Below are positions 1-64,000 of a stretch of DNA of 64,000 bases, piece by piece. The number at the start of each line of letters is the position of its first letter. Positions within the stretch are counted from its first letter, which is position 1. The stretch spans positions 1 to 64,000 of the forward strand of contig CADBEN010000001.1 of the NCBI GenBank assembly GCA_902793685.1. Direction: 5' to 3'. This stretch comes from an uncultured Lachnospiraceae bacterium. Its GTDB lineage: Bacteria > Bacillota > Clostridia > Lachnospirales > Lachnospiraceae. Made by a program: the position numbers and the translations under genes. The notes beneath the pieces were generated by a model that worked only from the letters and a program-made list of their open reading frames with translations, ran no database searches and was not told the origin of the DNA.

Positions 1-174
1 GAAGCACTGCGAAACAAAGCGTTTGCCAAAGGTGGGAGGCTCTGCCGTCTGCACCACCGGGCAGGTACAAGCTCGTGACTTTAGTCATGAGTTATTGACG
101 AGGAAGAAGCGGCGCAAAGCGCCGCGAAATTCCGAATGAAGGGCGGAATTGCGGGAGCTGCGAAGCAGCGGAGC
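1..174. repeat. Hairpin-rich non-coding stretch
   Basis: No gene is supported here. The stretch holds several near-perfect hairpins: 72-91 (arms of 9 with a TT loop), 109-125 (GCGGCGC, AAA loop, GCGCCGC) and 145-180 (outer arm GGAATTGC/GCAATTCC, inner arm GCTGC/GCAGC around GAA). The last contains the heptamer GCGAAGC, known as a very stable DNA mini-hairpin; the same heptamer recurs in the repeats at 49743-49757 and its second copy. The left boundary is unknown because the window starts inside it. Confidence 0.6.
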
Positions 175-620
175 AATTCCGGTTAAATCACATACAGTAG
201 TGGGACGCGGGAAGGAAGCTAACCCTTCGTAGCGGTCGGAACCGCCTGGCCTTATATACATACGTGACGCACGAAAACAGGGCATACCCTTCGTAAGAGG
301 AAGAAGCTTGCCGGCTGCGATACGGAGGTGGGACGTGAAAAGGAAGCTGACCCTTCGCAGGCCGGAGAAGCATTGAGACCAGAATACGAATGGTGAGAGC
401 GAAAATCAGGTATACCCTTCGTAAGGCGCCGAAGCTTCCTGGTCGCGATACGAAGGTGGGACGCGAAAAGGAAGCTGATCATCCGTAGGCCGGAGAAGCA
501 TCGAGACTAGAATACGAATGGCGAGAGCGAAAATCAGGTATACCCTTCGTAAGGCGCCGAAGCTTCCTGGTCGCGATACGGAGGTGGGACGCGGAAAGGG
601 AAGCTAATCCTTCGTAAGGG
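175..620. repeat. 128-bp tandem repeat array, about 3.5 units
   Basis: Units begin near 175 (degenerate), 303, 431 and 559, exactly 128 bp apart. The 431 unit and the start of the 559 unit are nearly identical. Conserved blocks are GAAGCTTCCTGGTCGCGATA at the head, GGAAGCT about 40 bp later (able to pair with AGCTTCC), AGAATACGAATG in the middle and ACCCTTCGTAAG at the tail. A colinear copy without indels lies at 49913-50031, after groEL. The partial fourth unit reaches into the 3' end of the sugar kinase gene. There is no open frame across the units, so a structured non-coding or mobile intergenic repeat is more likely than protein coding. Confidence 0.85.
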
Positions 621-2226
621 CCATCGCGGCGCTGATAGCGGCGCCGCAGGCTGCTTCTTCTTCGAAGGGAGACAGTTCCAACGGCGCGCCGAAACGCTCC
701 GCAACAAGCTTCTGCAGCACCGGGTTCTTTCGCAGCCCGTTGCCGGAGCCGACTACCCGGTCAGGCTTTATTCGGTCAGGCTGAGAAGAAGTCATTTTTG
801 AATAGTAGCCGTAAAGCTCGTCTGCCATACCCCGGAGTGTTCCAAGGATCAGGGCGCCCGGGGTAAAGTTGTTTTCTGAGATCCCGGTCACAGAGCCGCG
901 GACGGACGGATCTTCGCGGGTCCCGCAGAAGAGCGGGGAAACTGAAAGACTTGTTTCTTCCTGCAATGCTTTTTCCGCCAGCGCATTCATAAGCTCATAC
1001 TGCGGTTTCTCCGGTGCTCCTGCCGCGGCGGCGTACTGCGGTTTCTCCGGTGCTCCTGCCGCGGCGGCGTAAGAGCGGAAGAAGCGTTCCAGGATTGCGT
1101 AGGCCCGGCCGCCGCAGAGAGAAGAGCCGGCCATCAGATAAAGCCCCGGAAGGAAGGGACGTGTCTCGATGCCCGGAAGTTCGGAATAACGGGTGGTGAG
1201 AAGAGAGACCTGGCCGCCGGTGCCGAAATTGACAAGCGGAGTTCCGGGCGCTGTGCCGACAGAAGCAAGAACGCCTGCCTGGTTGTCGCCGATGGCACAT
1301 GTGACCGGGATACTGCGGAAACTGCTGGTAATCTTGATATCATCGCAATTGTTGGTGACCGGGATACCATGGCAGGAGACGGAGACCTGTGAGTCGCGGC
1401 AGCTGCTGATGTCCGGGTTCCGGTGGTAATGTCCGATCACCCGGATCTCTTCCGAAAAGTCCGGTATGAAAGAAGATGCCCCGGACCCGCCAGCTGCGGA
1501 CTCCGCTGCGTTGCCAAACAAGGTCTTCAGCGATTCCTTCAAAAACTGATTCCTGCTGGGATGGAAGAGACCCAGGGACGCTGCGTTTGAACTGTGCATC
1601 AGGGGACGGCTGTTTCCGGTGAGGTGCATACCGAAGAGATCCATGATGGTGCAGAAGGAGACTGTTCCTTCCGGCACCAGGCCATGGATCATGTTGTAAT
1701 AATGAGTCGCGAAGCCGTATCCGCCCGGAACGGAAATGCCGGTTTTCCCCAGAATCTGTTCCCGGACCGTTTCCCCACGCTGGTCCTGCCATGTATAGAG
1801 AGGACTAAGCGGACGTCCGGCGCAGTCTGTGTAGACGATTCCGTGCATCTGCCCGGTAAGGCCAATGGCAGCGGGAGTTTCACCCGTCCCGCCGTCAATG
1901 CCTGTGGAGGCAGAGATTTCAGAGTGTCCATTCCGGCAGCAGAAGTCGAGCAGACGGTCCAGAAGTTCTTTAGCAAGGGACAGGATACGCTCCGCGTCCT
2001 GGACGCGGGCGCCGGGGACGTCAGGCGGGAGAAAGCTGTCGTTAGGAATATTTTCCGCATGCAGAATACGGGCAGCGGGAGCTGCAGCCGGATGAGATGT
2101 GCAGCCGGCAGTGGAGTTGACTTCGAAGCCTGAAGCCGGCCCGGCAGCAGGATGAGCGGCTCCTGAGATTTCCAGGACCGCGCCGCTGATGGTGGTAGTG
2201 CCGATGTCAATGCCGATGGTGATCAT
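604..2226 (-). CDS. FGGY-family carbohydrate kinase, sedoheptulokinase-like
   Basis: Predicted ATP-dependent sugar kinase of 540 residues. The N-terminus GIDIGTTTISGAV is the phosphate-1 loop of the FGGY/actin-like ATPase fold. TGQMHGIVYTD and LYTWQDQR match the sugar-binding half as seen in sedoheptulokinase and xylulokinase, and NFGTGGQVSLLT and VVGSGNGLRKN match the nucleotide half. The substrate cannot be fixed by eye. Two oddities: an Ala/Pro-rich insertion at about residues 22-60, and a perfect 36-bp in-frame tandem duplication (998-1033 and 1034-1069) giving two copies of YAAAAGAPEKPQ. The start is ATG at 2226 with GAGGAA upstream. The last few codons and the stop lie in sequence matching the 128-bp repeat. 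It is monocistronic and divergent from cmk. Confidence 0.8.
   Translation of the reverse strand: MITIGIDIGTTTISGAVLEISGAAHPAAGPASGFEVNSTAGCTSHPAAAPAARILHAENIPNDSFLPPDVPGARVQDAERILSLAKELLDRLLDFCCRNGHSEISASTGIDGGTGETPAAIGLTGQMHGIVYTDCAGRPLSPLYTWQDQRGETVREQILGKTGISVPGGYGFATHYYNMIHGLVPEGTVSFCTIMDLFGMHLTGNSRPLMHSSNAASLGLFHPSRNQFLKESLKTLFGNAAESAAGGSGASSFIPDFSEEIRVIGHYHRNPDISSCRDSQVSVSCHGIPVTNNCDDIKITSSFRSIPVTCAIGDNQAGVLASVGTAPGTPLVNFGTGGQVSLLTTRYSELPGIETRPFLPGLYLMAGSSLCGGRAYAILERFFRSYAAAAGAPEKPQYAAAAGAPEKPQYELMNALAEKALQEETSLSVSPLFCGTREDPSVRGSVTGISENNFTPGALILGTLRGMADELYGYYSKMTSSQPDRIKPDRVVGSGNGLRKNPVLQKLVAERFGAPLELSPFEEEAACGAAISAAMALTKD
998..1069 (-). repeat. Two perfect 36-bp in-frame repeats inside the sugar kinase
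   Basis: The two 36-bp units are identical and encode YAAAAGAPEKPQ twice. The length is a multiple of three, so the frame is kept. It probably falls in a surface loop between conserved kinase blocks and looks like a recent slippage or unequal-crossover event. Confidence 0.9.
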
Positions 2227-2353
2227 TGTGTTTCCTCGTCGTTTGAGAAATAAAACAGAACAGATCGTTTTTCTACATCATACCATGAAGGGCAGGAGTA
2301 AGAATAAAAAGAGGAGAACCTGCGCCGGACAGGGTATGTATCGGCGGAAAAGA

Positions 2354-2382
2354 TTGATGAGATTGGAAAAAGACCTTATAAT
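2354..2382 (+). promoter_or_regulatory. SigA-type promoter for cmk-ispH-rpsA
   Basis: TTGATG (2354-2359), 17-bp spacer, perfect TATAAT (2377-2382), followed by an untranslated leader of about 80 nt before cmk. Confidence 0.65.
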
Positions 2383-2471
2383 TGTGCCCAGAATATGCAC
2401 GGAGAACTGCAGCAACTATGCATTCCAACGGATAGAATACGGGTTAAGAATCGAAGAAGAGAGGTAACACC

Positions 2472-3146
2472 ATGGATAAACTGAAGGCAGTTGCCATTGA
2501 CGGACCTGCGGGCGCCGGCAAGTCCACCATCGCGAAGGCGGTAAGCCGGGAACTCGGCTGGGTCTATGTTGATACGGGGGCGATGTACCGCGCCATGGCG
2601 GTGTATTTCCTGCGCAAGGGAATCAAAGCGGACGATGCTGAAAAGATCTCCGCTGCGGCGGGGGATGCTTTTGTCACGCTGGATTACGTGGACGGAGCGC
2701 AGCAGGTCTTTCTGAACGGGGAAAATGTGACTGGAGAGCTCCGGACCGAGGCAGTCGGAAACATGGCAAGCGCTTCCAGCGTTTATCCCGCAGTCCGCAC
2801 AAAGCTTGTGGAGCTTCAGCGGAAGCTTGCGGAATCCCGGCCGGTGGTCATGGACGGCAGAGATATCGGCACCGTGGTCCTTCCGGATGCGGAGACCAAG
2901 ATCTATCTGACTGCCAGTGTGGAAGTGCGGGCGGTGCGCCGCTACAAGGAGCTGGTCGAGAAGGGGGAGACTCCGGACATCAATGCAATTGCGAAGGACA
3001 TCGCGGAGCGGGATTACCGCGACATGCACCGGGAGACTTCTCCGTTAAAACAGGCGGAGGACGCAGTCCTTGTGGATTCTTCGGATCTGACCATTCCGGA
3101 AGTCATTGAGAAGATCCTCAGCATCGTCCGCAGGAGTACACCATGA
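2472..3146 (+). CDS. cmk: Cytidylate kinase
   Basis: Phosphorylates CMP and dCMP to the diphosphates for RNA and DNA synthesis in the cytosol. The 224 residues match the usual length. The P-loop GPAGAGKSTIAK is at residues 9-20, followed by DTGAMYRAMAVY and VVMDGRDIGTVVLPDA, all typical of Cmk. The start ATG has AGAGG about 8 nt upstream. The stop overlaps the ispH start as ATGA, so the two are translationally coupled. The order cmk-ispH-rpsA is familiar in Clostridia. Confidence 0.95.
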   Translation: MDKLKAVAIDGPAGAGKSTIAKAVSRELGWVYVDTGAMYRAMAVYFLRKGIKADDAEKISAAAGDAFVTLDYVDGAQQVFLNGENVTGELRTEAVGNMASASSVYPAVRTKLVELQRKLAESRPVVMDGRDIGTVVLPDAETKIYLTASVEVRAVRRYKELVEKGETPDINAIAKDIAERDYRDMHRETSPLKQAEDAVLVDSSDLTIPEVIEKILSIVRRSTP

Positions 3147-3997
3147 AAACCATCATCCTCGCCCGCACGGCGGGCTTCTGCTTCGGCGTGACCCGGGCGG
3201 TGGACACGGTCTACCGGGAGGCGGAGCAGGAAACGGGGCCGGTCTACACATACGGGCCTATTATTCATAATGAAGAAGTTGTGCGGGATCTGGAGACCCG
3301 CGGCGTGCATGTGCTCCCGGATCGGGCGGCGCTGGAAGCATTGAAGGAAGGCACCGTCATCATCCGCTCCCACGGCGTCGGAAGGGACATCTACGAGCTG
3401 TGTAAAAACAACGGGCTGAAGGTGGTGGACGCCACCTGTCCATTTGTAAAAAAGATCCACCGGATCGTGGAGGCGGAGAACGCAAAGGGGAACTGCGTCG
3501 TGATCGTCGGAGACCCGCATCATCCGGAGGTAGAGGGGATCCGCGGCTGGGGCCGCGAGGACACGGCAGTCATTGAATCTGCTGAGGATCTGGTGCGTCA
3601 GGTCCCTGACCGTGCAGAGTCACTGAGTATTGTCTCACAGACAACGTATAAATTATCGAAATTTAATAAAATCGTTGCGGATTGTATAAATTTGGGGTAT
3701 CATATATTTTGCTTTAATACGATTTGCAATGCCACGCAGGAACGGCAGAGCGAGGCTCAGGAGATCGCTTCCGATGTTGATGCAATGATCGTCATCGGCG
3801 GGAGGAGCAGCTCGAACACCAGGAAACTTGCGGAGATCTGCAGCCACGAGTGTAAGAAGACATTCTTTATACAGACAGCGGCGGATCTGATTCCGGGTTG
3901 TCTTGCACGCTGCGATCGTATTGGCATTACAGCGGGTGCTTCAACACCCAAACATATCATTGAGGAGGTCCAAACCATTGTCGGATCAGAGTTTTGA
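3143..3997 (+). CDS. ispH: 4-hydroxy-3-methylbut-2-enyl diphosphate reductase
   Basis: Last enzyme of the MEP isoprenoid pathway: reduces HMBPP to IPP and DMAPP using a [4Fe-4S] cluster. It is 284 residues long. The three cluster cysteines are visible in TAGFCFGV (Cys13), DATCPFV and CNATQERQ, with substrate-binding histidines in the SHGVG and DPHHPEVEG motifs. The start overlaps the cmk stop by four bases, with AGGAG just upstream. Its last 20 bases overlap the start of rpsA. Some Clostridia carry IspH and S1 as one fused protein; here they are separate overlapping genes. Confidence 0.95.
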   Translation: MKTIILARTAGFCFGVTRAVDTVYREAEQETGPVYTYGPIIHNEEVVRDLETRGVHVLPDRAALEALKEGTVIIRSHGVGRDIYELCKNNGLKVVDATCPFVKKIHRIVEAENAKGNCVVIVGDPHHPEVEGIRGWGREDTAVIESAEDLVRQVPDRAESLSIVSQTTYKLSKFNKIVADCINLGYHIFCFNTICNATQERQSEAQEIASDVDAMIVIGGRSSSNTRKLAEICSHECKKTFFIQTAADLIPGCLARCDRIGITAGASTPKHIIEEVQTIVGSEF

Positions 3998-5087
3998 ACA
4001 GATGCTGGAAGAGTCAATCAAGACAATTCACACAGGAGAAATCGTCAAGGGAACGGTTATCGGTGTTAAGGAGGATCAGATCATCCTGAACATCGGGTAT
4101 AAGTCTGACGGTATCATCACACGCCAGGAGTATACCAACAACAACAGCCTTGACCTGCGGACCGTTGTCCAGGTTGGCGAAGAACTGGAAGCGAAAGTCA
4201 TGAAGGTCAATGACGGTGACGGACAGGTCGCCATGTCCTACAGAAGAATGGCTGCTGACAGAGGCAATAAGCGTCTGGAAGAAGCTTTCAACAACCACGA
4301 GGTCCTTACCGCGAAGGTAGTCCAGGTCCTCAATGGCGGTCTGAGCGTTATGGTTGAAGAGGCCAGAGTGTTCATTCCGGCCAGCCTCGTTTCCGATTCT
4401 TATGAGAGAGACCTGACCAAGTATCAGGATCAGGAGATCGAGTTCGTTATCACCGAGTTCAACCCGCGCAGAAGAAGGATCATCGGCGACCGCAAGCAGC
4501 TGATGCAGGCGCGCAAGGCTGAAATGCAGAAGGCGCTCTTTGAGCGCATCAAGCCGGGCGATGTTGTCGACGGCGTTGTCAAGAATGTTACCGATTTCGG
4601 TGCGTTCGTTGATCTGGGCGGCGCTGATGGTCTGCTCCACATCTCTGAGATGAGCTGGGGCCGCATCGAGAACCCGAAGAAGGTCTTCAAGTCCGGTGAC
4701 CATGTCACCGTTCTGATCAAGGATATCATGGGCACCAAGATTGCCCTGTCCCTGAAGTTCCCGGAGCAGAATCCGTGGCTGAACGCTGCAGAGAAGTATG
4801 CTCCCGGCAACATCGTTTACGGAAGAGTCGCACGCATGACCGATTTCGGTGCGTTCGTCGAGCTTGAGCCGGGCGTTGACGCTCTGCTTCATGTCTCCCA
4901 GATCTCTCGCAGACACATCGACAAGCCGGCGGATGTCCTTCAGATCGGCCAGGAGATCGAGGCTCAGATCGTTGACTTCAACGAGAATGACAGAAAGATC
5001 TCCCTGAGCATGAAGGCTCTTGAAGTTCCGCAGCAGCAGGGCGATGAGACTGTCTACACGGATACTGAGGCTCCGGCAGAGGAGTAA
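3978..5087 (+). CDS. rpsA: 30S ribosomal protein S1 homologue, four S1 domains
   Basis: RNA-binding protein of 369 residues with four S1/OB-fold repeats (about residues 15-90, 100-170, 185-255 and 270-345). Repeats three and four carry the classical VTDFGAFVDL and MTDFGAFVEL cores. I choose TTG at 3978 because a GAGGAGG-like site lies 9 nt upstream and the protein then begins LSDQSFEQMLEESI; the upstream ATG at 3903 would only re-read ispH. The codon choice is that of a highly expressed gene, similar to groEL. The start lies inside ispH, so translation is probably coupled. Confidence 0.9.
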   Translation: MSDQSFEQMLEESIKTIHTGEIVKGTVIGVKEDQIILNIGYKSDGIITRQEYTNNNSLDLRTVVQVGEELEAKVMKVNDGDGQVAMSYRRMAADRGNKRLEEAFNNHEVLTAKVVQVLNGGLSVMVEEARVFIPASLVSDSYERDLTKYQDQEIEFVITEFNPRRRRIIGDRKQLMQARKAEMQKALFERIKPGDVVDGVVKNVTDFGAFVDLGGADGLLHISEMSWGRIENPKKVFKSGDHVTVLIKDIMGTKIALSLKFPEQNPWLNAAEKYAPGNIVYGRVARMTDFGAFVELEPGVDALLHVSQISRRHIDKPADVLQIGQEIEAQIVDFNENDRKISLSMKALEVPQQQGDETVYTDTEAPAEE

Positions 5088-5108
5088 TTGAATCAGTAAC
5101 GAGGCGGA

Positions 5109-5140
5109 GGCGGTTCCGGAAGGAACCGCCTTCATTTGTT
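5109..5140 (+). terminator. Terminator after rpsA
   Basis: GGCGGTTCC and GGAACCGCC form a 9-bp stem with a 4-nt loop, followed by the T-rich TTCATTTGTT. Confidence 0.75.
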
Positions 5141-5191
5141 ATCCCGGCAGGAATATGCTTGCCTGTCCGGATGGATCTTGGAGGGACCGGG

Positions 5192-6463
5192 TTGAAGATC
5201 GCGCTGTTTTCATTTACGGACCGGGGTGAGCGTCTCGCGGAGAAGCTTTGCGATGCCTACGCGGGGCTTGGACATACGGCGGTTTTGCAGAGGTACGGGA
5301 AGGATTCCCGGGCGGAAGGTCTTCGGACAGGCTGGAAGGATTCCCGGGCGGAAGGTCTTCTGACAGGCGGGAAAGAATCCTCTGCGGATGCTGCGGCGGT
5401 GCGCGGCGGCTTTCGGGAAGCGGTCGGAAAGGCGTTCCGGGAGTCGGATGCCCTGATCTTTGTGGGCGCCGCGGGAATCGCAGTGCGCGGCATCGCCCCG
5501 TATATAATGGATAAATATACAGACCCGGCAGTGGTTTCGGTGGACGAATTCGGCCGCTATGCGATGCCCCTGCTTTCCGGCCACGTGGGCGGCGCGAACC
5601 GGCTTGCGGAGCTGACTGCGGAGATCACCGGCGGGATCCCGGTCATTTCCACCGCCAGCGACCTGAATCATGTCTTCGCGGTGGATGTCTGGGCGGAGAA
5701 GCACTTTCTCACGATAACCGACCGTGTCCTCGCAAAGGAAGTGACGGCGGCGCTGCTCCGCGGGGAGAATGTGGGATTCTTCAGCGATGTTCCGGTGCAG
5801 GGGGAACTGCCGGAGGGATTGATCTTATTAGAGGAAGAATCTGATCCTGTGCCGCCGGAGGTTCATTCGGCAAAGAAACCGGCAGAGAAGACTGAAGGCT
5901 GCGGGACGAAGACTGAAGGCTGCGGGATGAAGACTGAAGGCTGCGGGACGAAGACTGAGCTTTTGGGGATGAAGACTGCGGACTTCCCGGCGTGTATTTA
6001 TGTGACATACCGTTCCGCGGAAGCAGTCAGGGAACAGTTCGGTCAGGATGGGGAGAAGATCCTCCGTCTGGTTCCCCGCTGTCTGAGCCTGGGCTGCGGC
6101 TGTAAAAAGGACTTTGACCCGGCGGAGGCAGTCCGCCGCGCTACGGAGTTTCTTAAGGAAAACGGGATCGACCCGGAAGCAGTCATGGAAGTGGCGACCA
6201 TCGACCTTAAAGAAAAGGAACCGGCGCTCCGGGCGGTGGCAGGCATGTTCGCAGGCATCTTCCGCCTGCACTCGGCGGCGGAGCTGGCCGCAGTCCCGGG
6301 GGAGTTCCACGACTCGGATTTCGTGAAACAGACCGTCGGCGTGGGGAATGTATGCGAGCGGGCGGCCATGATATACGGGTCGGAACTGCTGGCTCCGAAG
6401 ACTTCGTATGAGGGAATAACCTTCGCGCTTTCCTTAAAGATTCCGTCCATTTCTTTCCGATAA
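5192..6463 (+). CDS. cbiG: Cobalt-precorrin-5A hydrolase (CbiG-like) with internal repeats
   Basis: CbiG opens the lactone ring of cobalt-precorrin-5A in anaerobic cobalamin synthesis. The 423-residue protein shows the CbiG core: IFVGAAGIAVRGIAPYI, DEFGRYAMPLLSGHVGGANR, STASDLNHVFAVDVWA, and the C-terminal domain LGCGCKKD through GVGNVCERAA. I choose TTG at 5192 (LKIALFSFT) because GGAGGG lies 6 nt upstream; an ATG at 5171 has no such site. Two loops hold in-frame repeats: two and a half 12-residue units (KDSRAEGLRTGW) near residues 37-70, and four 7-residue units (KTEGCGT) near 233-260. No other cobalamin biosynthesis gene is nearby. Confidence 0.88.
   Translation: MKIALFSFTDRGERLAEKLCDAYAGLGHTAVLQRYGKDSRAEGLRTGWKDSRAEGLLTGGKESSADAAAVRGGFREAVGKAFRESDALIFVGAAGIAVRGIAPYIMDKYTDPAVVSVDEFGRYAMPLLSGHVGGANRLAELTAEITGGIPVISTASDLNHVFAVDVWAEKHFLTITDRVLAKEVTAALLRGENVGFFSDVPVQGELPEGLILLEEESDPVPPEVHSAKKPAEKTEGCGTKTEGCGMKTEGCGTKTELLGMKTADFPACIYVTYRSAEAVREQFGQDGEKILRLVPRCLSLGCGCKKDFDPAEAVRRATEFLKENGIDPEAVMEVATIDLKEKEPALRAVAGMFAGIFRLHSAAELAAVPGEFHDSDFVKQTVGVGNVCERAAMIYGSELLAPKTSYEGITFALSLKIPSISFR
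5300..5371 (+). repeat. 36-bp in-frame tandem repeat in cbiG
   Basis: Units 5300-5335 and 5336-5371 differ at only a few bases, and a decayed third unit follows. They encode KDSRAEGL-type dodecapeptides. Confidence 0.85.
5888..5971 (+). repeat. 21-bp in-frame tandem repeat in cbiG
   Basis: Four 21-bp units, three of them almost identical and the fourth diverged, encode KTEGCGT/KTEGCGM heptapeptides in the linker between the central and C-terminal CbiG domains. Confidence 0.88.
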
Positions 6464-6501
6464 GTTTATCTTCGTTCAGAAAAGCTTAAAGAAACGTAAG
6501 G

Positions 6502-6533
6502 CTCCCCGGACTTGTCCTGTCCGGGGAGTTTTC
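6502..6533 (+). terminator. Terminator after cbiG
   Basis: CTCCCCGGAC and GTCCGGGGAG form a 10-bp perfect stem with a 7-nt loop, followed by TTTTCC. Confidence 0.85.
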
Positions 6534-6672
6534 CTATACTTTGGGTGTCATAAGGACAAAACTGGCCTTAGACTGCCGGCTATGATGCGGATGGTTATCG
6601 CAAAAAACAAACTTTCCATTTGCAAGGAATAGTTTCTGGACGACAGTTTAGACTGACGGGAGAAGAATAGTT

Positions 6673-8571
6673 ATGAACGACGGAACGATTACAATTAAGG
6701 ATTGCGCAGCGCTGCTGATCCTCGCGGCGTCCCTTGCGTTTTCCACGCAGACGCCTGCGCATGCGGCGACGGTGGGGGAACGCCCCGGCGGATATGAAGC
6801 GACGCAGAATATGACATCAGGTGCCCTGCCGCATGTATACCAGACAGACGCGGCGGGTCAGAGCCTTGAAAATGCCGGAGCGGCAGGCCAGGCGGCAGCT
6901 GCGGCAGGCCAGGCGGCCGGCGCAGCAGGCCAGACAGCGGCAGACGGTACCGCCCTGGGCGAGACCGCGGCTGACGGCGAGACCCTTCCGGTTCCGGATC
7001 CGGTGCCGACGGAGACCGCTTACCTGACCGCGGCGATCGCGGACGGAAATACCGTGGCGGTGAGCGGAAAGGTGACCGGGGAATACTCCGCGGAGGACGG
7101 AAAGCTTTATTTCTTCGCGCTGCAGCCCTGGCAGGACGGGATCACCGGCGAGCCGGTGATGAGCACCAATGAAGCGGGAGAGTTCAGCTTCCGGCTTCCT
7201 CTGAACGAGGGTACCGCGGAAACCCGGCTTTACTCCGGATTCGCGGCGGCGGTCTGGCTGAACGGAAAGTATCAGGAGATCGGAAACCGTGCATATATCA
7301 CGAATCCGGAGACCATAGCGAAGAGCCGCCTTCCTTATCAGGACGCGCTCACGAAGAAGGGCCTGCTGGTACAGATGGATATGCTGGATGACGCCTTTTA
7401 CCTCGGCGTGAAGCATGTGAATGTGAACTTCAACTTTGCCCACATCACCAACGGTACGGGCATCAACTATACCTACGAGGGGAAGACCTATCAGTTCGAC
7501 GCAGCGCAGATCGCGGAATATGACAAGACCATCAGCGCCTTCTCGAACAAGAGCATGGTGGTCACGGCCATCATCCTGAACGGCTGGAACGAGCGCATGC
7601 CGGAGCTGGTATATCCCGGCGTAAAGAAATCCTCGTCCGCGTTCTATTACGGATTCAACACTTCCACGAAGGAAGGCTATGAGACGACCCGCGCGCTGGC
7701 TTCGTTCCTGGCGGAGCGCTACAACGGTGAGAACCCGAATTACGGTAGAGTGGCCCACTGGATCGTGGGAAATGAGATCAACAACAATAAGAACTGGAAC
7801 TACACGGGGCCGATGGATCTTACCACCTATGCGAAGGAATATGTGCGGTCCTTCCGTGTGATCTACACGGCGATCCGCAGCGCTTCCGCCAACGCCCGGG
7901 TGTTCTTCTCCATCGACGAGAACTGGAACGACCCGACGGCGGACAATCTCCACTACTCCGGAAAGGCACTTATGGACGAGGTGAACCGGCAGATCCGGGA
8001 AGGCGGAAACATCTACTGGAACATGGCTTATCACCCCTATCCGTACCCGATGGTGGAGCCGGAATTCTGGGATGACCACAACACCGGCGCGGTGACCGCA
8101 AATCTGAACACCCAGGTCATCGATTTCGAGAACCTGAACGTGCTGACGGATTACCTCTGCACCGGGGACTATCTGGATCCGGCGGGCAATGTGCGCCGCG
8201 TGATCCTTTCCGAGCAGGGCTTCACCGCGGTCAGCGCTTCCAGGGGAAATGTGGAGCAGATCCAGGCGGCGGCTTACGCGTACGCCTACTATATTGCGGA
8301 CTCGAACCCCTACATCGACGCATTTATCCTGAGCCGTCAGGTCGACGCGCCGTCTGAGGTGCGCACCTCCTGTTCCTTCGGTCTCTGGAGCTGCCGCATG
8401 GACGTAGGCGACCAGATCATTTCCGCGGGACGACGGAAGATCTGGGTGGTGTTCAAGAACATCGACAAGAAGAACGAGACGCTGGAAAACACGGAGTTCG
8501 CGAAGGCCATCATCGGAATTTCCAGGTGGTCCGACGTGATCCCGAACTTCCGGTGGAAAAATATGGAGTAA
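6673..8571 (+). CDS. Secreted DUF5722-type protein, probable TIM-barrel glycosidase
   Basis: The 632-residue protein has an N-terminal signal peptide (residues about 9-31, cleavage near AHA-AT). It continues with a low-complexity Ala/Gly/Gln stretch (about 60-95), a beta-rich domain (about 110-215) and a large C-terminal domain. That domain has HWIVGNEINNN near residue 362 and VILSEQGF near 515, which resemble the acid/base Asn-Glu and nucleophile Glu of clan GH-A glycosidases. I recognise the overall family as DUF5722, with no assigned activity as far as I know. It stands alone between two terminators. GGGAGAAG precedes the ATG. The substrate is unknown. Confidence 0.72.
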   Translation: MNDGTITIKDCAALLILAASLAFSTQTPAHAATVGERPGGYEATQNMTSGALPHVYQTDAAGQSLENAGAAGQAAAAAGQAAGAAGQTAADGTALGETAADGETLPVPDPVPTETAYLTAAIADGNTVAVSGKVTGEYSAEDGKLYFFALQPWQDGITGEPVMSTNEAGEFSFRLPLNEGTAETRLYSGFAAAVWLNGKYQEIGNRAYITNPETIAKSRLPYQDALTKKGLLVQMDMLDDAFYLGVKHVNVNFNFAHITNGTGINYTYEGKTYQFDAAQIAEYDKTISAFSNKSMVVTAIILNGWNERMPELVYPGVKKSSSAFYYGFNTSTKEGYETTRALASFLAERYNGENPNYGRVAHWIVGNEINNNKNWNYTGPMDLTTYAKEYVRSFRVIYTAIRSASANARVFFSIDENWNDPTADNLHYSGKALMDEVNRQIREGGNIYWNMAYHPYPYPMVEPEFWDDHNTGAVTANLNTQVIDFENLNVLTDYLCTGDYLDPAGNVRRVILSEQGFTAVSASRGNVEQIQAAAYAYAYYIADSNPYIDAFILSRQVDAPSEVRTSCSFGLWSCRMDVGDQIISAGRRKIWVVFKNIDKKNETLENTEFAKAIIGISRWSDVIPNFRWKNME

Positions 8572-8575
8572 ACAG

Positions 8576-8616
8576 ACAGGCGCCCCGGCCGGAAAAAGTG
8601 AAGCCGGGGCGCCTGT
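8576..8616 (+). terminator. Strong hairpin after the DUF5722 gene
   Basis: A 14-bp stem (ACAGGCGCCCCGGC with its complement at 603-616 of the 8000s) follows five bases after the stop codon. There is no long T-run, so it may act as a transcript-end stabiliser rather than a classical terminator. Confidence 0.6.
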
Positions 8617-8641
8617 AAACTGCGTGAATTGTGCGCACAGG

Positions 8642-8670
8642 TTGACAAAAACCTGCCCGGTGATTAAAAT
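8642..8670 (+). promoter_or_regulatory. Promoter of the pheST T-box transcript
   Basis: Perfect TTGACA (8642-8647), 17-bp spacer, TAAAAT (8665-8670). Confidence 0.8.
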
Positions 8671-8676
8671 GGGGAA

Positions 8677-8926
8677 AGTCAATTGCTTTGATGGCGCAAA
8701 GTAGCCTCGGCACCCCGGAAACAGAGAGAAGGATCACCGGCTGCAAGTCCTTCCGAGGGCCCGATGTGTGAAATTTCACGCCGGAGCAGCAGAGCTGAAC
8801 AGAAATCAGTAGGCCCTGCCGGCTGTCCCCGTTACGGACGAATGAGCGCTGCCGAAAGGCAGAAGCAGGGTGGTACCGCGGTCATTGAAACCGTCCCTTC
8901 AGAGATGAGGGGACGGTTATTTTATT
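8677..8926 (+). promoter_or_regulatory. T-box leader (phenylalanine-tRNA responsive)
   Basis: The canonical T-box AGGGTGGTACCGCG is at 8867-8880 and is followed by a terminator hairpin (AACCGTCCC at 8889-8897 with GGGACGGTT at 8910-8918) and a T-rich run. Upstream, about 180 nt of stem I to III structure is present. A TTC at 8775-8777 is a plausible Phe specifier codon. Uncharged tRNA-Phe would pair with the T-box and favour the antiterminator, switching on pheST when charging is low. The exact specifier position is inferred and not folded. Confidence 0.93.
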
Positions 8927-8944
8927 TCTGAAAAGGAGAGCACC

Positions 8945-9988
8945 ATGCAGAGTTTGGAAGAACTGAGCCGGGAGATCGAATCGATCCGGCAGGAGATCCG
9001 GGAAGGCGCGGCGAAGTTCGCAACGCCGGAAGCATTCTATGAGTTCAGAAAGTCTTTCCTGGACAACAAGGCAGGGAAGATCGGACACCTGATGAAGGAA
9101 ATGCGGAACGTTCCGAAGGAGGACAAGGCGGCCTACGGAAAGAACGTCAACGTCCTGAGAGACTGGGCGCAGGAGCATTTCAAGGACATGGAGAACGCCG
9201 TCCGCGCAAAGCAGCTGGAGATGCGCTATGAGCGGGAGAAGATCGACGTCACCGAGCCTGCGGTCCGCGTCGAGGAAGGCCGCCTTCACCCGGTGACCCA
9301 GGTGAAGAACCAGCTGATCGACATCTTCGCGTCCATGGGCTTCGAGGTCTATGAGGGCACCGAGATCGAGACCGACTACTATAATTTCACGGCGCTGAAC
9401 ACGCCGCAGGACCACCCGGCGAGAGACATGCAGGATACCTTCTACCTGTCTCCGGAATTCCTGCTGCGCACCCAGACCTCTGCAGGACAGATCCACGTCA
9501 TGGAGAGCAAGAAGCCGCCCATCAAGATCGTCTCCCCGGGCAAGGTGTTCCGCTCTGACGACGACGCGACCCATTCTCCGATGTTCACCCAGATGGAAGG
9601 CCTGGTGGTGGACAAGGGAATTACCCTCTGCGACCTGAAGGGCATGCTGGACGTCTTTGTGAAGCGCATTTTCGGCGAGGAGACCAGCACCCGCCTGAGA
9701 CCCTCCTTCTTCCCGTTCACGGAGCCCTCTGTCGAGGTCGATGTGAGCTGCTTCGAGTGCGGCGGCAAGGGCTGCCGTCTCTGCAAGGGCACCGGCTGGA
9801 TCGAGGTACTGGGCGCCGGCGTCGTCAACAAGAAGGTCCTGGAGAACTGCGGGATCGATTCCGACGAGTACTCCGGCTTCGCTTTCGGCCTTGGTCTGGA
9901 GCGCATCGCCATGCTGAAGTACGGCATCAACAACATCAAGCTCCTGTTTGAATCCGATCTGCGTTTCCTGAAGCAGATCAATGACTGA
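8945..9988 (+). CDS. pheS: Phenylalanyl-tRNA synthetase alpha subunit
   Basis: Catalytic subunit of the alpha2-beta2 PheRS, which charges tRNA-Phe. The 347 residues fit the family. An N-terminal coiled coil (about 1-85) precedes the class II core. Motif 2 is visible as [20 protein letters not shown] and motif 3 as [15 protein letters not shown] cysteine-rich [17 protein letters not shown] segment lies near residue 265. The ATG is preceded by AAAGGAG. It is directly downstream of the T-box and 18 nt before pheT, forming a two-gene operon. Confidence 0.97.
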
Positions 9989-10006
9989 GGAAGGGGGATA
10001 TAGGAT

Positions 10007-12427
10007 ATGTTAGTACCTTTCAGCTGGCTGAAGGAATATGTGGATATCGATATCACGCCGCAGGAGCTGGAGAAGAAGCTCTTTGACTGCGGCTTTGAGG
10101 TGGAGGAACTGAGGGAAGTCGGCGCGGACATCAAAAACGTCGTGGTCGGCCTGGTGGAGACCTGCGAGGCGATCCCGGACACCCACCTGCACCTGACGAC
10201 CGTGAACGCGGGACAGTACGGCACCTTCCAGGTGTGCTGCGGCGCGGACAATGTCTGCGCGGGCGGCAAGTTCCCGCTGGCCCTGGTGGGCGCCCAGGTC
10301 GTGATGACCGGCAAGGACCACAAGACGGTCGAGGGTCTGATGACCATCAAGAAAGGAAAGCTGCGCGGCTATGATTCCCACGGCATGCTCTGCTCCGGCG
10401 TGGAGCTGGGCCTCACCGAGGACCTTTATCCGGGCGCAGGCTACAACGGCCTTTTGGTGCTCCCGGAGGACGCGGAGCCCGGCGCGGATGTGAAGGCCAT
10501 CACCGGTCTGGACGACTGGCTCTTTGACATCTCCATCACTGCGAACCGCCCGGACTGCCAGAGCATCTACGGTATGGCCCGCGAGGTGGCAGCGGCCCTC
10601 GGGAAGCCGGTGAAGATGCCGTCCATCGAATATCATCCGACGGAAGTCGAGAAGCCGGGCTTCGATGTGACTGTCGAGGCGCCGGATCTCTGCCCGCGCT
10701 TCATCGGCCAGTATGTGTACGACGTGAAGATCGGGGAGTCCCCGGCGTGGATGAAGCGGCGTCTGGCCCTGGTGGGCATGAATTCCGTCTCCAACATCGT
10801 CGACATCACGAACTATGTCCTGAAGGAGCTGGGGCAGCCGATGCACGCCTATGATGAGAATTACATCGAGGGCGGCGTGATAAATGTCCGCAGAGCCTTT
10901 GACGGCGAGAAGATCGTGACGCTGGATTCCAACAAGTACACCCTGAACCATGAGAACCTGGTCATCTGCGACGGCGTGAAGCCTGTGGGTCTGGCCGGTG
11001 TCATGGGCGGTTTGAATTCCGAGATCCGGGACGACACGAAGTCCGTCATCCTGGAGTGCGCGAAGTTTGCCCGCGACAACGTACGCAAGACCGGACGCGC
11101 CCTGGGAAAGACCTCCGACGCGGCTTCCCGCTATGAGAAGGGCGTCGACGAGTACGCTACGGTCATGGGCAGCAAGCGCGCCCTGCACCTCATCGAGGAG
11201 CTGGGCTGCGGAACCATTTCCAGGACCCGCGTGGACCGCAATACCGGAAACTCCCTGGAGCCCAGGGAGATGAAGGCCAGCATCAGGCAGGTGAACGGCG
11301 TCCTCGGCATCACCGTGCCGGACGACGACATCATCCGCATCCTGACGAATCTCGACATGGCGCCGGAGATCAGCGGCGACGAGCTGACCATCCGGGTGCC
11401 GGCTTACCGCGAGGACATGGAGTCCTACCAGGATATTGCGGAGGAGCTGATCCGCGAGTACGGCTACGACCACGTCGTCGGGACCCTGATGCCCACGGCG
11501 GCGGTCACGGCCGGCGGCACGAACCTGCAGCAGAAGATCGAGCTGAAGCTGAAGCAGGCCCTCTGCGGCACCGGAGCCAGCGAGGCGATCCATTATTCCT
11601 TCTTCTCTCCGGCGGACCTGGATCTTCTGAAGCTTCCGGAGGACGCGCCGGAGCGTCATGCGATCCGTATCATGAACCCCATCAATGAGGATCTGTCGCT
11701 GATGCGGACCACCCTGGTGCCGCAGATGATCGCGGCCATCGCGAGAAACCAGAAGCGCGGAAACCTGTCCGGCCGGCTGTTCGAGATCGGCAGGCGCTTC
11801 ATCGCGAAGGAGCTCCCGCTGAAGGAGTATCCGGACGAGCGTCCCACCATCTGCGTGGGCGTGTTCGGCGAGAGCGAGACCTTCTTCACCCTGAAGGGCA
11901 TTGCGGAGGAGATCGCGGACGCCCTGTTCCTGAAGTTCAGCTACAGGCCGGCGGTCCTCCCGTTCCTGCATCCCTACCAGACGGCGGAGGTCTTCTGGGA
12001 CGATGAGCGCATCGGCTTCCTCGGAAAGCTGGCCTACGATATCGCGGACAGGACCGACATGCGCGTCCCGGCATATCTTATGGAGATCGACCTGGCCCTC
12101 CTCAGGGATGCCTTCGGAAAGAAGCCGACCTTCAACCCGCTGCCGAAGTTCGCTGTGGAGAAGCGGGACCTGGCCCTGGTCATGGACGAGGGCTGCACCT
12201 GCGGCGCGGTGGAGGACTGCATCAGAGAGTCCTGCAGGCTCGTGACGGATGTGGAGCTTTTCGACATCTACCGCGGCGGGCAGATCCCGGAGGGAAAGAA
12301 GAGCATGGCGTTCACCCTGACCTTCACCCCGGGCGACGAGCCGCTGACCGGCGAGGCCGTGGACCAGATGGTGGCGTCGATCCTTAAGAAGCTGAAAAAG
12401 CGCATGGATATCGATCTCAGGGCATGA
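10007..12427 (+). CDS. pheT: Phenylalanyl-tRNA synthetase beta subunit
   Basis: Structural and editing subunit of PheRS, 806 residues, of normal bacterial length. The N-terminal EMAP/OB tRNA-binding domain (about 40-150, VGLVETCEAIPDTHLHLTTV), the B3/B4 editing domain with the MNSVSNIVDITNYV and GQPMHAYD motifs, the B5 domain (about 400-475), the catalytic-like core and the C-terminal anticodon-binding FDX-ACB domain (about 705-800, ending MDIDLRA) can be followed in order. It is co-transcribed with pheS under T-box control. A long antisense frame opposite it is a GC shadow. Confidence 0.97.
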   Translation: MLVPFSWLKEYVDIDITPQELEKKLFDCGFEVEELREVGADIKNVVVGLVETCEAIPDTHLHLTTVNAGQYGTFQVCCGADNVCAGGKFPLALVGAQVVMTGKDHKTVEGLMTIKKGKLRGYDSHGMLCSGVELGLTEDLYPGAGYNGLLVLPEDAEPGADVKAITGLDDWLFDISITANRPDCQSIYGMAREVAAALGKPVKMPSIEYHPTEVEKPGFDVTVEAPDLCPRFIGQYVYDVKIGESPAWMKRRLALVGMNSVSNIVDITNYVLKELGQPMHAYDENYIEGGVINVRRAFDGEKIVTLDSNKYTLNHENLVICDGVKPVGLAGVMGGLNSEIRDDTKSVILECAKFARDNVRKTGRALGKTSDAASRYEKGVDEYATVMGSKRALHLIEELGCGTISRTRVDRNTGNSLEPREMKASIRQVNGVLGITVPDDDIIRILTNLDMAPEISGDELTIRVPAYREDMESYQDIAEELIREYGYDHVVGTLMPTAAVTAGGTNLQQKIELKLKQALCGTGASEAIHYSFFSPADLDLLKLPEDAPERHAIRIMNPINEDLSLMRTTLVPQMIAAIARNQKRGNLSGRLFEIGRRFIAKELPLKEYPDERPTICVGVFGESETFFTLKGIAEEIADALFLKFSYRPAVLPFLHPYQTAEVFWDDERIGFLGKLAYDIADRTDMRVPAYLMEIDLALLRDAFGKKPTFNPLPKFAVEKRDLALVMDEGCTCGAVEDCIRESCRLVTDVELFDIYRGGQIPEGKKSMAFTLTFTPGDEPLTGEAVDQMVASILKKLKKRMDIDLRA

Positions 12428-12475
12428 AAACCGGAACAGAGCCTGAAACCGGAACAGGGAGACATAAGAAACTGC

Positions 12476-12504
12476 TTGAAATAGACAGATTTCTGTGATA
12501 CCAT
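12476..12504 (+). promoter_or_regulatory. Promoter for secG
   Basis: TTGAAA (12476-12481), 17-bp spacer, TACCAT (12499-12504). Confidence 0.6.
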
Positions 12505-12544
12505 TCTGCTGTATGTGTTTCTGAAAGAGGAGTGGAGCAATATT

Positions 12545-12775
12545 ATGGCAAATACGCTTATTTCGATCGCTTTTGTTATCGTCTGTGTTTTCCTGACCGT
12601 TGTCGTCCTGATGCAGGAAGGCAAGACCCGCGGACTTGGAACCATCGGCGGAATCGCTGATTCCTACTGGGGCAAGAACAAGGGCCGTTCCGTTGAGGGC
12701 ACGCTCGAGAACATGACCAAGGCCGCTGCGGTCCTGTTCATGGTCCTGGCATTCGTCCTGAACATCGTGAAGTAA
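12545..12775 (+). CDS. secG: Preprotein translocase subunit SecG
   Basis: Small accessory subunit of the SecYEG channel in the cytoplasmic membrane. It is 76 residues with two membrane helices (about 3-22 and 52-74) separated by the conserved loop VVVLMQEGKTRGLGTIGG. The start is ATG at 12545, with AGAGGAG upstream; an in-frame ATG at 12515 would add ten residues unlike the family. secG directly before rnr-smpB-ssrA is a classic Firmicutes order. Confidence 0.92.
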   Translation: MANTLISIAFVIVCVFLTVVVLMQEGKTRGLGTIGGIADSYWGKNKGRSVEGTLENMTKAAAVLFMVLAFVLNIVK

Positions 12776-12809
12776 ATCCCGGTCCGGATTCATAACAGAA
12801 GTAAACGGA

Positions 12810-12836
12810 GGCTGTCGCGGAAGCGGCAGCCTTTTT
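12810..12836 (+). terminator. Terminator after secG
   Basis: GGCTGTCGC and GCGGCAGCC pair over nine bases (one G-T) with a GGAA loop, followed by TTTTT. Confidence 0.85.
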
Positions 12837-12903
12837 ATCTCAGCGGGGGCTTCGCAGGCGGACATAAGTTTTATCTCAGCGCAGTCCCGCAGGCAGATTT
12901 AAA
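12833..12903 (+). repeat. Imperfect 36-bp direct repeat before rnr
   Basis: Copies 12833-12868 and 12869-12903 share TTTTATCTCAGCG at the front and CGCAGGC plus a TAA-containing tail. The copies are adjacent and non-coding. Confidence 0.7.
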
Positions 12904-12920
12904 TTCGGAAAGGAGGCACC

Positions 12921-15056
12921 ATGACACCGGAGGAGTTAAAACAGAAAAAGAACGTGCTTCTGGCCCTGATGAGTGACCCGATGTACAAACCCATGCGGAT
13001 CCGGGAGATCGCGGTGTTCCTTGACGTGCCGAAATCCCGCCGCGGGGAGCTGGAGGAGACCCTGAACGCCCTGGTGGAGGAAGGAAAGATCCGTGTTTCC
13101 GGCCGGGGAAAATACGGGAAGCCCCAGCGTCAGGAGACTGCCGGCATCTTTATGGCGAACCCCAAGGGCTTCGGCTTTGTCCGGGCGGAGGGGATGGACC
13201 AGGATGTGTTTATCGGCAGGGAGAATACCCACGGAGCGCTGAACGGGGATACGGTCCGCATTTCTGTGGAGCCGGGACAGCGTTTCCGGAGCGCCGAAGG
13301 CGTGGTCCTGGAGATCGTAAAACACGCCAATGAGCGGATCGTCGGATATTACCGGCGGGTGAAGAACTTCGGCCTGGTGATGCCGGACGACCAGCGGATC
13401 ACGCAGGACATATATATCCCGGCAGGAAAAGAAAAGGGCGCGGTCACCGGACACAAGGTGGTGGCCCGGGTGACCAGATTCCCGAATCACCGGCAGGAAG
13501 AACCCGAGGGCGTGGTGGAGGAGATCATAGGCCACGTGAACGACCCCGGGACGGACATTCTCTCGATCATCAAAGCCTATGATCTGCCGGATGTATTCCC
13601 GCCGGAGGTCATGAAGGAGGCGGAGCAGGTGCCGGACCGCATTTCCGCGGATGCCGCGGAAGGGCGGAAGGACCTGAGAGACCTCCTGACGATTACCATC
13701 GACGGGGAGGACGCGAAGGACCTGGACGATGCCGTCTCGGTCCGGAAGCTGGAGAACGGAAACACAGAGCTCGGCGTCCATATCGCGGACGTCAGCGCCT
13801 ATGTGCCGGAGCTCAGCGCCCTGGACAAGGAGGCGTTCCGCCGGTCCACCAGTGTTTACATGGCGGACCGGGTGCTGCCCATGCTTCCGCACCGGCTGTC
13901 CAACGGGATCTGTTCGTTAAATGAAGGGGAGGACCGTCTGACCCTTTCCTGCCTGATGGAGCTGGACCCCCAGGGTGTGATCGCGGATCACGAGATCTGT
14001 GAGACCGTGATCAGGACCCGGCACCGCATGACCTACACGAATGTGCAGAAGATCATCGACGATGATCCGGAAATCTGCGCAGCTTTCGCCGACATCGTCC
14101 CCATGGTGAAGGAGATGAAGAAGACGGCGGATCTTCTCAGGGAGCGCCGTGCGGACCGGGGATACATCAATTTTGATTTCCCGGAGAGCAAGGCGATCCT
14201 GGATCCGAAGGGGAGACCTGTCGAGATCCGGGCCTGCGAGCGGAACAGCGCGACCCGCCTGATCGAGGATTTCATGCTGGCGGCAAACGAGACGGTGGCG
14301 CAGGAATACTGCTGGCGGCAGCTGCCCTTCCTGTACCGCGTCCACGACAAGCCGGACCCGGAGAAGATCCGGCAGCTCGCGGTCTTCGTCAACAATTTCG
14401 GCCTGACCATGCGCAGCAGGAACGGGGAGATCCATCCGAAGGAGATCCAGAAGCTTCTGAAGAATATCGAAGGGACGGACGCGGAGAACCTGATCAGCCG
14501 CGTCACTCTGAGGTCCATGAAGCGCGCGGCCTACAATACGGAGTGCACGGGTCACTTCGGTCTCGCGGCGCAGTACTATACTCACTTCACGTCCCCGATC
14601 CGGAGATATCCGGACCTGCAGATCCACCGCATCATCAAGGAGAATCTGCACGGAGATCTGAACGAGAAACGGGCAGAGCACTATGAGAAGATCCTTCCGG
14701 CCGTGGCGGAGCAGACCAGCCGTCTGGAACGCCGCGCGGACGAGGCGGAGCGGGAGAGCCTGCGCTACAAGAAGTGCGAGTACATGGAGAAGCACGTGGG
14801 CGAGACCTTTGACGGCGTGATCAGCGGCGTCACCAGGGCAGGCCTGTATGTGGAACTCCCGAACACCGTGGAAGGTATGATCCGCGTGAACGAACTGCGG
14901 GATGATTACTACGAATTCCTGGAAGACCGCTGGGAGCTGGTGGGCGAGATGACCGGCAGACGGTATCGTCTCGGCGAGAAGATCCGCGTGCGCTGCGCTG
15001 CCGCTGACCGTCTGGCCCGGACCGTGGATTTCGTGCCCGCGGGGAAGGAGGAATAA
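12921..15056 (+). CDS. rnr: Ribonuclease R
   Basis: Processive 3'-5' exoribonuclease that degrades structured RNA and works with SmpB-tmRNA in clearing nonstop mRNAs. The 711 residues contain an N-terminal winged-helix region (1-65), cold-shock OB domains (about 70-215), the RNB catalytic domain with IDGEDAKDLDDAV near residue 259 (metal-binding aspartates), and a C-terminal S1 domain (about 628-708). GGAGG precedes the ATG. The stop overlaps the smpB start by one base, so the two are coupled. Confidence 0.96.
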   Translation: MTPEELKQKKNVLLALMSDPMYKPMRIREIAVFLDVPKSRRGELEETLNALVEEGKIRVSGRGKYGKPQRQETAGIFMANPKGFGFVRAEGMDQDVFIGRENTHGALNGDTVRISVEPGQRFRSAEGVVLEIVKHANERIVGYYRRVKNFGLVMPDDQRITQDIYIPAGKEKGAVTGHKVVARVTRFPNHRQEEPEGVVEEIIGHVNDPGTDILSIIKAYDLPDVFPPEVMKEAEQVPDRISADAAEGRKDLRDLLTITIDGEDAKDLDDAVSVRKLENGNTELGVHIADVSAYVPELSALDKEAFRRSTSVYMADRVLPMLPHRLSNGICSLNEGEDRLTLSCLMELDPQGVIADHEICETVIRTRHRMTYTNVQKIIDDDPEICAAFADIVPMVKEMKKTADLLRERRADRGYINFDFPESKAILDPKGRPVEIRACERNSATRLIEDFMLAANETVAQEYCWRQLPFLYRVHDKPDPEKIRQLAVFVNNFGLTMRSRNGEIHPKEIQKLLKNIEGTDAENLISRVTLRSMKRAAYNTECTGHFGLAAQYYTHFTSPIRRYPDLQIHRIIKENLHGDLNEKRAEHYEKILPAVAEQTSRLERRADEAERESLRYKKCEYMEKHVGETFDGVISGVTRAGLYVELPNTVEGMIRVNELRDDYYEFLEDRWELVGEMTGRRYRLGEKIRVRCAAADRLARTVDFVPAGKEE

Positions 15057-15523
15057 TGCCGAAGGAAAGCATAAAGCTGATTGCGAACAATAAGAAGGCC
15101 CGCTTCGATTACTTTATTCTGGAGACTTTTGAGTGCGGGATAGAGCTCTTCGGGACGGAGGTCAAATCCCTCCGTCTCGGCCAGTGTTCCGTGAAGGAAG
15201 CCTGGGTCGAGATCAGGAACGGGGAAGTGTTCATCAACCAGATGCACATCAACCCCTATGAAAAGGGAAACATCTTCAACAAGGACCCGCTGCGTGTCCG
15301 GAAGCTCCTCATGCACAAGTCGGAGATCCGCCGCCTGGTGGGAAAGATCAAGGAGAAGGGACTGACGCTGGTCCCGCTGCAGGTCTATTTCAAGGGTTCT
15401 CTGGTGAAGGTGGAGATCGGCCTTGCACAGGGTAAGAAGAAGTACGACAAACGGGAGAGCATCGCGAAGAACGACCAGAGACGGGACTTCGAGCGGAACT
15501 TCAAGGGCGCGATTAAGTACTGA
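15056..15523 (+). CDS. smpB: SsrA-binding protein SmpB
   Basis: Binds tmRNA and delivers it to stalled ribosomes. It is 155 residues with the OB-barrel motifs NNKKARFDYFILETFECGIE and LFGTEVKSLR, the QMHINPYEKGN motif, and the basic C-terminal tail KKKYDKRESIAKNDQRRDF. It overlaps rnr by one base and lies 60 nt upstream of ssrA, so the trans-translation components are together. Confidence 0.97.
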   Translation: MPKESIKLIANNKKARFDYFILETFECGIELFGTEVKSLRLGQCSVKEAWVEIRNGEVFINQMHINPYEKGNIFNKDPLRVRKLLMHKSEIRRLVGKIKEKGLTLVPLQVYFKGSLVKVEIGLAQGKKKYDKRESIAKNDQRRDFERNFKGAIKY

Positions 15524-15537
15524 GTCCGCTGTCCGGC

Positions 15538-15566
15538 TTGTGAATTGCGGAAATCTGTGATAGTAT
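15538..15566 (+). promoter_or_regulatory. Promoter of ssrA
   Basis: TTGTGA (15538-15543), 17-bp spacer, TAGTAT (15561-15566). The mature tmRNA 5' end is 17 nt downstream. Confidence 0.65.
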
Positions 15567-15582
15567 TACGGATACAGAAATT

Positions 15583-15919
15583 GGGGATGTACCGGTTTCG
15601 ACAGGGATCATGCAGCTGGTGAAGCTATCCGCATGCAGTGCGTTAAACGGCAAACTTAAATATAAACGCTAACGACGAATTAGCAATCGCAGCCTGAGTG
15701 CTGCCGTCTGACCCGATGCACTCACACTTCGGGACCCAGGCGCCGACTATGTGAGAAACGACGCGCAGTAAGCTTTGCCTGCGCGGGCGTATGATGAAGC
15801 TACTGAAACCGTAAGGGTGTCTGCTCCCGTGCGGCGGAGGGAATGTCAAAGAACAGACTATGATAGTAGAAGAACAGGGAATTGATTTTTGGACACGGGT
15901 TCGACTCCCGTCATCTCCA
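15583..15919 (+). ncRNA. ssrA: Transfer-messenger RNA (tmRNA)
   Basis: The 5' end GGGGATGTACCGGTTTCGAC and the 3' end GGGTTCGACTCCCGTCATCTCC are the tRNA-like halves, which pair as GGGGATG/CATCTCC. The tag reading frame starts at the resume codon GCA at 15650 and runs to TGA at 15695-15697, encoding ANLNINANDELAIAA. CCA does not appear to be encoded after the discriminator A at 15919. This is a one-piece tmRNA and follows smpB directly. Confidence 0.96.
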
Positions 15920-15923
15920 CTGA

Positions 15924-15972
15924 AAAACACCGCGGAAATACCGGATCAGTCCGGCGTTTCCGCGGTGTTTTC
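15924..15972 (+). terminator. Terminator after ssrA, shared with the convergent gene
   Basis: A long stem (AAAACACCGCGGAAA pairing with TTTCCGCGGTGTTTT, plus inner ACCGGA/TCCGG) with T-runs on both strands. It also ends the - strand gene at 15975. Confidence 0.9.
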
Positions 15973-15974
15973 TG

Positions 15975-16367
15975 TCAGAAAATGATCTTTGTGATAAACA
16001 GGAATGCTGACATGAAGATGGAAATGAGGAAGTAGATCAGGACGATGGTCAGAATGATGCTGAGAACGTTCTTCCGCGGTTTCATCTGCGTGAAGACGGT
16101 CTTTCTGACGGCATCCGCCGCCGTCGGCAGCTTCTCTTCGAAGTTCGGGTCATGGTAAGAGCATTCGGGTTCCTGTTCCGGATGCCGCTGGTTCATGAAG
16201 GGGATGTGGCGGTCGTTCGCGTGGAATTCGCACATATCGTCATTCCCGTAATGGCTTTCGTTCAGGCGTATCCCGTCCGGGATCACCAGGGGATTCCGGA
16301 TGATCTTTTTGCAGGACGGGCAGATGTTTCCGACCAGTTTTCTGTCGCAGATGGGGCAGAGACTCAT
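15975..16367 (-). CDS. Small zinc-ribbon membrane protein of unknown function
   Basis: A 130-residue protein. The N-terminus carries two CxxC knuckles (CPICDRKLVGNICPSC), probably a zinc ribbon; a His/Asp-rich polar middle follows (about 35-75) and one C-terminal membrane helix (about 100-127, LSIILTIVLIYFLISIFMSA). I choose the ATG at 16367 because AGGAGG lies seven bases upstream; the ATG at 16373 is too close to that site. I do not recognise a named family. Monocistronic, convergent with ssrA and divergent from malic enzyme. Confidence 0.75.
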   Translation of the reverse strand: MSLCPICDRKLVGNICPSCKKIIRNPLVIPDGIRLNESHYGNDDMCEFHANDRHIPFMNQRHPEQEPECSYHDPNFEEKLPTAADAVRKTVFTQMKPRKNVLSIILTIVLIYFLISIFMSAFLFITKIIF

Positions 16368-16497
16368 AGACATACCTCCTGTGGTTCTGTTCCTATTATA
16401 AATGCACAGTGGCAAAATACAAAGAGTCCGCGGGGAAATATACACCTTCTCTGAAGCGGATTCTGTTTAATGTGTGGCAGGGGGTCCGGATTCATGT

Positions 16498-16503
16498 TAT
16501 AAT
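16498..16503 (+). promoter_or_regulatory. Extended -10 promoter element before the malic enzyme gene
   Basis: TATAAT preceded by TG at the extended -10 position (TGTTATAAT). The -35 region is weak. Confidence 0.5.
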
Positions 16504-16595
16504 TTTCTCAGTAATATATCATTTGAGTTCAGATCATTGTCAGCCGCCGGAACGTTTCCGGATCAGGACGGCAGATGATCCGGGAAGGAGCAGTT

Positions 16596-17768
16596 ATGTC
16601 CATTGCGGAAGAATCCCTGAAGAAACACTACGAATGGAAAGGAAAGATCGAGGTCATCGCGAAGGCCCCCTGCGGCACTTCCGAAGAGCTGAGCCTTGCC
16701 TATACGCCCGGAGTGGCGCAGCCCTGTCTTGAGATCCAGAAGGATCCCGACAAGTCCTACGAGCTGACCCGCAGATGGAATCTCTGCGCTGTCATCACGG
16801 ACGGCACGGCAATTCTCGGCCTCGGCGACATCGGCCCCGAGGCAGGCATGCCGGTCATGGAAGGAAAGTGCGCCCTGTTCAAGAGCTTCGGCGACGTGGA
16901 CGCCTTCCCGCTGTGCATCAAGACGAAGGACGCGGACGAGTTTGTCCGCACTGTGTACCTGCTGTCCGGTTCCTTCGGCGGCGTGAACCTGGAAGACATC
17001 GCCGCGCCCCGCTGCTTTGAGATCGAGCGGAAGCTGAAGGAGATCTGCGACATCCCGATCTTCCACGACGACCAGCACGGGACGGCCATTATTGTCCTCT
17101 CCGGACTGATCAACGCCCTGAAGGTGGTGGGAAAGACGAAGGAAGAGGTGAAGGTCGTGGTGAATGGCGCAGGCAGCGCAGGCATCGCGGTCTCCAAGCT
17201 TCTTCTGGCTTACGGATTTAAGAACCTGGTGCTCTGCGACCGCTTCGGCATCATGAGCTCCGCCTATGAAGGCCTGAACTGGGCCCAGCAGGAGATGCTG
17301 GCGGTGACGAATCTGAAGGACGAGAAGGGAACGCTGGCGGACGCGCTGAAGGGCGCAGACGTGTTCCTCGGCTTCTCCCGTCCCAACATGGTGACCACCG
17401 AGATGGTGAAGACCATGAACCGTGACGCCATCGTCTTTGCATGCGCGAACCCGACCCCGGAGATCTTCCCGGAGGACGCGATCGCAGGCGGCGCGAAGAT
17501 CATCTCCACCGGACGCAGCGATTATCCGAACCAGATCAACAACGTGCTGGTGTTCCCGGGCGTGTTCCGCGGTGTGTTCGATGTCCGCGCGAAGGACATC
17601 AACGAGGAGATGAAGATGGCGGCTGCCATGGCCCTGGCGTCTGTCATCCCGGAGAGCGAACTGAACGAGAACAATATCATTCCGAAGGCCTTTGATCCGA
17701 TCGTGAAGGATACGGTGGCGAAGGCGGTGGCGGAAGCCGCACGGCGTTCCGGCGTCGCGAGGATCTGA
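16596..17768 (+). CDS. Malic enzyme (malate dehydrogenase, oxaloacetate-decarboxylating)
   Basis: Converts malate to pyruvate and CO2 with reduction of NAD(P). The 390 residues match the short bacterial form. Visible motifs are YTPGVAQPC (substrate), GLGDIGPEAGMPVMEGK, FHDDQHGTAI (metal) and VVNGAGSAGIAVSKLLL (dinucleotide fold). I choose ATG at 16596 with AAGGAG five bases upstream; the ATG at 16575 lacks a ribosome site. Cofactor preference (NAD or NADP) cannot be read safely. Monocistronic. Confidence 0.93.
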   Translation: MSIAEESLKKHYEWKGKIEVIAKAPCGTSEELSLAYTPGVAQPCLEIQKDPDKSYELTRRWNLCAVITDGTAILGLGDIGPEAGMPVMEGKCALFKSFGDVDAFPLCIKTKDADEFVRTVYLLSGSFGGVNLEDIAAPRCFEIERKLKEICDIPIFHDDQHGTAIIVLSGLINALKVVGKTKEEVKVVVNGAGSAGIAVSKLLLAYGFKNLVLCDRFGIMSSAYEGLNWAQQEMLAVTNLKDEKGTLADALKGADVFLGFSRPNMVTTEMVKTMNRDAIVFACANPTPEIFPEDAIAGGAKIISTGRSDYPNQINNVLVFPGVFRGVFDVRAKDINEEMKMAAAMALASVIPESELNENNIIPKAFDPIVKDTVAKAVAEAARRSGVARI

Positions 17769-17839
17769 GAAGCCGGGGACTGACCCAAATGTCCATGGAC
17801 AAAAAGTATAAGGAAGGTCAACTAATTCACCAAAACCTG

Positions 17840-17869
17840 TTCACATTCATTATTTTTCTGGTGTATAAT
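17840..17869 (+). promoter_or_regulatory. Promoter before the small CxxC protein
   Basis: TTCACA (17840-17845), 18-bp spacer, perfect TATAAT (17864-17869). Confidence 0.6.
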
Positions 17870-17908
17870 GAATCCGTATTTTAATCCGCAGGCAGCAGAA
17901 AGGGACAG

Positions 17909-18091
17909 GTGAGCAGTGTGGCCATTTTTACGATCCTTTTTGGTTGCGGACATATCGCGGATGCAGAGGTTCAGGGGAATGAGTATGTACAGGAACGGAA
18001 ACTCGCCTACCTGAAGACCTGCGGACGATGCCCGCTCTGTGAGAAAAAGCGTCAGGAAAAACTCAACAATACGGAAAAAGAAGAGAACTAG
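17909..18091 (+). CDS. Small cysteine-motif protein of unknown function
   Basis: A 60-residue frame with a GTG start (17909; GTG at 17918 is an alternative with GGGACAGG upstream). It has a hydrophobic N-terminus, a central Cys, and a C-terminal CGRCPLC followed by a highly charged tail. The frame sits between a good promoter and a terminator with nothing else between them, which is the best argument that it is real. The CxxC pair suggests zinc binding. I do not recognise the family. The overlapping - strand frame is less convincing. Confidence 0.55.
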   Translation: MSSVAIFTILFGCGHIADAEVQGNEYVQERKLAYLKTCGRCPLCEKKRQEKLNNTEKEEN

Positions 18092-18107
18092 AAAGACTGT
18101 TTCCGAC

Positions 18108-18142
18108 AAAAAAGACAGGACCGGGAGGCCCTGTCTTTTTTT
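18108..18142 (+). terminator. Terminator after the small CxxC gene
   Basis: AAAAAAGACAGG and CCTGTCTTTTTTT form a stem with a 10-nt loop and T-run. Confidence 0.85.
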
Positions 18143-18184
18143 AGGCATTCGCTGCCGGAATGTCTGAATGGCCCCCTGCAGGGC

Positions 18185-18213
18185 TTGACATAAATTTATC
18201 AAGCGATTATCAT
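18185..18213 (+). promoter_or_regulatory. Promoter for fabH
   Basis: Perfect TTGACA (18185-18190), 17-bp spacer, TATCAT (18208-18213). I found no recognisable FapR or FabT operator next to it. Confidence 0.75.
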
Positions 18214-18279
18214 GCGTACAGTTGCGGCGCGGCCCTGAAATCGGGACGTGTTTCCGCAGGAAGGATGGAATAATCAAAT

Positions 18280-19227
18280 ATGAAGATCATAATCGCGGGA
18301 ACCGGTTCTGCGCTCCCTGTACGCTCGGTCACGAATGACGAGCTGGCAAAGACGGTTGATACGAGCGATGAATGGATCCGTTCCCGGACCGGGATCGGCG
18401 CACGCCATATCGCGGGACCGGAGGAAGAACTTGATGTGCTGGGGGCGGCTGCGGCAGAGCAGGCCCTTGCCCGGGCCGGCATCAGCGCGGAGGAACTGGG
18501 CCTGATCATTTACGGGACTGCCACGGCGGGTTATGTGACGCCGAGCGCGGCATGCCGGGTCCAGGCAAGGATCGGCGCGGTGAACGCGGTCTGCTTTGAC
18601 CTGAACGCCGCATGCTCCGGATTCCTGTATTCCATGTATACGGCAGAGTCCATGATGCGTATGGGGCGCTGCAGATACGCACTGATCATCGGCGGGGACA
18701 TGGTGACCCGGTATCTCAACTGGGAAGACCGCTCCACCTGCGTTCTCTTCGGAGACGCAGCGGGCGCCGCGGTCCTTGCGGCGACAGATGCGGAGGATGC
18801 CGGTGATATCCTGAGCTTCTCCATGGGCTCGAACGGATCGAAGGGGGCTGTGCTTTCCTGCCGGACGCTCCCGGAGGACCATTACCTCACCATGAACGGG
18901 CAGGAAGTGTTCCGTTTCGCGGTGCGGACCGTGCCGGCCTGCATCCGGGACGCGCTGGAAAAAGCGGGGGCGGAAAAAGAAGAAGTAAAATACTTTATCC
19001 TGCATCAGGCCAACGCGCGGATCATCGAGGCCGCGGCAAAACGGCTGGAGATGCCTTTGGACCGTTTCCCGATGAATCTTCCGGATACGGCGAATACCTC
19101 AGCTGGCACCATCCCGGTCCTTCTGGACCAGATGAACCGGGATGGCAGGCTGCAGAGAGGCGATCTCCTGGTGCTTTCCGGCTTCGGAGGCGGACTGACC
19201 TGGGGCGCTGCGGTGCTCCGGTACTGA
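18280..19227 (+). CDS. fabH: 3-oxoacyl-ACP synthase III
   Basis: Starts fatty acid synthesis by condensing acetyl-CoA (or a branched acyl-CoA) with malonyl-ACP. The 315 residues show the catalytic triad: Cys in LNAACSGFLYSMY (about residue 112), His in FILHQANARI (about 245) and Asn in DTANTSAGTIPVLL (about 275), with the C-terminal GFGGGLTWGAAVLRY typical of KAS III. It is the first gene of the fab cluster, about 150 nt before acpP, which has its own likely promoter. Confidence 0.96.
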   Translation: MKIIIAGTGSALPVRSVTNDELAKTVDTSDEWIRSRTGIGARHIAGPEEELDVLGAAAAEQALARAGISAEELGLIIYGTATAGYVTPSAACRVQARIGAVNAVCFDLNAACSGFLYSMYTAESMMRMGRCRYALIIGGDMVTRYLNWEDRSTCVLFGDAAGAAVLAATDAEDAGDILSFSMGSNGSKGAVLSCRTLPEDHYLTMNGQEVFRFAVRTVPACIRDALEKAGAEKEEVKYFILHQANARIIEAAAKRLEMPLDRFPMNLPDTANTSAGTIPVLLDQMNRDGRLQRGDLLVLSGFGGGLTWGAAVLRY

Positions 19228-19293
19228 GTCCCGGGAAGCGGAACCGTGCTCCGGTACGAAGGTTCATTTAGACAAAGAGGTACGGAATGTTTA

Positions 19294-19322
19294 TTGACAC
19301 TTCCGGGTCTTTGAAATAGGTT
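19294..19322 (+). promoter_or_regulatory. Probable promoter for acpP and downstream fab genes
   Basis: Perfect TTGACA (19294-19299), 17-bp spacer, TAGGTT (19317-19322). The -10 is imperfect. Confidence 0.5.
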
Positions 19323-19376
19323 TTAAACAGAATTTACTGGTAAAAGAAGAATTTATATCAATTCAGGAGGGTTATT

Positions 19377-19610
19377 ATGTTCGAAGAAATCAAAAACATG
19401 CTTGCGGAGCAGCTTGGCGTCAGCGCAGACAGCATCAACGAGGAGACTTCTTTCAAGGATGATCTCGGCGCGGATTCTCTGGATCTGTTCGAGGTGATCA
19501 TGGCTCTGGAGGAGAAGTACGAGATCGAGATCCCCACCGAGGATCTTGAGAAGATGACCACTGTCGGAAGCGTCCTTACCTATCTGAAGAACAAGGGCGT
19601 TGAGGAGTAA
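19377..19610 (+). CDS. acpP: Acyl carrier protein
   Basis: Carries growing acyl chains on a 4'-phosphopantetheine arm. It is 77 acidic residues; the modified serine is in DLGADSLDLFEVIMALEE (Ser37). AGGAGGG precedes the ATG. It lies between fabH and fabK. Confidence 0.98.
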   Translation: MFEEIKNMLAEQLGVSADSINEETSFKDDLGADSLDLFEVIMALEEKYEIEIPTEDLEKMTTVGSVLTYLKNKGVEE

Positions 19611-19617
19611 TTAAGAA

Positions 19618-20556
19618 GTGAAGACAAGAATAACGGATCTCCTCGGGATCAAATATCCGATCTTCCAGGGGGGCATGGCCTGGGTCGCGGAGCAGCATCT
19701 CGCTGCCGCAGTCAGCGCAGCCGGCGGTCTAGGACTGCTGGGCGGCGCCAGCGCGCCCGGAGAGGTCGTGCGGGATATGATCCGCGACGTGCGCAGCATG
19801 ACGGACCGCCCCTTCGGCGTGAACGTCATGCTGATGTCTCCTTATGCGGATGATGTCGCCGGGATCGTGATCAGGGAAGGCGTGAAGATCGTTACCACCG
19901 GCGCCGGGATCCCTGACAAATATATGAAGGACTGGAAAGCGGCCGGTGTCCGAGTGATCCCGGTGGTCGCTTCCGTAGGCCAGGCGCGCCTGATGGAACG
20001 CCTGGGAGCTGACGCTGTCGTCGCGGAAGGAATGGAGTCCGGGGGACATATCGGAGAGGCGACGACCATGACACTGGTACCGCAGGTCGTGGACGCCCTG
20101 AAGATCCCGGTGATCGCCGCCGGCGGCATCGCGGACGGCAGAGGAATGATGGCTGCTTTTATGCTGGGCGCGGAGGCGGTCCAGATCGGGACCCGCTTCG
20201 TGAACAGCACGGAGGCGGTGGTGAGCGATGCCTACAAGCAGCGGATCATCCGCGCCAAGGATATCGACAGCACGGTGACCGGACTGTCCCACGGACACCC
20301 GATCCGTTCCCTCAGAAATGAGATGACGCGGGAATACCTGCGGCTCGAGGCGGAAGGAAAGGGTCTGGAGGAGCTGGAGCTTCTGACGCTCGGTTCTCTC
20401 CGGAGAGCGGTACAGGACGGCGATGTGAAGAACGGAACGGTCATGGCCGGCCAGATCGCCGGAATGATCAAGGATATCAAGCCCTGCGCCGACATCATCC
20501 GCGATATCATGGATGAGTTCCACGCACTGGCAGGAAAGGCGGCGCAGTATGTCTAA
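19618..20556 (+). CDS. fabK: Enoyl-ACP reductase II (FMN-dependent)
   Basis: Flavin enzyme that reduces enoyl-ACP in the last step of chain elongation; the triclosan-resistant alternative to FabI. The 312 residues show the nitronate-monooxygenase-like TIM barrel: PIFQGGMAWVAEQHLAAAVS, MESGGHIGEATT, PVIAAGGIADGRGM and EAVQIGTRFVNS. The start is GTG at 19618, with the end of acpP supplying GAGGAG about 11 nt upstream. The last eight bases overlap fabD. No fabI-like gene is in the window. Confidence 0.95.
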   Translation: MKTRITDLLGIKYPIFQGGMAWVAEQHLAAAVSAAGGLGLLGGASAPGEVVRDMIRDVRSMTDRPFGVNVMLMSPYADDVAGIVIREGVKIVTTGAGIPDKYMKDWKAAGVRVIPVVASVGQARLMERLGADAVVAEGMESGGHIGEATTMTLVPQVVDALKIPVIAAGGIADGRGMMAAFMLGAEAVQIGTRFVNSTEAVVSDAYKQRIIRAKDIDSTVTGLSHGHPIRSLRNEMTREYLRLEAEGKGLEELELLTLGSLRRAVQDGDVKNGTVMAGQIAGMIKDIKPCADIIRDIMDEFHALAGKAAQYV

Positions 20557-21460
20557 GACAGCATTTCTTTTTCCGGGACAGGGCGCGCAGAAATGCGGTA
20601 TGGCCCGGAGCTTTTATGAGACGGATCCGGACGCGAAGGCCGTGATCGACCGGGCGTCGGAGCTTCTCGGCATGGATATGCCGGAGCTTCTGTTCACCCC
20701 GAACGACCGTCTGGACCGGACGGAATTTACCCAGCCGGCCATGGTGACGGCAGGCATCGCCATGCTTCAGGCAGTGGCGAAGACCGGCCTTAAGCCGGAT
20801 GTGTGCGCCGGACTGAGCCTCGGCGAATATGAGGCCCTTTATGCGGCGGGCGCCATGAGCGCGGACGATGCTGTCCGCACCGTGCAGGTGCGCGGAAAGC
20901 TGATGGCGGAGGCGGTCCCGGCAGGCGTCGGCGGCATGGCTGCCGTGGTCGGCGCGGAGACTGCACTGGTCGAGGAGACGATCGCTCCCATCGCGGATGT
21001 CTGGATCGCAAATTACAACTGCCCGGGACAGATCGTCATTTCCGGGAAAAAAGAGGCCCTCGCGCAGGCTTCGGACGCCCTGAAGGCAGCCGGCGTGCGG
21101 CGTGTGCTTCCGCTGAATGTCAGCGGGCCCTTCCACTCCGGACTTCTTGCGGAGGCCGGGGAAAAGCTGGGGGCTTACCTTGCCGGCGTGGAGATCCGGC
21201 CGCTGGTGATTCCTTATGCGGCGAACTTCACCGGCGCCTATGTGACTGACAGCGCAGAGATCGTGCCGCTTCTCGTGAAGCAGGTCTCCGGTTCCGTGCG
21301 CTTTGAACAGAGCATCCGCGGGATGCTTGCCGACGGGGTGGATACCTTTGTGGAGATCGGCCCCGGAAAGACCATCGCGGGCTTCTTACGGAAGATAGAC
21401 CGCGAAGCGAAGGTCATCAACATCGAGACTGCGGAGGACCTGGAAAAATGCAGAAGCTGA
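20549..21460 (+). CDS. fabD: Malonyl-CoA:ACP transacylase
   Basis: Transfers malonyl groups from CoA to ACP. The 303 residues start [18 protein letters not shown]; the catalytic serine is in [15 protein letters not shown] (GxSxG), and the His is in [13 protein letters not shown] choose ATG at 20549 by family alignment; an ATG at 20513 would only re-read fabK. Overlaps fabK by 8 and fabG by 13 bases, indicating tight translational coupling. Confidence 0.96.
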
Positions 21461-22194
21461 GCGGAAAAACGGCGCTGGTGACCGGCGCGTCCAGAGGGAT
21501 AGGCCGCGCCATCGCCCTGCGTCTCGCGGCGGAAGGCGCTTCCGTGGCCGTGAACTACAACGGCTCTGAGGCGAAGGCTGCGGAGGTCGTGGAGCAGATC
21601 CGTGCCGCCGGCGGCACCGCCTTTGCGGTGCAGGCGGATGTGGCTGACGCAGCTTCTGTGGCTGCGATGTTCGACACGGTGCTGAAGGAGTTCGGCGGCC
21701 TCGATATCCTCGTGAACAACGCAGGCATCACCTCCGACGGGCTTCTGATCGGCATGAAGGAAGAGCAGTTCGACCGGGTGGTGGATACGAACCTGAAGGG
21801 CGCGTATCTCTGCATGCAGCTGGCCGCGAAGCGTATGCTCCGTCAGCGCAGCGGCCGGATCATCAGCATTTCTTCCTATTCCGGGATCCACGGCAACGCG
21901 GGTCAGGCTAACTATTCCGCAAGCAAGGCCGGCATTATCGGCCTTACGAAGAGTGCGGCCCGGGAACTGGGAAGCCGCGGCATCACTGTAAACGCCATCG
22001 CACCGGGCTATATCGACACCGATATGACGTCCGTCCTTTCCGACAAGGTGAAGGAAGCGATCCTGGCGGAGATCCCGTTAAAGAGGATCGGAACCCCGGA
22101 AGACATCGCGGCGGCAGCTGTGTTCCTCGCGGGCGATGACGCATCTTATATTACCGGCCAGGTGCTGGAGGTCGGCGGAGGCATGGGTCTCTGA
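21448..22194 (+). CDS. fabG: 3-oxoacyl-ACP reductase
   Basis: NADPH-dependent reductase of the short-chain dehydrogenase family. The 248 residues contain [15 protein letters not shown] (Rossmann glycines), [13 protein letters not shown], the catalytic Ser in [15 protein letters not shown] (YxxxK) and the C-terminal [14 protein letters not shown]. It overlaps the end of fabD, and is followed by a strong hairpin that may separate it from fabF transcriptionally. Confidence 0.97.
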
Positions 22195-22212
22195 TCATAT
22201 CCGGCACAGAAA

Positions 22213-22241
22213 CCGGAACGCCAGGCGTTCCGGATTTTTAT
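22213..22241 (+). terminator. Terminator or attenuator between fabG and fabF
   Basis: CCGGAACGCC and GGCGTTCCGG form a perfect 10-bp stem with a one-base centre, followed by ATTTTTAT. Placed mid-cluster, it could reduce expression of fabF-fabZ-accDA relative to upstream genes. Confidence 0.75.
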
Positions 22242-22278
22242 GAGACAAATCCGAGATATACCAAAGAGAGGGAAACAA

Positions 22279-23514
22279 ATGGGCAGAAGAGTAGTGGTTA
22301 CCGGACTCGGAACCGTAGCGCCGACAGGGATCGGAACAGAAGCGTTCTGGAATGCCTGCAAGGAAGGAAAAGTCGGGATCGGCCCGATCACGGCCTTTGA
22401 CGCTTCGGCGTTCAAGGCGAAGCTGGCGGCGGAAGTAAAGGATTTCGACCCGAAGAAGTATATGGACCCGAAGTCCGCGCGGCGCATGGAGCGCTTCTCG
22501 CAGTTCGCGGTGGCGGCGGCAAAGGAAGCGATGCAGGATTCCGGCCTTGACATGACGAAGGAAGATCCCTTCCGGGCCGGCTGCGCCATCGGTTCCGGCG
22601 TCGGCTCACTGGTGATGACGGAGAAGGAGACCCGGCGTCTCGACGCAAAGGGTCCCGGCGGCGTGAACCCGCTGTTCATCCCCATGATGATCTCCAACAT
22701 GGCCGCGGGCAATGTGGCGATCCATCTGGGACTGAAGGGAAAGAACATCGACATCGTCACGGCCTGCGCCAGCGGTACCCACAACGTCGGTGAAGCCTTC
22801 CGCACGATCCAGTACGGCGACGCGGACATTATGTTCGCCGGCGGCGCGGAGGCCTGCATCTCGCCCCTGGGCGTGGCAGGATTCACGCAGCTCACGGCGC
22901 TGAACACCACGGATGACCCGGCACGGGCTTCCATTCCCTTTGACGCGGAGCGCGGCGGCTTTGTCATCGGCGAAGGCGCGGGCATCCTGGTCCTTGAGGA
23001 GCTGGAGCACGCGAAGGCGCGCGGCGCGAAGATCTATGCGGAGATGGCCGGCTACGGCGCTTCCTGCGACGCAAACCACATCACGGCGCCTCTGGAGGAC
23101 GGCTCCGGCGCGGCGGCAGCCATGGCTGCGGCAGTCCGCGACGCAGGCCTTGCGCCCTCCGACATCGACTACATCAATGCCCACGGTACATCGACCCACA
23201 TGAATGATCTTTCCGAGACCCGCGCGATCCGCCTTGCCTTCGGCGATGCGGCGGAACGTCTTGCGGTCAGCTCCACCAAGTCCATGATCGGACATCTGCT
23301 GGGCGCTGCCGGCGGCGTGGAGGCTGTGGTCCTCGCAAAGACCATCTCCGACGGATTCATGCACGCCACGGTGGGCCTCGAGAAGGACGACCCGGAGTGC
23401 GATCTCGACTATATCAAGGGCAGCGGACGTGCGGCGGATGTCCGCGCAGCCCTCAGCAATTCTCTCGGATTCGGCGGCCACAACGCGTCGGTCGTGATGA
23501 AGAAGTTTGCGTGA
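22279..23514 (+). CDS. fabF: 3-oxoacyl-ACP synthase II
   Basis: Main condensing enzyme of chain elongation. The 411 residues start [19 protein letters not shown]. The catalytic Cys is in [15 protein letters not shown], with histidines in [11 protein letters not shown] and [15 protein letters not shown] choose ATG at 22279 with AGAGAGGG upstream; an ATG at 22240 overlaps the preceding hairpin tail. Followed closely by fabZ. Confidence 0.96.
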
Positions 23515-23536
23515 GCGTAAGGAAAGGCTGGAAATC

Positions 23537-23959
23537 ATGCTGGGAATTAAGGAAATTCAGGAGATCCTGCCCCACCGTCATCCCTTTCTTCTGGTGGACC
23601 GAATCGAAGAGCTGGTGCCGGGAGAACGGGCGGTCGGCTATAAGTCCGTGACCTTCACGGAGCCGTATTTTGCGGGGCATTTTCCGGGAGAGCCGGTGAT
23701 GCCGGGCGTCCTGATTATTGAAGCGCTGGCGCAGACCGGCGCGGTGGCGATCCTCGTGAAGGAAGAGTTCAAGGGAAAGACCGCTTATTTCGGCGGCCTG
23801 GACCATGTCCGTTTCCGGAAGAAGGTGGTGCCGGGAGATCAGCTGAAGCTGGTCACCGAGATCATAAAAGTAAAGGGGCCGGTGGGAAAAGGAAAGGCAG
23901 TGGCTTATGTCGGCGATGAGATCGCCGCGGAAGCGGAACTGACCTTCATGATCGGCTGA
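23537..23959 (+). CDS. fabZ: 3-hydroxyacyl-ACP dehydratase
   Basis: Hot-dog-fold dehydratase that forms enoyl-ACP. It is 140 residues with [13 protein letters not shown] and the catalytic [20 protein letters not shown]. The start is ATG at 23537, with AAGGAAAGG nine bases upstream. In many Clostridia accB lies just before and accC just after fabZ; neither is present here. Confidence 0.96.
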
Positions 23960-23976
23960 AAGAAGGTTTGAGTTAC

Positions 23977-25857
23977 ATGTTCGAGGGAATAATGTCAAAG
24001 ATCAGACCCCGCACGGCGCAGGAGCTCCGGGACGGGGAGACTTCCGGGGAAAAGCTTAAGACCCGCACACCGGAAAGAGCAGGGAAGGAAGATGCTTCCC
24101 CTAAGACCGGCAAATGCAAAAAGTGCGGCGCCGTGCTTTCTGCGGAGGTCGTAAAAAAGAATCTCTTTATCTGCCCGGAGTGCGGCGGGTATTTCCGGCT
24201 CCGCGCTTACAGAAGGATCCTGATGCTTGCCGACACGGGAAGCTTTACGGAGTGGGACAAGACCATGCCGGTGCAGAATCCGCTGGATTTCCCGGACTAT
24301 GAAGAGAAGATCCTTGAAGCTCAGGAGGAGACCGGTCTCAACGAGGCCGTGGTGACGGGGCGGATGAAGATCGAAGGCATCCCCTGCGCCATCGGCGTCT
24401 GCGACGCCCGTTATCTCATGAGCTCCATGGGCCGCAACATGGGCGAGAAGATCGCCCGGCTCGCGGAGCGGGCGGAGGAAGAGAAGCTTCCGCTGATCAT
24501 CTTTTCCTGCTCCGGCGGCGCCAGAATGCAGGAGGGCATCATCTCCCTCATGCAGATGGTGAAGACCTCCGAGGCGATAGGACGCCTGCAGGCCTCCGGC
24601 CAGCTGTTCATCTCTTTCCTGACGGATCCGACCATGGGCGGTGTGACCGCAAGCTTTGCCATGCTCGGCGATATGATCCTCGCGGAGCCCGGCGCCCTGA
24701 TCGGCTTTACCGGACAGAGAGTCATCCAGCAGACCATCGGCGGCACTCTTCCGGAGGGCTTCCAGAAGGCGGAATTCCAGCTGGAGCACGGCTTCGCGGA
24801 CGCCATCGTAGAGCGGAAGGACCAGAAGAAGGTCCTCGCGCAGATCCTGCGCCTTCACGGATACGGGGACGGGAACGGTTCCGCGGCGCCCTTCGCGGTG
24901 GAGACCGCGGAGAACGAGAAAGACCGCGGCGGACTGGTCTCCCATACGGCTTCCACGATCCGCGCGGCAGTTTTCGGCCACGCGAACGCCGCCGGGGAGT
25001 TCCACCTGTTCGGAGATAAGAGGAATGAAAACGGGGATGCGGCAGCGCCGGAAACAGCTTCCGCGGACGGCAGCGGACGCTCCGCCTGGGAGACGGTCCG
25101 TCTTTCGAGAAACAAAAACCGCGCCCGCGCCCTGGACTACATCCACGCGCTGTTCCCGGATTTCATGGAACTGCACGGAGACCGCTGCTTCGGAGACGAC
25201 GGGGCAGTGGTGGGCGGTATCGCTTCCTTCCACGGGACACCGGTGACGGTCATCGGGATCCAGAAGGGAAGAGATTTCGCGGAAAACAAGAAGCGCAACT
25301 TCGGCATGCCGAATCCGGAGGGATACCGGAAGGCACTGCGGCTGATGCAGCAGGCGGAAAAGTTCCGCAGGCCGGTGATCTGCTTCGTGGATACGCCCGG
25401 CGCATACTGCGGCATCGGCGCGGAGGAACGCGGCCAGGGCCTTGCCATCGCGGACAATCTGAGAAAGCTGTCCGCCCTGCAGACGCCGATCCTTTCTATC
25501 GTGATCGGCGAAGGCTCCAGCGGAGGTGCATTGGCGCTGGCCACCGCGGATGAGGTCTGGATCATGGAAAACGCGGTCTATTCGATCCTTTCTCCGGAGG
25601 GATTCTCCGCCATCCTTTACCGTGACGCAAAGCGCGCGCCGGAGGCTGCGGAGCAGATGCATATGACGTCCGCGGACCTTCTGAAGCTCGGCGTGGTGGA
25701 GCGGGTGATCCCGGAGACGGTGCCGGTGACGGAGAACAGCATGATGCTGGTCCGCCGTCAGCTTTCCCCGGCGATCGGTGATTTTATCCGGAAATACACC
25801 GCTATGCCTGTGGCGGAGCTCGTCGCGCGGCGTTACCGCCGGTACCGCAGATTCTGA
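23977..25857 (+). CDS. accDA: Fused acetyl-CoA carboxylase carboxyltransferase, beta-alpha (AccD-AccA)
   Basis: One 626-residue chain carries both carboxyltransferase halves, which transfer CO2 from biotin-BCCP to acetyl-CoA. The N-terminal AccD half (about 40-290) has a zinc ribbon (CKKCGAVL and FICPECGGYF) and the FSCSGGARMQEGIISLMQM motif. A variable linker (about 300-360) follows. The AccA half (about 365-626) has LHGDRCFGDDGAVVGG, FVDTPGAYCGIGAEERGQG and IGEGSSGGALAL. I choose ATG at 23977 with AGAAGG ten bases upstream; ATG at 23992 and TTG at 23968 are alternatives. There is no stop or frameshift between the halves. Biotin carboxylase and BCCP must be encoded elsewhere. Confidence 0.93.
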   Translation: MFEGIMSKIRPRTAQELRDGETSGEKLKTRTPERAGKEDASPKTGKCKKCGAVLSAEVVKKNLFICPECGGYFRLRAYRRILMLADTGSFTEWDKTMPVQNPLDFPDYEEKILEAQEETGLNEAVVTGRMKIEGIPCAIGVCDARYLMSSMGRNMGEKIARLAERAEEEKLPLIIFSCSGGARMQEGIISLMQMVKTSEAIGRLQASGQLFISFLTDPTMGGVTASFAMLGDMILAEPGALIGFTGQRVIQQTIGGTLPEGFQKAEFQLEHGFADAIVERKDQKKVLAQILRLHGYGDGNGSAAPFAVETAENEKDRGGLVSHTASTIRAAVFGHANAAGEFHLFGDKRNENGDAAAPETASADGSGRSAWETVRLSRNKNRARALDYIHALFPDFMELHGDRCFGDDGAVVGGIASFHGTPVTVIGIQKGRDFAENKKRNFGMPNPEGYRKALRLMQQAEKFRRPVICFVDTPGAYCGIGAEERGQGLAIADNLRKLSALQTPILSIVIGEGSSGGALALATADEVWIMENAVYSILSPEGFSAILYRDAKRAPEAAEQMHMTSADLLKLGVVERVIPETVPVTENSMMLVRRQLSPAIGDFIRKYTAMPVAELVARRYRRYRRF

Positions 25858-25913
25858 CCGCCTCCGCGGAACCGATTATGATCACCGCGGAATACTCTGA
25901 TCATACAGAATCA

Positions 25914-25943
25914 CGCTCCCGCACACCCTGCGGGAGCGTTTTT
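25914..25943 (+). terminator. Terminator of the fatty acid cluster
   Basis: CGCTCCCGC and GCGGGAGCG form a 9-bp stem with a 7-nt loop, followed by TTTTT. Confidence 0.92.
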
Positions 25944-26046
25944 GGCTTCGAAAGCCGTCAAAATATTGCGAAAGCAGTATAAATGAAGTAGAATAGCTTC
26001 ATTCGAGGCAGGTTATCCTGCCGCCGGAACGGAGGAAAAACCGAAT

Positions 26047-26757
26047 TTGAAAAAGATCATAATACCGGCAGCAGCCGTCCTCGCGGCCGCTGCGGTACTG
26101 TTCAGTGCATGCGGGAACAAACCCGCGCCGGAGACCTCGGCCGCGCCGGCACAGACCTCTGCGGCACCTGAGACCACAGAGACGGAGAGCACAGAGCCGG
26201 AGAGCACGGCGGAGGAGATCCGCGGCGTGATCGTCGACGGGACCATGCATACCATTCTGGTGCAGACGGAGGAAGGAGAACTGCTGGAGATCCATCATCA
26301 GACGGACGACGGCACGGACCCGGACATGACCGGTCTTAAGGAAGGAATCCTGATCGGGAAAGGTGTCCTGGTGACGGGGCAGCGCGGGAAGGACGGAGAA
26401 TTCACGGCGGAAAAGCTGGAGGATGCCGGAACAGCCTGCGAGGATCCGGACGCCATGGAAGCCGCGATCGGAGTGTTTTTCAGCTTCCGCGCGAAGAATC
26501 TTGAGTCCCTGGCGGACCGGATATCCTATCCGGTGACTGTGGAGAAGGACGTCGAGCTCACCAGCGAGGACGAACTGAAGGAACGGTATCCCGGAGAGAA
26601 GCTCTTCACAGAAGAACTCAGCAGGGCCGTGGCCGGGACGGATTTTACGAAGCTTTCGCCGGAAGCCGGGACCATGGTTCTTCCGGGTACGGAGGGACCG
26701 CACATCGTAATGTCCCTGACGGACGACGGGTGGGCCGTGACGGAGATCGTCCCGTAA
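26047..26757 (+). CDS. Lipoprotein of unknown function
   Basis: A 236-residue protein with a lipoprotein signal (residues 1-22, lipobox LFSAC, Cys22), then a Thr/Glu/Pro/Ala-rich spacer (about 25-58) typical of cell-wall-spanning linkers, and a beta-rich domain (about 59-125) plus a C-terminal domain (about 135-236). I do not recognise either domain. The start is TTG at 26047, with GGAGG 12 bases upstream. Probably anchored on the outer face of the membrane. Monocistronic. Confidence 0.75.
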   Translation: MKKIIIPAAAVLAAAAVLFSACGNKPAPETSAAPAQTSAAPETTETESTEPESTAEEIRGVIVDGTMHTILVQTEEGELLEIHHQTDDGTDPDMTGLKEGILIGKGVLVTGQRGKDGEFTAEKLEDAGTACEDPDAMEAAIGVFFSFRAKNLESLADRISYPVTVEKDVELTSEDELKERYPGEKLFTEELSRAVAGTDFTKLSPEAGTMVLPGTEGPHIVMSLTDDGWAVTEIVP

Positions 26758-26854
26758 GAAGCGGGGAACGGCAGTCCGTACCGCGAAATTTAATACCGGA
26801 AAACGGGAAACACATTACAGAGAACTACCGTAAACAAAACGGAGGGGGATAAAT

Positions 26855-28561
26855 ATGAGCGAAGAGACCAGAACGATTGACGGCAGGGAAGTGACGACTC
26901 CCGAGCGCAAAGAGCGCAACTTTATCGAGATCGAGATCGACAAGGATCTTGCGTCCGGACGATACAGCCACGTGCAGACCCGGTTCCCACCGGAGCCGAA
27001 CGGCTATCTGCATATCGGCCATGCCAAGTCCATTCTTCTGAACTACGGACTTGCCCAGGAGTACCACGGAAAGTTCAACATGCGTTTCGACGACACGAAC
27101 CCCACCAAGGAGAAGATAGAGTTCGTCGAATCCATCAAGGCTGACGTGGAATGGCTCGGCGCGGATTTTGAGGACCGCCTTTTCTTCGCGTCGGATTATT
27201 TCGATACCATGTACGAGTGCGCCGTGAAGCTGATCAAGAAGGGCAAGGCCTTTGTCTGCGACCTCAGCGCTGAGGAGATCCGCCAGTACCGCGGCGATTT
27301 CACGACCCCCGGCAAGGAGAGCCCCTACCGCAACCGTTCCATCGAGGAGAACCTGCGTCTCTTTGAAGAGATGAAGGAAGGAAAGTATCCGGACGGCGCC
27401 AAGGTCCTCCGCGCGAAGATCGACATGGCATCCCCCAACATCAACATGCGTGATCCGGTCATCTACCGTATTGCCCATGAGTCCCACCACAACACCGGCG
27501 ACAAGTGGTGCATCTATCCGATGTATGACTTTGCCCATCCCATCGAGGACGCTGTGGAGCACATCACCCACTCCATCTGCACCCTGGAGTTCGAGGACCA
27601 TCGTCCGCTGTACGACTGGGTCGTGAATGAGTGCGAGTTTGAGGAGCCGCCGAGACAGATCGAGTTCGCGAAGCTCTATCTCACCAACGTGGTCACCGGC
27701 AAGCGCTATATCAAGAAGCTGGTGGAGGACGGCATCGTGGACGGCTGGGACGATCCGCGCCTGGTCTCCATCGCAGCCCTGCGCCGCCGCGGCTATACGC
27801 CGGAATCCATCAAGATGTTCGTGGATCTCTGCGGTGTCGCGAAGGCCAATTCTTCTGTTGACTATGCGCAGCTGGAGTACTGCATCCGCGAGGATCTGAA
27901 GCTGAAGAAGGCCCGCATGATGGCCATCCTTCATCCGCTGAAGCTGATCATCGACAACTATCCGGAAGGACAGGTGGAGTACCTGCCCATGCCGAACAAC
28001 CTGGAGAACCCGGATCTCGGCGAGCGGCAGATCCCCTTCGGCCGCGAGCTCTGGATCGAGCAGGAGGACTTCATGGAGGTCCCGCCGAAGAAGTATTTCC
28101 GTCTGTTCCCGGGCAATGAGGTCCGCCTGATGGGCGCTTACTTCGTGAAGTGCGTCAGCGTGGACAAGGACGAAGCGGGCAATGTTACCGCGGTCCACTG
28201 CACCTACGATCCCGAGACGAAGAACGGCAGCGGCTTCACGGGCCGGAAGGTCAAGGGTACCATTCACTGGGTCAACGCTTCCACCGCGATCACCGCTGAG
28301 TGCAGACTCTACGAGAACATCGTGGACGAGGAGAAGGGCAAGCTGGACGAGAACGGAAACCTGAACCTGAACCCGAATTCCCTGACTGTCCTGAAGGAGT
28401 GCTATCTGGAGCCGAACTTCAGCGACGCGAAGGCGTTTGACAGCTATCAGTTTGTCCGCAACGGTTTCTTCTGTGTGGACTACAAGGATTCCACGCCGGA
28501 GCATCTGGTGTTCAACCGGATCGTCTCTCTGAAGAGCTCCTTCAAGCTGCCGAAGGCATGA
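26855..28561 (+). CDS. glnS: Glutaminyl-tRNA synthetase
   Basis: Class I synthetase of 568 residues that charges tRNA-Gln. [16 protein letters not shown] holds the HIGH motif (about residue 50), followed by [11 protein letters not shown] and VEGWDDPRL-like [10 protein letters not shown]. The C-terminal beta-barrel anticodon-binding domains run from about 340. The KMSKS region reads [11 protein letters not shown] (about 275-285) instead of the common VMSKRKL, so it is degenerate in sequence though KR is kept. GGAGGGG precedes the ATG. Its stop overlaps the start of the radical SAM gene as ATGA. Confidence 0.94.
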
Positions 28562-29484
28562 ACCTGACACACGCGGGCGCAGGCCCGGAATTTAAGGACA
28601 TGGATCTGAGACACTGCACAGTATGTCCGAAAAAATGCGGGGCGGACCGGACGGTCCGCCCCGGTTTCTGTGGGAGCGGAGCGGTGCCGAAGATCGCCCG
28701 GGCAGCGCTGCATTACGGGGAAGAACCCTGTATCAGCGGGACGGCCGGGAGCGGCACCGTGTTTTTTTCGGGCTGCAGTCTGCGCTGCCTGTTCTGCCAG
28801 AATTATGAGGTAAGCCGCCATTCCTTCGGGGAGGAGATCACCGTCTCCCGGCTGGCGGAGATCTTCCGGGAGCTGGAAGAACAGGGGGCAAACAACATCA
28901 ACCTCGTGACACCGACCCACTGGGCTCCGGTGATCGCGGAGGCACTGTCCCTGTACCGGCCGGGGATCCCGGTGCTGTACAACTGCGGCGGGTATGAATC
29001 AGTGGAAACTTTGCGCAGGCTGGAGGGACTGGTGAACGTCTGGCTTCCGGACATCAAGTATGCGGATCCGGAACTGGCCCGGAAGTTTTCCGGCGCCCCG
29101 GATTATCCGGAGACGGCCTATGCGGCGGTGGAAGAGATGCTCCGGCAGTGCGGACACCTTCAGCTGGATGCCCGGGGGCTGGCGGTCCGCGGCGTCATGA
29201 TCCGGCACCTGGTGCTGCCGCTTCATCTGAAGAACAGCTTCGCGGTGCTTGACCGGATCGCGGAACAGTTCGGGACGGAGACCTGGGTCAGCCTCATGTT
29301 CCAGTACACACCTCTCCGTGAGATCCCGAAGTATCCGGAACTTAACCGGACCCTGACCCGCAGGGAGCGGGAGAGGGCGGAAGCTTATCTTGAGGAGAAG
29401 GGACTGCTGAACGGGTATGTGCAGGAGCCGGACAGCAAGGGCACGGCTTTCATCCCGCGGTTTGACCTGACGGGAGTAAGATAA
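28558..29484 (+). CDS. Radical SAM protein, PflA-like
   Basis: A 308-residue protein with the radical SAM cysteines in [17 protein letters not shown] (CxxxCxxC, about residues 75-82) and an extra N-terminal Cys pair ([12 protein letters not shown]) preceding GFCG. This layout fits the group related to pyruvate formate-lyase activating enzyme that is widespread in anaerobes and whose target is usually unknown. [11 protein letters not shown] and LYNCGGYES follow in the barrel. The ATG overlaps the glnS stop, so the gene is coupled to glnS. No glycyl-radical enzyme is adjacent. Confidence 0.85.
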
Positions 29485-29550
29485 TGCGGGCGGAGTCGAT
29501 GCCTGTCTGAAAAAGAAACGGGTACAGGCGCTGCCTGTCTGAGTAAAAAT

Positions 29551-29587
29551 AAAAAACACAGACCGGAATTTCCGGCCTGTGTTTTTT
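29551..29587. terminator. Bidirectional terminator
   Basis: AAAAAACACAG and CTGTGTTTTTT flank an inner CCGGAA/TTCCGG stem. It serves the radical SAM gene (+) and the convergent YtxH-like gene (-). Confidence 0.88.
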
Positions 29588-29612
29588 GTCTTCATGATGG
29601 TGCGATTCTGTT

Positions 29613-30326
29613 TTAGAAATCTTCCTCCGTGACGTTGGTAGCTTTCTGGACAGCCTCGGCAGCGTCTTCGGCGGCTTCTTTTGCGTCCCCGACGGCATCG
29701 GCCGCTGCTTCTTTCGCTTCCTCAACGACTTCAGCTGCTTCATCCTTTGCGGCAAAAGCCTCGTCCGCGACGGAGTCGATGGTATCTTCCACGACTTCCT
29801 TTGCGTCCTCAACAGCGTCCGCTGCAGCTTCTTTCGCTTCCTCGACGGTGTCGGCAGCCTCTTCCGCGGCGTCCCCGGCTGCTTCCGGGGCCTTCTTCAG
29901 GCGCTCGGTCACATCCTGGACAGCGGTCATGACCTTTTCCTTGGTCACCTTCACGGTGTCTCCTGCGACGTAGTTGCCTTCGCGGAGATTCTCGGCGATG
30001 ATCTGGCCCACATCCTTCAGGACTGCGCCTGCGCTGGTGGCCATGCCCTTTGCGGCCTCAAGGGTATCCTTGGCGGCGAGGGTGAACTCATCCTTGTCCG
30101 CGTTCAGCGTGACATAGCTGCGGTCCGGAGCATCTTCCTTTTCAGGCTCGCCGTCTTCGGCAAAGTCTGCTTCCGTGACGGTGTCATCTGCTTCATCTTC
30201 AAAATCGTGGAACTCTTCCTCAAGATCCTTGTGGAAATCATGGTACTGACGATAGTAGGAAACTGCCGCTGCGGCTGCGCCTGCGACAGCTGCCAGGGTG
30301 AAAAGACGTCCTAAAAATTTAGCCAT
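29613..30326 (-). CDS. YtxH/LEA-like membrane-anchored helical protein
   Basis: A 237-residue protein: a short basic start, one N-terminal membrane helix (about 7-24, LFTLAAVAGAAAAAVSYY), an acidic stretch (about 33-70), then a long run of Ala/Glu/Lys repeats such as EEAKEAAADAVEDAKE with an 11-residue-like period, as in LEA-type proteins. Predicted long amphipathic helix or coiled coil in the cytoplasm or wall. AAAGGAG precedes the ATG. Function unknown; related proteins are stress-associated. The complementary strand also keeps open frames because of the repetitive codons, but those are shadows. Confidence 0.8.
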   Translation of the reverse strand: MAKFLGRLFTLAAVAGAAAAAVSYYRQYHDFHKDLEEEFHDFEDEADDTVTEADFAEDGEPEKEDAPDRSYVTLNADKDEFTLAAKDTLEAAKGMATSAGAVLKDVGQIIAENLREGNYVAGDTVKVTKEKVMTAVQDVTERLKKAPEAAGDAAEEAADTVEEAKEAAADAVEDAKEVVEDTIDSVADEAFAAKDEAAEVVEEAKEAAADAVGDAKEAAEDAAEAVQKATNVTEEDF

Positions 30327-30629
30327 AGTGAAGAAGCTCCTTTCAGTTATTCCTGTGATCTGCAGTTCCGGATTTTGTCCGGATATGTTTTTATTTTAAT
30401 ACGGGGGCAGAATTTTGAAAAGTATCCGGCATATTTTTATGCGGCGATTTAAGGGACGGCCGAGTCAGGGGACGGCCGGGTCAGGGGGCGGCAGGGTCAG
30501 GGGGAGAGGCAGAGGCGGGGGCGGGGACGATCATGTGGACAGACCGGAAGGGAAGGATTATAATAAGATTCACCCGTTTAAAGGGATACAGCCCTGAAGA
30601 CGGGACTTGATTTTTAAGAGGGAATGTAT
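30327..30629. other. Intergenic region with G-rich direct repeats
   Basis: This 300-bp gap between the divergent YtxH-like gene and the transporter holds three imperfect 17-bp direct repeats (GGGACGGCCGAGTCAGG type) at about 30452-30505, then a very G-rich run to 30527 with several GGG tracts that could fold as a G-quadruplex on the + strand. The transporter promoter follows. No gene is supported. Confidence 0.6.
30536..30564 (+). promoter_or_regulatory. Promoter for the sodium-coupled transporter
   Basis: TGGACA (30536-30541), 17-bp spacer, perfect TATAAT (30559-30564). Confidence 0.68.
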
Positions 30630-31994
30630 ATGAGAGAAAAGCTCGGATCGCGCCTCGGCTTTATCCTGCTGTCTGCGGGGTGCGCCATCGGAATAGGAAA
30701 TGTCTGGAGATTTCCTTATATCACTGGACTTTACGGCGGGGGCCTGTTTGTCCTGGTCTATCTTTTGTTCCTGGTGATCCTGGGGATCCCTGTCCTGACC
30801 ATGGAGTACGCTGTGGGACGCGCCAGCAGGGTCAGCATTTATCCGGCGTACCGGAAGCTTGAGCCGGCAGGAAGCAAATGGCATGTATTCGGATGGTTTG
30901 CCATGGCCGGAAACTATGTACTGCTCATGTTCTACTCGGTGGTCTCCGGCTGGATCCTGCATTATGCGGGAATGATGTTCTCCGGCAGACTGAGCAACGG
31001 GGACGCGGACTCGCTCTCCGCGGCCTTCGGAGAGATGATGTCGAGTCCCGGCATTCTGATCCGCTCCATGCTGATCGTCATGGTGATCACGGTGGTGGTG
31101 TGCGCGGCGGGGCTTCAGAACGGAGTCGAGCGGATCACGAAGGTCATGATGACGACACTCATCGTCCTGATGGTGATCCTCGGCGTCAACAGCATCATGC
31201 TTCCCGGCGGAGCGGAGGGCCTGAAATTCTATCTGATGCCGAATCCGGACAATTTCCGGGACCAGGGTATCGGGAACGTGGTATATGCGGCGCTGACCCA
31301 GAGCTTCTTTACTCTGAGCCTCGGCATGGGCGGCATGGAGATCTTCGGAAGCTATATCGGGAAGGACAAGAGTCTTGCGGGCGAGGCTGTCATCGTGGCA
31401 GCCCTGGACACCTTTGTCGCTATCGTGGCGGGCCTCATCATTTTCCCCGCCTGCTTTGCCTACGGGATCCCCGCGGACAGCGGCCCCGGACTGATCTTTG
31501 TCACTATCCCGAAGGTCTTCGACAACATGCCCCAGGGAAGACTGTGGGGGAGTCTGTTCTTTGTCTTCCTGTTCTTCGCGGCCCTTTCCACGATGATCGG
31601 CGTCTTCGAGAACATCATCAGCTTTTCTGTGGATCTCGCCGGCGCGGACCGGAAGAAGGCAGCGTTTATCAACGGCATCATCATTGCAGTCGGTTCGGTC
31701 CCCTGTGCCCTGGGCTTCAATGTGCTGAGCTTCATCGAACCGCTGAAGGCAGGAAACTGCATCATGGATCTGGAGGACTTCTATGTCAGCAACCTGGTGC
31801 TGCCCGTCGGTTCCTTCCTGATCGCCCTGTTCTGCACTTCGAAGTACGGCTGGGGCTTTGAAAACTATCTGAAGGAGGTCAATATCGGGGAAGGACTCAA
31901 GGTCTCCCCGGCACTCCGGTTCTATTTCAAGTACATCCTTCCGCTGATCACCGGTTTCCTGATCGTGTTCGGACTGTACAAGTATTTCGCGTAA
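30630..31994 (+). CDS. Sodium-dependent transporter, NSS/SNF family
   Basis: A 454-residue membrane protein with about 11-12 hydrophobic helices. The N-terminal GCAIGIGNVWRFPYITGLYG is the signature of neurotransmitter:sodium symporters (LeuT fold), where the unwound helix 1 binds Na+ and substrate. The likely substrate is an amino acid or an amine; it cannot be read from sequence. I choose ATG at 30630 with AAGAGGG seven bases upstream; the ATG at 30624 is too close. Followed by a terminator. Confidence 0.92.
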   Translation: MREKLGSRLGFILLSAGCAIGIGNVWRFPYITGLYGGGLFVLVYLLFLVILGIPVLTMEYAVGRASRVSIYPAYRKLEPAGSKWHVFGWFAMAGNYVLLMFYSVVSGWILHYAGMMFSGRLSNGDADSLSAAFGEMMSSPGILIRSMLIVMVITVVVCAAGLQNGVERITKVMMTTLIVLMVILGVNSIMLPGGAEGLKFYLMPNPDNFRDQGIGNVVYAALTQSFFTLSLGMGGMEIFGSYIGKDKSLAGEAVIVAALDTFVAIVAGLIIFPACFAYGIPADSGPGLIFVTIPKVFDNMPQGRLWGSLFFVFLFFAALSTMIGVFENIISFSVDLAGADRKKAAFINGIIIAVGSVPCALGFNVLSFIEPLKAGNCIMDLEDFYVSNLVLPVGSFLIALFCTSKYGWGFENYLKEVNIGEGLKVSPALRFYFKYILPLITGFLIVFGLYKYFA

Positions 31995-32041
31995 ACGTTC
32001 AGGTCCTTTCATGATCTGCCGGCCTGAACAATAATAGAATT

Positions 32042-32074
32042 AAAAAGCGGATCCCTCGCGGGATCCGCTTTTTA
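32042..32074. terminator. Bidirectional terminator
   Basis: AAAAAGCGGATCC and GGATCCGCTTTTT form a stem with a 5-7 nt loop. It ends the transporter gene and faces the convergent lyase gene. Confidence 0.92.
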
Positions 32075-32129
32075 TATTGCTAAGGCGATGCGCCTTCTGA
32101 CTGACGCAGAGAACCGGAACGGGAGAGGA

Positions 32130-33056
32130 TCAGCTGGACTTTGCAGCGATCAGATCCTTGGAACGGCCGGCGCGGAGGATGTAGCTCTCCAGGCTGTGGC
32201 CGAGCATTCCCTTGAGATTCTTGGAGATCTCGATGATCTTCACGATGTCGATGCCGGTCTCGATGTTCTCCTCTTCGCAGAGATGAAGGACATCCTCGGT
32301 GGAGACGTTGCCTGCGGCACCCGGGACGAAGGGGCATCCGCCCAGACCGCCGAAGGAGCTGTCAAACTGGGTCATGCCGGCTGCCATTGCGGTGATGATG
32401 TTCGCCACCGCGAGGCCTCTGGTGTTGTGGAAGTGGAGCCACCAGGTGCACTGCGGATACTTCTCACGGACGTGAGAGCAGAGATCATAGACACCGTAGG
32501 GCGTCGCCATACCGGAAGCGTCGGAGAGGGAGATCTCGTTGATGCCGACATTCAGGTAGGCTTCGATGATCTCGTCCACATCGGAGACCGGGATCCGGCC
32601 TTCCCACGGGGAAGCGAAGGGCATGGAGATGGAACCGGAGATCTCGATCCCTGCAGCAGCTGCCGCATCGCAGGCCTCCTTGAAGCCGGCAACGCTCTCC
32701 GCAGGGGTACGGTTCAGGTTCTTGATGTTGTGCATCTTGCTGGCGGAAACATTCAGCTTGACCTTCTTGCAGCCGCAGGCAACAGCACGGTCGACGCCGC
32801 GCTTGTTCGGGATCAGCGCGCGGAGCTGGACGCCGGGGATCTCTCCGCCGATCGCCTTGAAGACATCGTCGGTGTTGGCCATCTGCGGGACCTTGACCGG
32901 ATGCATGAAGGAACCGACCTCAATAACCTTGAAACCGGCATCAACGAGACCGCGGAGGATCTCTACCTTCTGATCAGTGGTCAGGATGGTGGGCTCGTTC
33001 TGGAGTCCGTCGCGCAGGCCGACCTCGCAAAGAGTGATGGAAGACGGGTGGTTCAT
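32130..33056 (-). CDS. HMG-CoA lyase-like (HMGL family) carbon-carbon lyase
   Basis: A 308-residue TIM-barrel lyase. Family motifs are visible: EVGLRDGLQNEP near the N-terminus (catalytic Arg-Asp), LHFHNTRGLAVAN (metal-binding His-x-His) and the signature GGLGGCPFVPGAAGNVSTED with its catalytic cysteine. Relatives cleave 3-hydroxy-3-methylglutaryl-CoA to acetoacetate and acetyl-CoA, but the family also includes lyases for other 3-hydroxy-acyl-CoAs. AAGGAGG lies eight bases before the ATG. It is divergent from the isomerase-to-TRAP operon and probably belongs to the same pathway. Confidence 0.88.
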   Translation of the reverse strand: MNHPSSITLCEVGLRDGLQNEPTILTTDQKVEILRGLVDAGFKVIEVGSFMHPVKVPQMANTDDVFKAIGGEIPGVQLRALIPNKRGVDRAVACGCKKVKLNVSASKMHNIKNLNRTPAESVAGFKEACDAAAAAGIEISGSISMPFASPWEGRIPVSDVDEIIEAYLNVGINEISLSDASGMATPYGVYDLCSHVREKYPQCTWWLHFHNTRGLAVANIITAMAAGMTQFDSSFGGLGGCPFVPGAAGNVSTEDVLHLCEEENIETGIDIVKIIEISKNLKGMLGHSLESYILRAGRSKDLIAAKSS

Positions 33057-33304
33057 AGCTGTTTCCTCCTTAATTATGAATGGAATAGCAGATTCTGAAG
33101 ACTTTTCCGGCGGCTTTTCCGTCCGTACTATGCATTAAGTATAGTCTCGCGGACAGAGGATAATCCAATAGATTTTATCTATCCAATTGATGAAAAACAT
33201 ACATAATGCGGGGTTTGCGGGACGATGATGGGATACAAACGATGAATTATGAATAAAATTGATTATTCATGAACGGTTTCGATGGATATATGAAAAACTG
33301 CCAT

Positions 33305-33334
33305 TTGACGGTTGTGCATAATTTCAATTATGAT
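33305..33334 (+). promoter_or_regulatory. Promoter for the isomerase-TRAP operon
   Basis: TTGACG (33305-33310), 18-bp spacer, TATGAT (33329-33334). The inverted repeat at 33357-33381 sits just after the predicted start point. Confidence 0.6.
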
Positions 33335-33356
33335 TATGTCAGAAAAAATACGATTT

Positions 33357-33381
33357 GAACAATTTGCACATTGAATTGTTC
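33357..33381. promoter_or_regulatory. Inverted repeat, possible operator
   Basis: GAACAATT and AATTGTTC are perfect 8-bp arms with a 9-nt spacer. It lies downstream of the promoter, as expected for a repressor site or a leader hairpin. Confidence 0.55.
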
Positions 33382-33463
33382 CTGCAGAAATACAAGGCGT
33401 CCCGGATTCATAAAACTGTTTTCAAATTGCTGTGAAGATTCTCATCAATAAGGAGGAAAACCT

Positions 33464-34303
33464 ATGGCAAAGAAATTTTCCCTCGCATATCTGACCATTC
33501 CGGGTGTAAACCCGATGGATCAGATCCGGATCGCAAAAGAGTGCGGTTACGATTATGTAAGCCTCCGCACGATCCCGATGCATCTTCCGGGAGAGCCCGA
33601 GTTCCTGCTGGACAAGGATCCGGAACTGTTCGAGGCGACGAAAAAGGCACTGAAGGAATATGACATGCCGCTGATGGACATCGAGCTGGCGCGTGTCCGT
33701 CCGGATCTTGACATCGACGAGTATGAGCCGGCTTTCGAGAAGGCTGCAGAGCTCGGCGGAACCGACGTCCTGGGCAGCATCTGGACCAGAGACAAGGCTT
33801 TCTATATTGAGAAGGTCGGAAAGATCTGCGAGATGGCGAAGAAGTACGGCCTGAAGTACAATGTGGAGTTCCTTCCCTGGGCAGGCGTCCGAAACCTTCA
33901 GGAAGCCATCACCCTGGTCGATACCGTCGGCGCTGACAACCTTTACATCATGGTCGACACCCTTCACGCAGGACGCGCAGGCGTGACCGGCGCCGAGCTG
34001 GCCCGCACCCCCCGGAAGTACTTCAACTTCATCCATCTCTGCGACGGACCGGCCGGCCCGGACGGAGACGTTGTCCTGGACAACATCAAGGACGACCTGA
34101 TGCTCTACACCGCGAGAGAGGCCCGCTTCTATGTGGGCGAGGGAGATATCGACATCGCTTCCATGATCAAGGGCATGCCGGACATCCCGCTTTCCATCGA
34201 GCTTCCGCACCTTGCGCATATCAAGGAATTCGGCGTCCGGGGCCACGCTCAGAGATGCCTGGATACCGCGAAGGCTTACTTCAAGGCCAACGGAATCGAG
34301 TAA
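33464..34303 (+). CDS. Xylose isomerase-like TIM-barrel protein (sugar isomerase/epimerase or dehydratase)
   Basis: A 279-residue protein of the AP-endonuclease-2/xylose-isomerase-like fold. Candidate metal ligands fall in order: Glu in YNVEFLPWAG, Asp in IMVDTLHAGR, His in NFIHLCDGPAG and Glu in LSIELPHLAH. The same fold includes sugar epimerases and 3-dehydroshikimate dehydratases; the shikimate-dehydrogenase-like gene next door makes the latter attractive but unproven. AAGGAGG precedes the ATG. First gene of the operon. Confidence 0.82.
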   Translation: MAKKFSLAYLTIPGVNPMDQIRIAKECGYDYVSLRTIPMHLPGEPEFLLDKDPELFEATKKALKEYDMPLMDIELARVRPDLDIDEYEPAFEKAAELGGTDVLGSIWTRDKAFYIEKVGKICEMAKKYGLKYNVEFLPWAGVRNLQEAITLVDTVGADNLYIMVDTLHAGRAGVTGAELARTPRKYFNFIHLCDGPAGPDGDVVLDNIKDDLMLYTAREARFYVGEGDIDIASMIKGMPDIPLSIELPHLAHIKEFGVRGHAQRCLDTAKAYFKANGIE

Positions 34304-34352
34304 TTTCATTTTTGGTTCTTAACGGGGATTTGACGGGAATTCCCGCTGGAAT

Positions 34353-35249
34353 ATGCAGCTGAAAAAATATCAGAGGAGGAAGGTTGCGTTTATGAATGTC
34401 AATATCGATACCAAATTCATCACGCTGCTCGGAGATCCGCTTCGCCAGTCCTTTGCTGCTAGAATGCAGAATAAGGGTTACGAGGCCGCAGGGCTCAACA
34501 TGCTCTATTTCTACACTGAGACCGGCAACGAGCACCTCGGCGACATCGTCAACGGACTTCGTTACATGAACTTCGCAGGGTTCGCGGTAACGAAGCCGAA
34601 CAAGATCGAGGTCCTGAAGTATCTTGATGAGCTGGATCCGCTGTGCGAGAAGATGGGCTCCAGCAACACTGTTGTCAAGACTCCTGAAGGAAAGCTGAAG
34701 GGCTACAATACGGACGGCGTCGGATTCTACACTTCCATCACGGAAGAGGGCGGGATCAAGGCGAGCGAGTGCGTGTTCTTCTGCTTCGGTGCCGGCGGTG
34801 CAGGCCGCGCGATGTGCTCAGTTCTGGCTTACTACGGCGCACGCAAGATCTACATCACCGACTTCTATCCGGAGTTCGCACAGTCCCTGGTCGATGACAT
34901 CAACAAGAACTTCGCTCCGGTCGCGGAATTTGTCCCGAAGGGTGATTTCTCCAAGATCGCTGCCTGCGATGTCGTCCTGAACGCCAGCGGAATCGGCATG
35001 GGATCCCACATCGGCGAGAGCCCGATGCCGAAGGAAGAGATGAAGGCCAGCCAGCTGTACTTCGATGCCTGCTACAATCCGGCCAAGACCCAGTTCCTGC
35101 TGGATGCGGAAGCCTGCGGCGCAAAGATCCTCAACGGTCTCGGCATGTCCCTGTATCAGGGCGCGGCTCAGATCGAGCTCTGGACCGGCGGCAAGGCACC
35201 GGTGGAAGCGATGAGACAGGAGCTTCTAGACATCATCGCCGGAAAGTAA
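34353..35249 (+). CDS. Shikimate/quinate dehydrogenase-like oxidoreductase
   Basis: A 298-residue protein of the AroE/YdiB fold. Visible are a modified substrate loop (GDPLRQSFAARMQNKG in place of the usual SxSxxxHN), the catalytic lysine in FAVTKPNKIEV, GSSNTVV, GYNTDGVGF, the nucleotide-binding FGAGGAGRAM, and NASGIGMGS with YQGAAQIELW. An Asp after the second strand (ITDFYPE) suggests NAD over NADP. The location in a transport operon and the altered substrate loop point to a catabolic role, not to aromatic amino acid synthesis. The start may instead be the in-frame ATG at 34392. Confidence 0.82.
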   Translation: MQLKKYQRRKVAFMNVNIDTKFITLLGDPLRQSFAARMQNKGYEAAGLNMLYFYTETGNEHLGDIVNGLRYMNFAGFAVTKPNKIEVLKYLDELDPLCEKMGSSNTVVKTPEGKLKGYNTDGVGFYTSITEEGGIKASECVFFCFGAGGAGRAMCSVLAYYGARKIYITDFYPEFAQSLVDDINKNFAPVAEFVPKGDFSKIAACDVVLNASGIGMGSHIGESPMPKEEMKASQLYFDACYNPAKTQFLLDAEACGAKILNGLGMSLYQGAAQIELWTGGKAPVEAMRQELLDIIAGK

Positions 35250-35286
35250 AACTGCAGATATTCAAGAACCTTTAAGGAGGCTGTCT

Positions 35287-35844
35287 ATGATTAAATGGTT
35301 GGATGAGCATATGGAGGAGACCTTCCTGGTCGTCTGCCTCGTCCTCATCGCCTGCATCAGTATGATCCAGGTCGTCGTACGTAAAGTGCCGTTCCTGTCA
35401 TCCCTGCAGTGGGCGGAAGAGTTTGACCGTTTCATGTGGATCTGGTCCGTTTTCATTTCCCTGCCCTATACCATCCGGATGGGCAACATGCTTCGCGTTA
35501 ACGTCCTTCTGGACCTTATGCCCCATGTCATGAGAAAGACCGTGAGCCTTTTCGTCGACGTTGTCGTCATGCTTTCCATGGCCCTTCTCTGCTACCACTC
35601 CTACGGCGTCATCTTCGGGCCGAAGGGTATCATGTCTTCCGGAGAGCTTTCTCCCGCAATGAGATGGCCCATGTGGATCGTTTATCTGTTCATGCTGATC
35701 GGATTCGGACTCGGAACGTTCCGCGGCATCCAGATGATCATCATCCACGCGAAACACTTCAATGAGAAAGAGCTTACCGCGATCGAGCAGACCATGAAGG
35801 ATGCCGAAGAGGAAGCTAAGGCTGTGAAAGGAGGAGAAGCATAA
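35287..35844 (+). CDS. TRAP transporter small permease (DctQ-like)
   Basis: A 185-residue membrane protein with four predicted helices (about 10-30, 50-68, 88-108 and 128-150) and the typical WAEEFDRFMWIWSVFISLPY motif of DctQ subunits. It pairs with the large permease encoded immediately downstream. AAGGAGG precedes the ATG. The stop overlaps the DctM start (TAATG). Confidence 0.92.
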   Translation: MIKWLDEHMEETFLVVCLVLIACISMIQVVVRKVPFLSSLQWAEEFDRFMWIWSVFISLPYTIRMGNMLRVNVLLDLMPHVMRKTVSLFVDVVVMLSMALLCYHSYGVIFGPKGIMSSGELSPAMRWPMWIVYLFMLIGFGLGTFRGIQMIIIHAKHFNEKELTAIEQTMKDAEEEAKAVKGGEA

Positions 35845-37139
35845 TGGCTGCGATGATGGTTTTTGTGGTCTTCCTGGTCGGAATTGCTTTATCCATCCCG
35901 ATCGGCGTGTCCATGATCCTCGGTTCTGTTGCTCCGATCATGCTGCTGGGTAAGGGCGGCACCATTGTTCAGCTGCTGAACAACACCTTCTCCGGCGCAA
36001 ACTCCACCCCGATCCTTGCGGTCCCGCTGTTCATTCTCGGCGGTGTCATCATGGCTGAGGGCGGTATCTCCAAGAAGCTGTTCAACTTCTTCGCATACTT
36101 CGTCGGAAGATTCCCGGGCGGCGTCCCCTGTGCAGTCATCATGACCTGCCTGTTCTACGGCGCGATCTCCGGTTCCGGCCCCGCAACGACTGCAGCAGTC
36201 GGCGCGATGTGCATCCCGTTCATGGTCAGCCTCGGATATGACAAGGTGTGGTCCGCAGGTCTGATCTCGGTCGCAGGCGGTCTCGGCGTTATCATCCCGC
36301 CGTCCATCCCCTTCGTCCTGTATTCCCTGGCCACCGGCGTTTCCACCGGCGCCCTGTTCCTCGCAGGTATCATCCCGGGCATCCTGATCGGCGGCTTCAT
36401 GATGATCTACGCTGTCTTCTACTGCATCACCAAGGGTGAGGACAGAAACCTGATCAAGGCGAAGATGAATGAGCTTTCCGTCAACGGCTTCGGCGCCCTG
36501 TTCAGGGATTCCTTCTGGGCTCTGCTCTGCCCGATCATCGTCCTCGGCGGTATCTACGCAGGCTTCGTTACCCCGACTGAGGCAGCTACGGTCTCCGTGT
36601 TCTACGCGGTCATCGTTTCCCTGTTCATCTACAAGTCCATCCAGTTCAACGACATGTACCGGTTCCTGTGCGCGGCGGTCAAGACCTACGGCGGTCTGGC
36701 ATTCGTCCTTGCGTTCGCGACCGCGTTCGGCCGCGTGCTGTCCCTGACTAAGGCTACCAAGGTGGTCCAGGACTTCATCCTCGGAAACTTCCACACCAGC
36801 TTTACGGTCCTTACCGTCTGCGTCGTCGTGTTCCTGATCCTGGGCATGGTCATGGATACCGGCCCCGCCATCATCATCCTGGCTCCGGTGCTTCTGCCGG
36901 CAGTTATGGGCCTCGGCGTCGATGATGTCCACTTCGGTGTTATTCTGGTCTGCTGCCTGTCCATCGGTCTGGCAACCCCGCCGTTTGGTCTGGATATGTT
37001 CGTCGCAGGAAACCTGGCGCAGTGCCCGCCAATGGATGTCGCGAAGAAATCCGTGCCCTTCATTGTGGCCTTCCTGATTGCCCTGGCGATGATCGTCTAT
37101 ATCCCGGCAGTCAGCCTTGCGCTGCTCGGCCGCGTCTGA
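35844..37139 (+). CDS. TRAP transporter large permease (DctM-like)
   Basis: A 431-residue membrane protein with about 12 helices. DctM features include the conserved PIPLFILGG-like ILAVPLFILGG, FYGAISGSGPATTAAVGAM, GLGVIIPPSIPFVLYSLATG and FVTPTEAATVSVFYA. It couples uptake of an organic acid to a sodium or proton gradient. It overlaps the small permease by one base. Confidence 0.95.
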   Translation: MAAMMVFVVFLVGIALSIPIGVSMILGSVAPIMLLGKGGTIVQLLNNTFSGANSTPILAVPLFILGGVIMAEGGISKKLFNFFAYFVGRFPGGVPCAVIMTCLFYGAISGSGPATTAAVGAMCIPFMVSLGYDKVWSAGLISVAGGLGVIIPPSIPFVLYSLATGVSTGALFLAGIIPGILIGGFMMIYAVFYCITKGEDRNLIKAKMNELSVNGFGALFRDSFWALLCPIIVLGGIYAGFVTPTEAATVSVFYAVIVSLFIYKSIQFNDMYRFLCAAVKTYGGLAFVLAFATAFGRVLSLTKATKVVQDFILGNFHTSFTVLTVCVVVFLILGMVMDTGPAIIILAPVLLPAVMGLGVDDVHFGVILVCCLSIGLATPPFGLDMFVAGNLAQCPPMDVAKKSVPFIVAFLIALAMIVYIPAVSLALLGRV

Positions 37140-37322
37140 ACGTGACAGAAGAGTGTGCCTTATAAGGGCGCGTTCTTCATAAAGGATTCAAAATTGTTTC
37201 CGGTGTTTTTCCTTGCGAAGCTCTGCCGGAGAAGCTAAAGTGGTTTGCACGGGGACCCGGCGCTGCCGGGCCCCCGGGGAAACATATTTTTCATCATTTT
37301 CTTAATCAGAGGAGGAAAAGTA

Positions 37323-38441
37323 ATGAAACTCAACAAAATCGTAGCTCTGACACTTGCAGGCGTTATGGCAGCATCCCTTGCAGCTTGCGGCGGCAGCAAG
37401 CCGGCTGAGACCACCGCAGCGGCAGCTCCGGCAGCAACCGAAGCAGCAGCTCCGGCAGCAACCGAAGCAGCAGCTCCGGCAGCCAGCGGTGACTATTCCG
37501 CACTTGACGACGTGGAACTGATCCTTGCGGATACTTCTTCCAACGGCGCAGCTCTTCAGCAGTTCAACGAGGCTCTGGCAAAGAACGTTGACGCTATCAC
37601 CGGCGGAAAGCTGACCCTGGACTATCACGGCAACGGCGACCTCGGCGGCGACGCTGACCTGATCCGTCAGACCCAGTCCGGCGACATCGACATTGTCGGT
37701 TCCCAGATCGCTCCGCTGGTCTCCTTCGTTCCGGAGATGGCAATCTTCGACCTTCCGATGGTTTTCGCAAAGTATGACGGCGCGAAGATCGACTCTGTCC
37801 TGAACGGCGACAGCGAGACCCACAAGGCGATCGTTGCAGCTTATGAGGCTGCCGGCCTTCATCCGCTTGGCTTCCTGCAGAACGCAACCTATCGTCTGAC
37901 CACCTCCAACACCGAGCTTAAGGACCTTGCTTCCTTCAAGGGCCTGAAGATCAGAACCATGGAGAACGCGAACCACATGGCATTCTGGAGCGCGATCGGC
38001 GCAGAGCCCACCCCGCTTGCATGGGGCGAAGTCTACATCTCCCTGCAGAACGGAACCATCGACGCAGAAGAGAACGCAGCTGATACAGTTGCCGGCGCAA
38101 ACTTACAGGAAGTCCAGAAGTATCTTGCATTCACGAACCACATCCTGTACTGCAACCAGCTTGCAATCAACAAGGATAAGTGGGAATCCCTTGATCCGGC
38201 TTACCAGGCTGCTCTTGAAGAGGCTATGGCTATGACTCTGGCTGACATGGGCGCAAAGCTGAAGGATATCGATTCTTCCAACAAGAAGGCGCTGGAAGAG
38301 AAGGGCATGACCATGATCGAGTATCCGGATTCCTTCTATGATGAGATCCTTGCACTTGACGGTGTCAAGGCTCTGTATGCAGAGATCGACAGCAAGGTCG
38401 GCGGACTTGGAACCACCCTTCAGGAAGAGCTGGCGAAGTAA
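37323..38441 (+). CDS. TRAP transporter substrate-binding lipoprotein (DctP-like)
   Basis: A 372-residue lipoprotein: signal with lipobox LAAC (Cys22), an Ala/Pro/Glu/Thr linker with three near-identical EAAAPAAT copies (about 30-55), then a DctP domain. The segment KGLKIRTMENANHMAFW holds the arginine that clamps the substrate carboxylate in TRAP binding proteins, followed by LAWGEVYISLQNGTIDAEEN. The substrate is therefore probably an organic acid. I choose ATG at 37323 with GAGGAGG upstream. It lies 183 bp after the large permease, so it may be expressed at a higher level from processed mRNA. Confidence 0.93.
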   Translation: MKLNKIVALTLAGVMAASLAACGGSKPAETTAAAAPAATEAAAPAATEAAAPAASGDYSALDDVELILADTSSNGAALQQFNEALAKNVDAITGGKLTLDYHGNGDLGGDADLIRQTQSGDIDIVGSQIAPLVSFVPEMAIFDLPMVFAKYDGAKIDSVLNGDSETHKAIVAAYEAAGLHPLGFLQNATYRLTTSNTELKDLASFKGLKIRTMENANHMAFWSAIGAEPTPLAWGEVYISLQNGTIDAEENAADTVAGANLQEVQKYLAFTNHILYCNQLAINKDKWESLDPAYQAALEEAMAMTLADMGAKLKDIDSSNKKALEEKGMTMIEYPDSFYDEILALDGVKALYAEIDSKVGGLGTTLQEELAK

Positions 38442-38456
38442 TATCAGCCTTACACG

Positions 38457-38492
38457 GACGGTGAAGGCCACAGTGCCTTCACCGTCTTTTAA
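38457..38492 (+). terminator. Terminator after the binding-protein gene
   Basis: GACGGTGAAGG and CCTTCACCGTC form an 11-bp stem followed by TTTT. Read-through into the next genes is possible. Confidence 0.85.
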
Positions 38493-38513
38493 AAAAGACA
38501 GACTGGAGATGCA

Positions 38514-39401
38514 ATGGATACCGCGCGGCAGACAAAGGCCTACGGGCTGATCTTCATTACCTTCTTTATCTGGGGCAGCGTCTATGTCGCAGGGGGGATC
38601 GCGGGAAACGGCATGCCGTCTTTCCTGGTCGCAAGTCTGCGGTGCCTGATCTCCATGATCCCGCTCTGGCTGATGTCGGCGAAGTATTTCCCGATCAGGA
38701 TCGAGCGGGAAGACATGAAGTATTTTTTCATGATCGGTTTTCTAGGTTATTTTGTAACGATCCAGTCGATCCAGCTGGGCATCCTGCTGACGGGCTCCAG
38801 CATGGCGTCCCTGATCAATGCACTGACGCCGGTGGCTGTCACGATCCTGGCGGCACTGATCCTGAAAGAACGGATCACTCCGGTGAAGATCCTTTGTCTG
38901 ATACTGGCGCTGGCAGGGACCTTCGTCATTACGTCGGGTGCCTCGACCCAGGGGGAACTCCTCGGTGTCCTGGCAGTTCTGACGGGAGTCATTTCTTTCG
39001 GGACTGCGTCTGTCCTGATGCGGAAGGTCACTGCGAAGTACCCTCCGGTGGTCGTGACGACAGTCTCCATGACGCTGAGCCTGATCTTCAACATTCCGGT
39101 GGCGGTCGCAAGCGCACTGACGCAGCCGGTCCATCCGAATGCGGCCGGCATCATTGCACTTCTTTATCTCGGATTCGTGGGATCGGGCCTGGGACAGGTC
39201 ACCTGGACCAGAGCGCTTTCCATACTTCCGGCAAGCACCTGTTCTCTGTTTTATCCCCTGCAGCCGCTGTTTTCCGCACTGCTCGGCGCACTGCTGCTGC
39301 ATGAAACCTTCAAACCTGCGTTTTTTGCGGGACTGATCCTGATTTCACTGGATGTAGTACTTAACACCCTGGAGACAAGAAGACAGGCAGAGGGGAAATG
39401 A
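38514..39401 (+). CDS. EamA/DMT-family permease
   Basis: A 295-residue drug/metabolite transporter with ten predicted helices in two EamA halves (about 8-140 and 150-290). Markers are FITFFIWGSVYVAGG at the start and ALTPVAVTILAALILKERIT at the end of the first half. It may export or import a metabolite of the pathway. GGAGATGCA precedes the ATG. Its stop overlaps the LysR gene start as ATGA, so the two are coupled. Confidence 0.88.
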   Translation: MDTARQTKAYGLIFITFFIWGSVYVAGGIAGNGMPSFLVASLRCLISMIPLWLMSAKYFPIRIEREDMKYFFMIGFLGYFVTIQSIQLGILLTGSSMASLINALTPVAVTILAALILKERITPVKILCLILALAGTFVITSGASTQGELLGVLAVLTGVISFGTASVLMRKVTAKYPPVVVTTVSMTLSLIFNIPVAVASALTQPVHPNAAGIIALLYLGFVGSGLGQVTWTRALSILPASTCSLFYPLQPLFSALLGALLLHETFKPAFFAGLILISLDVVLNTLETRRQAEGK

Positions 39402-40309
39402 ATCTACAGTGGTTATACTATTTTGATACGATCGCGGAACTGGAGCATTACACCAAGGCGGCGGAAAAGCTGCATGTGAGCCAGTCGAACCTGAGCCATG
39501 CCATCAAGGAGCTGGAGAACGAGGTCGGTGCGGAGCTGTTTGAGAGGAAGGGAAGAAATATCAAGCTGTCGAAGTACGGCGAGATTTTTCTTCCGTATGT
39601 CAGACAGACACTGAACTCCCTGGAGACCGGAGTGTCAACGCTCAAGGAATACATCGATCCGAATATCGGAACGATCGTCCTTGCGGGGTTTCAGTCGCTG
39701 GGACAGTTTTCAACAGACCTGATGGTAAGGTATCAGTCGGAAACGAACCGTCTGGACGTTCAGTTTCAGTACAGTTCGGAAATCTGGAACCGTCTTTCAG
39801 ATATGCTTCACACGGGAGAGATCGATCTCGCGCTGGCTACGAGAATGGACGGCGACTGGGTGGGCGCGGATTTCATCGGCGTGCACCGTCTCGTCCTGCT
39901 GGCACCGAAGGGGCATTCCCTGGCCTCGGAAAACGGTGTTCAGCTGAAGGATCTTGACGGGATCAATTTTATCGGGTTTGACAGTACAAGCCAGATCCGG
40001 TCACAGCTGGACCGCGTATTCCGTTCCAGAAACATCTTTCCCAACATTGCTGCAGAGACGCAGAATGACCAGATCGTATATGGTCTTGTGGCGGCAGGCC
40101 GCGGGGTATCGATCGTTCCGGAACCGCTTACGGGAGCTCCGTACAATACTGTGATCGTCCCGATCCGCGACAATATTCCGGAGCGCCGGATCTACCTGCA
40201 ATGGAACCGGAACCGGTACATGTCTCCGGCAGCAAAGTATTTCCGCGACTACATCGTGAGAAGCGGGGATGTTTTTGATCAGTATCGAAAACAGCACAAC
40301 CTGATCTGA
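39398..40309 (+). CDS. LysR-family transcriptional regulator 1
   Basis: A 303-residue regulator. The N-terminal winged helix reads LQWLYYFDTIAELEHYTKAA followed by SQSNLSHAIKELENEVGAEL, and the C-terminal effector domain (about 90-295) has the periplasmic-binding fold. Translationally coupled to the EamA permease and followed by the ThDP enzyme gene. It probably senses a pathway metabolite and acts on the AT-rich region at 33057-33463 or on its own operon. Confidence 0.92.
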   Translation: MNLQWLYYFDTIAELEHYTKAAEKLHVSQSNLSHAIKELENEVGAELFERKGRNIKLSKYGEIFLPYVRQTLNSLETGVSTLKEYIDPNIGTIVLAGFQSLGQFSTDLMVRYQSETNRLDVQFQYSSEIWNRLSDMLHTGEIDLALATRMDGDWVGADFIGVHRLVLLAPKGHSLASENGVQLKDLDGINFIGFDSTSQIRSQLDRVFRSRNIFPNIAAETQNDQIVYGLVAAGRGVSIVPEPLTGAPYNTVIVPIRDNIPERRIYLQWNRNRYMSPAAKYFRDYIVRSGDVFDQYRKQHNLI

Positions 40310-40373
40310 TTTATGACCGGCCTGGGCCGGATTGTAAATAGAAACCATTATTTTAGAAGTAGGAGGGATTTCC

Positions 40374-42212
40374 ATGGCAAAGAAACTTGTTGCTGAATTG
40401 ATGGTGGAGTACCTTGAGCGCCGCGGCGTAGAGTACGTTTTCGGCCTTTGCGGACATACCGTCATCGCAATGCTGGACGCAATGTCCCGCGCGAAGACTC
40501 TGAAGTATATCTCCAACCGCCACGAGGCTGTTGCCTCCACCGCAGCTGATGGCTATGCACGCGTAACCAATAAGGCTTCTGTCGTTATGTGTCACCTCGG
40601 CCCCGGCATCACCAACGTGCTGACCGGTGTCGCAAACGCTGCTTTCGACTCCATCCCGATGGTCGTCATTGCCGGCGATGTCCCGAGTTACTATTATGGC
40701 AAGCACCCGCACCAGGAAGTCAATATGCACGGGGACGCTACCCAGTACAAGTTCCTTGAGCCGGTCTGCAAGAGAGTCTGGAGACTTGACGATGTCGAGG
40801 CTCTTCCGGAGATCATGGACAAGGCATTCCGTCTGGCAGAGTCCGGCCGTCCGGGCCCGGTCCTGATCGACATCCCGATGGATCAGTTCTCCCGCGAGCA
40901 GGAAGAGTATCTCTGGGAGCGCACCAAGCACGACTCACACATCACCTGCAAGCCGGCGCTTGATCCGGCAGCTGCGAAGGCGATCGCTGAGAAGCTTGTC
41001 AACGCAAAGCACCCGATGCTTCACGCCGGCGGCGGAATCATCCTTGCACAGGCATCCGATGAGCTGGCTGCACTGGCTGAGTTCCTTGACATCCCGGTTT
41101 CCCGTACGCTGATGGGCCAGGGCTGCATCTCCGATACCCACCCGCTGCTGGTCGGCCAGACCGGTTTCTGGGGCCTGGAGTTCACCCACTCCCTGACCAA
41201 CAATGCTGACGTCATCCTCGGCCTCGGCACCCGTTTCGCAGAGGCTGACAGCTCCTCCTGGTACCAGGGCGTGACCTTCACCCCGGCGAACACCGAGTTC
41301 CTTCAGATCGACATTGAGCCGTCCGAGATCGGCCGCAACTATCCGGTGGCCATCGGCGCAGTCGGCGACCTCAAGATCGGCCTGCGGCAGATCCTTGAGG
41401 AAGTGAAGAAGATCTGCCCGGAGGGCAAGAAGAATCCGGAGCTCCGCGCAGCGATCGCGAAGGCAAAGGCAGACTTCAAGAAGTCCAACGAAGCCATCTC
41501 CAATGACAGCCGCTTCCCGATGACTCCGCAGCGCATCCTGAAGGATGTCAAGGAAGTCATTCCGGAAGATGCTCACATCTTTACCGATGTCGGCTGGAAC
41601 AAGAACGGTGTTGCTCAGGAATTCGACGTCACTGTCCCGGGCACCATCCATCATTCCTCCGGTCTTGCGACCATGGGCTTCGGTGCATCCGCAGTCCTCG
41701 GCGGCAAGGTCGCTGCTCCGGACAAGATCTGCATCGCTCTGATCGGCGACGGCGGCTTCGGCGTCAACCCGACCTGCCTTGCAACTGCTGTTGAGCAGGG
41801 CATCGCATGCACCTGGATCGTCATGAACAACTCCGCATTCGGAACCATCGCAGGCCTTGAGAATGCTAACTATGGCACGACCTTCGGCACGAAGTTCCAT
41901 ACGCCGGACGGCAAGACCTACAGCCCGAGCTGGGCAGGCGTCGCAGAAGCTTACGGCGTTGACGCAATCTGCGTCAAGAGCGCTGACGAGTTCAAGCCGG
42001 CTCTTGAGAAGGCTATGGAAGCCAACAAGGCAGGCAAGCCGTTCCTGGTCGAAGCTCCGATGGAGAACATCGTTGTCCCGACCCCGGGCTGCTGGAACAT
42101 CAACGATATCTACAGCCCGAACGAGCTGGTCAAGCAGGGCAAGCTGGTCCAGAACGAATATGGCCAGTTCGTCGCTCCGAGCCACAGCAAGTCCCACAAG
42201 GCACCGAACTGA
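40374..42212 (+). CDS. Thiamine diphosphate-dependent enzyme, acetolactate synthase-like
   Basis: A 612-residue ThDP enzyme with the three-domain layout: N-terminal pyrimidine-binding domain with the conserved glutamate in SNRHEAVASTAADGYAR, a central domain (about 190-335) and the diphosphate-binding domain with GDGGFGVNPTCLATAVEQG and NN (the GDG...NN metal motif, about 458-485). It resembles uncharacterised acetolactate-synthase-like proteins carrying YYYGKHPHQEVN. Likely reactions are 2-keto acid decarboxylation, carboligation or 2-hydroxyacyl-CoA cleavage. The codon choice is strongly biased, like groEL and rpsA, suggesting high expression. AGGAGGG precedes the ATG. Confidence 0.88.
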   Translation: MAKKLVAELMVEYLERRGVEYVFGLCGHTVIAMLDAMSRAKTLKYISNRHEAVASTAADGYARVTNKASVVMCHLGPGITNVLTGVANAAFDSIPMVVIAGDVPSYYYGKHPHQEVNMHGDATQYKFLEPVCKRVWRLDDVEALPEIMDKAFRLAESGRPGPVLIDIPMDQFSREQEEYLWERTKHDSHITCKPALDPAAAKAIAEKLVNAKHPMLHAGGGIILAQASDELAALAEFLDIPVSRTLMGQGCISDTHPLLVGQTGFWGLEFTHSLTNNADVILGLGTRFAEADSSSWYQGVTFTPANTEFLQIDIEPSEIGRNYPVAIGAVGDLKIGLRQILEEVKKICPEGKKNPELRAAIAKAKADFKKSNEAISNDSRFPMTPQRILKDVKEVIPEDAHIFTDVGWNKNGVAQEFDVTVPGTIHHSSGLATMGFGASAVLGGKVAAPDKICIALIGDGGFGVNPTCLATAVEQGIACTWIVMNNSAFGTIAGLENANYGTTFGTKFHTPDGKTYSPSWAGVAEAYGVDAICVKSADEFKPALEKAMEANKAGKPFLVEAPMENIVVPTPGCWNINDIYSPNELVKQGKLVQNEYGQFVAPSHSKSHKAPN

Positions 42213-42249
42213 TCGAAGCTGAACATCCTGTCATTCCTTAATTAAGAAA

Positions 42250-42304
42250 GGGGGCTGCCGCATTAAGGTAATTGTCTTTGAAAGACCTTATTGCGGCAGC
42301 CCCC
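42250..42304. terminator. Long hairpin, terminator after the ThDP gene
   Basis: GGGGGCTGCCGC...AAGGT pairs with ACCTT...GCGGCAGCCCCC. It is convergent between the ThDP gene and the LysR gene. The better T-run is on the - strand. Confidence 0.75.
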
Positions 42305-42329
42305 TGTTCAGTTATCAGGGCAAAATAAG

Positions 42330-42365
42330 ATCCGGGAAACGGCCGGGTCAGGCCGTTTCCCGGAT
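42330..42365 (-). terminator. Terminator of LysR gene 2
   Basis: A perfect 15-bp stem (ATCCGGGAAACGGCC and its complement) with a 6-nt loop. On the - strand it is followed by CTTATTTTG. Confidence 0.82.
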
Positions 42366-42384
42366 GTTCTGTAGTATGCAGGTT

Positions 42385-43281
42385 TCAGCCGGGAGAAGAT
42401 GAGGCAAATTCCCGGACGATCAGGTTCCGGACCTGCTGGGCCGGCGGCGTAAGCGGGCGGGAACGGTCCCAGGAAAGATAGACCGTGCGGACAAATTCCC
42501 GTGCCTCGTCCGCGATCGGGATCGCACAGACGCGTTCGGTCTTCATTGCAGGGACGTCCGGCAGGATGGCGACGCCGAATTTCAGGGCGACGTACTGCAG
42601 GGCGGCGTTGCACTCCCGGACTTCAAAGACAACGTTCGGAATGACACCCCGGCGGGTGAAGATCCGGTCGGTCAGCATCCGCAGGCTGCTGGGTTTGTCC
42701 AGCATGATCATCGGCTCCCGCGCGAAATCATCGAATTCCACGGAGTGGCGTTTGGCCAGCGGGTGTTCGAAGGGAACGGCGAGATAGAGGGGCTGTTTCA
42801 TGATCGTAATGGAATCCGCCCAGTCGTCCCGATGCGCACAGAAAGCAAGGTCCAGTTCCCCGCGCTTCAGCTGGTTGAAGATATCAAAGGAAGTTCCTTC
42901 GGTGAACTGAAAGCGGATCCTGCTCGTATCGGAACCGTGATAGACTTTTTCCACCAGGGCGGGGATCAGAGAAGCGGAGATCGAATGGAAATAGCCGAGC
43001 TTCACGGACATCTGGGCAGTGCCGGAGATCTGCTTCAGCATTCCGGTCCCCTCATCAAGGAGATTCAGGGATTTCTGGACATAAGGAAGAAAGCGCTCCC
43101 CGGATTCCGTCAGGGTTATCTTCCGGTTCTTTTTGGTAAAGAGTTTTACGTCCAGTTCTTTTTCCAGTTCCCGGATCGAGTAGCTGAGCGTCGGCTGTGA
43201 GATATGCAGTTCTTCCGCAGCGTGTGTATAGTGCAGAACACGGGCAAGAACGGAAAAGTATTGAAGCTGCAGTAATGTCAT
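42385..43281 (-). CDS. LysR-family transcriptional regulator 2
   Basis: A 298-residue regulator. The winged helix reads LLQLQYFSVLARVLHYTHAA followed by SQPTLSYSIRELEKELDVKL; the effector domain (about 90-290) follows. It is transcribed away from the aldehyde dehydrogenase gene, the classical divergent layout for a LysR activator and its target. AAAGGAG precedes the ATG. Confidence 0.93.
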   Translation of the reverse strand: MTLLQLQYFSVLARVLHYTHAAEELHISQPTLSYSIRELEKELDVKLFTKKNRKITLTESGERFLPYVQKSLNLLDEGTGMLKQISGTAQMSVKLGYFHSISASLIPALVEKVYHGSDTSRIRFQFTEGTSFDIFNQLKRGELDLAFCAHRDDWADSITIMKQPLYLAVPFEHPLAKRHSVEFDDFAREPMIMLDKPSSLRMLTDRIFTRRGVIPNVVFEVRECNAALQYVALKFGVAILPDVPAMKTERVCAIPIADEAREFVRTVYLSWDRSRPLTPPAQQVRNLIVREFASSSPG

Positions 43282-43638
43282 GGCAAACTCCTTTCAACAG
43301 TGAGGAAAGTATATCATAAAACTGATGTATTTTGCTTGTTAAATGGTGTAATTTGCTCTTGTTTGGACAAAATGCACTGAATTTTAGGACGCAACGTCCA
43401 ATATTTAGAGTTTGCCCGGAGTGTTTGCATGACCGACTGTCAGATTTTGCGTATTATAGATGGTTTCTATCATCATTACAAAAACAACAAATTGGACTTG
43501 CTTATTTTGCCCTGATATAATCAGCTCAGAAACAAGCAATACAGAAACAGGCATCGAAAAAAGCATCACAAAAAGCATCATTGATACAGGCAACAGGTAA
43601 CAGGTTAAAAAAATCTTTAAAAAAAGGAGAACACTGTT
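43282..43638. promoter_or_regulatory. Divergent control region between LysR 2 and the aldehyde dehydrogenase
   Basis: A 357-bp gap. Two direct repeats, TGTATTTTGCTTGTT (43326-43340) and TGTAATTTGCTCTTG (43347-43361), lie exactly 21 bp apart, two helical turns, and a related TTATTTTGC is at 43502-43510 inside the promoter spacer. The leader just before the gene is rich in short AGCATCA/CAGGCA-type direct repeats (about 43545-43606). Confidence 0.6.
43492..43521 (+). promoter_or_regulatory. Promoter for the acylating aldehyde dehydrogenase
   Basis: TTGGAC (43492-43497), 18-bp spacer, perfect TATAAT (43516-43521). Confidence 0.68.
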
Positions 43639-45075
43639 ATGGCACATGAAGTCACCCAGGAAGAGATCCAGATGATCGAAGAGATGGTAGCACGCGCCCG
43701 CGTTGCTGCTGATGTCATCGCTACCTATGATCAGGCTCGTGTTGATAAGCTGATCCAGGCCGTTGGCGCTGCTGTCGTCAACATGAAGGTCTGGGCTCCG
43801 ATCTGCGACGAGGCAGTTGATGAGACCGCTCTCGGCGATAAGGTCACCAAGAGAAACAAGAGAAACAAGATCAAGCTGATCCTCAGAGACTGCCTGCGCG
43901 CTAAGAGTGTCGGCATCATCGAGGAGATCCCGGAGAAGAACATCGTTAAGTATGCGAAGCCGGTCGGCGTCATCGCTTCCCTGGTTCCGACGACCAACCC
44001 GTGCCTTACCCCGGCTGGCCAGATCCTGTACGCGATCAAGGCTCGTGACGTCATCATCTGCAGCCCGCATCCGCGTGCAAAGAACACCACCAACAAGTGC
44101 ATCAACATCATCCGTGAAGTCCTTGTCCGTGAGGGCGCTCCGGCTGACATCATCCAGGGCATCGAGAAGCCGTCCATCGCTCTTACCGCTGAGCTGATGA
44201 AGAGAGCTGACCTGATCATCGCTACCGGCGGACGGCCGATGGTCAAGGCTGCTTACTCCCAGGGTGTCCCGGCTTATGGTTCCGGCGCAGGAAACGCTAC
44301 CGTCATCATCGACGATACCTGCAATACTCCGGAGTATCAGGCTGAGGCTGCTGAGAACACCAGAATTTCCAAGACTTCCGACTTCGGTTCCGGATGCTCC
44401 TGCGATGGAAACCTGGTTATCCACGAGTCCATCTATGACGCTTTCGTTGAGCAGCTGAAGGCTCACGGCGGCTACCTCTGCAACGATGAAGAAGCTGAGA
44501 AGGTCAAGAAGGTCATGTGGGATGAGACCGGACATCGTCTTCCGAACACCGTCGCTATCAGCCCGCAGAAGCTTGCTCTGACCGCCGGCTTCGAGGTCTC
44601 CGATGATGTCAAGTTCCTGATGGTCACCGGCGGCGGCTTTGACGAGATCGGCAAGGAGTTCTTCTTCTCCACCGAGAAGCTGACCACCATGCTGGCTCTG
44701 TTCAAGTACAAGGGCGAGTTCCAGAACGCCATCGACATGGTCCTGAAGATCTTCAACGTCGGCGGCAAGGGCCACAGCTGCGGTATCTACAGCTGGGATG
44801 ACAGCCACATCCATCGCCTTGCAATGGTCGCTCCGGTTTCCCGTATGATGGTCCGTCAGCCGAACAACCGCGGCAACTCCGGTTCCGCATGGAACGGCAT
44901 GCCGCCGACGTCCTCCATGGGCTGCGGCACCTGGGGCGGAAACATTGTCTCCGAGAACATCAGCCTGAAGCACTACATGAACACCACCTGGGTTTCCCGT
45001 CCGCTTCCGTATGATATGCCGTCCAACGAGGAGCTCTTCGGTGAGTTCGCTGTCGAGGGCATGGACGAGGAATAA
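43639..45075 (+). CDS. CoA-acylating aldehyde dehydrogenase
   Basis: A 478-residue enzyme of the acylating aldehyde dehydrogenase family (AdhE N-terminal half, EutE and sulfoacetaldehyde dehydrogenase relatives), which oxidises an aldehyde to acyl-CoA with NAD(P). PVGVIASLVPTTNPCLTP is the cofactor region; the catalytic Cys is in FGSGCSCDGN (about residue 253-255), where AdhE-type enzymes usually have an ICASEQ-like motif; SSMGCGTWGGNIVSEN is the C-terminal signature. The changed active-site motif suggests a substrate other than acetaldehyde. AAGGAGA precedes the ATG. Codon bias resembles groEL. Likely under LysR 2 control. Confidence 0.9.
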   Translation: MAHEVTQEEIQMIEEMVARARVAADVIATYDQARVDKLIQAVGAAVVNMKVWAPICDEAVDETALGDKVTKRNKRNKIKLILRDCLRAKSVGIIEEIPEKNIVKYAKPVGVIASLVPTTNPCLTPAGQILYAIKARDVIICSPHPRAKNTTNKCINIIREVLVREGAPADIIQGIEKPSIALTAELMKRADLIIATGGRPMVKAAYSQGVPAYGSGAGNATVIIDDTCNTPEYQAEAAENTRISKTSDFGSGCSCDGNLVIHESIYDAFVEQLKAHGGYLCNDEEAEKVKKVMWDETGHRLPNTVAISPQKLALTAGFEVSDDVKFLMVTGGGFDEIGKEFFFSTEKLTTMLALFKYKGEFQNAIDMVLKIFNVGGKGHSCGIYSWDDSHIHRLAMVAPVSRMMVRQPNNRGNSGSAWNGMPPTSSMGCGTWGGNIVSENISLKHYMNTTWVSRPLPYDMPSNEELFGEFAVEGMDEE

Positions 45076-45149
45076 TTCCCCGGCTGTTCTGAAAGCACCA
45101 AACTTAAGAATCTGTAGCAATTTGTAATTCCTACCTGTAAAATATGAGA

Positions 45150-45188
45150 GGCAGGGTGCGGGGAGCGAACCCCTGCATCCTGCCTTTT
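45150..45188 (+). terminator. Terminator after the aldehyde dehydrogenase gene
   Basis: GGCAGG and CCTGCC with an inner CGGGG/CCCCTG stem, followed by TTTTATCG. Confidence 0.78.
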
Positions 45189-45351
45189 ATCGTTGGCGGA
45201 GAAGACTGTCTCTGCGATTCGGCAAGGCGGAAGGAACCGTGCGGGACGAAAGACCGCGTCACGGAAAAATGCCGCGAATGAATGCGCGGATGTACTCCGG
45301 CAGGGATAAAGGGCAGGATGGCTGCACTATTAAAGGAAAAGGAGAATGATC

Positions 45352-46164
45352 ATGCAGCAGTTTGGCGGAAGCAAGGATTATATTGCGTCGGAGGAACTGA
45401 TCCGGAGCGTCAACATTGCGGCGGCACTTCAGAAGCCGCTGCTGGTGAAGGGAGAACCCGGCACCGGCAAGACCATGCTGGCGGAATCCATCGCCGATTC
45501 CCTGGGAATGGAACTGATCATCTGGAACATAAAGTCTACGACGAAGGCCCAGGACGGCCTGTACGTCTATGACACCGTCCAGCGTCTTTACGACAGCCAG
45601 TTCGGAGAGCACAGCGTGGACGATATTTCCCGCTATATCAAACTCGGAAAGCTGGGCATTGCCTTCACGAAGGAGAAGCAGGCTGTGCTTCTGATCGACG
45701 AGATCGACAAGGCGGACCTGGAGTTCCCGAACGACCTGCTCTGGGAGCTTGATCAGATGGAATTTTACATTCCGGAGACCGGAGAGACCATCAAGGCAAA
45801 GCAGCGCCCCATCGTGATCATCACATCCAACGCGGAGAAGGAACTGCCGGACGCCTTCCTGCGCCGCTGCATTTTCCACTATATCGCTTTCCCGGATCAG
45901 GAGATGATGGCCCGCATCGTCCGCGCCCATTATCCTGATCTGGAGCAGAATCTGCTGGATGCCTGCCTGAGCGCGTTCTACAGGCTCCGCAGCCTTGCGG
46001 GAATCACGAAGAAGCCGGCGACCAGCGAGCTTCTGGACTGGATCCAGGCGCTGATCATCGGCGGTGTTTCCGAGGATGAACTGAAGGAGAAGCTGCCCTT
46101 CATCGGCGTACTGCTGAAGAAGACGGAAGACCTGACTCTGGCCGCGAAAGAACACGTTTACTGA
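45352..46164 (+). CDS. MoxR-type AAA+ ATPase
   Basis: A 270-residue AAA+ protein with Walker A GEPGTGKTMLAES (about 38-50), Walker B VLLIDEIDKADLEF and sensor region IVIITSNAEKELPDAFLRR. MoxR ATPases act as chaperones for assembling or activating metalloenzymes or surface complexes, usually with a VWA partner, and that partner is encoded 14 nt downstream. I choose ATG at 45352 because GGAG lies about seven bases upstream; the ATG at 45346 is too close. Confidence 0.92.
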   Translation: MQQFGGSKDYIASEELIRSVNIAAALQKPLLVKGEPGTGKTMLAESIADSLGMELIIWNIKSTTKAQDGLYVYDTVQRLYDSQFGEHSVDDISRYIKLGKLGIAFTKEKQAVLLIDEIDKADLEFPNDLLWELDQMEFYIPETGETIKAKQRPIVIITSNAEKELPDAFLRRCIFHYIAFPDQEMMARIVRAHYPDLEQNLLDACLSAFYRLRSLAGITKKPATSELLDWIQALIIGGVSEDELKEKLPFIGVLLKKTEDLTLAAKEHVY

Positions 46165-46178
46165 TCCGGAGGATCGGA

Positions 46179-47414
46179 ATGTTTACAGACTTTCTTTACA
46201 TTCTACGGAATTACGGCATGAAGACCAGCCTGAATGAGTGGAACATGCTGCTGGAGGCGCTGAACATGGACCTGAACCATGCAAGCCTCACAGAGTTCTA
46301 TCACATGTCCCGCGCCATTCTGGTGAAGAAGATCGAGGACTACGACCGCTTCGACCAGGCCTTCGTCGAGTACTTCAAACGCATCGAGTCGCCGGACCAG
46401 CTGCCGGAGGAGCTGTACAAGTGGCTCGCCAAAGCCATGGCGTCCACGGACTTCGACAAGGCGGAGATCGATGCAATGTGGAAGGACAAGACGCTGGAGG
46501 AGATCCGGAAGATCATGGAGCAGCGGCTCCGGGAGCAGAAGGAGCAGCACCACGGCGGACAGAAGTGGGTCGGCACCGGAGGACAGACGCCCTTCGGCCA
46601 CAGCGGCTACGCGCCCCACGGGATCCGCGTTCTGGGCCACGGCATGAACCGCAGCGCCCTGATGGTGGCGGGAGAGCGCCGGTTCCGGGATTTCCGCGAC
46701 GACAGTACGCTGGCCATCCGTCAGTACCAGGTGGCTCTGAAAAAGCTGCGTCTTCTTTCCGACCGCAACGACGGGCTGAAGACAGAGCTGGATATCGACG
46801 AGACAATTGACGAGACCTGCAGCAATGCGGGCATGCTGAAGATCGTGATGAAGCGGCCCAGGAAGAACCAGACGAAGCTTCTGCTGCTTATGGACAGCGG
46901 CGGCTCCATGTGGAGCTACACGGAGCTCTGCAACCGGCTGTTCCAGGCGGTCCACCGTTCCAGTCATTTCAAGGATCTGAAGATCTATTACTTCCACAAC
47001 TGCATCTACGATTCCGTCTATAAAGAGCCGACCTGTCTCAGCAAGGACCGGGTCGCGACGGAGTGGCTTCTGAACAACCTGAAGCCGGAGTACAAGGTGA
47101 TCATCGTGGGCGATGCTTCCATGGCGCCGGATGAATTCGAAGGCACGGGCGTGGGCTTTACCTACTACCGTTACGATTACACCCACAATTTCGATTACGA
47201 CGAGAAAAACCAGAAGTCCGGGAAGGAGTGGCTGAAGGCCATCCGGAAACACTTCCCCGCGGCGGTCTGGCTGAACCCGCTGCACAAGCGTCTGTGGGAC
47301 TATGATCACTCCACCTGGACTATCGTCCAGATCCGGAAGATCTTTCCCATGTACCAGCTCAGCGCGGCCGGGCTGGAGCAGAGTATCCAGAAACTGAAGA
47401 GTACAGGGCCGTGA
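46179..47414 (+). CDS. VWA-domain protein, partner of the MoxR ATPase
   Basis: A 411-residue protein without signal peptide. The N-terminal half is helical (about 1-215). The C-terminal half is a von Willebrand A domain with the metal site LLLLMDSGGSMWSYTEL (about residue 235-250) and the later VIIVGDASMAPDEFE. The layout resembles CoxE/YehP-type cytosolic VWA proteins that act with MoxR ATPases. GGAGG precedes the ATG. Its target is not evident; no metalloenzyme sits next to the pair. The stop codon lies in a duplicated GCCGTGATAA. Confidence 0.88.
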   Translation: MFTDFLYILRNYGMKTSLNEWNMLLEALNMDLNHASLTEFYHMSRAILVKKIEDYDRFDQAFVEYFKRIESPDQLPEELYKWLAKAMASTDFDKAEIDAMWKDKTLEEIRKIMEQRLREQKEQHHGGQKWVGTGGQTPFGHSGYAPHGIRVLGHGMNRSALMVAGERRFRDFRDDSTLAIRQYQVALKKLRLLSDRNDGLKTELDIDETIDETCSNAGMLKIVMKRPRKNQTKLLLLMDSGGSMWSYTELCNRLFQAVHRSSHFKDLKIYYFHNCIYDSVYKEPTCLSKDRVATEWLLNNLKPEYKVIIVGDASMAPDEFEGTGVGFTYYRYDYTHNFDYDEKNQKSGKEWLKAIRKHFPAAVWLNPLHKRLWDYDHSTWTIVQIRKIFPMYQLSAAGLEQSIQKLKSTGP

Positions 47415-47434
47415 TAAGAAACGGCCGTGATAAT

Positions 47435-47458
47435 AAGCGCTTCCTCCGGGGAGCGCTT
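47435..47458 (+). terminator. Hairpin after the VWA gene
   Basis: AAGCGCT and AGCGCTT form a stem with a 10-nt loop; only a weak T-rich tail follows. Confidence 0.5.
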
Positions 47459-47494
47459 CTGAATTTATGCAGATATTATGTTTACCGAAAGAGA

Positions 47495-47537
47495 TTAGCA
47501 CTCAAGTGTTGACAGTGCTAACAAAGCGTGCTATAAC
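47495..47537 (+). promoter_or_regulatory. CIRCE operator and groESL promoter
   Basis: TTAGCACTC (47495-47503), 9-nt spacer, CAGTGCTAA (47513-47521): the HrcA operator with one mismatch from the perfect inverted repeat. The -35 TTGACA (47509-47514) lies inside the CIRCE spacer and right arm; after 17 bp comes the -10 TATAAC (47532-47537). HrcA bound here would block RNA polymerase directly until heat shock. Confidence 0.95.
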
Positions 47538-47642
47538 ATGATTTGTTGAAAGGAAAAAGGTTTATTCTGTGGAGGCCGGAAGGCTCCATGAAGGAAAACC
47601 GGGATTCCGCAGAAAAGATATCCGTGAGGAGGCAATCACATT

Positions 47643-47933
47643 ATGAAGCTTGTACCGTTATTTGATCGTGTTGTGCTTAAGAAACTCGCTGCTGAAGAGA
47701 CCACCGCATCCGGAATCGTTCTTCCGGGTCAGGGTGACAAGGAAAAGCCCGGTCAGGGCGAAGTGATCGCGGTCGGCCCGGGCGGCGTTGTCGACGGCAA
47801 AGAGATCGTGATGCAGGTGAAGGCAGGGGACAAGGTCCTTTATTCCAAGTATGCCGGCTCTGATGTCGAGGTCGAAGGCCAGAAGTACATTGTCATCAAG
47901 CAGAGCGATGTCCTTGCTATCATCGAGGACTGA
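47643..47933 (+). CDS. groES: Co-chaperonin GroES
   Basis: Heptameric lid of the GroEL chamber. It is 96 residues with PLFDRVVLKKL, TASGIVLPGQGDKEKPGQGE (mobile loop) and VLYSKYAGSDVEV. GAGGAGG-like AGGAGG precedes the ATG. First gene of the CIRCE-controlled operon. Confidence 0.98.
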   Translation: MKLVPLFDRVVLKKLAAEETTASGIVLPGQGDKEKPGQGEVIAVGPGGVVDGKEIVMQVKAGDKVLYSKYAGSDVEVEGQKYIVIKQSDVLAIIED

Positions 47934-47945
47934 ACATAATTTTGA

Positions 47946-49598
<1,653 letters not shown>

Positions 49599-49634
49599 GC
49601 GTTTTAAGAATGAGAGAAGACAGAAATAAGCGAG

Positions 49635-49666
49635 CCCCCGGGAACAAGTTTACTTGTTCCCGGGGG
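49635..49666 (+). terminator. Terminator after groEL
   Basis: CCCCCGGGAACAAG and CTTGTTCCCGGGGG form a perfect 14-bp stem with a 4-nt loop, then TGAGTTTATTTCTG. Confidence 0.85.
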
Positions 49667-49671
49667 TGAGT

Positions 49672-49776
49672 TTATTTCTGGATTCGTGAAAGACGACGGA
49701 TATCGAGGGACCGAAGGTCCCGAAGATAAGCCGTCGTCTTCAGCACGCGAAGCGTGCGTCTCATTCTTAAAACCGC
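49672..49776. repeat. 105-bp hairpin repeat, copy 1
   Basis: It contains a three-segment hairpin at 49692-49738 (GACGACGG/CCGTCGTC, TATC/GATA, GGGACC/GGTCCC) and a short one at 49743-49757 (GCACGC, GAA loop, GCGTGC). It is followed by a third hairpin (CTCATTC...AAAACC/GGTTTT...GAATGAG, 49759-49791), which copy 2 lacks. Confidence 0.85.
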
Positions 49777-49809
49777 AGGTTTTCCGAATGAGCGCTATGC
49801 TCGCGTAAC

Positions 49810-49914
49810 TTATTTCTGGATTCGTGAAAGACGACGGATATCGAGGGGCCGGAGGCCCCGAAGATAAGCCGTCGTCTTCAGCACGCGAAGCGTGCGACTC
49901 ATTCTTAAAACCGC
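49810..49914. repeat. 105-bp hairpin repeat, copy 2
   Basis: Starts 138 bp after copy 1 and differs at only about four positions. Two of these are partners in the same stem: the A-T pair of copy 1 (GGGACC/GGTCCC) is G-C here (GGGGCC/GGCCCC), a compensatory change. A third difference is in the loop. The copy ends exactly where the 128-bp element begins. Confidence 0.85.
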
Positions 49915-50031
49915 TTCCTGGTCGCGATACGGACGTGAGACGCGAAAAGGAAGCTAACCATTCGCAGGGGAGAGAATCATTCATTCCAGGATACGAATGT
50001 TGAGAGCGAAAACCAGACATACCCTTCGTAA
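49913..50031. repeat. Distant copy of the 128-bp element
   Basis: This 119-bp stretch is colinear, without gaps, with the units at 303-603: GCTTCCTGGTCGCGATACG at the head, GGAAGCTAAC, ATACGAATG and ACCCTTCGTAA at the tail. It is fused to the second 105-bp hairpin repeat. From 49599 to 50262 no gene is supported. Confidence 0.85.
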
Positions 50032-50169
50032 AAAAACTAAGCCTGGCTGGGTGAAATCCTCCGGATGCCGGGGGACCTTATTTTTCTCTTACAACTTTTA
50101 TATTATGTTGACCGTTTTCCCGTAAATTATTATAATGGTTTCGGGCAGGAGCTCCTGCCCGTTATTTTT

Positions 50170-50240
50170 GTATACGCAGCAAAAGTATTTTACGCAGCAT
50201 ACGTGTTTTTAGCGGTATACGTATTTCACGCAGCATACGT
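50170..50240 (+). repeat. Short direct repeats upstream of the SH3-glucosaminidase gene
   Basis: Three or four copies of TACGCAGCA / ACGCAGCATACGTATT-like units. They are in the leader, upstream of the chosen start, and may fold because ATACGTAT is self-complementary. Confidence 0.55.
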
Positions 50241-50262
50241 ATCCTCTATGGAGAATATTCAG

Positions 50263-52755
50263 ATGCACAAAGGCATTTTTAAACGTTTCCTCGCCTGTTC
50301 GGCAGCGCTGCTTCTTACAGCAGTATCGGTGCTTGCCGGTCCGTTACCGCTGTTACGCAGCACGGCTTACGCCGGGCAGAGCGCAGTCGTGCAGGCCAGC
50401 GCCCTGAATGTCCGCAGCGGTCCCGGAACCTCATATTCCCGCGTGGATGAGCTGGTAAACGGATCGCAGGTCGTCATCGAGGAAGAGGTCCAGGGCGATG
50501 ACGGGAAGGTCTGGGCGAAAATCAGTTTTTCCGGCGGCTCAGGATATGTTCAGAAGGCATATCTCGGAAGCTCCGTTTCTTATTCCAATTCCAGTGACAG
50601 CAATTTTGAGGCGCAGCTGAGTGAACAGGGCTTCCCGGAATCCTACCGGGTATGGCTCCGCGCGGTTCATGCACAGTATCCGAACTGGATCTTCCGCGCC
50701 GACCACGTGGGCGTGGACTGGGAAGAAGTCATCCGGAACGAGAGTGTGATCGGCCGCAACCTGGTCGAGAAATCCAGCGCTTCTTCCTGGAAATCCACGG
50801 AATCCGGAGCTTTTGACTGGGCTTCCAACTACTGGCCCGGCTTCGACGGCAGCAACTGGGTCGCTGCCAGCGAGGCTGTGATCCGCTATTATATGGATCC
50901 GCGGAATTTCCTGAACACTTCCTATATTTTCCAGTTCCAGACCCACAGCTACAATGCTTCCACGCAGACGGCTGAGGGTGTAGAGAAGATCACGGAAGGC
51001 ACCTTTATGGCCGGTCGTGCTTCCAACTACGGAAGCGCCTCAGGTCCGACTCCCGACGGCAGTGCAAGCCCGGCCCCTGACGGCGGCGTGTCGCCGACCC
51101 CGGACAGCAGCGCGGCAGCTCCCGCAGGAGACAGCGGCGCAGGTCAGACATCCGGCAGCGCAGGGCAGACACCGGCCGGCGGAACCGTGGGGATCGCTCC
51201 CGGCAGCAGCGGCAGCCAGACCACGGCGGAAACAATACAGACAGCGGAAACATCGCAGGCACCGGAAACATCGCAGACGCCGGAAACCACCCAGGCTGCG
51301 GCAGAAACTACCCAGGCAGCGTCTCCTGACACGGCCCTGACGGAGCAGGCAGGCATTTCGCCCTCCGGTGAAGGAACCGGGTTCGCAGGATCTCCGGTCT
51401 CCGGAACGCAGACACAGTCCGGCTCTTCCGGCAGCATTTCTTCCGGAAACACTTCCTCCGGCAGCTCTGAGAGCAGCAGCTCCTCCGGCAGCGCGCCGGC
51501 ATCGTCCGCGCCCTCCGGCGGGGAAGTGATCGGCGTGATCACAGGGGCCCCCACTGCAAAGGTGTTCGATACCCTGAACGTCGGCGCGAAGGCGATGGTC
51601 ATCGGACCGGACGGCCGCGGATATGACGACAATGCTTCGTCAGGTCCCGGCGCTTCCGGAAGCAGTTCCGGCGGCAGCTCTTCCGGCGCACAGTCCGGCG
51701 ATGGCAGCGTCAATTATATCGATATTATCATGCGCGCCGCGCAGGAATCCAGCGTCAACCCCTACGTTCTGACAGCCATGATCCTGCAGGAACAGGGAAA
51801 GAACGGCACCAGCGACCTGATCAGCGGCAGAAGCTCAAACTATCCGGGAATCTATAATTTCTTTAATATCCAGGCGTACGACGACGGCACCATGAGCGCG
51901 GTGACCCGCGGTCTCTGGTGGGCTTCCCAGGCCGGTTCCTACGGACGGCCCTGGAACAGCATTGAGAAAGCCATCATCGGCGGCGCAGACTGCTACGGGG
52001 AAAACTTCGTACGGGAAGGCCAGGATACCTTCTATCTGAAGAAGTTTAATGTGACTTCAAAGAACCGCTACCAGCATCAGTACATGACGAATGTCGAAGG
52101 CGCGGCGTCGGAAGGCTTCAAACTCGGTCAGGCTTACAGCGAGTCCCTGAAGCAGCAGGCACTGGTCTTCCGGATTCCGGTCTACACCGGTATGCCGGAG
52201 ACGGCGGCATCCTGCCCGACAAAGGACGGCAGCCCGAACAACAAGCTTAAAGCGCTTTCCGTGGACGGCTTCAGTATTACGCCGAGCTTCTCCATGGATG
52301 TAAATTCCTATGACCTGATCGTGGATCCGGGCGTCCAGGGCGTCAATGTCAGCGCTTCCGCCATCGATTCCGGAGCCACTGTGCAGGGAACCGGCTGGAT
52401 CACGCTTTCCGGCGGAATGGCCCAGGTCACTGTCACGGTAACCGCCGCGAACGGAGATGTGCGCAGCTACACGATCAACGTCGCGAAGCAGGCCGGCGGA
52501 CAGGCCGGAAACGGCGCGCAGGGCGGAGACGGATCGTCAGGCGGCAGCGGACCTTATCCGGAGGGCGGCGGAGATCCTTCCGCGTCCGGCCCCGGATTTG
52601 TTAATTCGGATCAGTCCGGCTTTATCAATTCGGATCAGTCCGGCTTCATCAACACGGACCAGTCCGGCATCAGCAGCAGTCCCGCTCCGGATTCCGGCGC
52701 ACCCCAGGCCGGAAGCTCAGGAACCGTACAGCTGGTGGGCCCCTCAGGGCAGTAA
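50263..52755 (+). CDS. Secreted SH3b-glucosaminidase-cadherin-like cell-wall protein
   Basis: An 830-residue exported protein. Order: signal peptide (1-38, ending TAYAGQ); SH3b (about 41-105, ALNVRSGPGTSYSR); first part of a beta-N-acetylglucosaminidase domain (about 120-250, including YYMDPRNFLN); a Ser/Thr/Gly/Gln-rich insertion (about 250-485); the rest of the glucosaminidase (about 485-640, YIDIIMRAAQESSVNPYVL, AMILQEQG, GIYNFFNIQAYDDG); a cadherin-like beta-sandwich (about 660-745); and a tail with three SDQSGFIN-type repeats. It should cut the glycan strands of peptidoglycan. I choose ATG at 50263 with GGAG upstream; ATG at 50248 is possible. Confidence 0.85.
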   Translation: MHKGIFKRFLACSAALLLTAVSVLAGPLPLLRSTAYAGQSAVVQASALNVRSGPGTSYSRVDELVNGSQVVIEEEVQGDDGKVWAKISFSGGSGYVQKAYLGSSVSYSNSSDSNFEAQLSEQGFPESYRVWLRAVHAQYPNWIFRADHVGVDWEEVIRNESVIGRNLVEKSSASSWKSTESGAFDWASNYWPGFDGSNWVAASEAVIRYYMDPRNFLNTSYIFQFQTHSYNASTQTAEGVEKITEGTFMAGRASNYGSASGPTPDGSASPAPDGGVSPTPDSSAAAPAGDSGAGQTSGSAGQTPAGGTVGIAPGSSGSQTTAETIQTAETSQAPETSQTPETTQAAAETTQAASPDTALTEQAGISPSGEGTGFAGSPVSGTQTQSGSSGSISSGNTSSGSSESSSSSGSAPASSAPSGGEVIGVITGAPTAKVFDTLNVGAKAMVIGPDGRGYDDNASSGPGASGSSSGGSSSGAQSGDGSVNYIDIIMRAAQESSVNPYVLTAMILQEQGKNGTSDLISGRSSNYPGIYNFFNIQAYDDGTMSAVTRGLWWASQAGSYGRPWNSIEKAIIGGADCYGENFVREGQDTFYLKKFNVTSKNRYQHQYMTNVEGAASEGFKLGQAYSESLKQQALVFRIPVYTGMPETAASCPTKDGSPNNKLKALSVDGFSITPSFSMDVNSYDLIVDPGVQGVNVSASAIDSGATVQGTGWITLSGGMAQVTVTVTAANGDVRSYTINVAKQAGGQAGNGAQGGDGSSGGSGPYPEGGGDPSASGPGFVNSDQSGFINSDQSGFINTDQSGISSSPAPDSGAPQAGSSGTVQLVGPSGQ

Positions 52756-52781
52756 ACTGAATATCAAAGGAGTTCCATGAT

Positions 52782-54614
52782 ATGAACAGAACATTTGCAA
52801 ATCTGCGCAGGCTTCTGACCGCCGCACTGATCGCGGCGGCAGTTTCCCTGACGTCCCTTTTCTGCCTGACGGCATTTGCCATGGACGTGAAAATATCTTT
52901 CTCAGATCCTTCGGCGGCCGTGGGGGATACGGTCAACGTCGCGATGCATGTGGTATCCTCGACGGGAGAACCGCTGGGAAGCGCATCGATCATGCTTAAG
53001 TATGATCCGGAAGCGCTGGAATTCGTAAACGGCGACAATACGGAAGGCGGCGCAGGATCCCTGAGCGTCAAGGGACAGGCGACGACGGACGCAAAGGACT
53101 GGATGTACGGTCTGAACTTCAAGGCGCTGAAAGCCGGCACCTCAAAAATCGAGATCAGCACGGCTGAGATCTATGACCAGGATCAGAAGATTGCCACCAT
53201 CGCCCACCAGGGAAGCTCGGCGGTCACAGTAACCGAAGGCGGCGGAGAAGGCACTGCGGCATCGGACCAGGCAGTCCTCAGTTCCCTGCAGGTCAGCCCC
53301 GGAACCCTGACGCCGGCCTTCGCGCCTGACATTCGCGAATACCGCGTCACCGTTGGTGACGAGGTCACCAGGATCGCGATCAGCGCACCGGCGGCGGATC
53401 CGAATGTCAAGGTCACGATCACCGGAAATGAAGACCTGCAGCTGGGAGAAAACACCATCAACTGCAATCTGACCGCTTCGGACGGAAGCATTCTCGGCGG
53501 GTATACGATCGTCGTAGTCAAGCAGGAAGGCGAAACCCCGACTGCGGCTCCGGGCGGCGAGGGCGGTCTTTCCGTGACAGTCGACGGAAGCAGCTACGAG
53601 ATCGCGGAGAGCTTTGACACTACGCTTCTTCCGGAGGGCTGGTCTGCAGAAAGCTACAGCTTCGACGGCAGCTACATCACCGCCGGCAAGGGCAGCGACG
53701 AAAGTATGCGGATGATGTACCTGATCGGTGCGGACGGCAGCGGCGACCTGTTCCTTTATGATCAGAACAGCGGCAACTGGGCACCTTACGTCGAGGTGGG
53801 CGCGAATGCCCGGAAGATTACCGCAGTGCCGATGGAAAGCGGCGTCACGGTACCGTCCGAACTGACGGAGAGCCGTCTGAATCTGAACGGACGTCCGGTC
53901 CTCGGATGGGTCGGAAAAGAAGACAACGGCGAAAACTACTGTGTCTTCTACGGCATGAATCAGGACGGCGACCGCGGCTTCTACCGCTTCGACCTGAAGG
54001 AAAAGACGATCCAGAGATACTTCGCGGATCATGCGGCGGAAGAACCGGAGAACGGCGGAGATAAGGAAAAGCCGGATTCCGCGTACGAGGAACTTGAGAA
54101 GAAGTACAAGAACAGAGGCATGATGCTGATCGCTCTGATCCTGGTCGCGGCGATTGCCGTGATCGCGGCGATCCTGATGGCGATGCGGGGCGGCAAGGGC
54201 GGCCCTGATGAGCCGGAAGACGAATCAGGAAGTGATTACAGCGAGGACGAGTCCGGCAATTCCGGTGACGCGGAGCTTTCTTCCGCGGAAGAGGACGAGG
54301 CCTTCGGACCGGAGCCTGCTCCGGAACCCTTCTTCCCGTCCGCGCCTGCAGGGGCTCCCGGCATGAGACCGGTCCCGCCGGCTGCCTATGCTCCGGCACC
54401 TGCAGCTGCTCCGGCGTCTGCAGCTGCTCCGGCGTCTGCAGCTGCTCCGGCACCTGCACCGATTCCGGCACCTGCTCCGGCACCCAAACCAGCTCCGGCA
54501 CCCACATCCGCACCGGCACCTGCGCCTGCAGCACAGACAGCGCCTGAGGACGAGGATGACGGCTTCGAGGATCTTGATTTTGAGGAGCTGACCTTCGACG
54601 ATGAAGAAAAGTAA
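52782..54614 (+). CDS. Membrane-anchored cohesin-like/cadherin-like surface protein
   Basis: A 610-residue protein: signal peptide (1-33), a cohesin-type beta domain (about 34-150, ISFSDPSAAVGDTVNVAMHV), a cadherin-like beta-sandwich (about 165-245, matching the domain type in the preceding gene), an unrecognised domain (about 258-425), one membrane helix (about 447-467, MLIALILVAAIAVIAAILMA) and a cytoplasmic tail of acidic stretches and Pro/Ala repeats (about 505-590) ending DLDFEELTFDDEEK. AAAGGAG precedes the ATG; it follows the glucosaminidase by 26 bp. The two probably act together at the cell surface; role unknown. Confidence 0.8.
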   Translation: MNRTFANLRRLLTAALIAAAVSLTSLFCLTAFAMDVKISFSDPSAAVGDTVNVAMHVVSSTGEPLGSASIMLKYDPEALEFVNGDNTEGGAGSLSVKGQATTDAKDWMYGLNFKALKAGTSKIEISTAEIYDQDQKIATIAHQGSSAVTVTEGGGEGTAASDQAVLSSLQVSPGTLTPAFAPDIREYRVTVGDEVTRIAISAPAADPNVKVTITGNEDLQLGENTINCNLTASDGSILGGYTIVVVKQEGETPTAAPGGEGGLSVTVDGSSYEIAESFDTTLLPEGWSAESYSFDGSYITAGKGSDESMRMMYLIGADGSGDLFLYDQNSGNWAPYVEVGANARKITAVPMESGVTVPSELTESRLNLNGRPVLGWVGKEDNGENYCVFYGMNQDGDRGFYRFDLKEKTIQRYFADHAAEEPENGGDKEKPDSAYEELEKKYKNRGMMLIALILVAAIAVIAAILMAMRGGKGGPDEPEDESGSDYSEDESGNSGDAELSSAEEDEAFGPEPAPEPFFPSAPAGAPGMRPVPPAAYAPAPAAAPASAAAPASAAAPAPAPIPAPAPAPKPAPAPTSAPAPAPAAQTAPEDEDDGFEDLDFEELTFDDEEK

Positions 54615-54631
54615 TCATTAGCTTATTCGGG

Positions 54632-54682
54632 ACTGTACAGGCAAAGCAGATCTGCATTGCCTGTACAGTCTTTCTTCTTCTT
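54632..54682 (+). terminator. Terminator after the surface-protein pair
   Basis: A 19-bp inverted repeat with one mismatch (ACTGTACAGGCAAAGCAGA and its complement), followed by CTTTCTTCTTCTT. Confidence 0.85.
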
Positions 54683-54719
54683 GCTATATCAGGCAATCTG
54701 TTATATAATTAGTATAACA
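54681..54719 (+). promoter_or_regulatory. Promoter and overlapping operator of the clp stress operon
   Basis: TTGCTA (54681-54686), 17-bp spacer, perfect TATAAT (54704-54709). A perfect inverted repeat TGTTATA (54699-54705) / TATAACA (54713-54719) covers the -10, so a dimeric repressor bound there would block transcription. No CtsR-type GGTCAAA direct repeat is present. The GntR-type protein encoded next is the obvious candidate. Confidence 0.72.
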
Positions 54720-54753
54720 ACTACCCAAAAGATATTCTGCAAGAGGTGAAAGC

Positions 54754-55146
54754 ATGCAGCTGTATATTGATTTCAACAGTGACGAAGCGTTTTATGTCCA
54801 GCTGATCAACCAGATCATCCTGGGCATCGCGACAGATCAGATCCGGGACGGGGACAGCCTTCCTTCGGTCCGCCAGATGGCGGAGGAGATCGGAATCAAC
54901 ATGCACACCGTGAACAAGGCATATTCGATCCTGCGGCAGGAAGGCTTTATCAAGCTGGACCGGAGAAAGGGCGCGGTCATCAGTGTGGACGCAAACCGGC
55001 TCCGTGTCCTGGACCACATGAAGCGGGAGCTTGCCGTCGTCCTGGCCCGGGGCATCTGCAACGGCGTGAGCAGGGATGACGCGCACTCCCTTGTGGACGA
55101 ACTGTATGATGCGTTCCTGAACGGAACGACGGAGGAATTTATATGA
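54754..55146 (+). CDS. GntR-family regulator, YtrA type, in the CtsR position
   Basis: A 130-residue protein. The winged helix of the GntR family is clear (DGDSLPSVRQMAEEIGINMH, then TVNKAYSILRQEGFIKLD). The C-terminal part is short and helical, as in the YtrA subgroup, with no large effector domain. It heads the mcsA-mcsB-clpC operon, where many Firmicutes have ctsR; the sequence is not CtsR-like. Its stop overlaps the mcsA start (ATGA). AGAGGTG precedes the ATG. It likely represses its own operon through the palindrome at 54699-54719. Confidence 0.9.
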   Translation: MQLYIDFNSDEAFYVQLINQIILGIATDQIRDGDSLPSVRQMAEEIGINMHTVNKAYSILRQEGFIKLDRRKGAVISVDANRLRVLDHMKRELAVVLARGICNGVSRDDAHSLVDELYDAFLNGTTEEFI

Positions 55147-55745
55147 TCTGCGAAAGATGCAAGATCCGTGAGGCGACCATCTCCTACACCGAGATCATCA
55201 ACGGCCAGAAGACGGAACACCATTTCTGCACCCAGTGCGCACAGGAACTGAATTTCGGGGCGGCGTCGGTCCTCTTTGACGGGGAATTTCCCTTCGCGAA
55301 GCTTCTGTCCGCCCTGTTCGGCGAAGAGGGCGAACAGTCGGATGAGCGCTACGCCCAGATCGTCTGCCCGAACTGCGGGATGAGTTATCAGGAGTTTGTG
55401 GAGAACTCCCGCTTCGGCTGTCCGGACTGCTATGAAGTTTTTGATCTTCTGATCCAGGACAGCATCAAGCAGATACAGGGAAATGACGTGCACAAGGGAA
55501 AACACCCGAAATACGGGCTCCGCATGGTGCCGAAGAGTCTCACCGAAGATCTGAAGGGCACCGGGCCTGAAACATCGTCCGCGGACCATACCGGCGAGGA
55601 GAATGCGGTCCTTTCCGCCGGAGACCCGAAGATGAACCGGATCAGCGAGCTCCGCGCGAAGCTGAACCAGGCGGTCAGAAATGAGAATTATGAAGAAGCC
55701 GCAACGCTGCGGGATCAGATCCGGGCACTGGAAAGCGAGGACTGA
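55143..55745 (+). CDS. mcsA: McsA-like zinc-binding protein with UVR domain
   Basis: A 200-residue protein with N-terminal zinc knuckles (MICERCKIR and HHFCTQCAQEL), a second pair in the middle (IVCPNCGMSY and RFGCPDCYEVF) and a C-terminal UvrB/C-type helix pair (RAKLNQAVRNENYEEAATLR). McsA is the activator of the McsB arginine kinase and adaptor of the Clp system. It is coupled to the upstream regulator by ATGA and followed by mcsB after 4 bp. Confidence 0.92.
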   Translation: MICERCKIREATISYTEIINGQKTEHHFCTQCAQELNFGAASVLFDGEFPFAKLLSALFGEEGEQSDERYAQIVCPNCGMSYQEFVENSRFGCPDCYEVFDLLIQDSIKQIQGNDVHKGKHPKYGLRMVPKSLTEDLKGTGPETSSADHTGEENAVLSAGDPKMNRISELRAKLNQAVRNENYEEAATLRDQIRALESED

Positions 55746-55749
55746 AGAG

Positions 55750-56793
55750 ATGGAAAAATGGTATGAACAGGTCCGGATGGAACCCGGAAACAACTATATT
55801 TCCAGCAGGATACGTCTCGCCAGAAACTGCGCGGACCAGTGCTTTCCGAACCGTCTGAACGGGCAGGATTCCCTCCGCCTGATCGAGACCATGCGGACGA
55901 GGCTGGAAGATATAGGCGCCGTGGAAGGAGAGACCATGTCTTCCTGCCTGCTTTCCGACCTGCCGGATGCCGCGCGGGACGCCATGCGGGAGCGCCGGGT
56001 GCTGAATGCGGGGATCCTTCAGAAGAAGACGCCGGTGGGGCTCATGCTCTCGGAGTCTGAGGACATCTCCCTCGTCCTGAACGGGGACGATCATTTCCGT
56101 CTCCAGGTCCTGGCGCCGAATTCCCATCTCTATGAGCTGTGGGAGAAGGCCGGACGTCTCGACGACTATATCAACGAGCGTTTCAGCTATGCTTTTGACG
56201 ACAGGTACGGATATCTCACCAGTTTCCCGACCAATGTCGGTACCGGGATGCGGGCCAATATCGTGGTGCATCTGCCGGCCCTGTCCACCGGGAAACAGTT
56301 CCCGAATCTGCTGGCGTCCATGAACCGCTTCGGCGTGACGGTCCGGGGCGTGTACGGCACCGGCAAGGAAAACTACGGGGCACTGTATGATGTCTCAAAC
56401 GCAAAGACGCTGGGGATGAGCGAGCGGGAGATCCTGGATCTGGTATCCAAGGTCGCTGCCCAGCTGAACAGTGAAGAAAACCAGATCCGCAGAAAGTCGC
56501 TGGAGTCCCACCGCCTGGAACGGGAGGACGAAGCGTTCAAGTCCTACGGACTTCTGAAATATGCAAGGAAGCTGTCCCTCCGGGATGCCCTGAGCTATCT
56601 TTCCCAGGTCATTGCCGGGATCACGGACGGGATCGTGAGGACGGAGGAGCCCGCCTGCCTGTACAGGCTTTATCTGGGCGTGCAGTCCTCCAACCTGATC
56701 GCCGGCGCCACCATGCCGGTGGACCGGGAAAAGCTCGACGCTGTCCGGGCGGATTATATCCGGGAACAGCTGCCGGAACTTAAGGAGGTATAA
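55750..56793 (+). CDS. mcsB: Protein arginine kinase McsB
   Basis: A 347-residue ATP:guanido phosphotransferase-like kinase that phosphorylates arginines to mark proteins for ClpC-ClpP. Motifs: NNYISSRIRLARNC (nucleotide-binding arginines), LTSFPTNVGTGMRANIVVHL and RGVYGTGKENYGALYDVSN. I choose ATG at 55750 (MEKWYEQ) by family alignment; an upstream ATG at 55681 lies inside mcsA. Confidence 0.95.
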   Translation: MEKWYEQVRMEPGNNYISSRIRLARNCADQCFPNRLNGQDSLRLIETMRTRLEDIGAVEGETMSSCLLSDLPDAARDAMRERRVLNAGILQKKTPVGLMLSESEDISLVLNGDDHFRLQVLAPNSHLYELWEKAGRLDDYINERFSYAFDDRYGYLTSFPTNVGTGMRANIVVHLPALSTGKQFPNLLASMNRFGVTVRGVYGTGKENYGALYDVSNAKTLGMSEREILDLVSKVAAQLNSEENQIRRKSLESHRLEREDEAFKSYGLLKYARKLSLRDALSYLSQVIAGITDGIVRTEEPACLYRLYLGVQSSNLIAGATMPVDREKLDAVRADYIREQLPELKEV

Positions 56794-56800
56794 GAATTAC

Positions 56801-59323
56801 ATGGCGGATTATTTTTCCGAACAGGCGCGTGAGGCCCTGAATCTTGCTTACCGGGCCGCACGCACCATGAACAACAGCCATATCGGGACTGAGCACATCC
56901 TGCTGGGGCTGGTCCGGCAGGGCACCGGCGTCGCAGCCCGTGTCCTGGCGGAGAACGAGGTGACGGAGAAGAAGCTGACGGACATGATCGACCATGTCCT
57001 GAAGCCCCGTCAGAACACCCTGGTGGGCGATGAACCCCAGTATTCCCCGATGGCGAAGAGGGTCATCGAGAACAGCCACCGGGAGGCGGAACGCTTCCGT
57101 TCACCCCAGATCGGGACAGAGCACCTTCTGATCGCGATCCTGCGGGAAAAGACCTGTGTCGCCAGCAAACTCCTGTATACCATGGGTGTGCAGGCACAGA
57201 AGCTTTACGTGGACGTCATGGGTGCCATGGGAGAAGAAGGCGTTTCCGGCGACAGTGCAGGCTACGGGCCGCAGCAGGCTGCGGGCGGGGATCCGAAGGA
57301 CACCCCGACCCTGGACCAGTATTCCCGGGATCTGACGGAGCTTGCGCGGAACGGACGTCTGGACCCGGTCATCGGCCGCAAGGCGGAGATGCAGCGGGTC
57401 ATGCAGATCCTGAGCCGCCGCACGAAAAACAATCCCTGTCTGATCGGCGAGCCGGGCGTCGGCAAGACTGCCGTCGTCGAAGGCCTTGCCCAGATGATCG
57501 TGGAAGGAACCGTTCCGGAGACGCTGCTGGGCAGACGCCTGGTCACCCTGGATCTTTCCGGCATGATCGCCGGATCCAAGTACAGGGGCGAATTTGAAGA
57601 GCGCATCAAGAAGGTTCTGGAGGAGGTCATGCATTCCGGCAACGTCCTCCTGTTCATCGACGAGATCCACACCATCATCGGTGCCGGCGCGGCTGAGGGC
57701 GCTATGGACGCAAGCAACATCCTGAAGCCGTCCCTGGCGAGAGGCGAGCTGCAGCTCATCGGTGCCACCACCATCGAAGAGTACCGGAAGCACATCGAGA
57801 AGGATGCCGCCCTGGAGCGGCGCTTCCAGCCGATCACGGTGGAGGAGCCCTCGGAGGAGGAATCCATCCAGATCCTGACCGGCCTCCGTCCGAAGTACGA
57901 ACAGCATCACAAGGTCACCATCACGGACGATGCTGTCAGCGCGGCGGTGCATCTCTCTGCCCGCTATATCAGCGACCGTTTCCTGCCGGACAAGGCTATA
58001 GACCTGATCGACGAGTCCGCGTCCCGCATCCGCCTCCAGAACTTTGTGGAGCCGCCGGAGATCCGGGAAATGACGGAAGAGATCGAAAAGCTGGAGAAGC
58101 AGAAGGAGCTTGCCGTCCGCTCCGAGGAGTTTGAACGGGCAGGCGAGATCAAAAAGCGTCAGGAGAAGAAGCAGGCAAAGATCGACAAGGTCCGGGAGAA
58201 GTGGGAAAAGGACAAGCGCAGCAGGAAGCTGATCGTAAGCGAATCGGACATCGCGGACGTGGTCTCCGCCTGGACGAAGATCCCGGTCCAGAAGCTTACG
58301 GAGGAGGAGAATGAGCGCCTCCGGAAGCTGGAATCGGTCCTTCACGAACGGGTGGTCGGACAGGAAGAAGCGGTCGGCGCGGTGGCCCGGGCTATCCGCC
58401 GCGGACGCGTGGGGCTGAAGGACCCGCACCGGCCCATCGGTTCCTTCCTGTTCCTGGGACCCACCGGCGTCGGAAAGACGGAGCTCTGCAAGGCTCTCGC
58501 CGAGGCGATGTTCGGCACGGAGCAGGCCCTGATCCGCGTCGATATGAGTGAGTACATGGAGAAGCACAGCGTCTCCAAGATGGTCGGATCCCCGCCCGGA
58601 TATGTGGGCTATGACGAGGGAGGACAGCTCTCCGAGAAGGTCCGCAGGAATCCCTACTCGGTCATTCTTTTTGACGAGATCGAGAAGGCCCATCCGGATG
58701 TTTTCAACATCCTGCTCCAGGTCCTGGACGACGGCCATATCACCGACTCCCAGGGAAGAAAGATCGATTTCAAGAATACCATCATCATCATGACCAGCAA
58801 TGCGGGCGCCCAGCGTATCGTCGCGCCGAAGGTCCTGGGATTCGCGGCGCGGGAAAACGCCGAGACGGACTACAGGCATATGAAGGACGGCGTTATGGAC
58901 GAGGTGCGAAGGCTCTTCAAGCCGGAGTTCCTGAACCGCATCGACGAGACGATCGTCTTCCATCAGCTGACCCGCGAAAACATGAAGGAGATCGTGGATA
59001 TCCTGCTCCGCGGCATCGAGAAGCGCACGGAGAGCCAGATGGGGCTGAAGATTGTAGTCTCCCCGGAGGCAAAGGAATTCCTGATCGACCGCGGCTACGA
59101 TCCGAAATACGGCGCACGGCCGCTGAAGCGGACCATCCAGACCGAACTGGAGGACCGTCTGGCGGAGGCGCTGCTGGAGGGGACCGTGAAGGAGCGGTCC
59201 GAGATCCTTGTGACCTGTCCGGAGGCCGGGCAGGAATCTGAACGGAGGCTTGTATTTACAGAGACCGAAGCTTCGGAAAAGCCGAAGAAGCGCCGGAAAC
59301 CTGTGAAGGCAGCGGAAACCTGA
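56801..59323 (+). CDS. clpC: Clp protease ATPase subunit ClpC
   Basis: An 840-residue AAA+ unfoldase: Clp N-domain (1-145), first ATPase with GEPGVGKT (about 212), a middle coiled-coil with a UVR motif (about 420-455, [19 protein letters not shown]), second ATPase with [14 protein letters not shown] (about 548), and the C-terminal domain. It feeds McsB-marked substrates to ClpP. AAGGAGG precedes the ATG; last gene of the operon. A 743-residue open frame on the opposite strand is a GC shadow. Confidence 0.97.
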
Positions 59324-59389
59324 CGGAACCACGGAACAGGCAGCAGCAATTATGCATCAGGCAGAGCATCTGAAGAAACGGAGTGAAAA

Positions 59390-59803
59390 ATGGCAGTAAT
59401 CAGTGAGCTGATCCGCGTTGAAGACGAAGTGTATCTTAGTTTTGGCGACTACACTCTTTCCGAGAAGAAGAAAGTCTCCGACTATCCCTTTGAGGGGAAC
59501 TTCTTCAAGGTGAAGACCTACAAGGAGAGCACCCGTCTGGAGCAGAATGACCTTCTGGTCTACGAATCGGTGCCGGGGACGGCGGTCCACCGGCTGACGG
59601 AGACAGACGGAGTCATGGAATTCACGGTCGAGGGGCCGGAGGATGCGGAGATCACACTCGGCATGGAGGAAGAGACGGATTATGAAGTCTTCCTGGACGA
59701 TGCTTCCATCGGCGTCATCACGACGAACCTGAGCGGCAAGCTGACCTTCAGCGTGGAGCTTTCCCAGGGGAAGCAGGTCAAGGTCAGGGTGATCAGGAAA
59801 TAA
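59390..59803 (+). CDS. Small conserved protein of unknown function between clpC and radA
   Basis: A 137-residue acidic protein, cytoplasmic by sequence, predicted mostly beta. Nothing in it resembles a catalytic motif. As I recall, similar Lachnospiraceae proteins are sometimes labelled endosialidase, but I see no support for that activity. GGAG precedes the ATG. The radA start lies 2 nt after its stop, so the two are probably one transcript. Confidence 0.75.
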   Translation: MAVISELIRVEDEVYLSFGDYTLSEKKKVSDYPFEGNFFKVKTYKESTRLEQNDLLVYESVPGTAVHRLTETDGVMEFTVEGPEDAEITLGMEEETDYEVFLDDASIGVITTNLSGKLTFSVELSQGKQVKVRVIRK

Positions 59804-59805
59804 GC

Positions 59806-61182
59806 ATGGCAAAGATCAGAAGCACTGCGTTTTTCTGCAGTGAATGCGGATATGAATCATCAAAGTGGGCCGGACAATGTCCGGCCTGCCATGCATGGAA
59901 CACCATGGTGGAGGAGCCGACGGCTCCGAAGACTGCGGGGGCCGGGGCAAGAAGGGCAACCCCGCTCCGGGGCGCGGCCGCGCCGGTCTGTCTGAAGGAT
60001 GTCCCGGCGGACAGCGAGGAACGGTTCACCACGGGTTCGGAAGAACTGGACAGGGTCCTGGGCGGCGGCACCGTCGCGGGATCCATGGTCCTGGTCGGTG
60101 GCGATCCCGGCATCGGGAAATCGACGATCCTGCTCCAGATCTGCCGGAACTACGCGAAGAACGGGAAAAAGGTCCTCTATATTTCCGGAGAGGAGTCCCT
60201 GCGCCAGATCCGGATGCGGGCGGAACGGATCGGAGAGATGGAGGACGACCTCCGTTTTCTCTGTGAGACGAACCTGGACCTGATCCGGGGCGTGATGGAG
60301 AAGGACCGGCCGGATGTGGCGGTCATCGACTCCATCCAGACCATGTTCAGTGAGAATGTGTCCGCGGCGCCGGGCTCCGTGAGCCAGGTCCGCGAGTCGA
60401 CGAATGTTCTCCTGCAGCTGGCCAAGGGAGAAGGCATCACCATCTTCATCATCGGCCACGTGACCAAGGACGGCCAGGTGGCAGGACCCCGGGTCCTGGA
60501 GCACATGGTGGACACGGTCCTGTATTTTGAAGGGGAGAAAAATGTGTCCTACCGGATCCTCCGGGCCGTGAAGAACCGCTTCGGCTCGACCAACGAGATC
60601 GGCGTATTTGAGATGACGGAGCAGGGACTCCGGGAGGTGCCGAATCCCTCGGAATATATGCTGGAGGGACGGCCGGTGGGCGCCAGCGGCGCGGTGGTCG
60701 CGTGCTCCGTCGAGGGGTCCAGACCTATTCTTCTGGAGATCCAGGCCCTGGTCACGGAGACTGCCTTCGGGATCGCCAGGAGAACGGCTGCCGGCATGGA
60801 TTTCAACAGGGTCAACCTTCTGATGGCAGTGCTGGAAAAGCGGTGCAGGATCCCGCTTTCTCACTATGACGCCTACATCAATATCGCGGGCGGTATCCGG
60901 ATGAACGAGCCGGCCATGGATCTGGCAGTGGTGATGGCCATCGTTTCCTCTTATAAGGACATCCCGGTGGGAGAAGAGACTGTGCTTTTTGGAGAGGTCG
61001 GCCTGTCCGGGGAAGTGCGTTCCGTATCCATGGCAGAGTACCGGGTCCGGGAGGCGGCGAAGCTGGGCTTCACCCGCTGCGTCCTTCCGGGATCCTGCAT
61101 ATCCAGGATCCATATCCCGGAAGGGATCCGCTGCGTCGGGGTATCCAGCGTCAGCGAAGCGATACGGGAGCTGTTCGGCTGA
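59806..61182 (+). CDS. radA: DNA repair protein RadA (Sms)
   Basis: A 458-residue branch-migration ATPase of recombinational repair. The N-terminal zinc finger is FFCSECGYESSKWAGQCPAC; the RecA-like core has GGDPGIGKSTILLQ (Walker A, about 98-111), the KNRFG motif VKNRFGSTNEIGVF, and a C-terminal Lon-like domain (about 300-455, ending VSEAIRELFG). The order clpC-radA is usual in Firmicutes. Confidence 0.97.
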   Translation: MAKIRSTAFFCSECGYESSKWAGQCPACHAWNTMVEEPTAPKTAGAGARRATPLRGAAAPVCLKDVPADSEERFTTGSEELDRVLGGGTVAGSMVLVGGDPGIGKSTILLQICRNYAKNGKKVLYISGEESLRQIRMRAERIGEMEDDLRFLCETNLDLIRGVMEKDRPDVAVIDSIQTMFSENVSAAPGSVSQVRESTNVLLQLAKGEGITIFIIGHVTKDGQVAGPRVLEHMVDTVLYFEGEKNVSYRILRAVKNRFGSTNEIGVFEMTEQGLREVPNPSEYMLEGRPVGASGAVVACSVEGSRPILLEIQALVTETAFGIARRTAAGMDFNRVNLLMAVLEKRCRIPLSHYDAYINIAGGIRMNEPAMDLAVVMAIVSSYKDIPVGEETVLFGEVGLSGEVRSVSMAEYRVREAAKLGFTRCVLPGSCISRIHIPEGIRCVGVSSVSEAIRELFG

Positions 61183-61220
61183 CCGGCAGCGATAAGCAGA
61201 ACAAGGTACGGTGAAACAAA

Positions 61221-61251
61221 ACAGGCCCCGCTCAGATTGAGCGGGGCCTGT
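61221..61251 (+). terminator. Hairpin after radA
   Basis: ACAGGCCCCGCTC and GAGCGGGGCCTGT form a perfect 13-bp stem with a 5-nt loop, but with no T-run. Confidence 0.65.
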
Positions 61252-61265
61252 GATGTGAAATAGAA

Positions 61266-61293
61266 AAAACGTCATCCCTTCGGATGACGTTTT
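61266..61293. terminator. Terminator of tRNA-Trp, bidirectional
   Basis: AAAACGTCATCC and GGATGACGTTTT pair around a CTTC loop; T-runs exist on both strands. On the - strand it directly follows the tRNA. Confidence 0.88.
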
Positions 61294-61296
61294 CCG

Positions 61297-61367
61297 CAGA
61301 GGAAGAGGGACTCGAACCCCCGTTATCGGTTTTGGAGACCGACGTTCTACCACTGAACTATTCCTCT
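61297..61367 (-). tRNA. tRNA-Trp (anticodon CCA)
   Basis: 71 nt read on the - strand. Acceptor arm AGAGGAA/TTCCTCT with discriminator G, D-loop TTCAGTGGTAGAA, anticodon stem TCGGT/ACCGA around the loop CTCCAAA, which gives CCA, and T-arm GGGGG-TTCGAGT-CCCTC. CCA at the 3' end is not encoded. G73 is the usual tRNA-Trp identity element in bacteria. Confidence 0.93.
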
Positions 61368-61397
61368 GGACCGCAGCTGTTTCCAGCCACGCATGAA

Positions 61398-61427
61398 ACT
61401 ATACCATAGCCGGGCGTATTATGTCAA
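61398..61427 (-). promoter_or_regulatory. Promoter of tRNA-Trp
   Basis: On the - strand: TTGACA (61427-61422), 18-bp spacer, TATAGT (61403-61398), about 30 bp before the tRNA. Confidence 0.75.
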
Positions 61428-61436
61428 GGAGATTTC

Positions 61437-61503
61437 TGCCGGGAAACCCGCCGGAAAACCCGGCGGAAAACCCGGACCGGTTCTCCTGAAAAACCCGGAC
61501 CGG
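61437..61503. repeat. Short GGAAAACCCGG-type direct repeats
   Basis: Four or five copies of a 12-14 bp unit (CCGGAAAACCCGGC and variants) lie between the tRNA promoter and the HPr-like gene. Non-coding, and able to form competing hairpins. Confidence 0.6.
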
Positions 61504-61572
61504 GATGGTAAAAATGTAAATAATGTTGACAAAATGACAAAAAAGCGCAAAACATTTCGTCATTATTGATAA

Positions 61573-61601
61573 TTGAAATGGAAAATAACATCTGCTATAG
61601 T
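61573..61601 (+). promoter_or_regulatory. Promoter for the HPr-like gene
   Basis: TTGAAA (61573-61578), 17-bp spacer, TATAGT (61596-61601). Confidence 0.7.
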
Positions 61602-61663
61602 TTTCGCAACCCGAAACGGGAACCGGAGTGATCTGGTTCCGCACGAATGAAAGGAGATAGAAC

Positions 61664-61891
61664 ATGTTTGAACGTACCGTTCGTCTTCGGGACAGGGATT
61701 CGGTCAGCGAGTTTGTTAAGGCAGCTGCCGAGTGCAGTTTCAATGTGGATGTCTGCTACGACCGCATTGTTGTCGATGGAAAGTCGATTCTTGGCGTCCT
61801 CGGCCTGGACCTGACAAGAGATCTGACTGTCCGTTATGAAGGATTTGATCCGGAATTCGAGAAGACACTTCTGAAATTTGCCGCAAAGTAA
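61664..61891 (+). CDS. HPr-like protein lacking the phosphorylatable histidine
   Basis: A 75-residue protein of HPr fold. The region around the regulatory serine of HPr is conserved (GKSILGVLGLDL, Ser41 in place of Ser46), while the GxHARPA active-site segment is replaced by RDRDSVSEF and the protein contains no histidine at all. It therefore cannot carry phosphate in the PTS in the normal way. Crh of Bacillus also lost His15 and works only in catabolite regulation, so a regulatory role is plausible. AAGGAG precedes the ATG. Monocistronic, with its own promoter and terminator. Confidence 0.85.
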   Translation: MFERTVRLRDRDSVSEFVKAAAECSFNVDVCYDRIVVDGKSILGVLGLDLTRDLTVRYEGFDPEFEKTLLKFAAK

Positions 61892-61916
61892 TATCGGTCG
61901 TAAAATAATCGTACAC

Positions 61917-61950
61917 GCCGCATCGGAGAACATTCCGATGCGGCATTTTC
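61917..61950 (+). terminator. Terminator after the HPr-like gene
   Basis: GCCGCATCGGA and TCCGATGCGGC form an 11-bp stem with a 6-nt loop, followed by ATTTTC. Confidence 0.85.
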
Positions 61951-61992
61951 GTTAAGGAAGACTTTTGCCGCGGCAATGCTATAATAGGAACC

Positions 61993-64000
61993 ATGAAAAC
62001 AGTAAGGATCTCAGTCCGGGCGCTGATCGAGTTTATCCTGCGGTCCGGAGATATCGACAACAGAACAGAGTCGGGTCCGGACCCGGAGGCGATGCTGGCG
62101 GGCGGAAGGATCCACCGGAAGATCCAGCGGTCCATGCCCTCCACCTACCGGGCGGAGGTCCCGCTGAAGACGACCTTTGAAGACGGAGACCTTCAGCTGG
62201 TCGTTGAGGGGCGGGCCGACGGCATCGACCGCAGGGACGGCATGGTGCTGGTGGACGAGATCAAGGGCGTCTATGCGGATGTGACGAGATTCACGGAAGC
62301 GAAGCCCCTGCATCTGGCCCAGGCATACTGCTATGCCTGCATGCTGGCACGGGAGGAAGGACTTTCCGGGGTAACCTGCCAGATCACCTACTGCGATCTT
62401 GACACTGAGGAGATCCGGCGGTTTCAGACAGTCCGGACGGCGGAGGAGCTGGAAACGTGGATGACGGATCTGGCGGAGCAGTATTTCCGCTGGGCACATT
62501 TCCAGGCAGATCACCGCGAGGAGAGGAACCGCTCCGGGGAAGCGCTGGATTTTCCCTATGATTACCGGCAGGGACAGAAGCGGATCGCGGTGGACGTGTT
62601 CCGTGCGGTCAGGCGCAGCAGGAATCTGTTTGTCCAGGCGCCCACCGGTGTCGGGAAGACGCTTTCGGTGCTGTTTCCTTCGGTCAAGGCCATGGCGGAA
62701 GGACTGACGGAGCGGATCTTTTATCTGACGGCGAAGACCGTCACCGCGTCTGTGGCGGAGGAGAACCTTCAGGTCCTCTTAAGCCGGGGGCTGGACCTGC
62801 TGGCCTGCACCATCAGGGCAAAGGAAAAGCTCTGCCCGAACGAAGTATTCGAGTGCAACCCGGAGCTCTGTCCTTACGCGAAGGGCCATTTTGACCGGGT
62901 GAACGACGCGGTTTTTGAACTGCTGAAGGAGGGCGGGCTGTTCACTGCGGAGCGGCTGCTGGCCGCGGCGGAGAAAGCCGGGGTCTGCCCCTATGAATTC
63001 GCCCTTGACGTCAGTGTCTGGTGCGACACGGTCATCGCGGACTACAATTACGCCTTTGACCCGCGGGTGCGCCTCCGCAGGTACTTCTCGGAAGGCGCCG
63101 GCGGAGATTATATCTTTCTGGTGGACGAGGCCCATAACCTGCCGGACCGGGCTTCGGAAATGTACAGCGCTTCTCTGGTAAAGGAGGATGTGCTGGCGCT
63201 GAAGAAGCTGATCATGAAGAAAGACGGAAGGGCATCCCGGGCGCTGGACCGGCTGAACCGTGCCATGCTTTCCCTGCGGCGGAATCTCGGGGATTATCCC
63301 GAGGTGGGCCGGGGGATCCTGTCCGGGACTGTGGCGGAGCTGCCGGACATCAACTTCCTGATGGAGCCGCTGACCGGAAGTTATTTTGAACTGAGCCGCC
63401 TTCTGGAGGAGCAGAAGAATTTTCCGGAGCGGAAGGAAGTCCTGACCGGCTTCTTTGAGATACGCACTTTTCTGGAGACTGCGGAGCAGGCCGGGGAGGG
63501 ATACCGGATCTATGCCCGCTTTGACGATGACGGGTTCCGGATCCGGCTTCTGTGTGTGGATCCTTCCGCCCGGCTTAAGAAATGCCTGGAGAGCGCGCGG
63601 ACCACAGTATTCTTCTCCGGGACGCTTCTGCCGGTGCAGTATTATAAGGAAATGCTGACGGGGAATCCGGAGGAATACGCGATCTATACGGAAAGTCCCT
63701 TCGACCCGGAGAACAGGCTCCTGCTGGCGGCTTCGGACGTCAGTTCCCGCTATCAGCGCCGGACGGAGACTGAGTTCCGGCGGATCGCGGAGTATCTCCG
63801 GATCACGGTTTCGGCGAAGACAGGAAACTATCTGGCCTTCTTTCCTTCCTATGAGTTTCTCGGAAAGGTGGAGAAGGTGCTCCGGATCCCCGGTACAGAG
63901 ATCCTGGTCCAGGAGAAGGAGATGGACGAGGATCAGAGGAGAGCCTTTCTTTCCGTCTTCGCTAAGGCCGACGGGAATTCCCGCCTGGGGCTCTGTGTCA
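61993..64000 (+). CDS. PD-(D/E)XK nuclease-XPD/DinG-type helicase fusion, 3' end missing
   Basis: At least 669 residues, open to the window edge. The N-terminal domain (about 1-170) has a PD-(D/E)XK-like arrangement: EGRADGIDR, LVDEIKG and AQAYCYACML. A superfamily 2 helicase follows, with APTGVGKT (about 217), VDEAH (about 377) and four cysteines spaced like an XPD iron-sulfur cluster (CTIRAKEKLC, FECNPELC, GVCPYEF, about 271-335). It should be a 5'-3' DNA helicase in repair. ATG at 61993 has only AGGA before it. TATAAT at 61980-61985 lies eight bases upstream, so the mRNA could be nearly leaderless. Confidence 0.85.
   Translation, partial: MKTVRISVRALIEFILRSGDIDNRTESGPDPEAMLAGGRIHRKIQRSMPSTYRAEVPLKTTFEDGDLQLVVEGRADGIDRRDGMVLVDEIKGVYADVTRFTEAKPLHLAQAYCYACMLAREEGLSGVTCQITYCDLDTEEIRRFQTVRTAEELETWMTDLAEQYFRWAHFQADHREERNRSGEALDFPYDYRQGQKRIAVDVFRAVRRSRNLFVQAPTGVGKTLSVLFPSVKAMAEGLTERIFYLTAKTVTASVAEENLQVLLSRGLDLLACTIRAKEKLCPNEVFECNPELCPYAKGHFDRVNDAVFELLKEGGLFTAERLLAAAEKAGVCPYEFALDVSVWCDTVIADYNYAFDPRVRLRRYFSEGAGGDYIFLVDEAHNLPDRASEMYSASLVKEDVLALKKLIMKKDGRASRALDRLNRAMLSLRRNLGDYPEVGRGILSGTVAELPDINFLMEPLTGSYFELSRLLEEQKNFPERKEVLTGFFEIRTFLETAEQAGEGYRIYARFDDDGFRIRLLCVDPSARLKKCLESARTTVFFSGTLLPVQYYKEMLTGNPEEYAIYTESPFDPENRLLLAASDVSSRYQRRTETEFRRIAEYLRITVSAKTGNYLAFFPSYEFLGKVEKVLRIPGTEILVQEKEMDEDQRRAFLSVFAKADGNSRLGLCV

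Follow-up and report, generated by a model that had tools for sequence, protein, structure and literature searches.

A cluster of five enzymes with its own TRAP transporter, found in an uncultured Lachnospiraceae bacterium, likely encodes one oxygen-independent pathway. The reading that best joins the evidence, to which we give a probability of about one half, is the import of quinate (or shikimate), its anaerobic ring opening, and the split of homocitryl-CoA to acetyl-CoA and 2-oxoglutarate. The locus lies in a stretch of 64,000 nucleotides, hereafter the window, and its enzymes are an HMG-CoA-lyase-family protein (HMGL), a xylose-isomerase-like TIM barrel (XI), an AroE-like dehydrogenase, a ThDP-dependent enzyme and a CoA-acylating aldehyde dehydrogenase (ALDH).

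Gene inventory, codon bias and regulation

All genes that an earlier note had named between positions 32130 and 45075 are present there, with clear family matches (Table 1). Their contiguity holds, but they do not form a single operon, as HMGL and LysR 2 are on the minus strand and divergent promoter regions fill gaps of 407 and 357 bases. The TTG start proposed for DctP by the ORF finder (37245) is probably too early, and the start chosen by reading, an ATG, begins a lipoprotein-like leader. LysR 1 and LysR 2 fall into a single sequence cluster, and the perfect palindrome in the HMGL/XI promoter region is a candidate LysR operator; a looser palindrome pattern was not enriched over shuffles (4 found vs. 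2.1 expected). The accessory ATPase, which we take to be of MoxR type, and the adjoining CoxE-like gene recur as a pair in nine of the 82 ThDP-anchored loci described below.

Table 1. Features of the locus and its flank, with window positions
Feature	Position	Strand	Matches and remarks
HMGL, HMG-CoA-lyase-family enzyme	32130..33056	-	PF00682 173 bits; NF004283 303 bits vs. cut-off 246
Perfect 8-6-8 palindrome	33249..33270		within divergent HMGL/XI promoter region
XI, xylose-isomerase-like TIM barrel	33464..34303	+	PF01261
AroE-like dehydrogenase, variant subfamily	34353..35249	+	PF08501, PF18317
DctQ, small TRAP membrane subunit	35287..35844	+	PF04290
DctM, large TRAP membrane subunit	35844..37139	+	PF06808; TIGR00786 353 bits, over cut-off
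DctP, TRAP solute-binding lipoprotein	37323..38441	+	PF03480; start picked by reading
EamA-family permease	38514..39401	+	PF00892
LysR-type regulator 1	39398..40309	+	family profile match
ThDP-dependent enzyme	40374..42212	+	PF02776/PF00205/PF02775
LysR-type regulator 2	42385..43281	-	PF03466, PF00126
ALDH, CoA-acylating aldehyde dehydrogenase	43639..45075	+	nearest curated family SauS
AAA+ ATPase, accessory	45346..46164	+	PF00004/PF07728
CoxE-like VWA protein, accessory	46179..47414	+	PF05762

The groEL-like codon bias noticed earlier in the ThDP and ALDH genes was borne out, with adaptation to groEL/groES of 0.725 and 0.771, respectively (the value of groEL itself, 0.777, is circular, groEL/groES being the reference set). 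DctP reaches 0.739, HMGL, XI and the AroE-like gene are intermediate (0.59-0.66), and EamA and both LysR genes lie at 0.39-0.43. Codon usage thus supports a bias typical of abundant proteins in the ThDP and ALDH genes.

Linkage and co-inheritance

The association of these genes exceeds chance. We compared 82 ThDP-anchored loci, comprising the best 80 of 117, the window and a paralogue locus of its own genome (L007), many of them on short contigs. ALDH occurs in 60 of these loci, XI in 40, HMGL in 32, the AroE-like enzyme in 31, DctP in 26 and the EamA permease cluster in 14, and ALDH directly adjoins ThDP on the same strand 36 times. All four other enzymes lie beside ThDP in 19 loci, some of whose titles read Oscillospiraceae, Lachnospiraceae, Acidaminococcus or Synergistales. 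In the three Synergistales genomes opened, AroE-XI-HMGL-TRAP always forms a second operon, on a contig other than that of ThDP-ALDH.

Co-inheritance gives the same picture. A search of 49 ThDP-bearing genomes, into which 50 of the 80 fetched loci entered, found XI in 46 and HMGL in 46, with the identical three genomes devoid of both. Among 195 relatives, four carry the ThDP gene, and three of these four have XI (at least 89%) and HMGL (at least 67%). The remaining 191 have neither at this level (Fisher test, p of about 1e-5 and 3e-6, respectively), their weaker matches amounting to one XI at 38% and five HMGL at 35-44%. The fourth ThDP-bearing relative has an AroE-like gene and a contig-cut piece of HMGL beside ThDP. 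The earlier proposal of one pathway is supported, as related genomes do not show the separation of its genes that the note itself had named as a refutation.

A predicted route from quinate and its alternatives

In the proposed route, quinate (or shikimate) would be taken up by the TRAP transporter, and the AroE-like enzyme, predicted to be a quinate dehydrogenase, would oxidize the C3 position of quinate to the ketone of 3-dehydroquinate. The enzyme retains K84, N105, D121 and Q269, with the catalytic Lys (K84) in 34/34 sequences and the catalytic Asp (D121) in each of the 33 sequences spanning that position. QSFAARMQN and VTKPNK replace the canonical HSxSP and VTxPHK, the SxS carboxylate motif keeps S33 and has Ala for its second Ser (window protein; 27/33), and the scores stay under the shikimate dehydrogenase equivalog cut-offs (TIGR00507, 173.5 vs. 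200.2; NF001319, 188.6 vs. 252). XI, the predicted dehydratase of 3-dehydroquinate, would then remove the C4 proton and the C5 hydroxyl to give 1-hydroxy-3,4-dioxocyclohexane-1-carboxylate, a ring 1,2-dione. Such alpha/beta elimination is the chemistry of 3-dehydroshikimate dehydratase and IolE, and the product would be a dione and not an aromatic because 3-dehydroquinate retains the C1 tertiary alcohol. XI matches PF01261 (71.5 bits, cut-off 31.1), the ligands of its Glu-Asp-His-Glu metal site are invariant (30/30), and IolI and 5hmq are the nearest characterised folds to its structure model. Its only NCBIfam match is a weak one to QuiC (NF042435, a model of 635 positions), at 20.1 bits against a cut-off of 1200. 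Database names of its relatives are 'sugar phosphate isomerase/epimerase' or 'TIM barrel protein'. The divergence of both the AroE-like enzyme and XI counts against the quinate reading.

By analogy, the ThDP enzyme is predicted to be a ring-opening 1,2-dione hydrolase that would cut C3-C4 hydrolytically, turning C3 into an aldehyde and C4 into a carboxylate; hydrolytic opening of ring 1,2-diones is known from cyclohexane-1,2-dione hydrolase (CDH) and IolD. H28, E51, H74 and Q114 are invariant (27/27), and the Gly-His at residue 28 is common to five IolD and absent from three acetolactate-synthase-like proteins; a PDB title gives H28 as one mutated residue of CDH. The enzyme aligns with CDH (2pgn/4d5e/4d5g) over 553-555 residues at 25% identity, but further ThDP enzymes match its fold equally well, and this equal nearness to ring hydrolases and to other ThDP enzymes counts against the ring-opening reading. 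It falls under the equivalog cut-offs of IolD (TIGR04377, 236.1 vs. 715 bits) and acetolactate synthase (TIGR00118, 384.1 vs. 538.35), and under that of the sulfoacetaldehyde acetyltransferase Xsc (TIGR03457, 276 vs. 676.4). ALDH, with Cys253 in all 57 covering sequences of 60 aligned and a score under the equivalog cut-off of SauS (NF047625, 412.6 vs. 600 bits), is predicted to convert the aldehyde to homocitryl-CoA. HMGL, which passes the HMG-CoA lyase model, would perform the last step, the C-C cleavage of this tertiary 3-hydroxyacyl-CoA beside the alcohol to acetyl-CoA and 2-oxoglutarate. Its presumably catalytic residues R15, D16, E46, H208, H210 and C241 are invariant (32/32), and in an alignment with human and bacterial HMG-CoA lyases its loop reads GSF and HNTRG, the same as in 6nds.

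Quinate/shikimate, named earlier as one possibility, becomes the leading substrate because type I 3-dehydroquinate dehydratase (AroD) occurs in related clusters, including 9 of the 82 loci. The AroD motifs, whose residues we assume to have their usual catalytic roles, are conserved in 9/9; the AroD of L071, the single one of these nine to be scored, reaches 248.3 against the TIGR01093 cut-off of 139.3. The AroD of L112 (PF01487, 202.6 vs. 22.2) sits between XI and HMGL, and a Fretibacterium genome has AroD within a second operon. In L072 and L077, a canonical AroE adjoins AroD or is one gene away, and shikimate would join the route by way of AroE together with the clustered AroD of relatives.

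In the source genome, 2-oxoglutarate could proceed to butyrate by a hydroxyglutarate route, as one cluster (L094) holds a CoA-transferase pair, a Na+ decarboxylase beta subunit, a dehydratase activase and an HgdA/B-like pair. Because its dehydratase and carboxyltransferase subunits do not reach the thresholds of NCBIfam's named models, we call this cluster only hydroxyglutarate-type, with a putative substrate, and the failure to find a close hydroxyglutarate dehydratase in 30 of the 49 ThDP-bearing genomes counts against the quinate reading as a whole. By hand arithmetic, C7H12O6 (quinate) equals acetate + butyrate + CO2 exactly, two NADH being produced and as many consumed. We tentatively suggest, at somewhat less than even odds, a redox-neutral, O2-independent fermentation of quinate to these products through inositol-like ring opening and a new homocitryl-CoA lyase of the HMG-CoA-lyase family.

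The same five enzymes might instead act on another cyclitol or a branched hydroxy acid, with the AroE-like enzyme and XI recruited at changed specificity and AroD a side branch. This possible but rather doubtful alternative draws on the altered carboxylate site, on IolI being an inositol enzyme, on the small share of loci with AroD, and on a Gfo/Idh/MocA dehydrogenase in 11/82 loci, weakly like levoglucosan (94 of 650 bits) and inositol dehydrogenases (86 of 355 bits); the intact AroD motifs, the place of AroD within the operon in several lineages, and the canonical AroE and AroD beside the cluster in L072 and L077 speak against it. The linear order of the earlier note, in which ThDP decarboxylates a 2-keto acid, ALDH forms the acyl-CoA and HMGL cleaves it without ring opening, seems improbable to us. 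The ordinary ThDP scaffold, whose fold fits keto-acid decarboxylases as well as CDH, and the frequent ALDH-ThDP adjacency agree with it, and the present results fit either role, but XI, the AroE-like enzyme and AroD would have no clear role despite their linkage or co-inheritance; it is not the simplest reading because a ring-opening role places all five enzymes.

A quinate route of the classical aerobic type, with XI as a 3-dehydroshikimate dehydratase yielding protocatechuate and the remaining genes as unrelated neighbours, could appeal to the QuiC and 5hmq likenesses of XI. It is very unlikely given the shared inheritance of XI with ThDP and HMGL, and no aromatic-degradation genes were found among the subset of neighbour clusters annotated. 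Least credible is a sulfonate pathway with ALDH as SauS, the acylating sulfoacetaldehyde dehydrogenase, and ThDP as an Xsc-like acetyltransferase: SauS is indeed the best curated ALDH match and Xsc is among the ThDP matches, but both remain below cut-off, and the AroE-like enzyme, XI, HMGL and AroD would be left unexplained.

Significance and comparison with known systems

Plant food and forage yield quinate from their chlorogenic and related acids, and this gene set, adjacent or co-inherited in many gut bacteria, would route it into ordinary fermentation acids. If true, the quinate fermentation suggested above would supply the genes behind hydroaromatic fermentation among gut Clostridia, Acidaminococcus and Synergistota. 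The quinate reading would also assign a function to proteins known only by the generic names of the XI relatives. It predicts two reactions, 3-dehydroquinate to the 1,2-dione and homocitryl-CoA cleavage, for neither of which we know an enzyme. With a five-enzyme candidate and cultured hosts, the question of quinate fermentation becomes directly testable.

The literature searched contained neither a described pathway with exactly this gene set nor an enzyme route for quinic or shikimic acid fermentation. As stated in a passage of one paper that cites Brune et al. (2002), quinic and shikimic acids are the sole substrates fermented by one lineage of Fusobacteriaceae (PMC10512730), and the titles of cited papers present Ilyobacter insuetus and Propionivibrio limicola as hydroaromatic specialists; their fermentation is comparable to that predicted here, and the literature search found no enzyme or gene for it. 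The relevant portion of a rumen paper predicts only the conversion of quinate to chorismate (PMC10054779).

Among characterised enzymes, HMG-CoA lyase differs from HMGL solely in the proposed substrate, homocitryl-CoA, for which no proving sequence feature was found, as HMGL scores over the curated cut-off and keeps the catalytic residues. CDH, whose ring opening turns a 1,2-dione into an aldehyde acid, has a fold in common with the locus ThDP enzyme, as do other ThDP enzymes. The route from quinate/shikimate to protocatechuate (QuiA/QsuD, QuiB, QuiC) is alike in its dehydrogenase family, its XI-like barrel and, in some loci, dehydroquinate dehydratase, whereas the locus adds ThDP, acylating ALDH and HMGL and is predicted to bypass both the aromatic and oxygen. 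The proposed logic resembles that of myo-inositol catabolism (iol: IolG, IolE/IolI, IolD), where a ring alcohol is oxidized, an XI-like barrel leads to a 1,2-dione and a ThDP enzyme opens the ring, and the likeness extends to the XI fold and the ThDP Gly-His. Unlike the iol system, however, the locus has an AroE-like dehydrogenase in place of a Gfo/Idh one and a ThDP enzyme that is not IolD, and it continues with an acylating ALDH and then an HMGL-family lyase.

Locus layout and linkage of the cluster genes

The earlier note had reported, side by side at 32130-45075, an HMG-CoA-lyase-family enzyme (HMGL), a xylose-isomerase-like barrel (XI), an AroE-like enzyme, a TRAP transporter (DctQMP), an EamA permease, two LysR regulators, a ThDP enzyme and a CoA-acylating aldehyde dehydrogenase (ALDH), and all of these genes are indeed present. 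The groEL-like codon bias that it ascribed to the ThDP and dehydrogenase genes is borne out by codon adaptation to groEL/groES, which is high in the ALDH, DctP and ThDP genes and low in the EamA gene and both regulators.

Features in and around the cluster, listed along the window
Feature	Position	Strand	Remark
Sodium:neurotransmitter symporter-family transporter	30624-31994		just outside the cluster
HMGL gene	first of the 32130-45075 cluster	minus	
Palindrome	33249-33270		perfect, 8-6-8; divergent HMGL/XI promoter region
XI, AroE-like, DctQ, DctM, DctP, EamA permease, LysR, ThDP enzyme	after HMGL, in this order	plus	
Inverted repeat	38457-38486		strong; after DctP
Inverted repeat	42249-42368		strong; after ThDP gene
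Second LysR	between ThDP gene and ALDH gene	minus	
ALDH gene	after second LysR; cluster ends at 45075		
AAA+ ATPase and CoxE-like VWA gene	45346-47414		downstream of ALDH
groES, groEL	after CoxE-like VWA gene		from our reading of the ORF list

Both inverted repeats are likely to be terminators or processing signals. An operator common to the HMGL/XI and ALDH promoters was considered and rejected, as no palindrome as good precedes ALDH.

The cluster genes very likely constitute one pathway. The ThDP protein was scanned against one genome per species, and of the 117 loci obtained the best 80 were kept. Adding the window and a paralogue locus (L007) gives 82 loci, on which gene calling and clustering were scripted. 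Many of these loci are short contigs or begin near a contig end, so the neighbour counts are lower bounds: ALDH is found in at least 60 of the 82, XI in at least 40, HMGL in at least 32 and the AroE-like gene in at least 31, LysR, DctP and EamA in at least 38, 26 and 14, and a Gfo/Idh/MocA dehydrogenase, type I 3-dehydroquinate dehydratase (AroD) and PrpB-like lyase in at least 11, 9 and 6, respectively. All four other main enzymes stand beside ThDP in 19/82 loci, and three or more of the four in 33/82. The cultured strains [Clostridium] aminophilum DSM 10710 (L017) and Lutispora thermophila DSM 19022 (L078) are among those that possess the complete cluster. Gene orders vary between lineages, and the linkage is therefore not inherited synteny alone. 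All three Synergistales genomes opened (L111, L112, L113) have AroE-XI-HMGL-DctQMP as a second operon, with AroD between XI and HMGL in L112.

Other genes recur at these loci. The AAA+ (MoxR-like) and CoxE-like VWA pair, possibly a chaperone or metal-insertion helper, adjoins the cluster in 9/82 loci from several genera, and a PrpB/PEP-mutase-family lyase directly adjoins ThDP in six (L009, L010, L012, L013, L016, L017). Genes resembling those of an oligopeptide-type ABC transporter lie near the cluster in L068, L071 and L073, and AroA adjoins AroE in the first two of these; the sequence cluster of the symporter-family transporter is represented in 3/82 loci.

Co-inheritance and the second ThDP copy

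Co-inheritance was followed in 49 ThDP-bearing genomes, which hold 50 of the 80 loci. XI (E <= 1e-30) and HMGL (E <= 1e-50) are each present in 46 of them, the same three genomes lacking both. A set of 195 relatives of the window's genome, counting that genome too, contains four with ThDP; three of them have XI at >=89% identity and the 191 others do not, a 38% match being seen in one of the latter, and HMGL at >=67% occurs in the same three, five others having matches of 35-44% (Fisher p about 1e-5 for XI and 3e-6 for HMGL, values that ignore kinship). In G059, one of these relatives, HMGL, ThDP, ALDH and XI all lie inside about 6 kb. In G001 (82% complete), the AroE-like gene, DctQ, DctM and HMGL share one contig and XI is on another, the ThDP gene being of the paralogue type (76%). 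In the fourth relative, G141, the ThDP contig also carries an AroE-like gene and a piece of HMGL cut off by the contig end, and no XI match was found in this genome. A ThDP-family gene is also seen at L031 and L035, in genomes with neither an XI nor an HMGL match, where a different conserved neighbourhood adjoins it; the ThDP enzyme perhaps serves another purpose there.

A second ThDP gene (L007, G000:C24), 76% identical, is present in the window's own genome, where it lies next to genes for a split transketolase and an Asp/Glu-racemase-like protein; for the acylating dehydrogenase, this genome gave no second match. Six of the ten transketolase-linked loci (L007, L029, L036, L044, L054, L088) form one clade with L057 (support 0.99). 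Since the ThDP-transketolase set of L036 sits with XI, ALDH and AroD, the paralogue set may belong to a branch of the metabolism proposed for the cluster.

Substrate and proposed reaction order

AroE and AroD interconvert shikimate, 3-dehydroshikimate and 3-dehydroquinate, and the pathway thus most likely runs through 3-dehydroquinate. AroD scores as a type I 3-dehydroquinate dehydratase (one clustered member and that of L112 were scored), and its conserved motifs are kept in 9/9. Upstream of the main enzymes, L072 and L077 have a second, canonical AroE (HSQSP, TMPHK), which adjoins AroD in the former and stands one gene from it in the latter, and the AroE-like gene of their main operon is of a variant type. 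In this variant the catalytic Lys and Asp are retained, the carboxylate motif has its second Ser replaced by Ala in 27/33, and position 81 is Lys in 32/34; we infer that quinate is its substrate. For the pathway as a whole, we put the probability of a hydroaromatic substrate at about 0.7. In the proposed route, the AroE-like enzyme would convert quinate to 3-dehydroquinate and XI would convert this to a 1,2-dione, after which ring opening by the ThDP enzyme and formation of homocitryl-CoA by ALDH would allow HMGL to yield acetyl-CoA and 2-oxoglutarate. The complete order has roughly even odds of being correct, and the end step from homocitryl-CoA to 2-oxoglutarate is a more tentative proposal.

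Other identities have been considered for these enzymes. A sulfonate reading, with ALDH as SauS and the ThDP enzyme as Xsc, was rejected on scores that both fall under the cut-off, as do those of the ThDP enzyme as acetolactate synthase and as IolD. Fold ranking singled out no nearest relative of the ThDP enzyme, many ThDP enzymes being tied, and cyclohexane-1,2-dione hydrolase was absent among the five alignments listed (N-terminal query; IolD query). The putative equivalence of ThDP H28 to a residue of that hydrolase is drawn from equal numbering and a PDB title; the row ALSlike_L108, in the wrong frame, was disregarded in the ThDP residue comparison. A protein search with XI returned 741 matches at E <= 1e-40, and among the 120 listed six are named, with generic names only.

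Possible fate of 2-oxoglutarate and known quinate metabolism

The window's genome has one cluster with the gene content of the hydroxyglutarate pathway, comprising a Na+-pumping decarboxylase beta subunit (483.8 bits, over the cut-off of 190.6), a dehydratase activase (279.5 bits, over 125.4), two 2-hydroxyacyl-CoA dehydratase subunits (over the PF06050 cut-off and under those of isocaproyl-specific models), two CoA-transferase subunits, a carboxyltransferase-like protein (158 bits, under the cut-off) and, by our own reading, a biotin-carrier-like protein. By hand arithmetic, quinate (C7H12O6) equals acetate, butyrate and CO2 atom for atom, and the 2 NADH from the two dehydrogenases match the 2 NADH that 2-hydroxyglutarate dehydrogenase and crotonyl-CoA reduction would consume. 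HgdA at >=74% is present in just 19/49 ThDP genomes (17/46 of those with XI and HMGL; the two others, G215 and G218, lack both) and in one of the four ThDP-bearing relatives, namely the window's own genome and not G001, G059 or G141, so that other fates of 2-oxoglutarate must exist. Its frequency in ThDP genomes, compared with 8/191 relatives without ThDP (Fisher p 2e-9), is confounded by kinship and includes matches spanning the last 300 residues only, and this co-occurrence lends weak support to the route.

A search of literature that excludes most subscription papers turned up neither a described ring-opening quinate pathway nor an account of this gene set. The accessible text of a rumen paper predicts conversion of quinate to chorismate only (PMC10054779). 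Quinic and shikimic acids are the sole fermentation substrates of a Fusobacteriaceae lineage, according to the accessible part of a paper citing Brune et al. 2002 (PMC10512730), and titles in reference lists present Ilyobacter insuetus and Propionivibrio limicola as hydroaromatic specialists.
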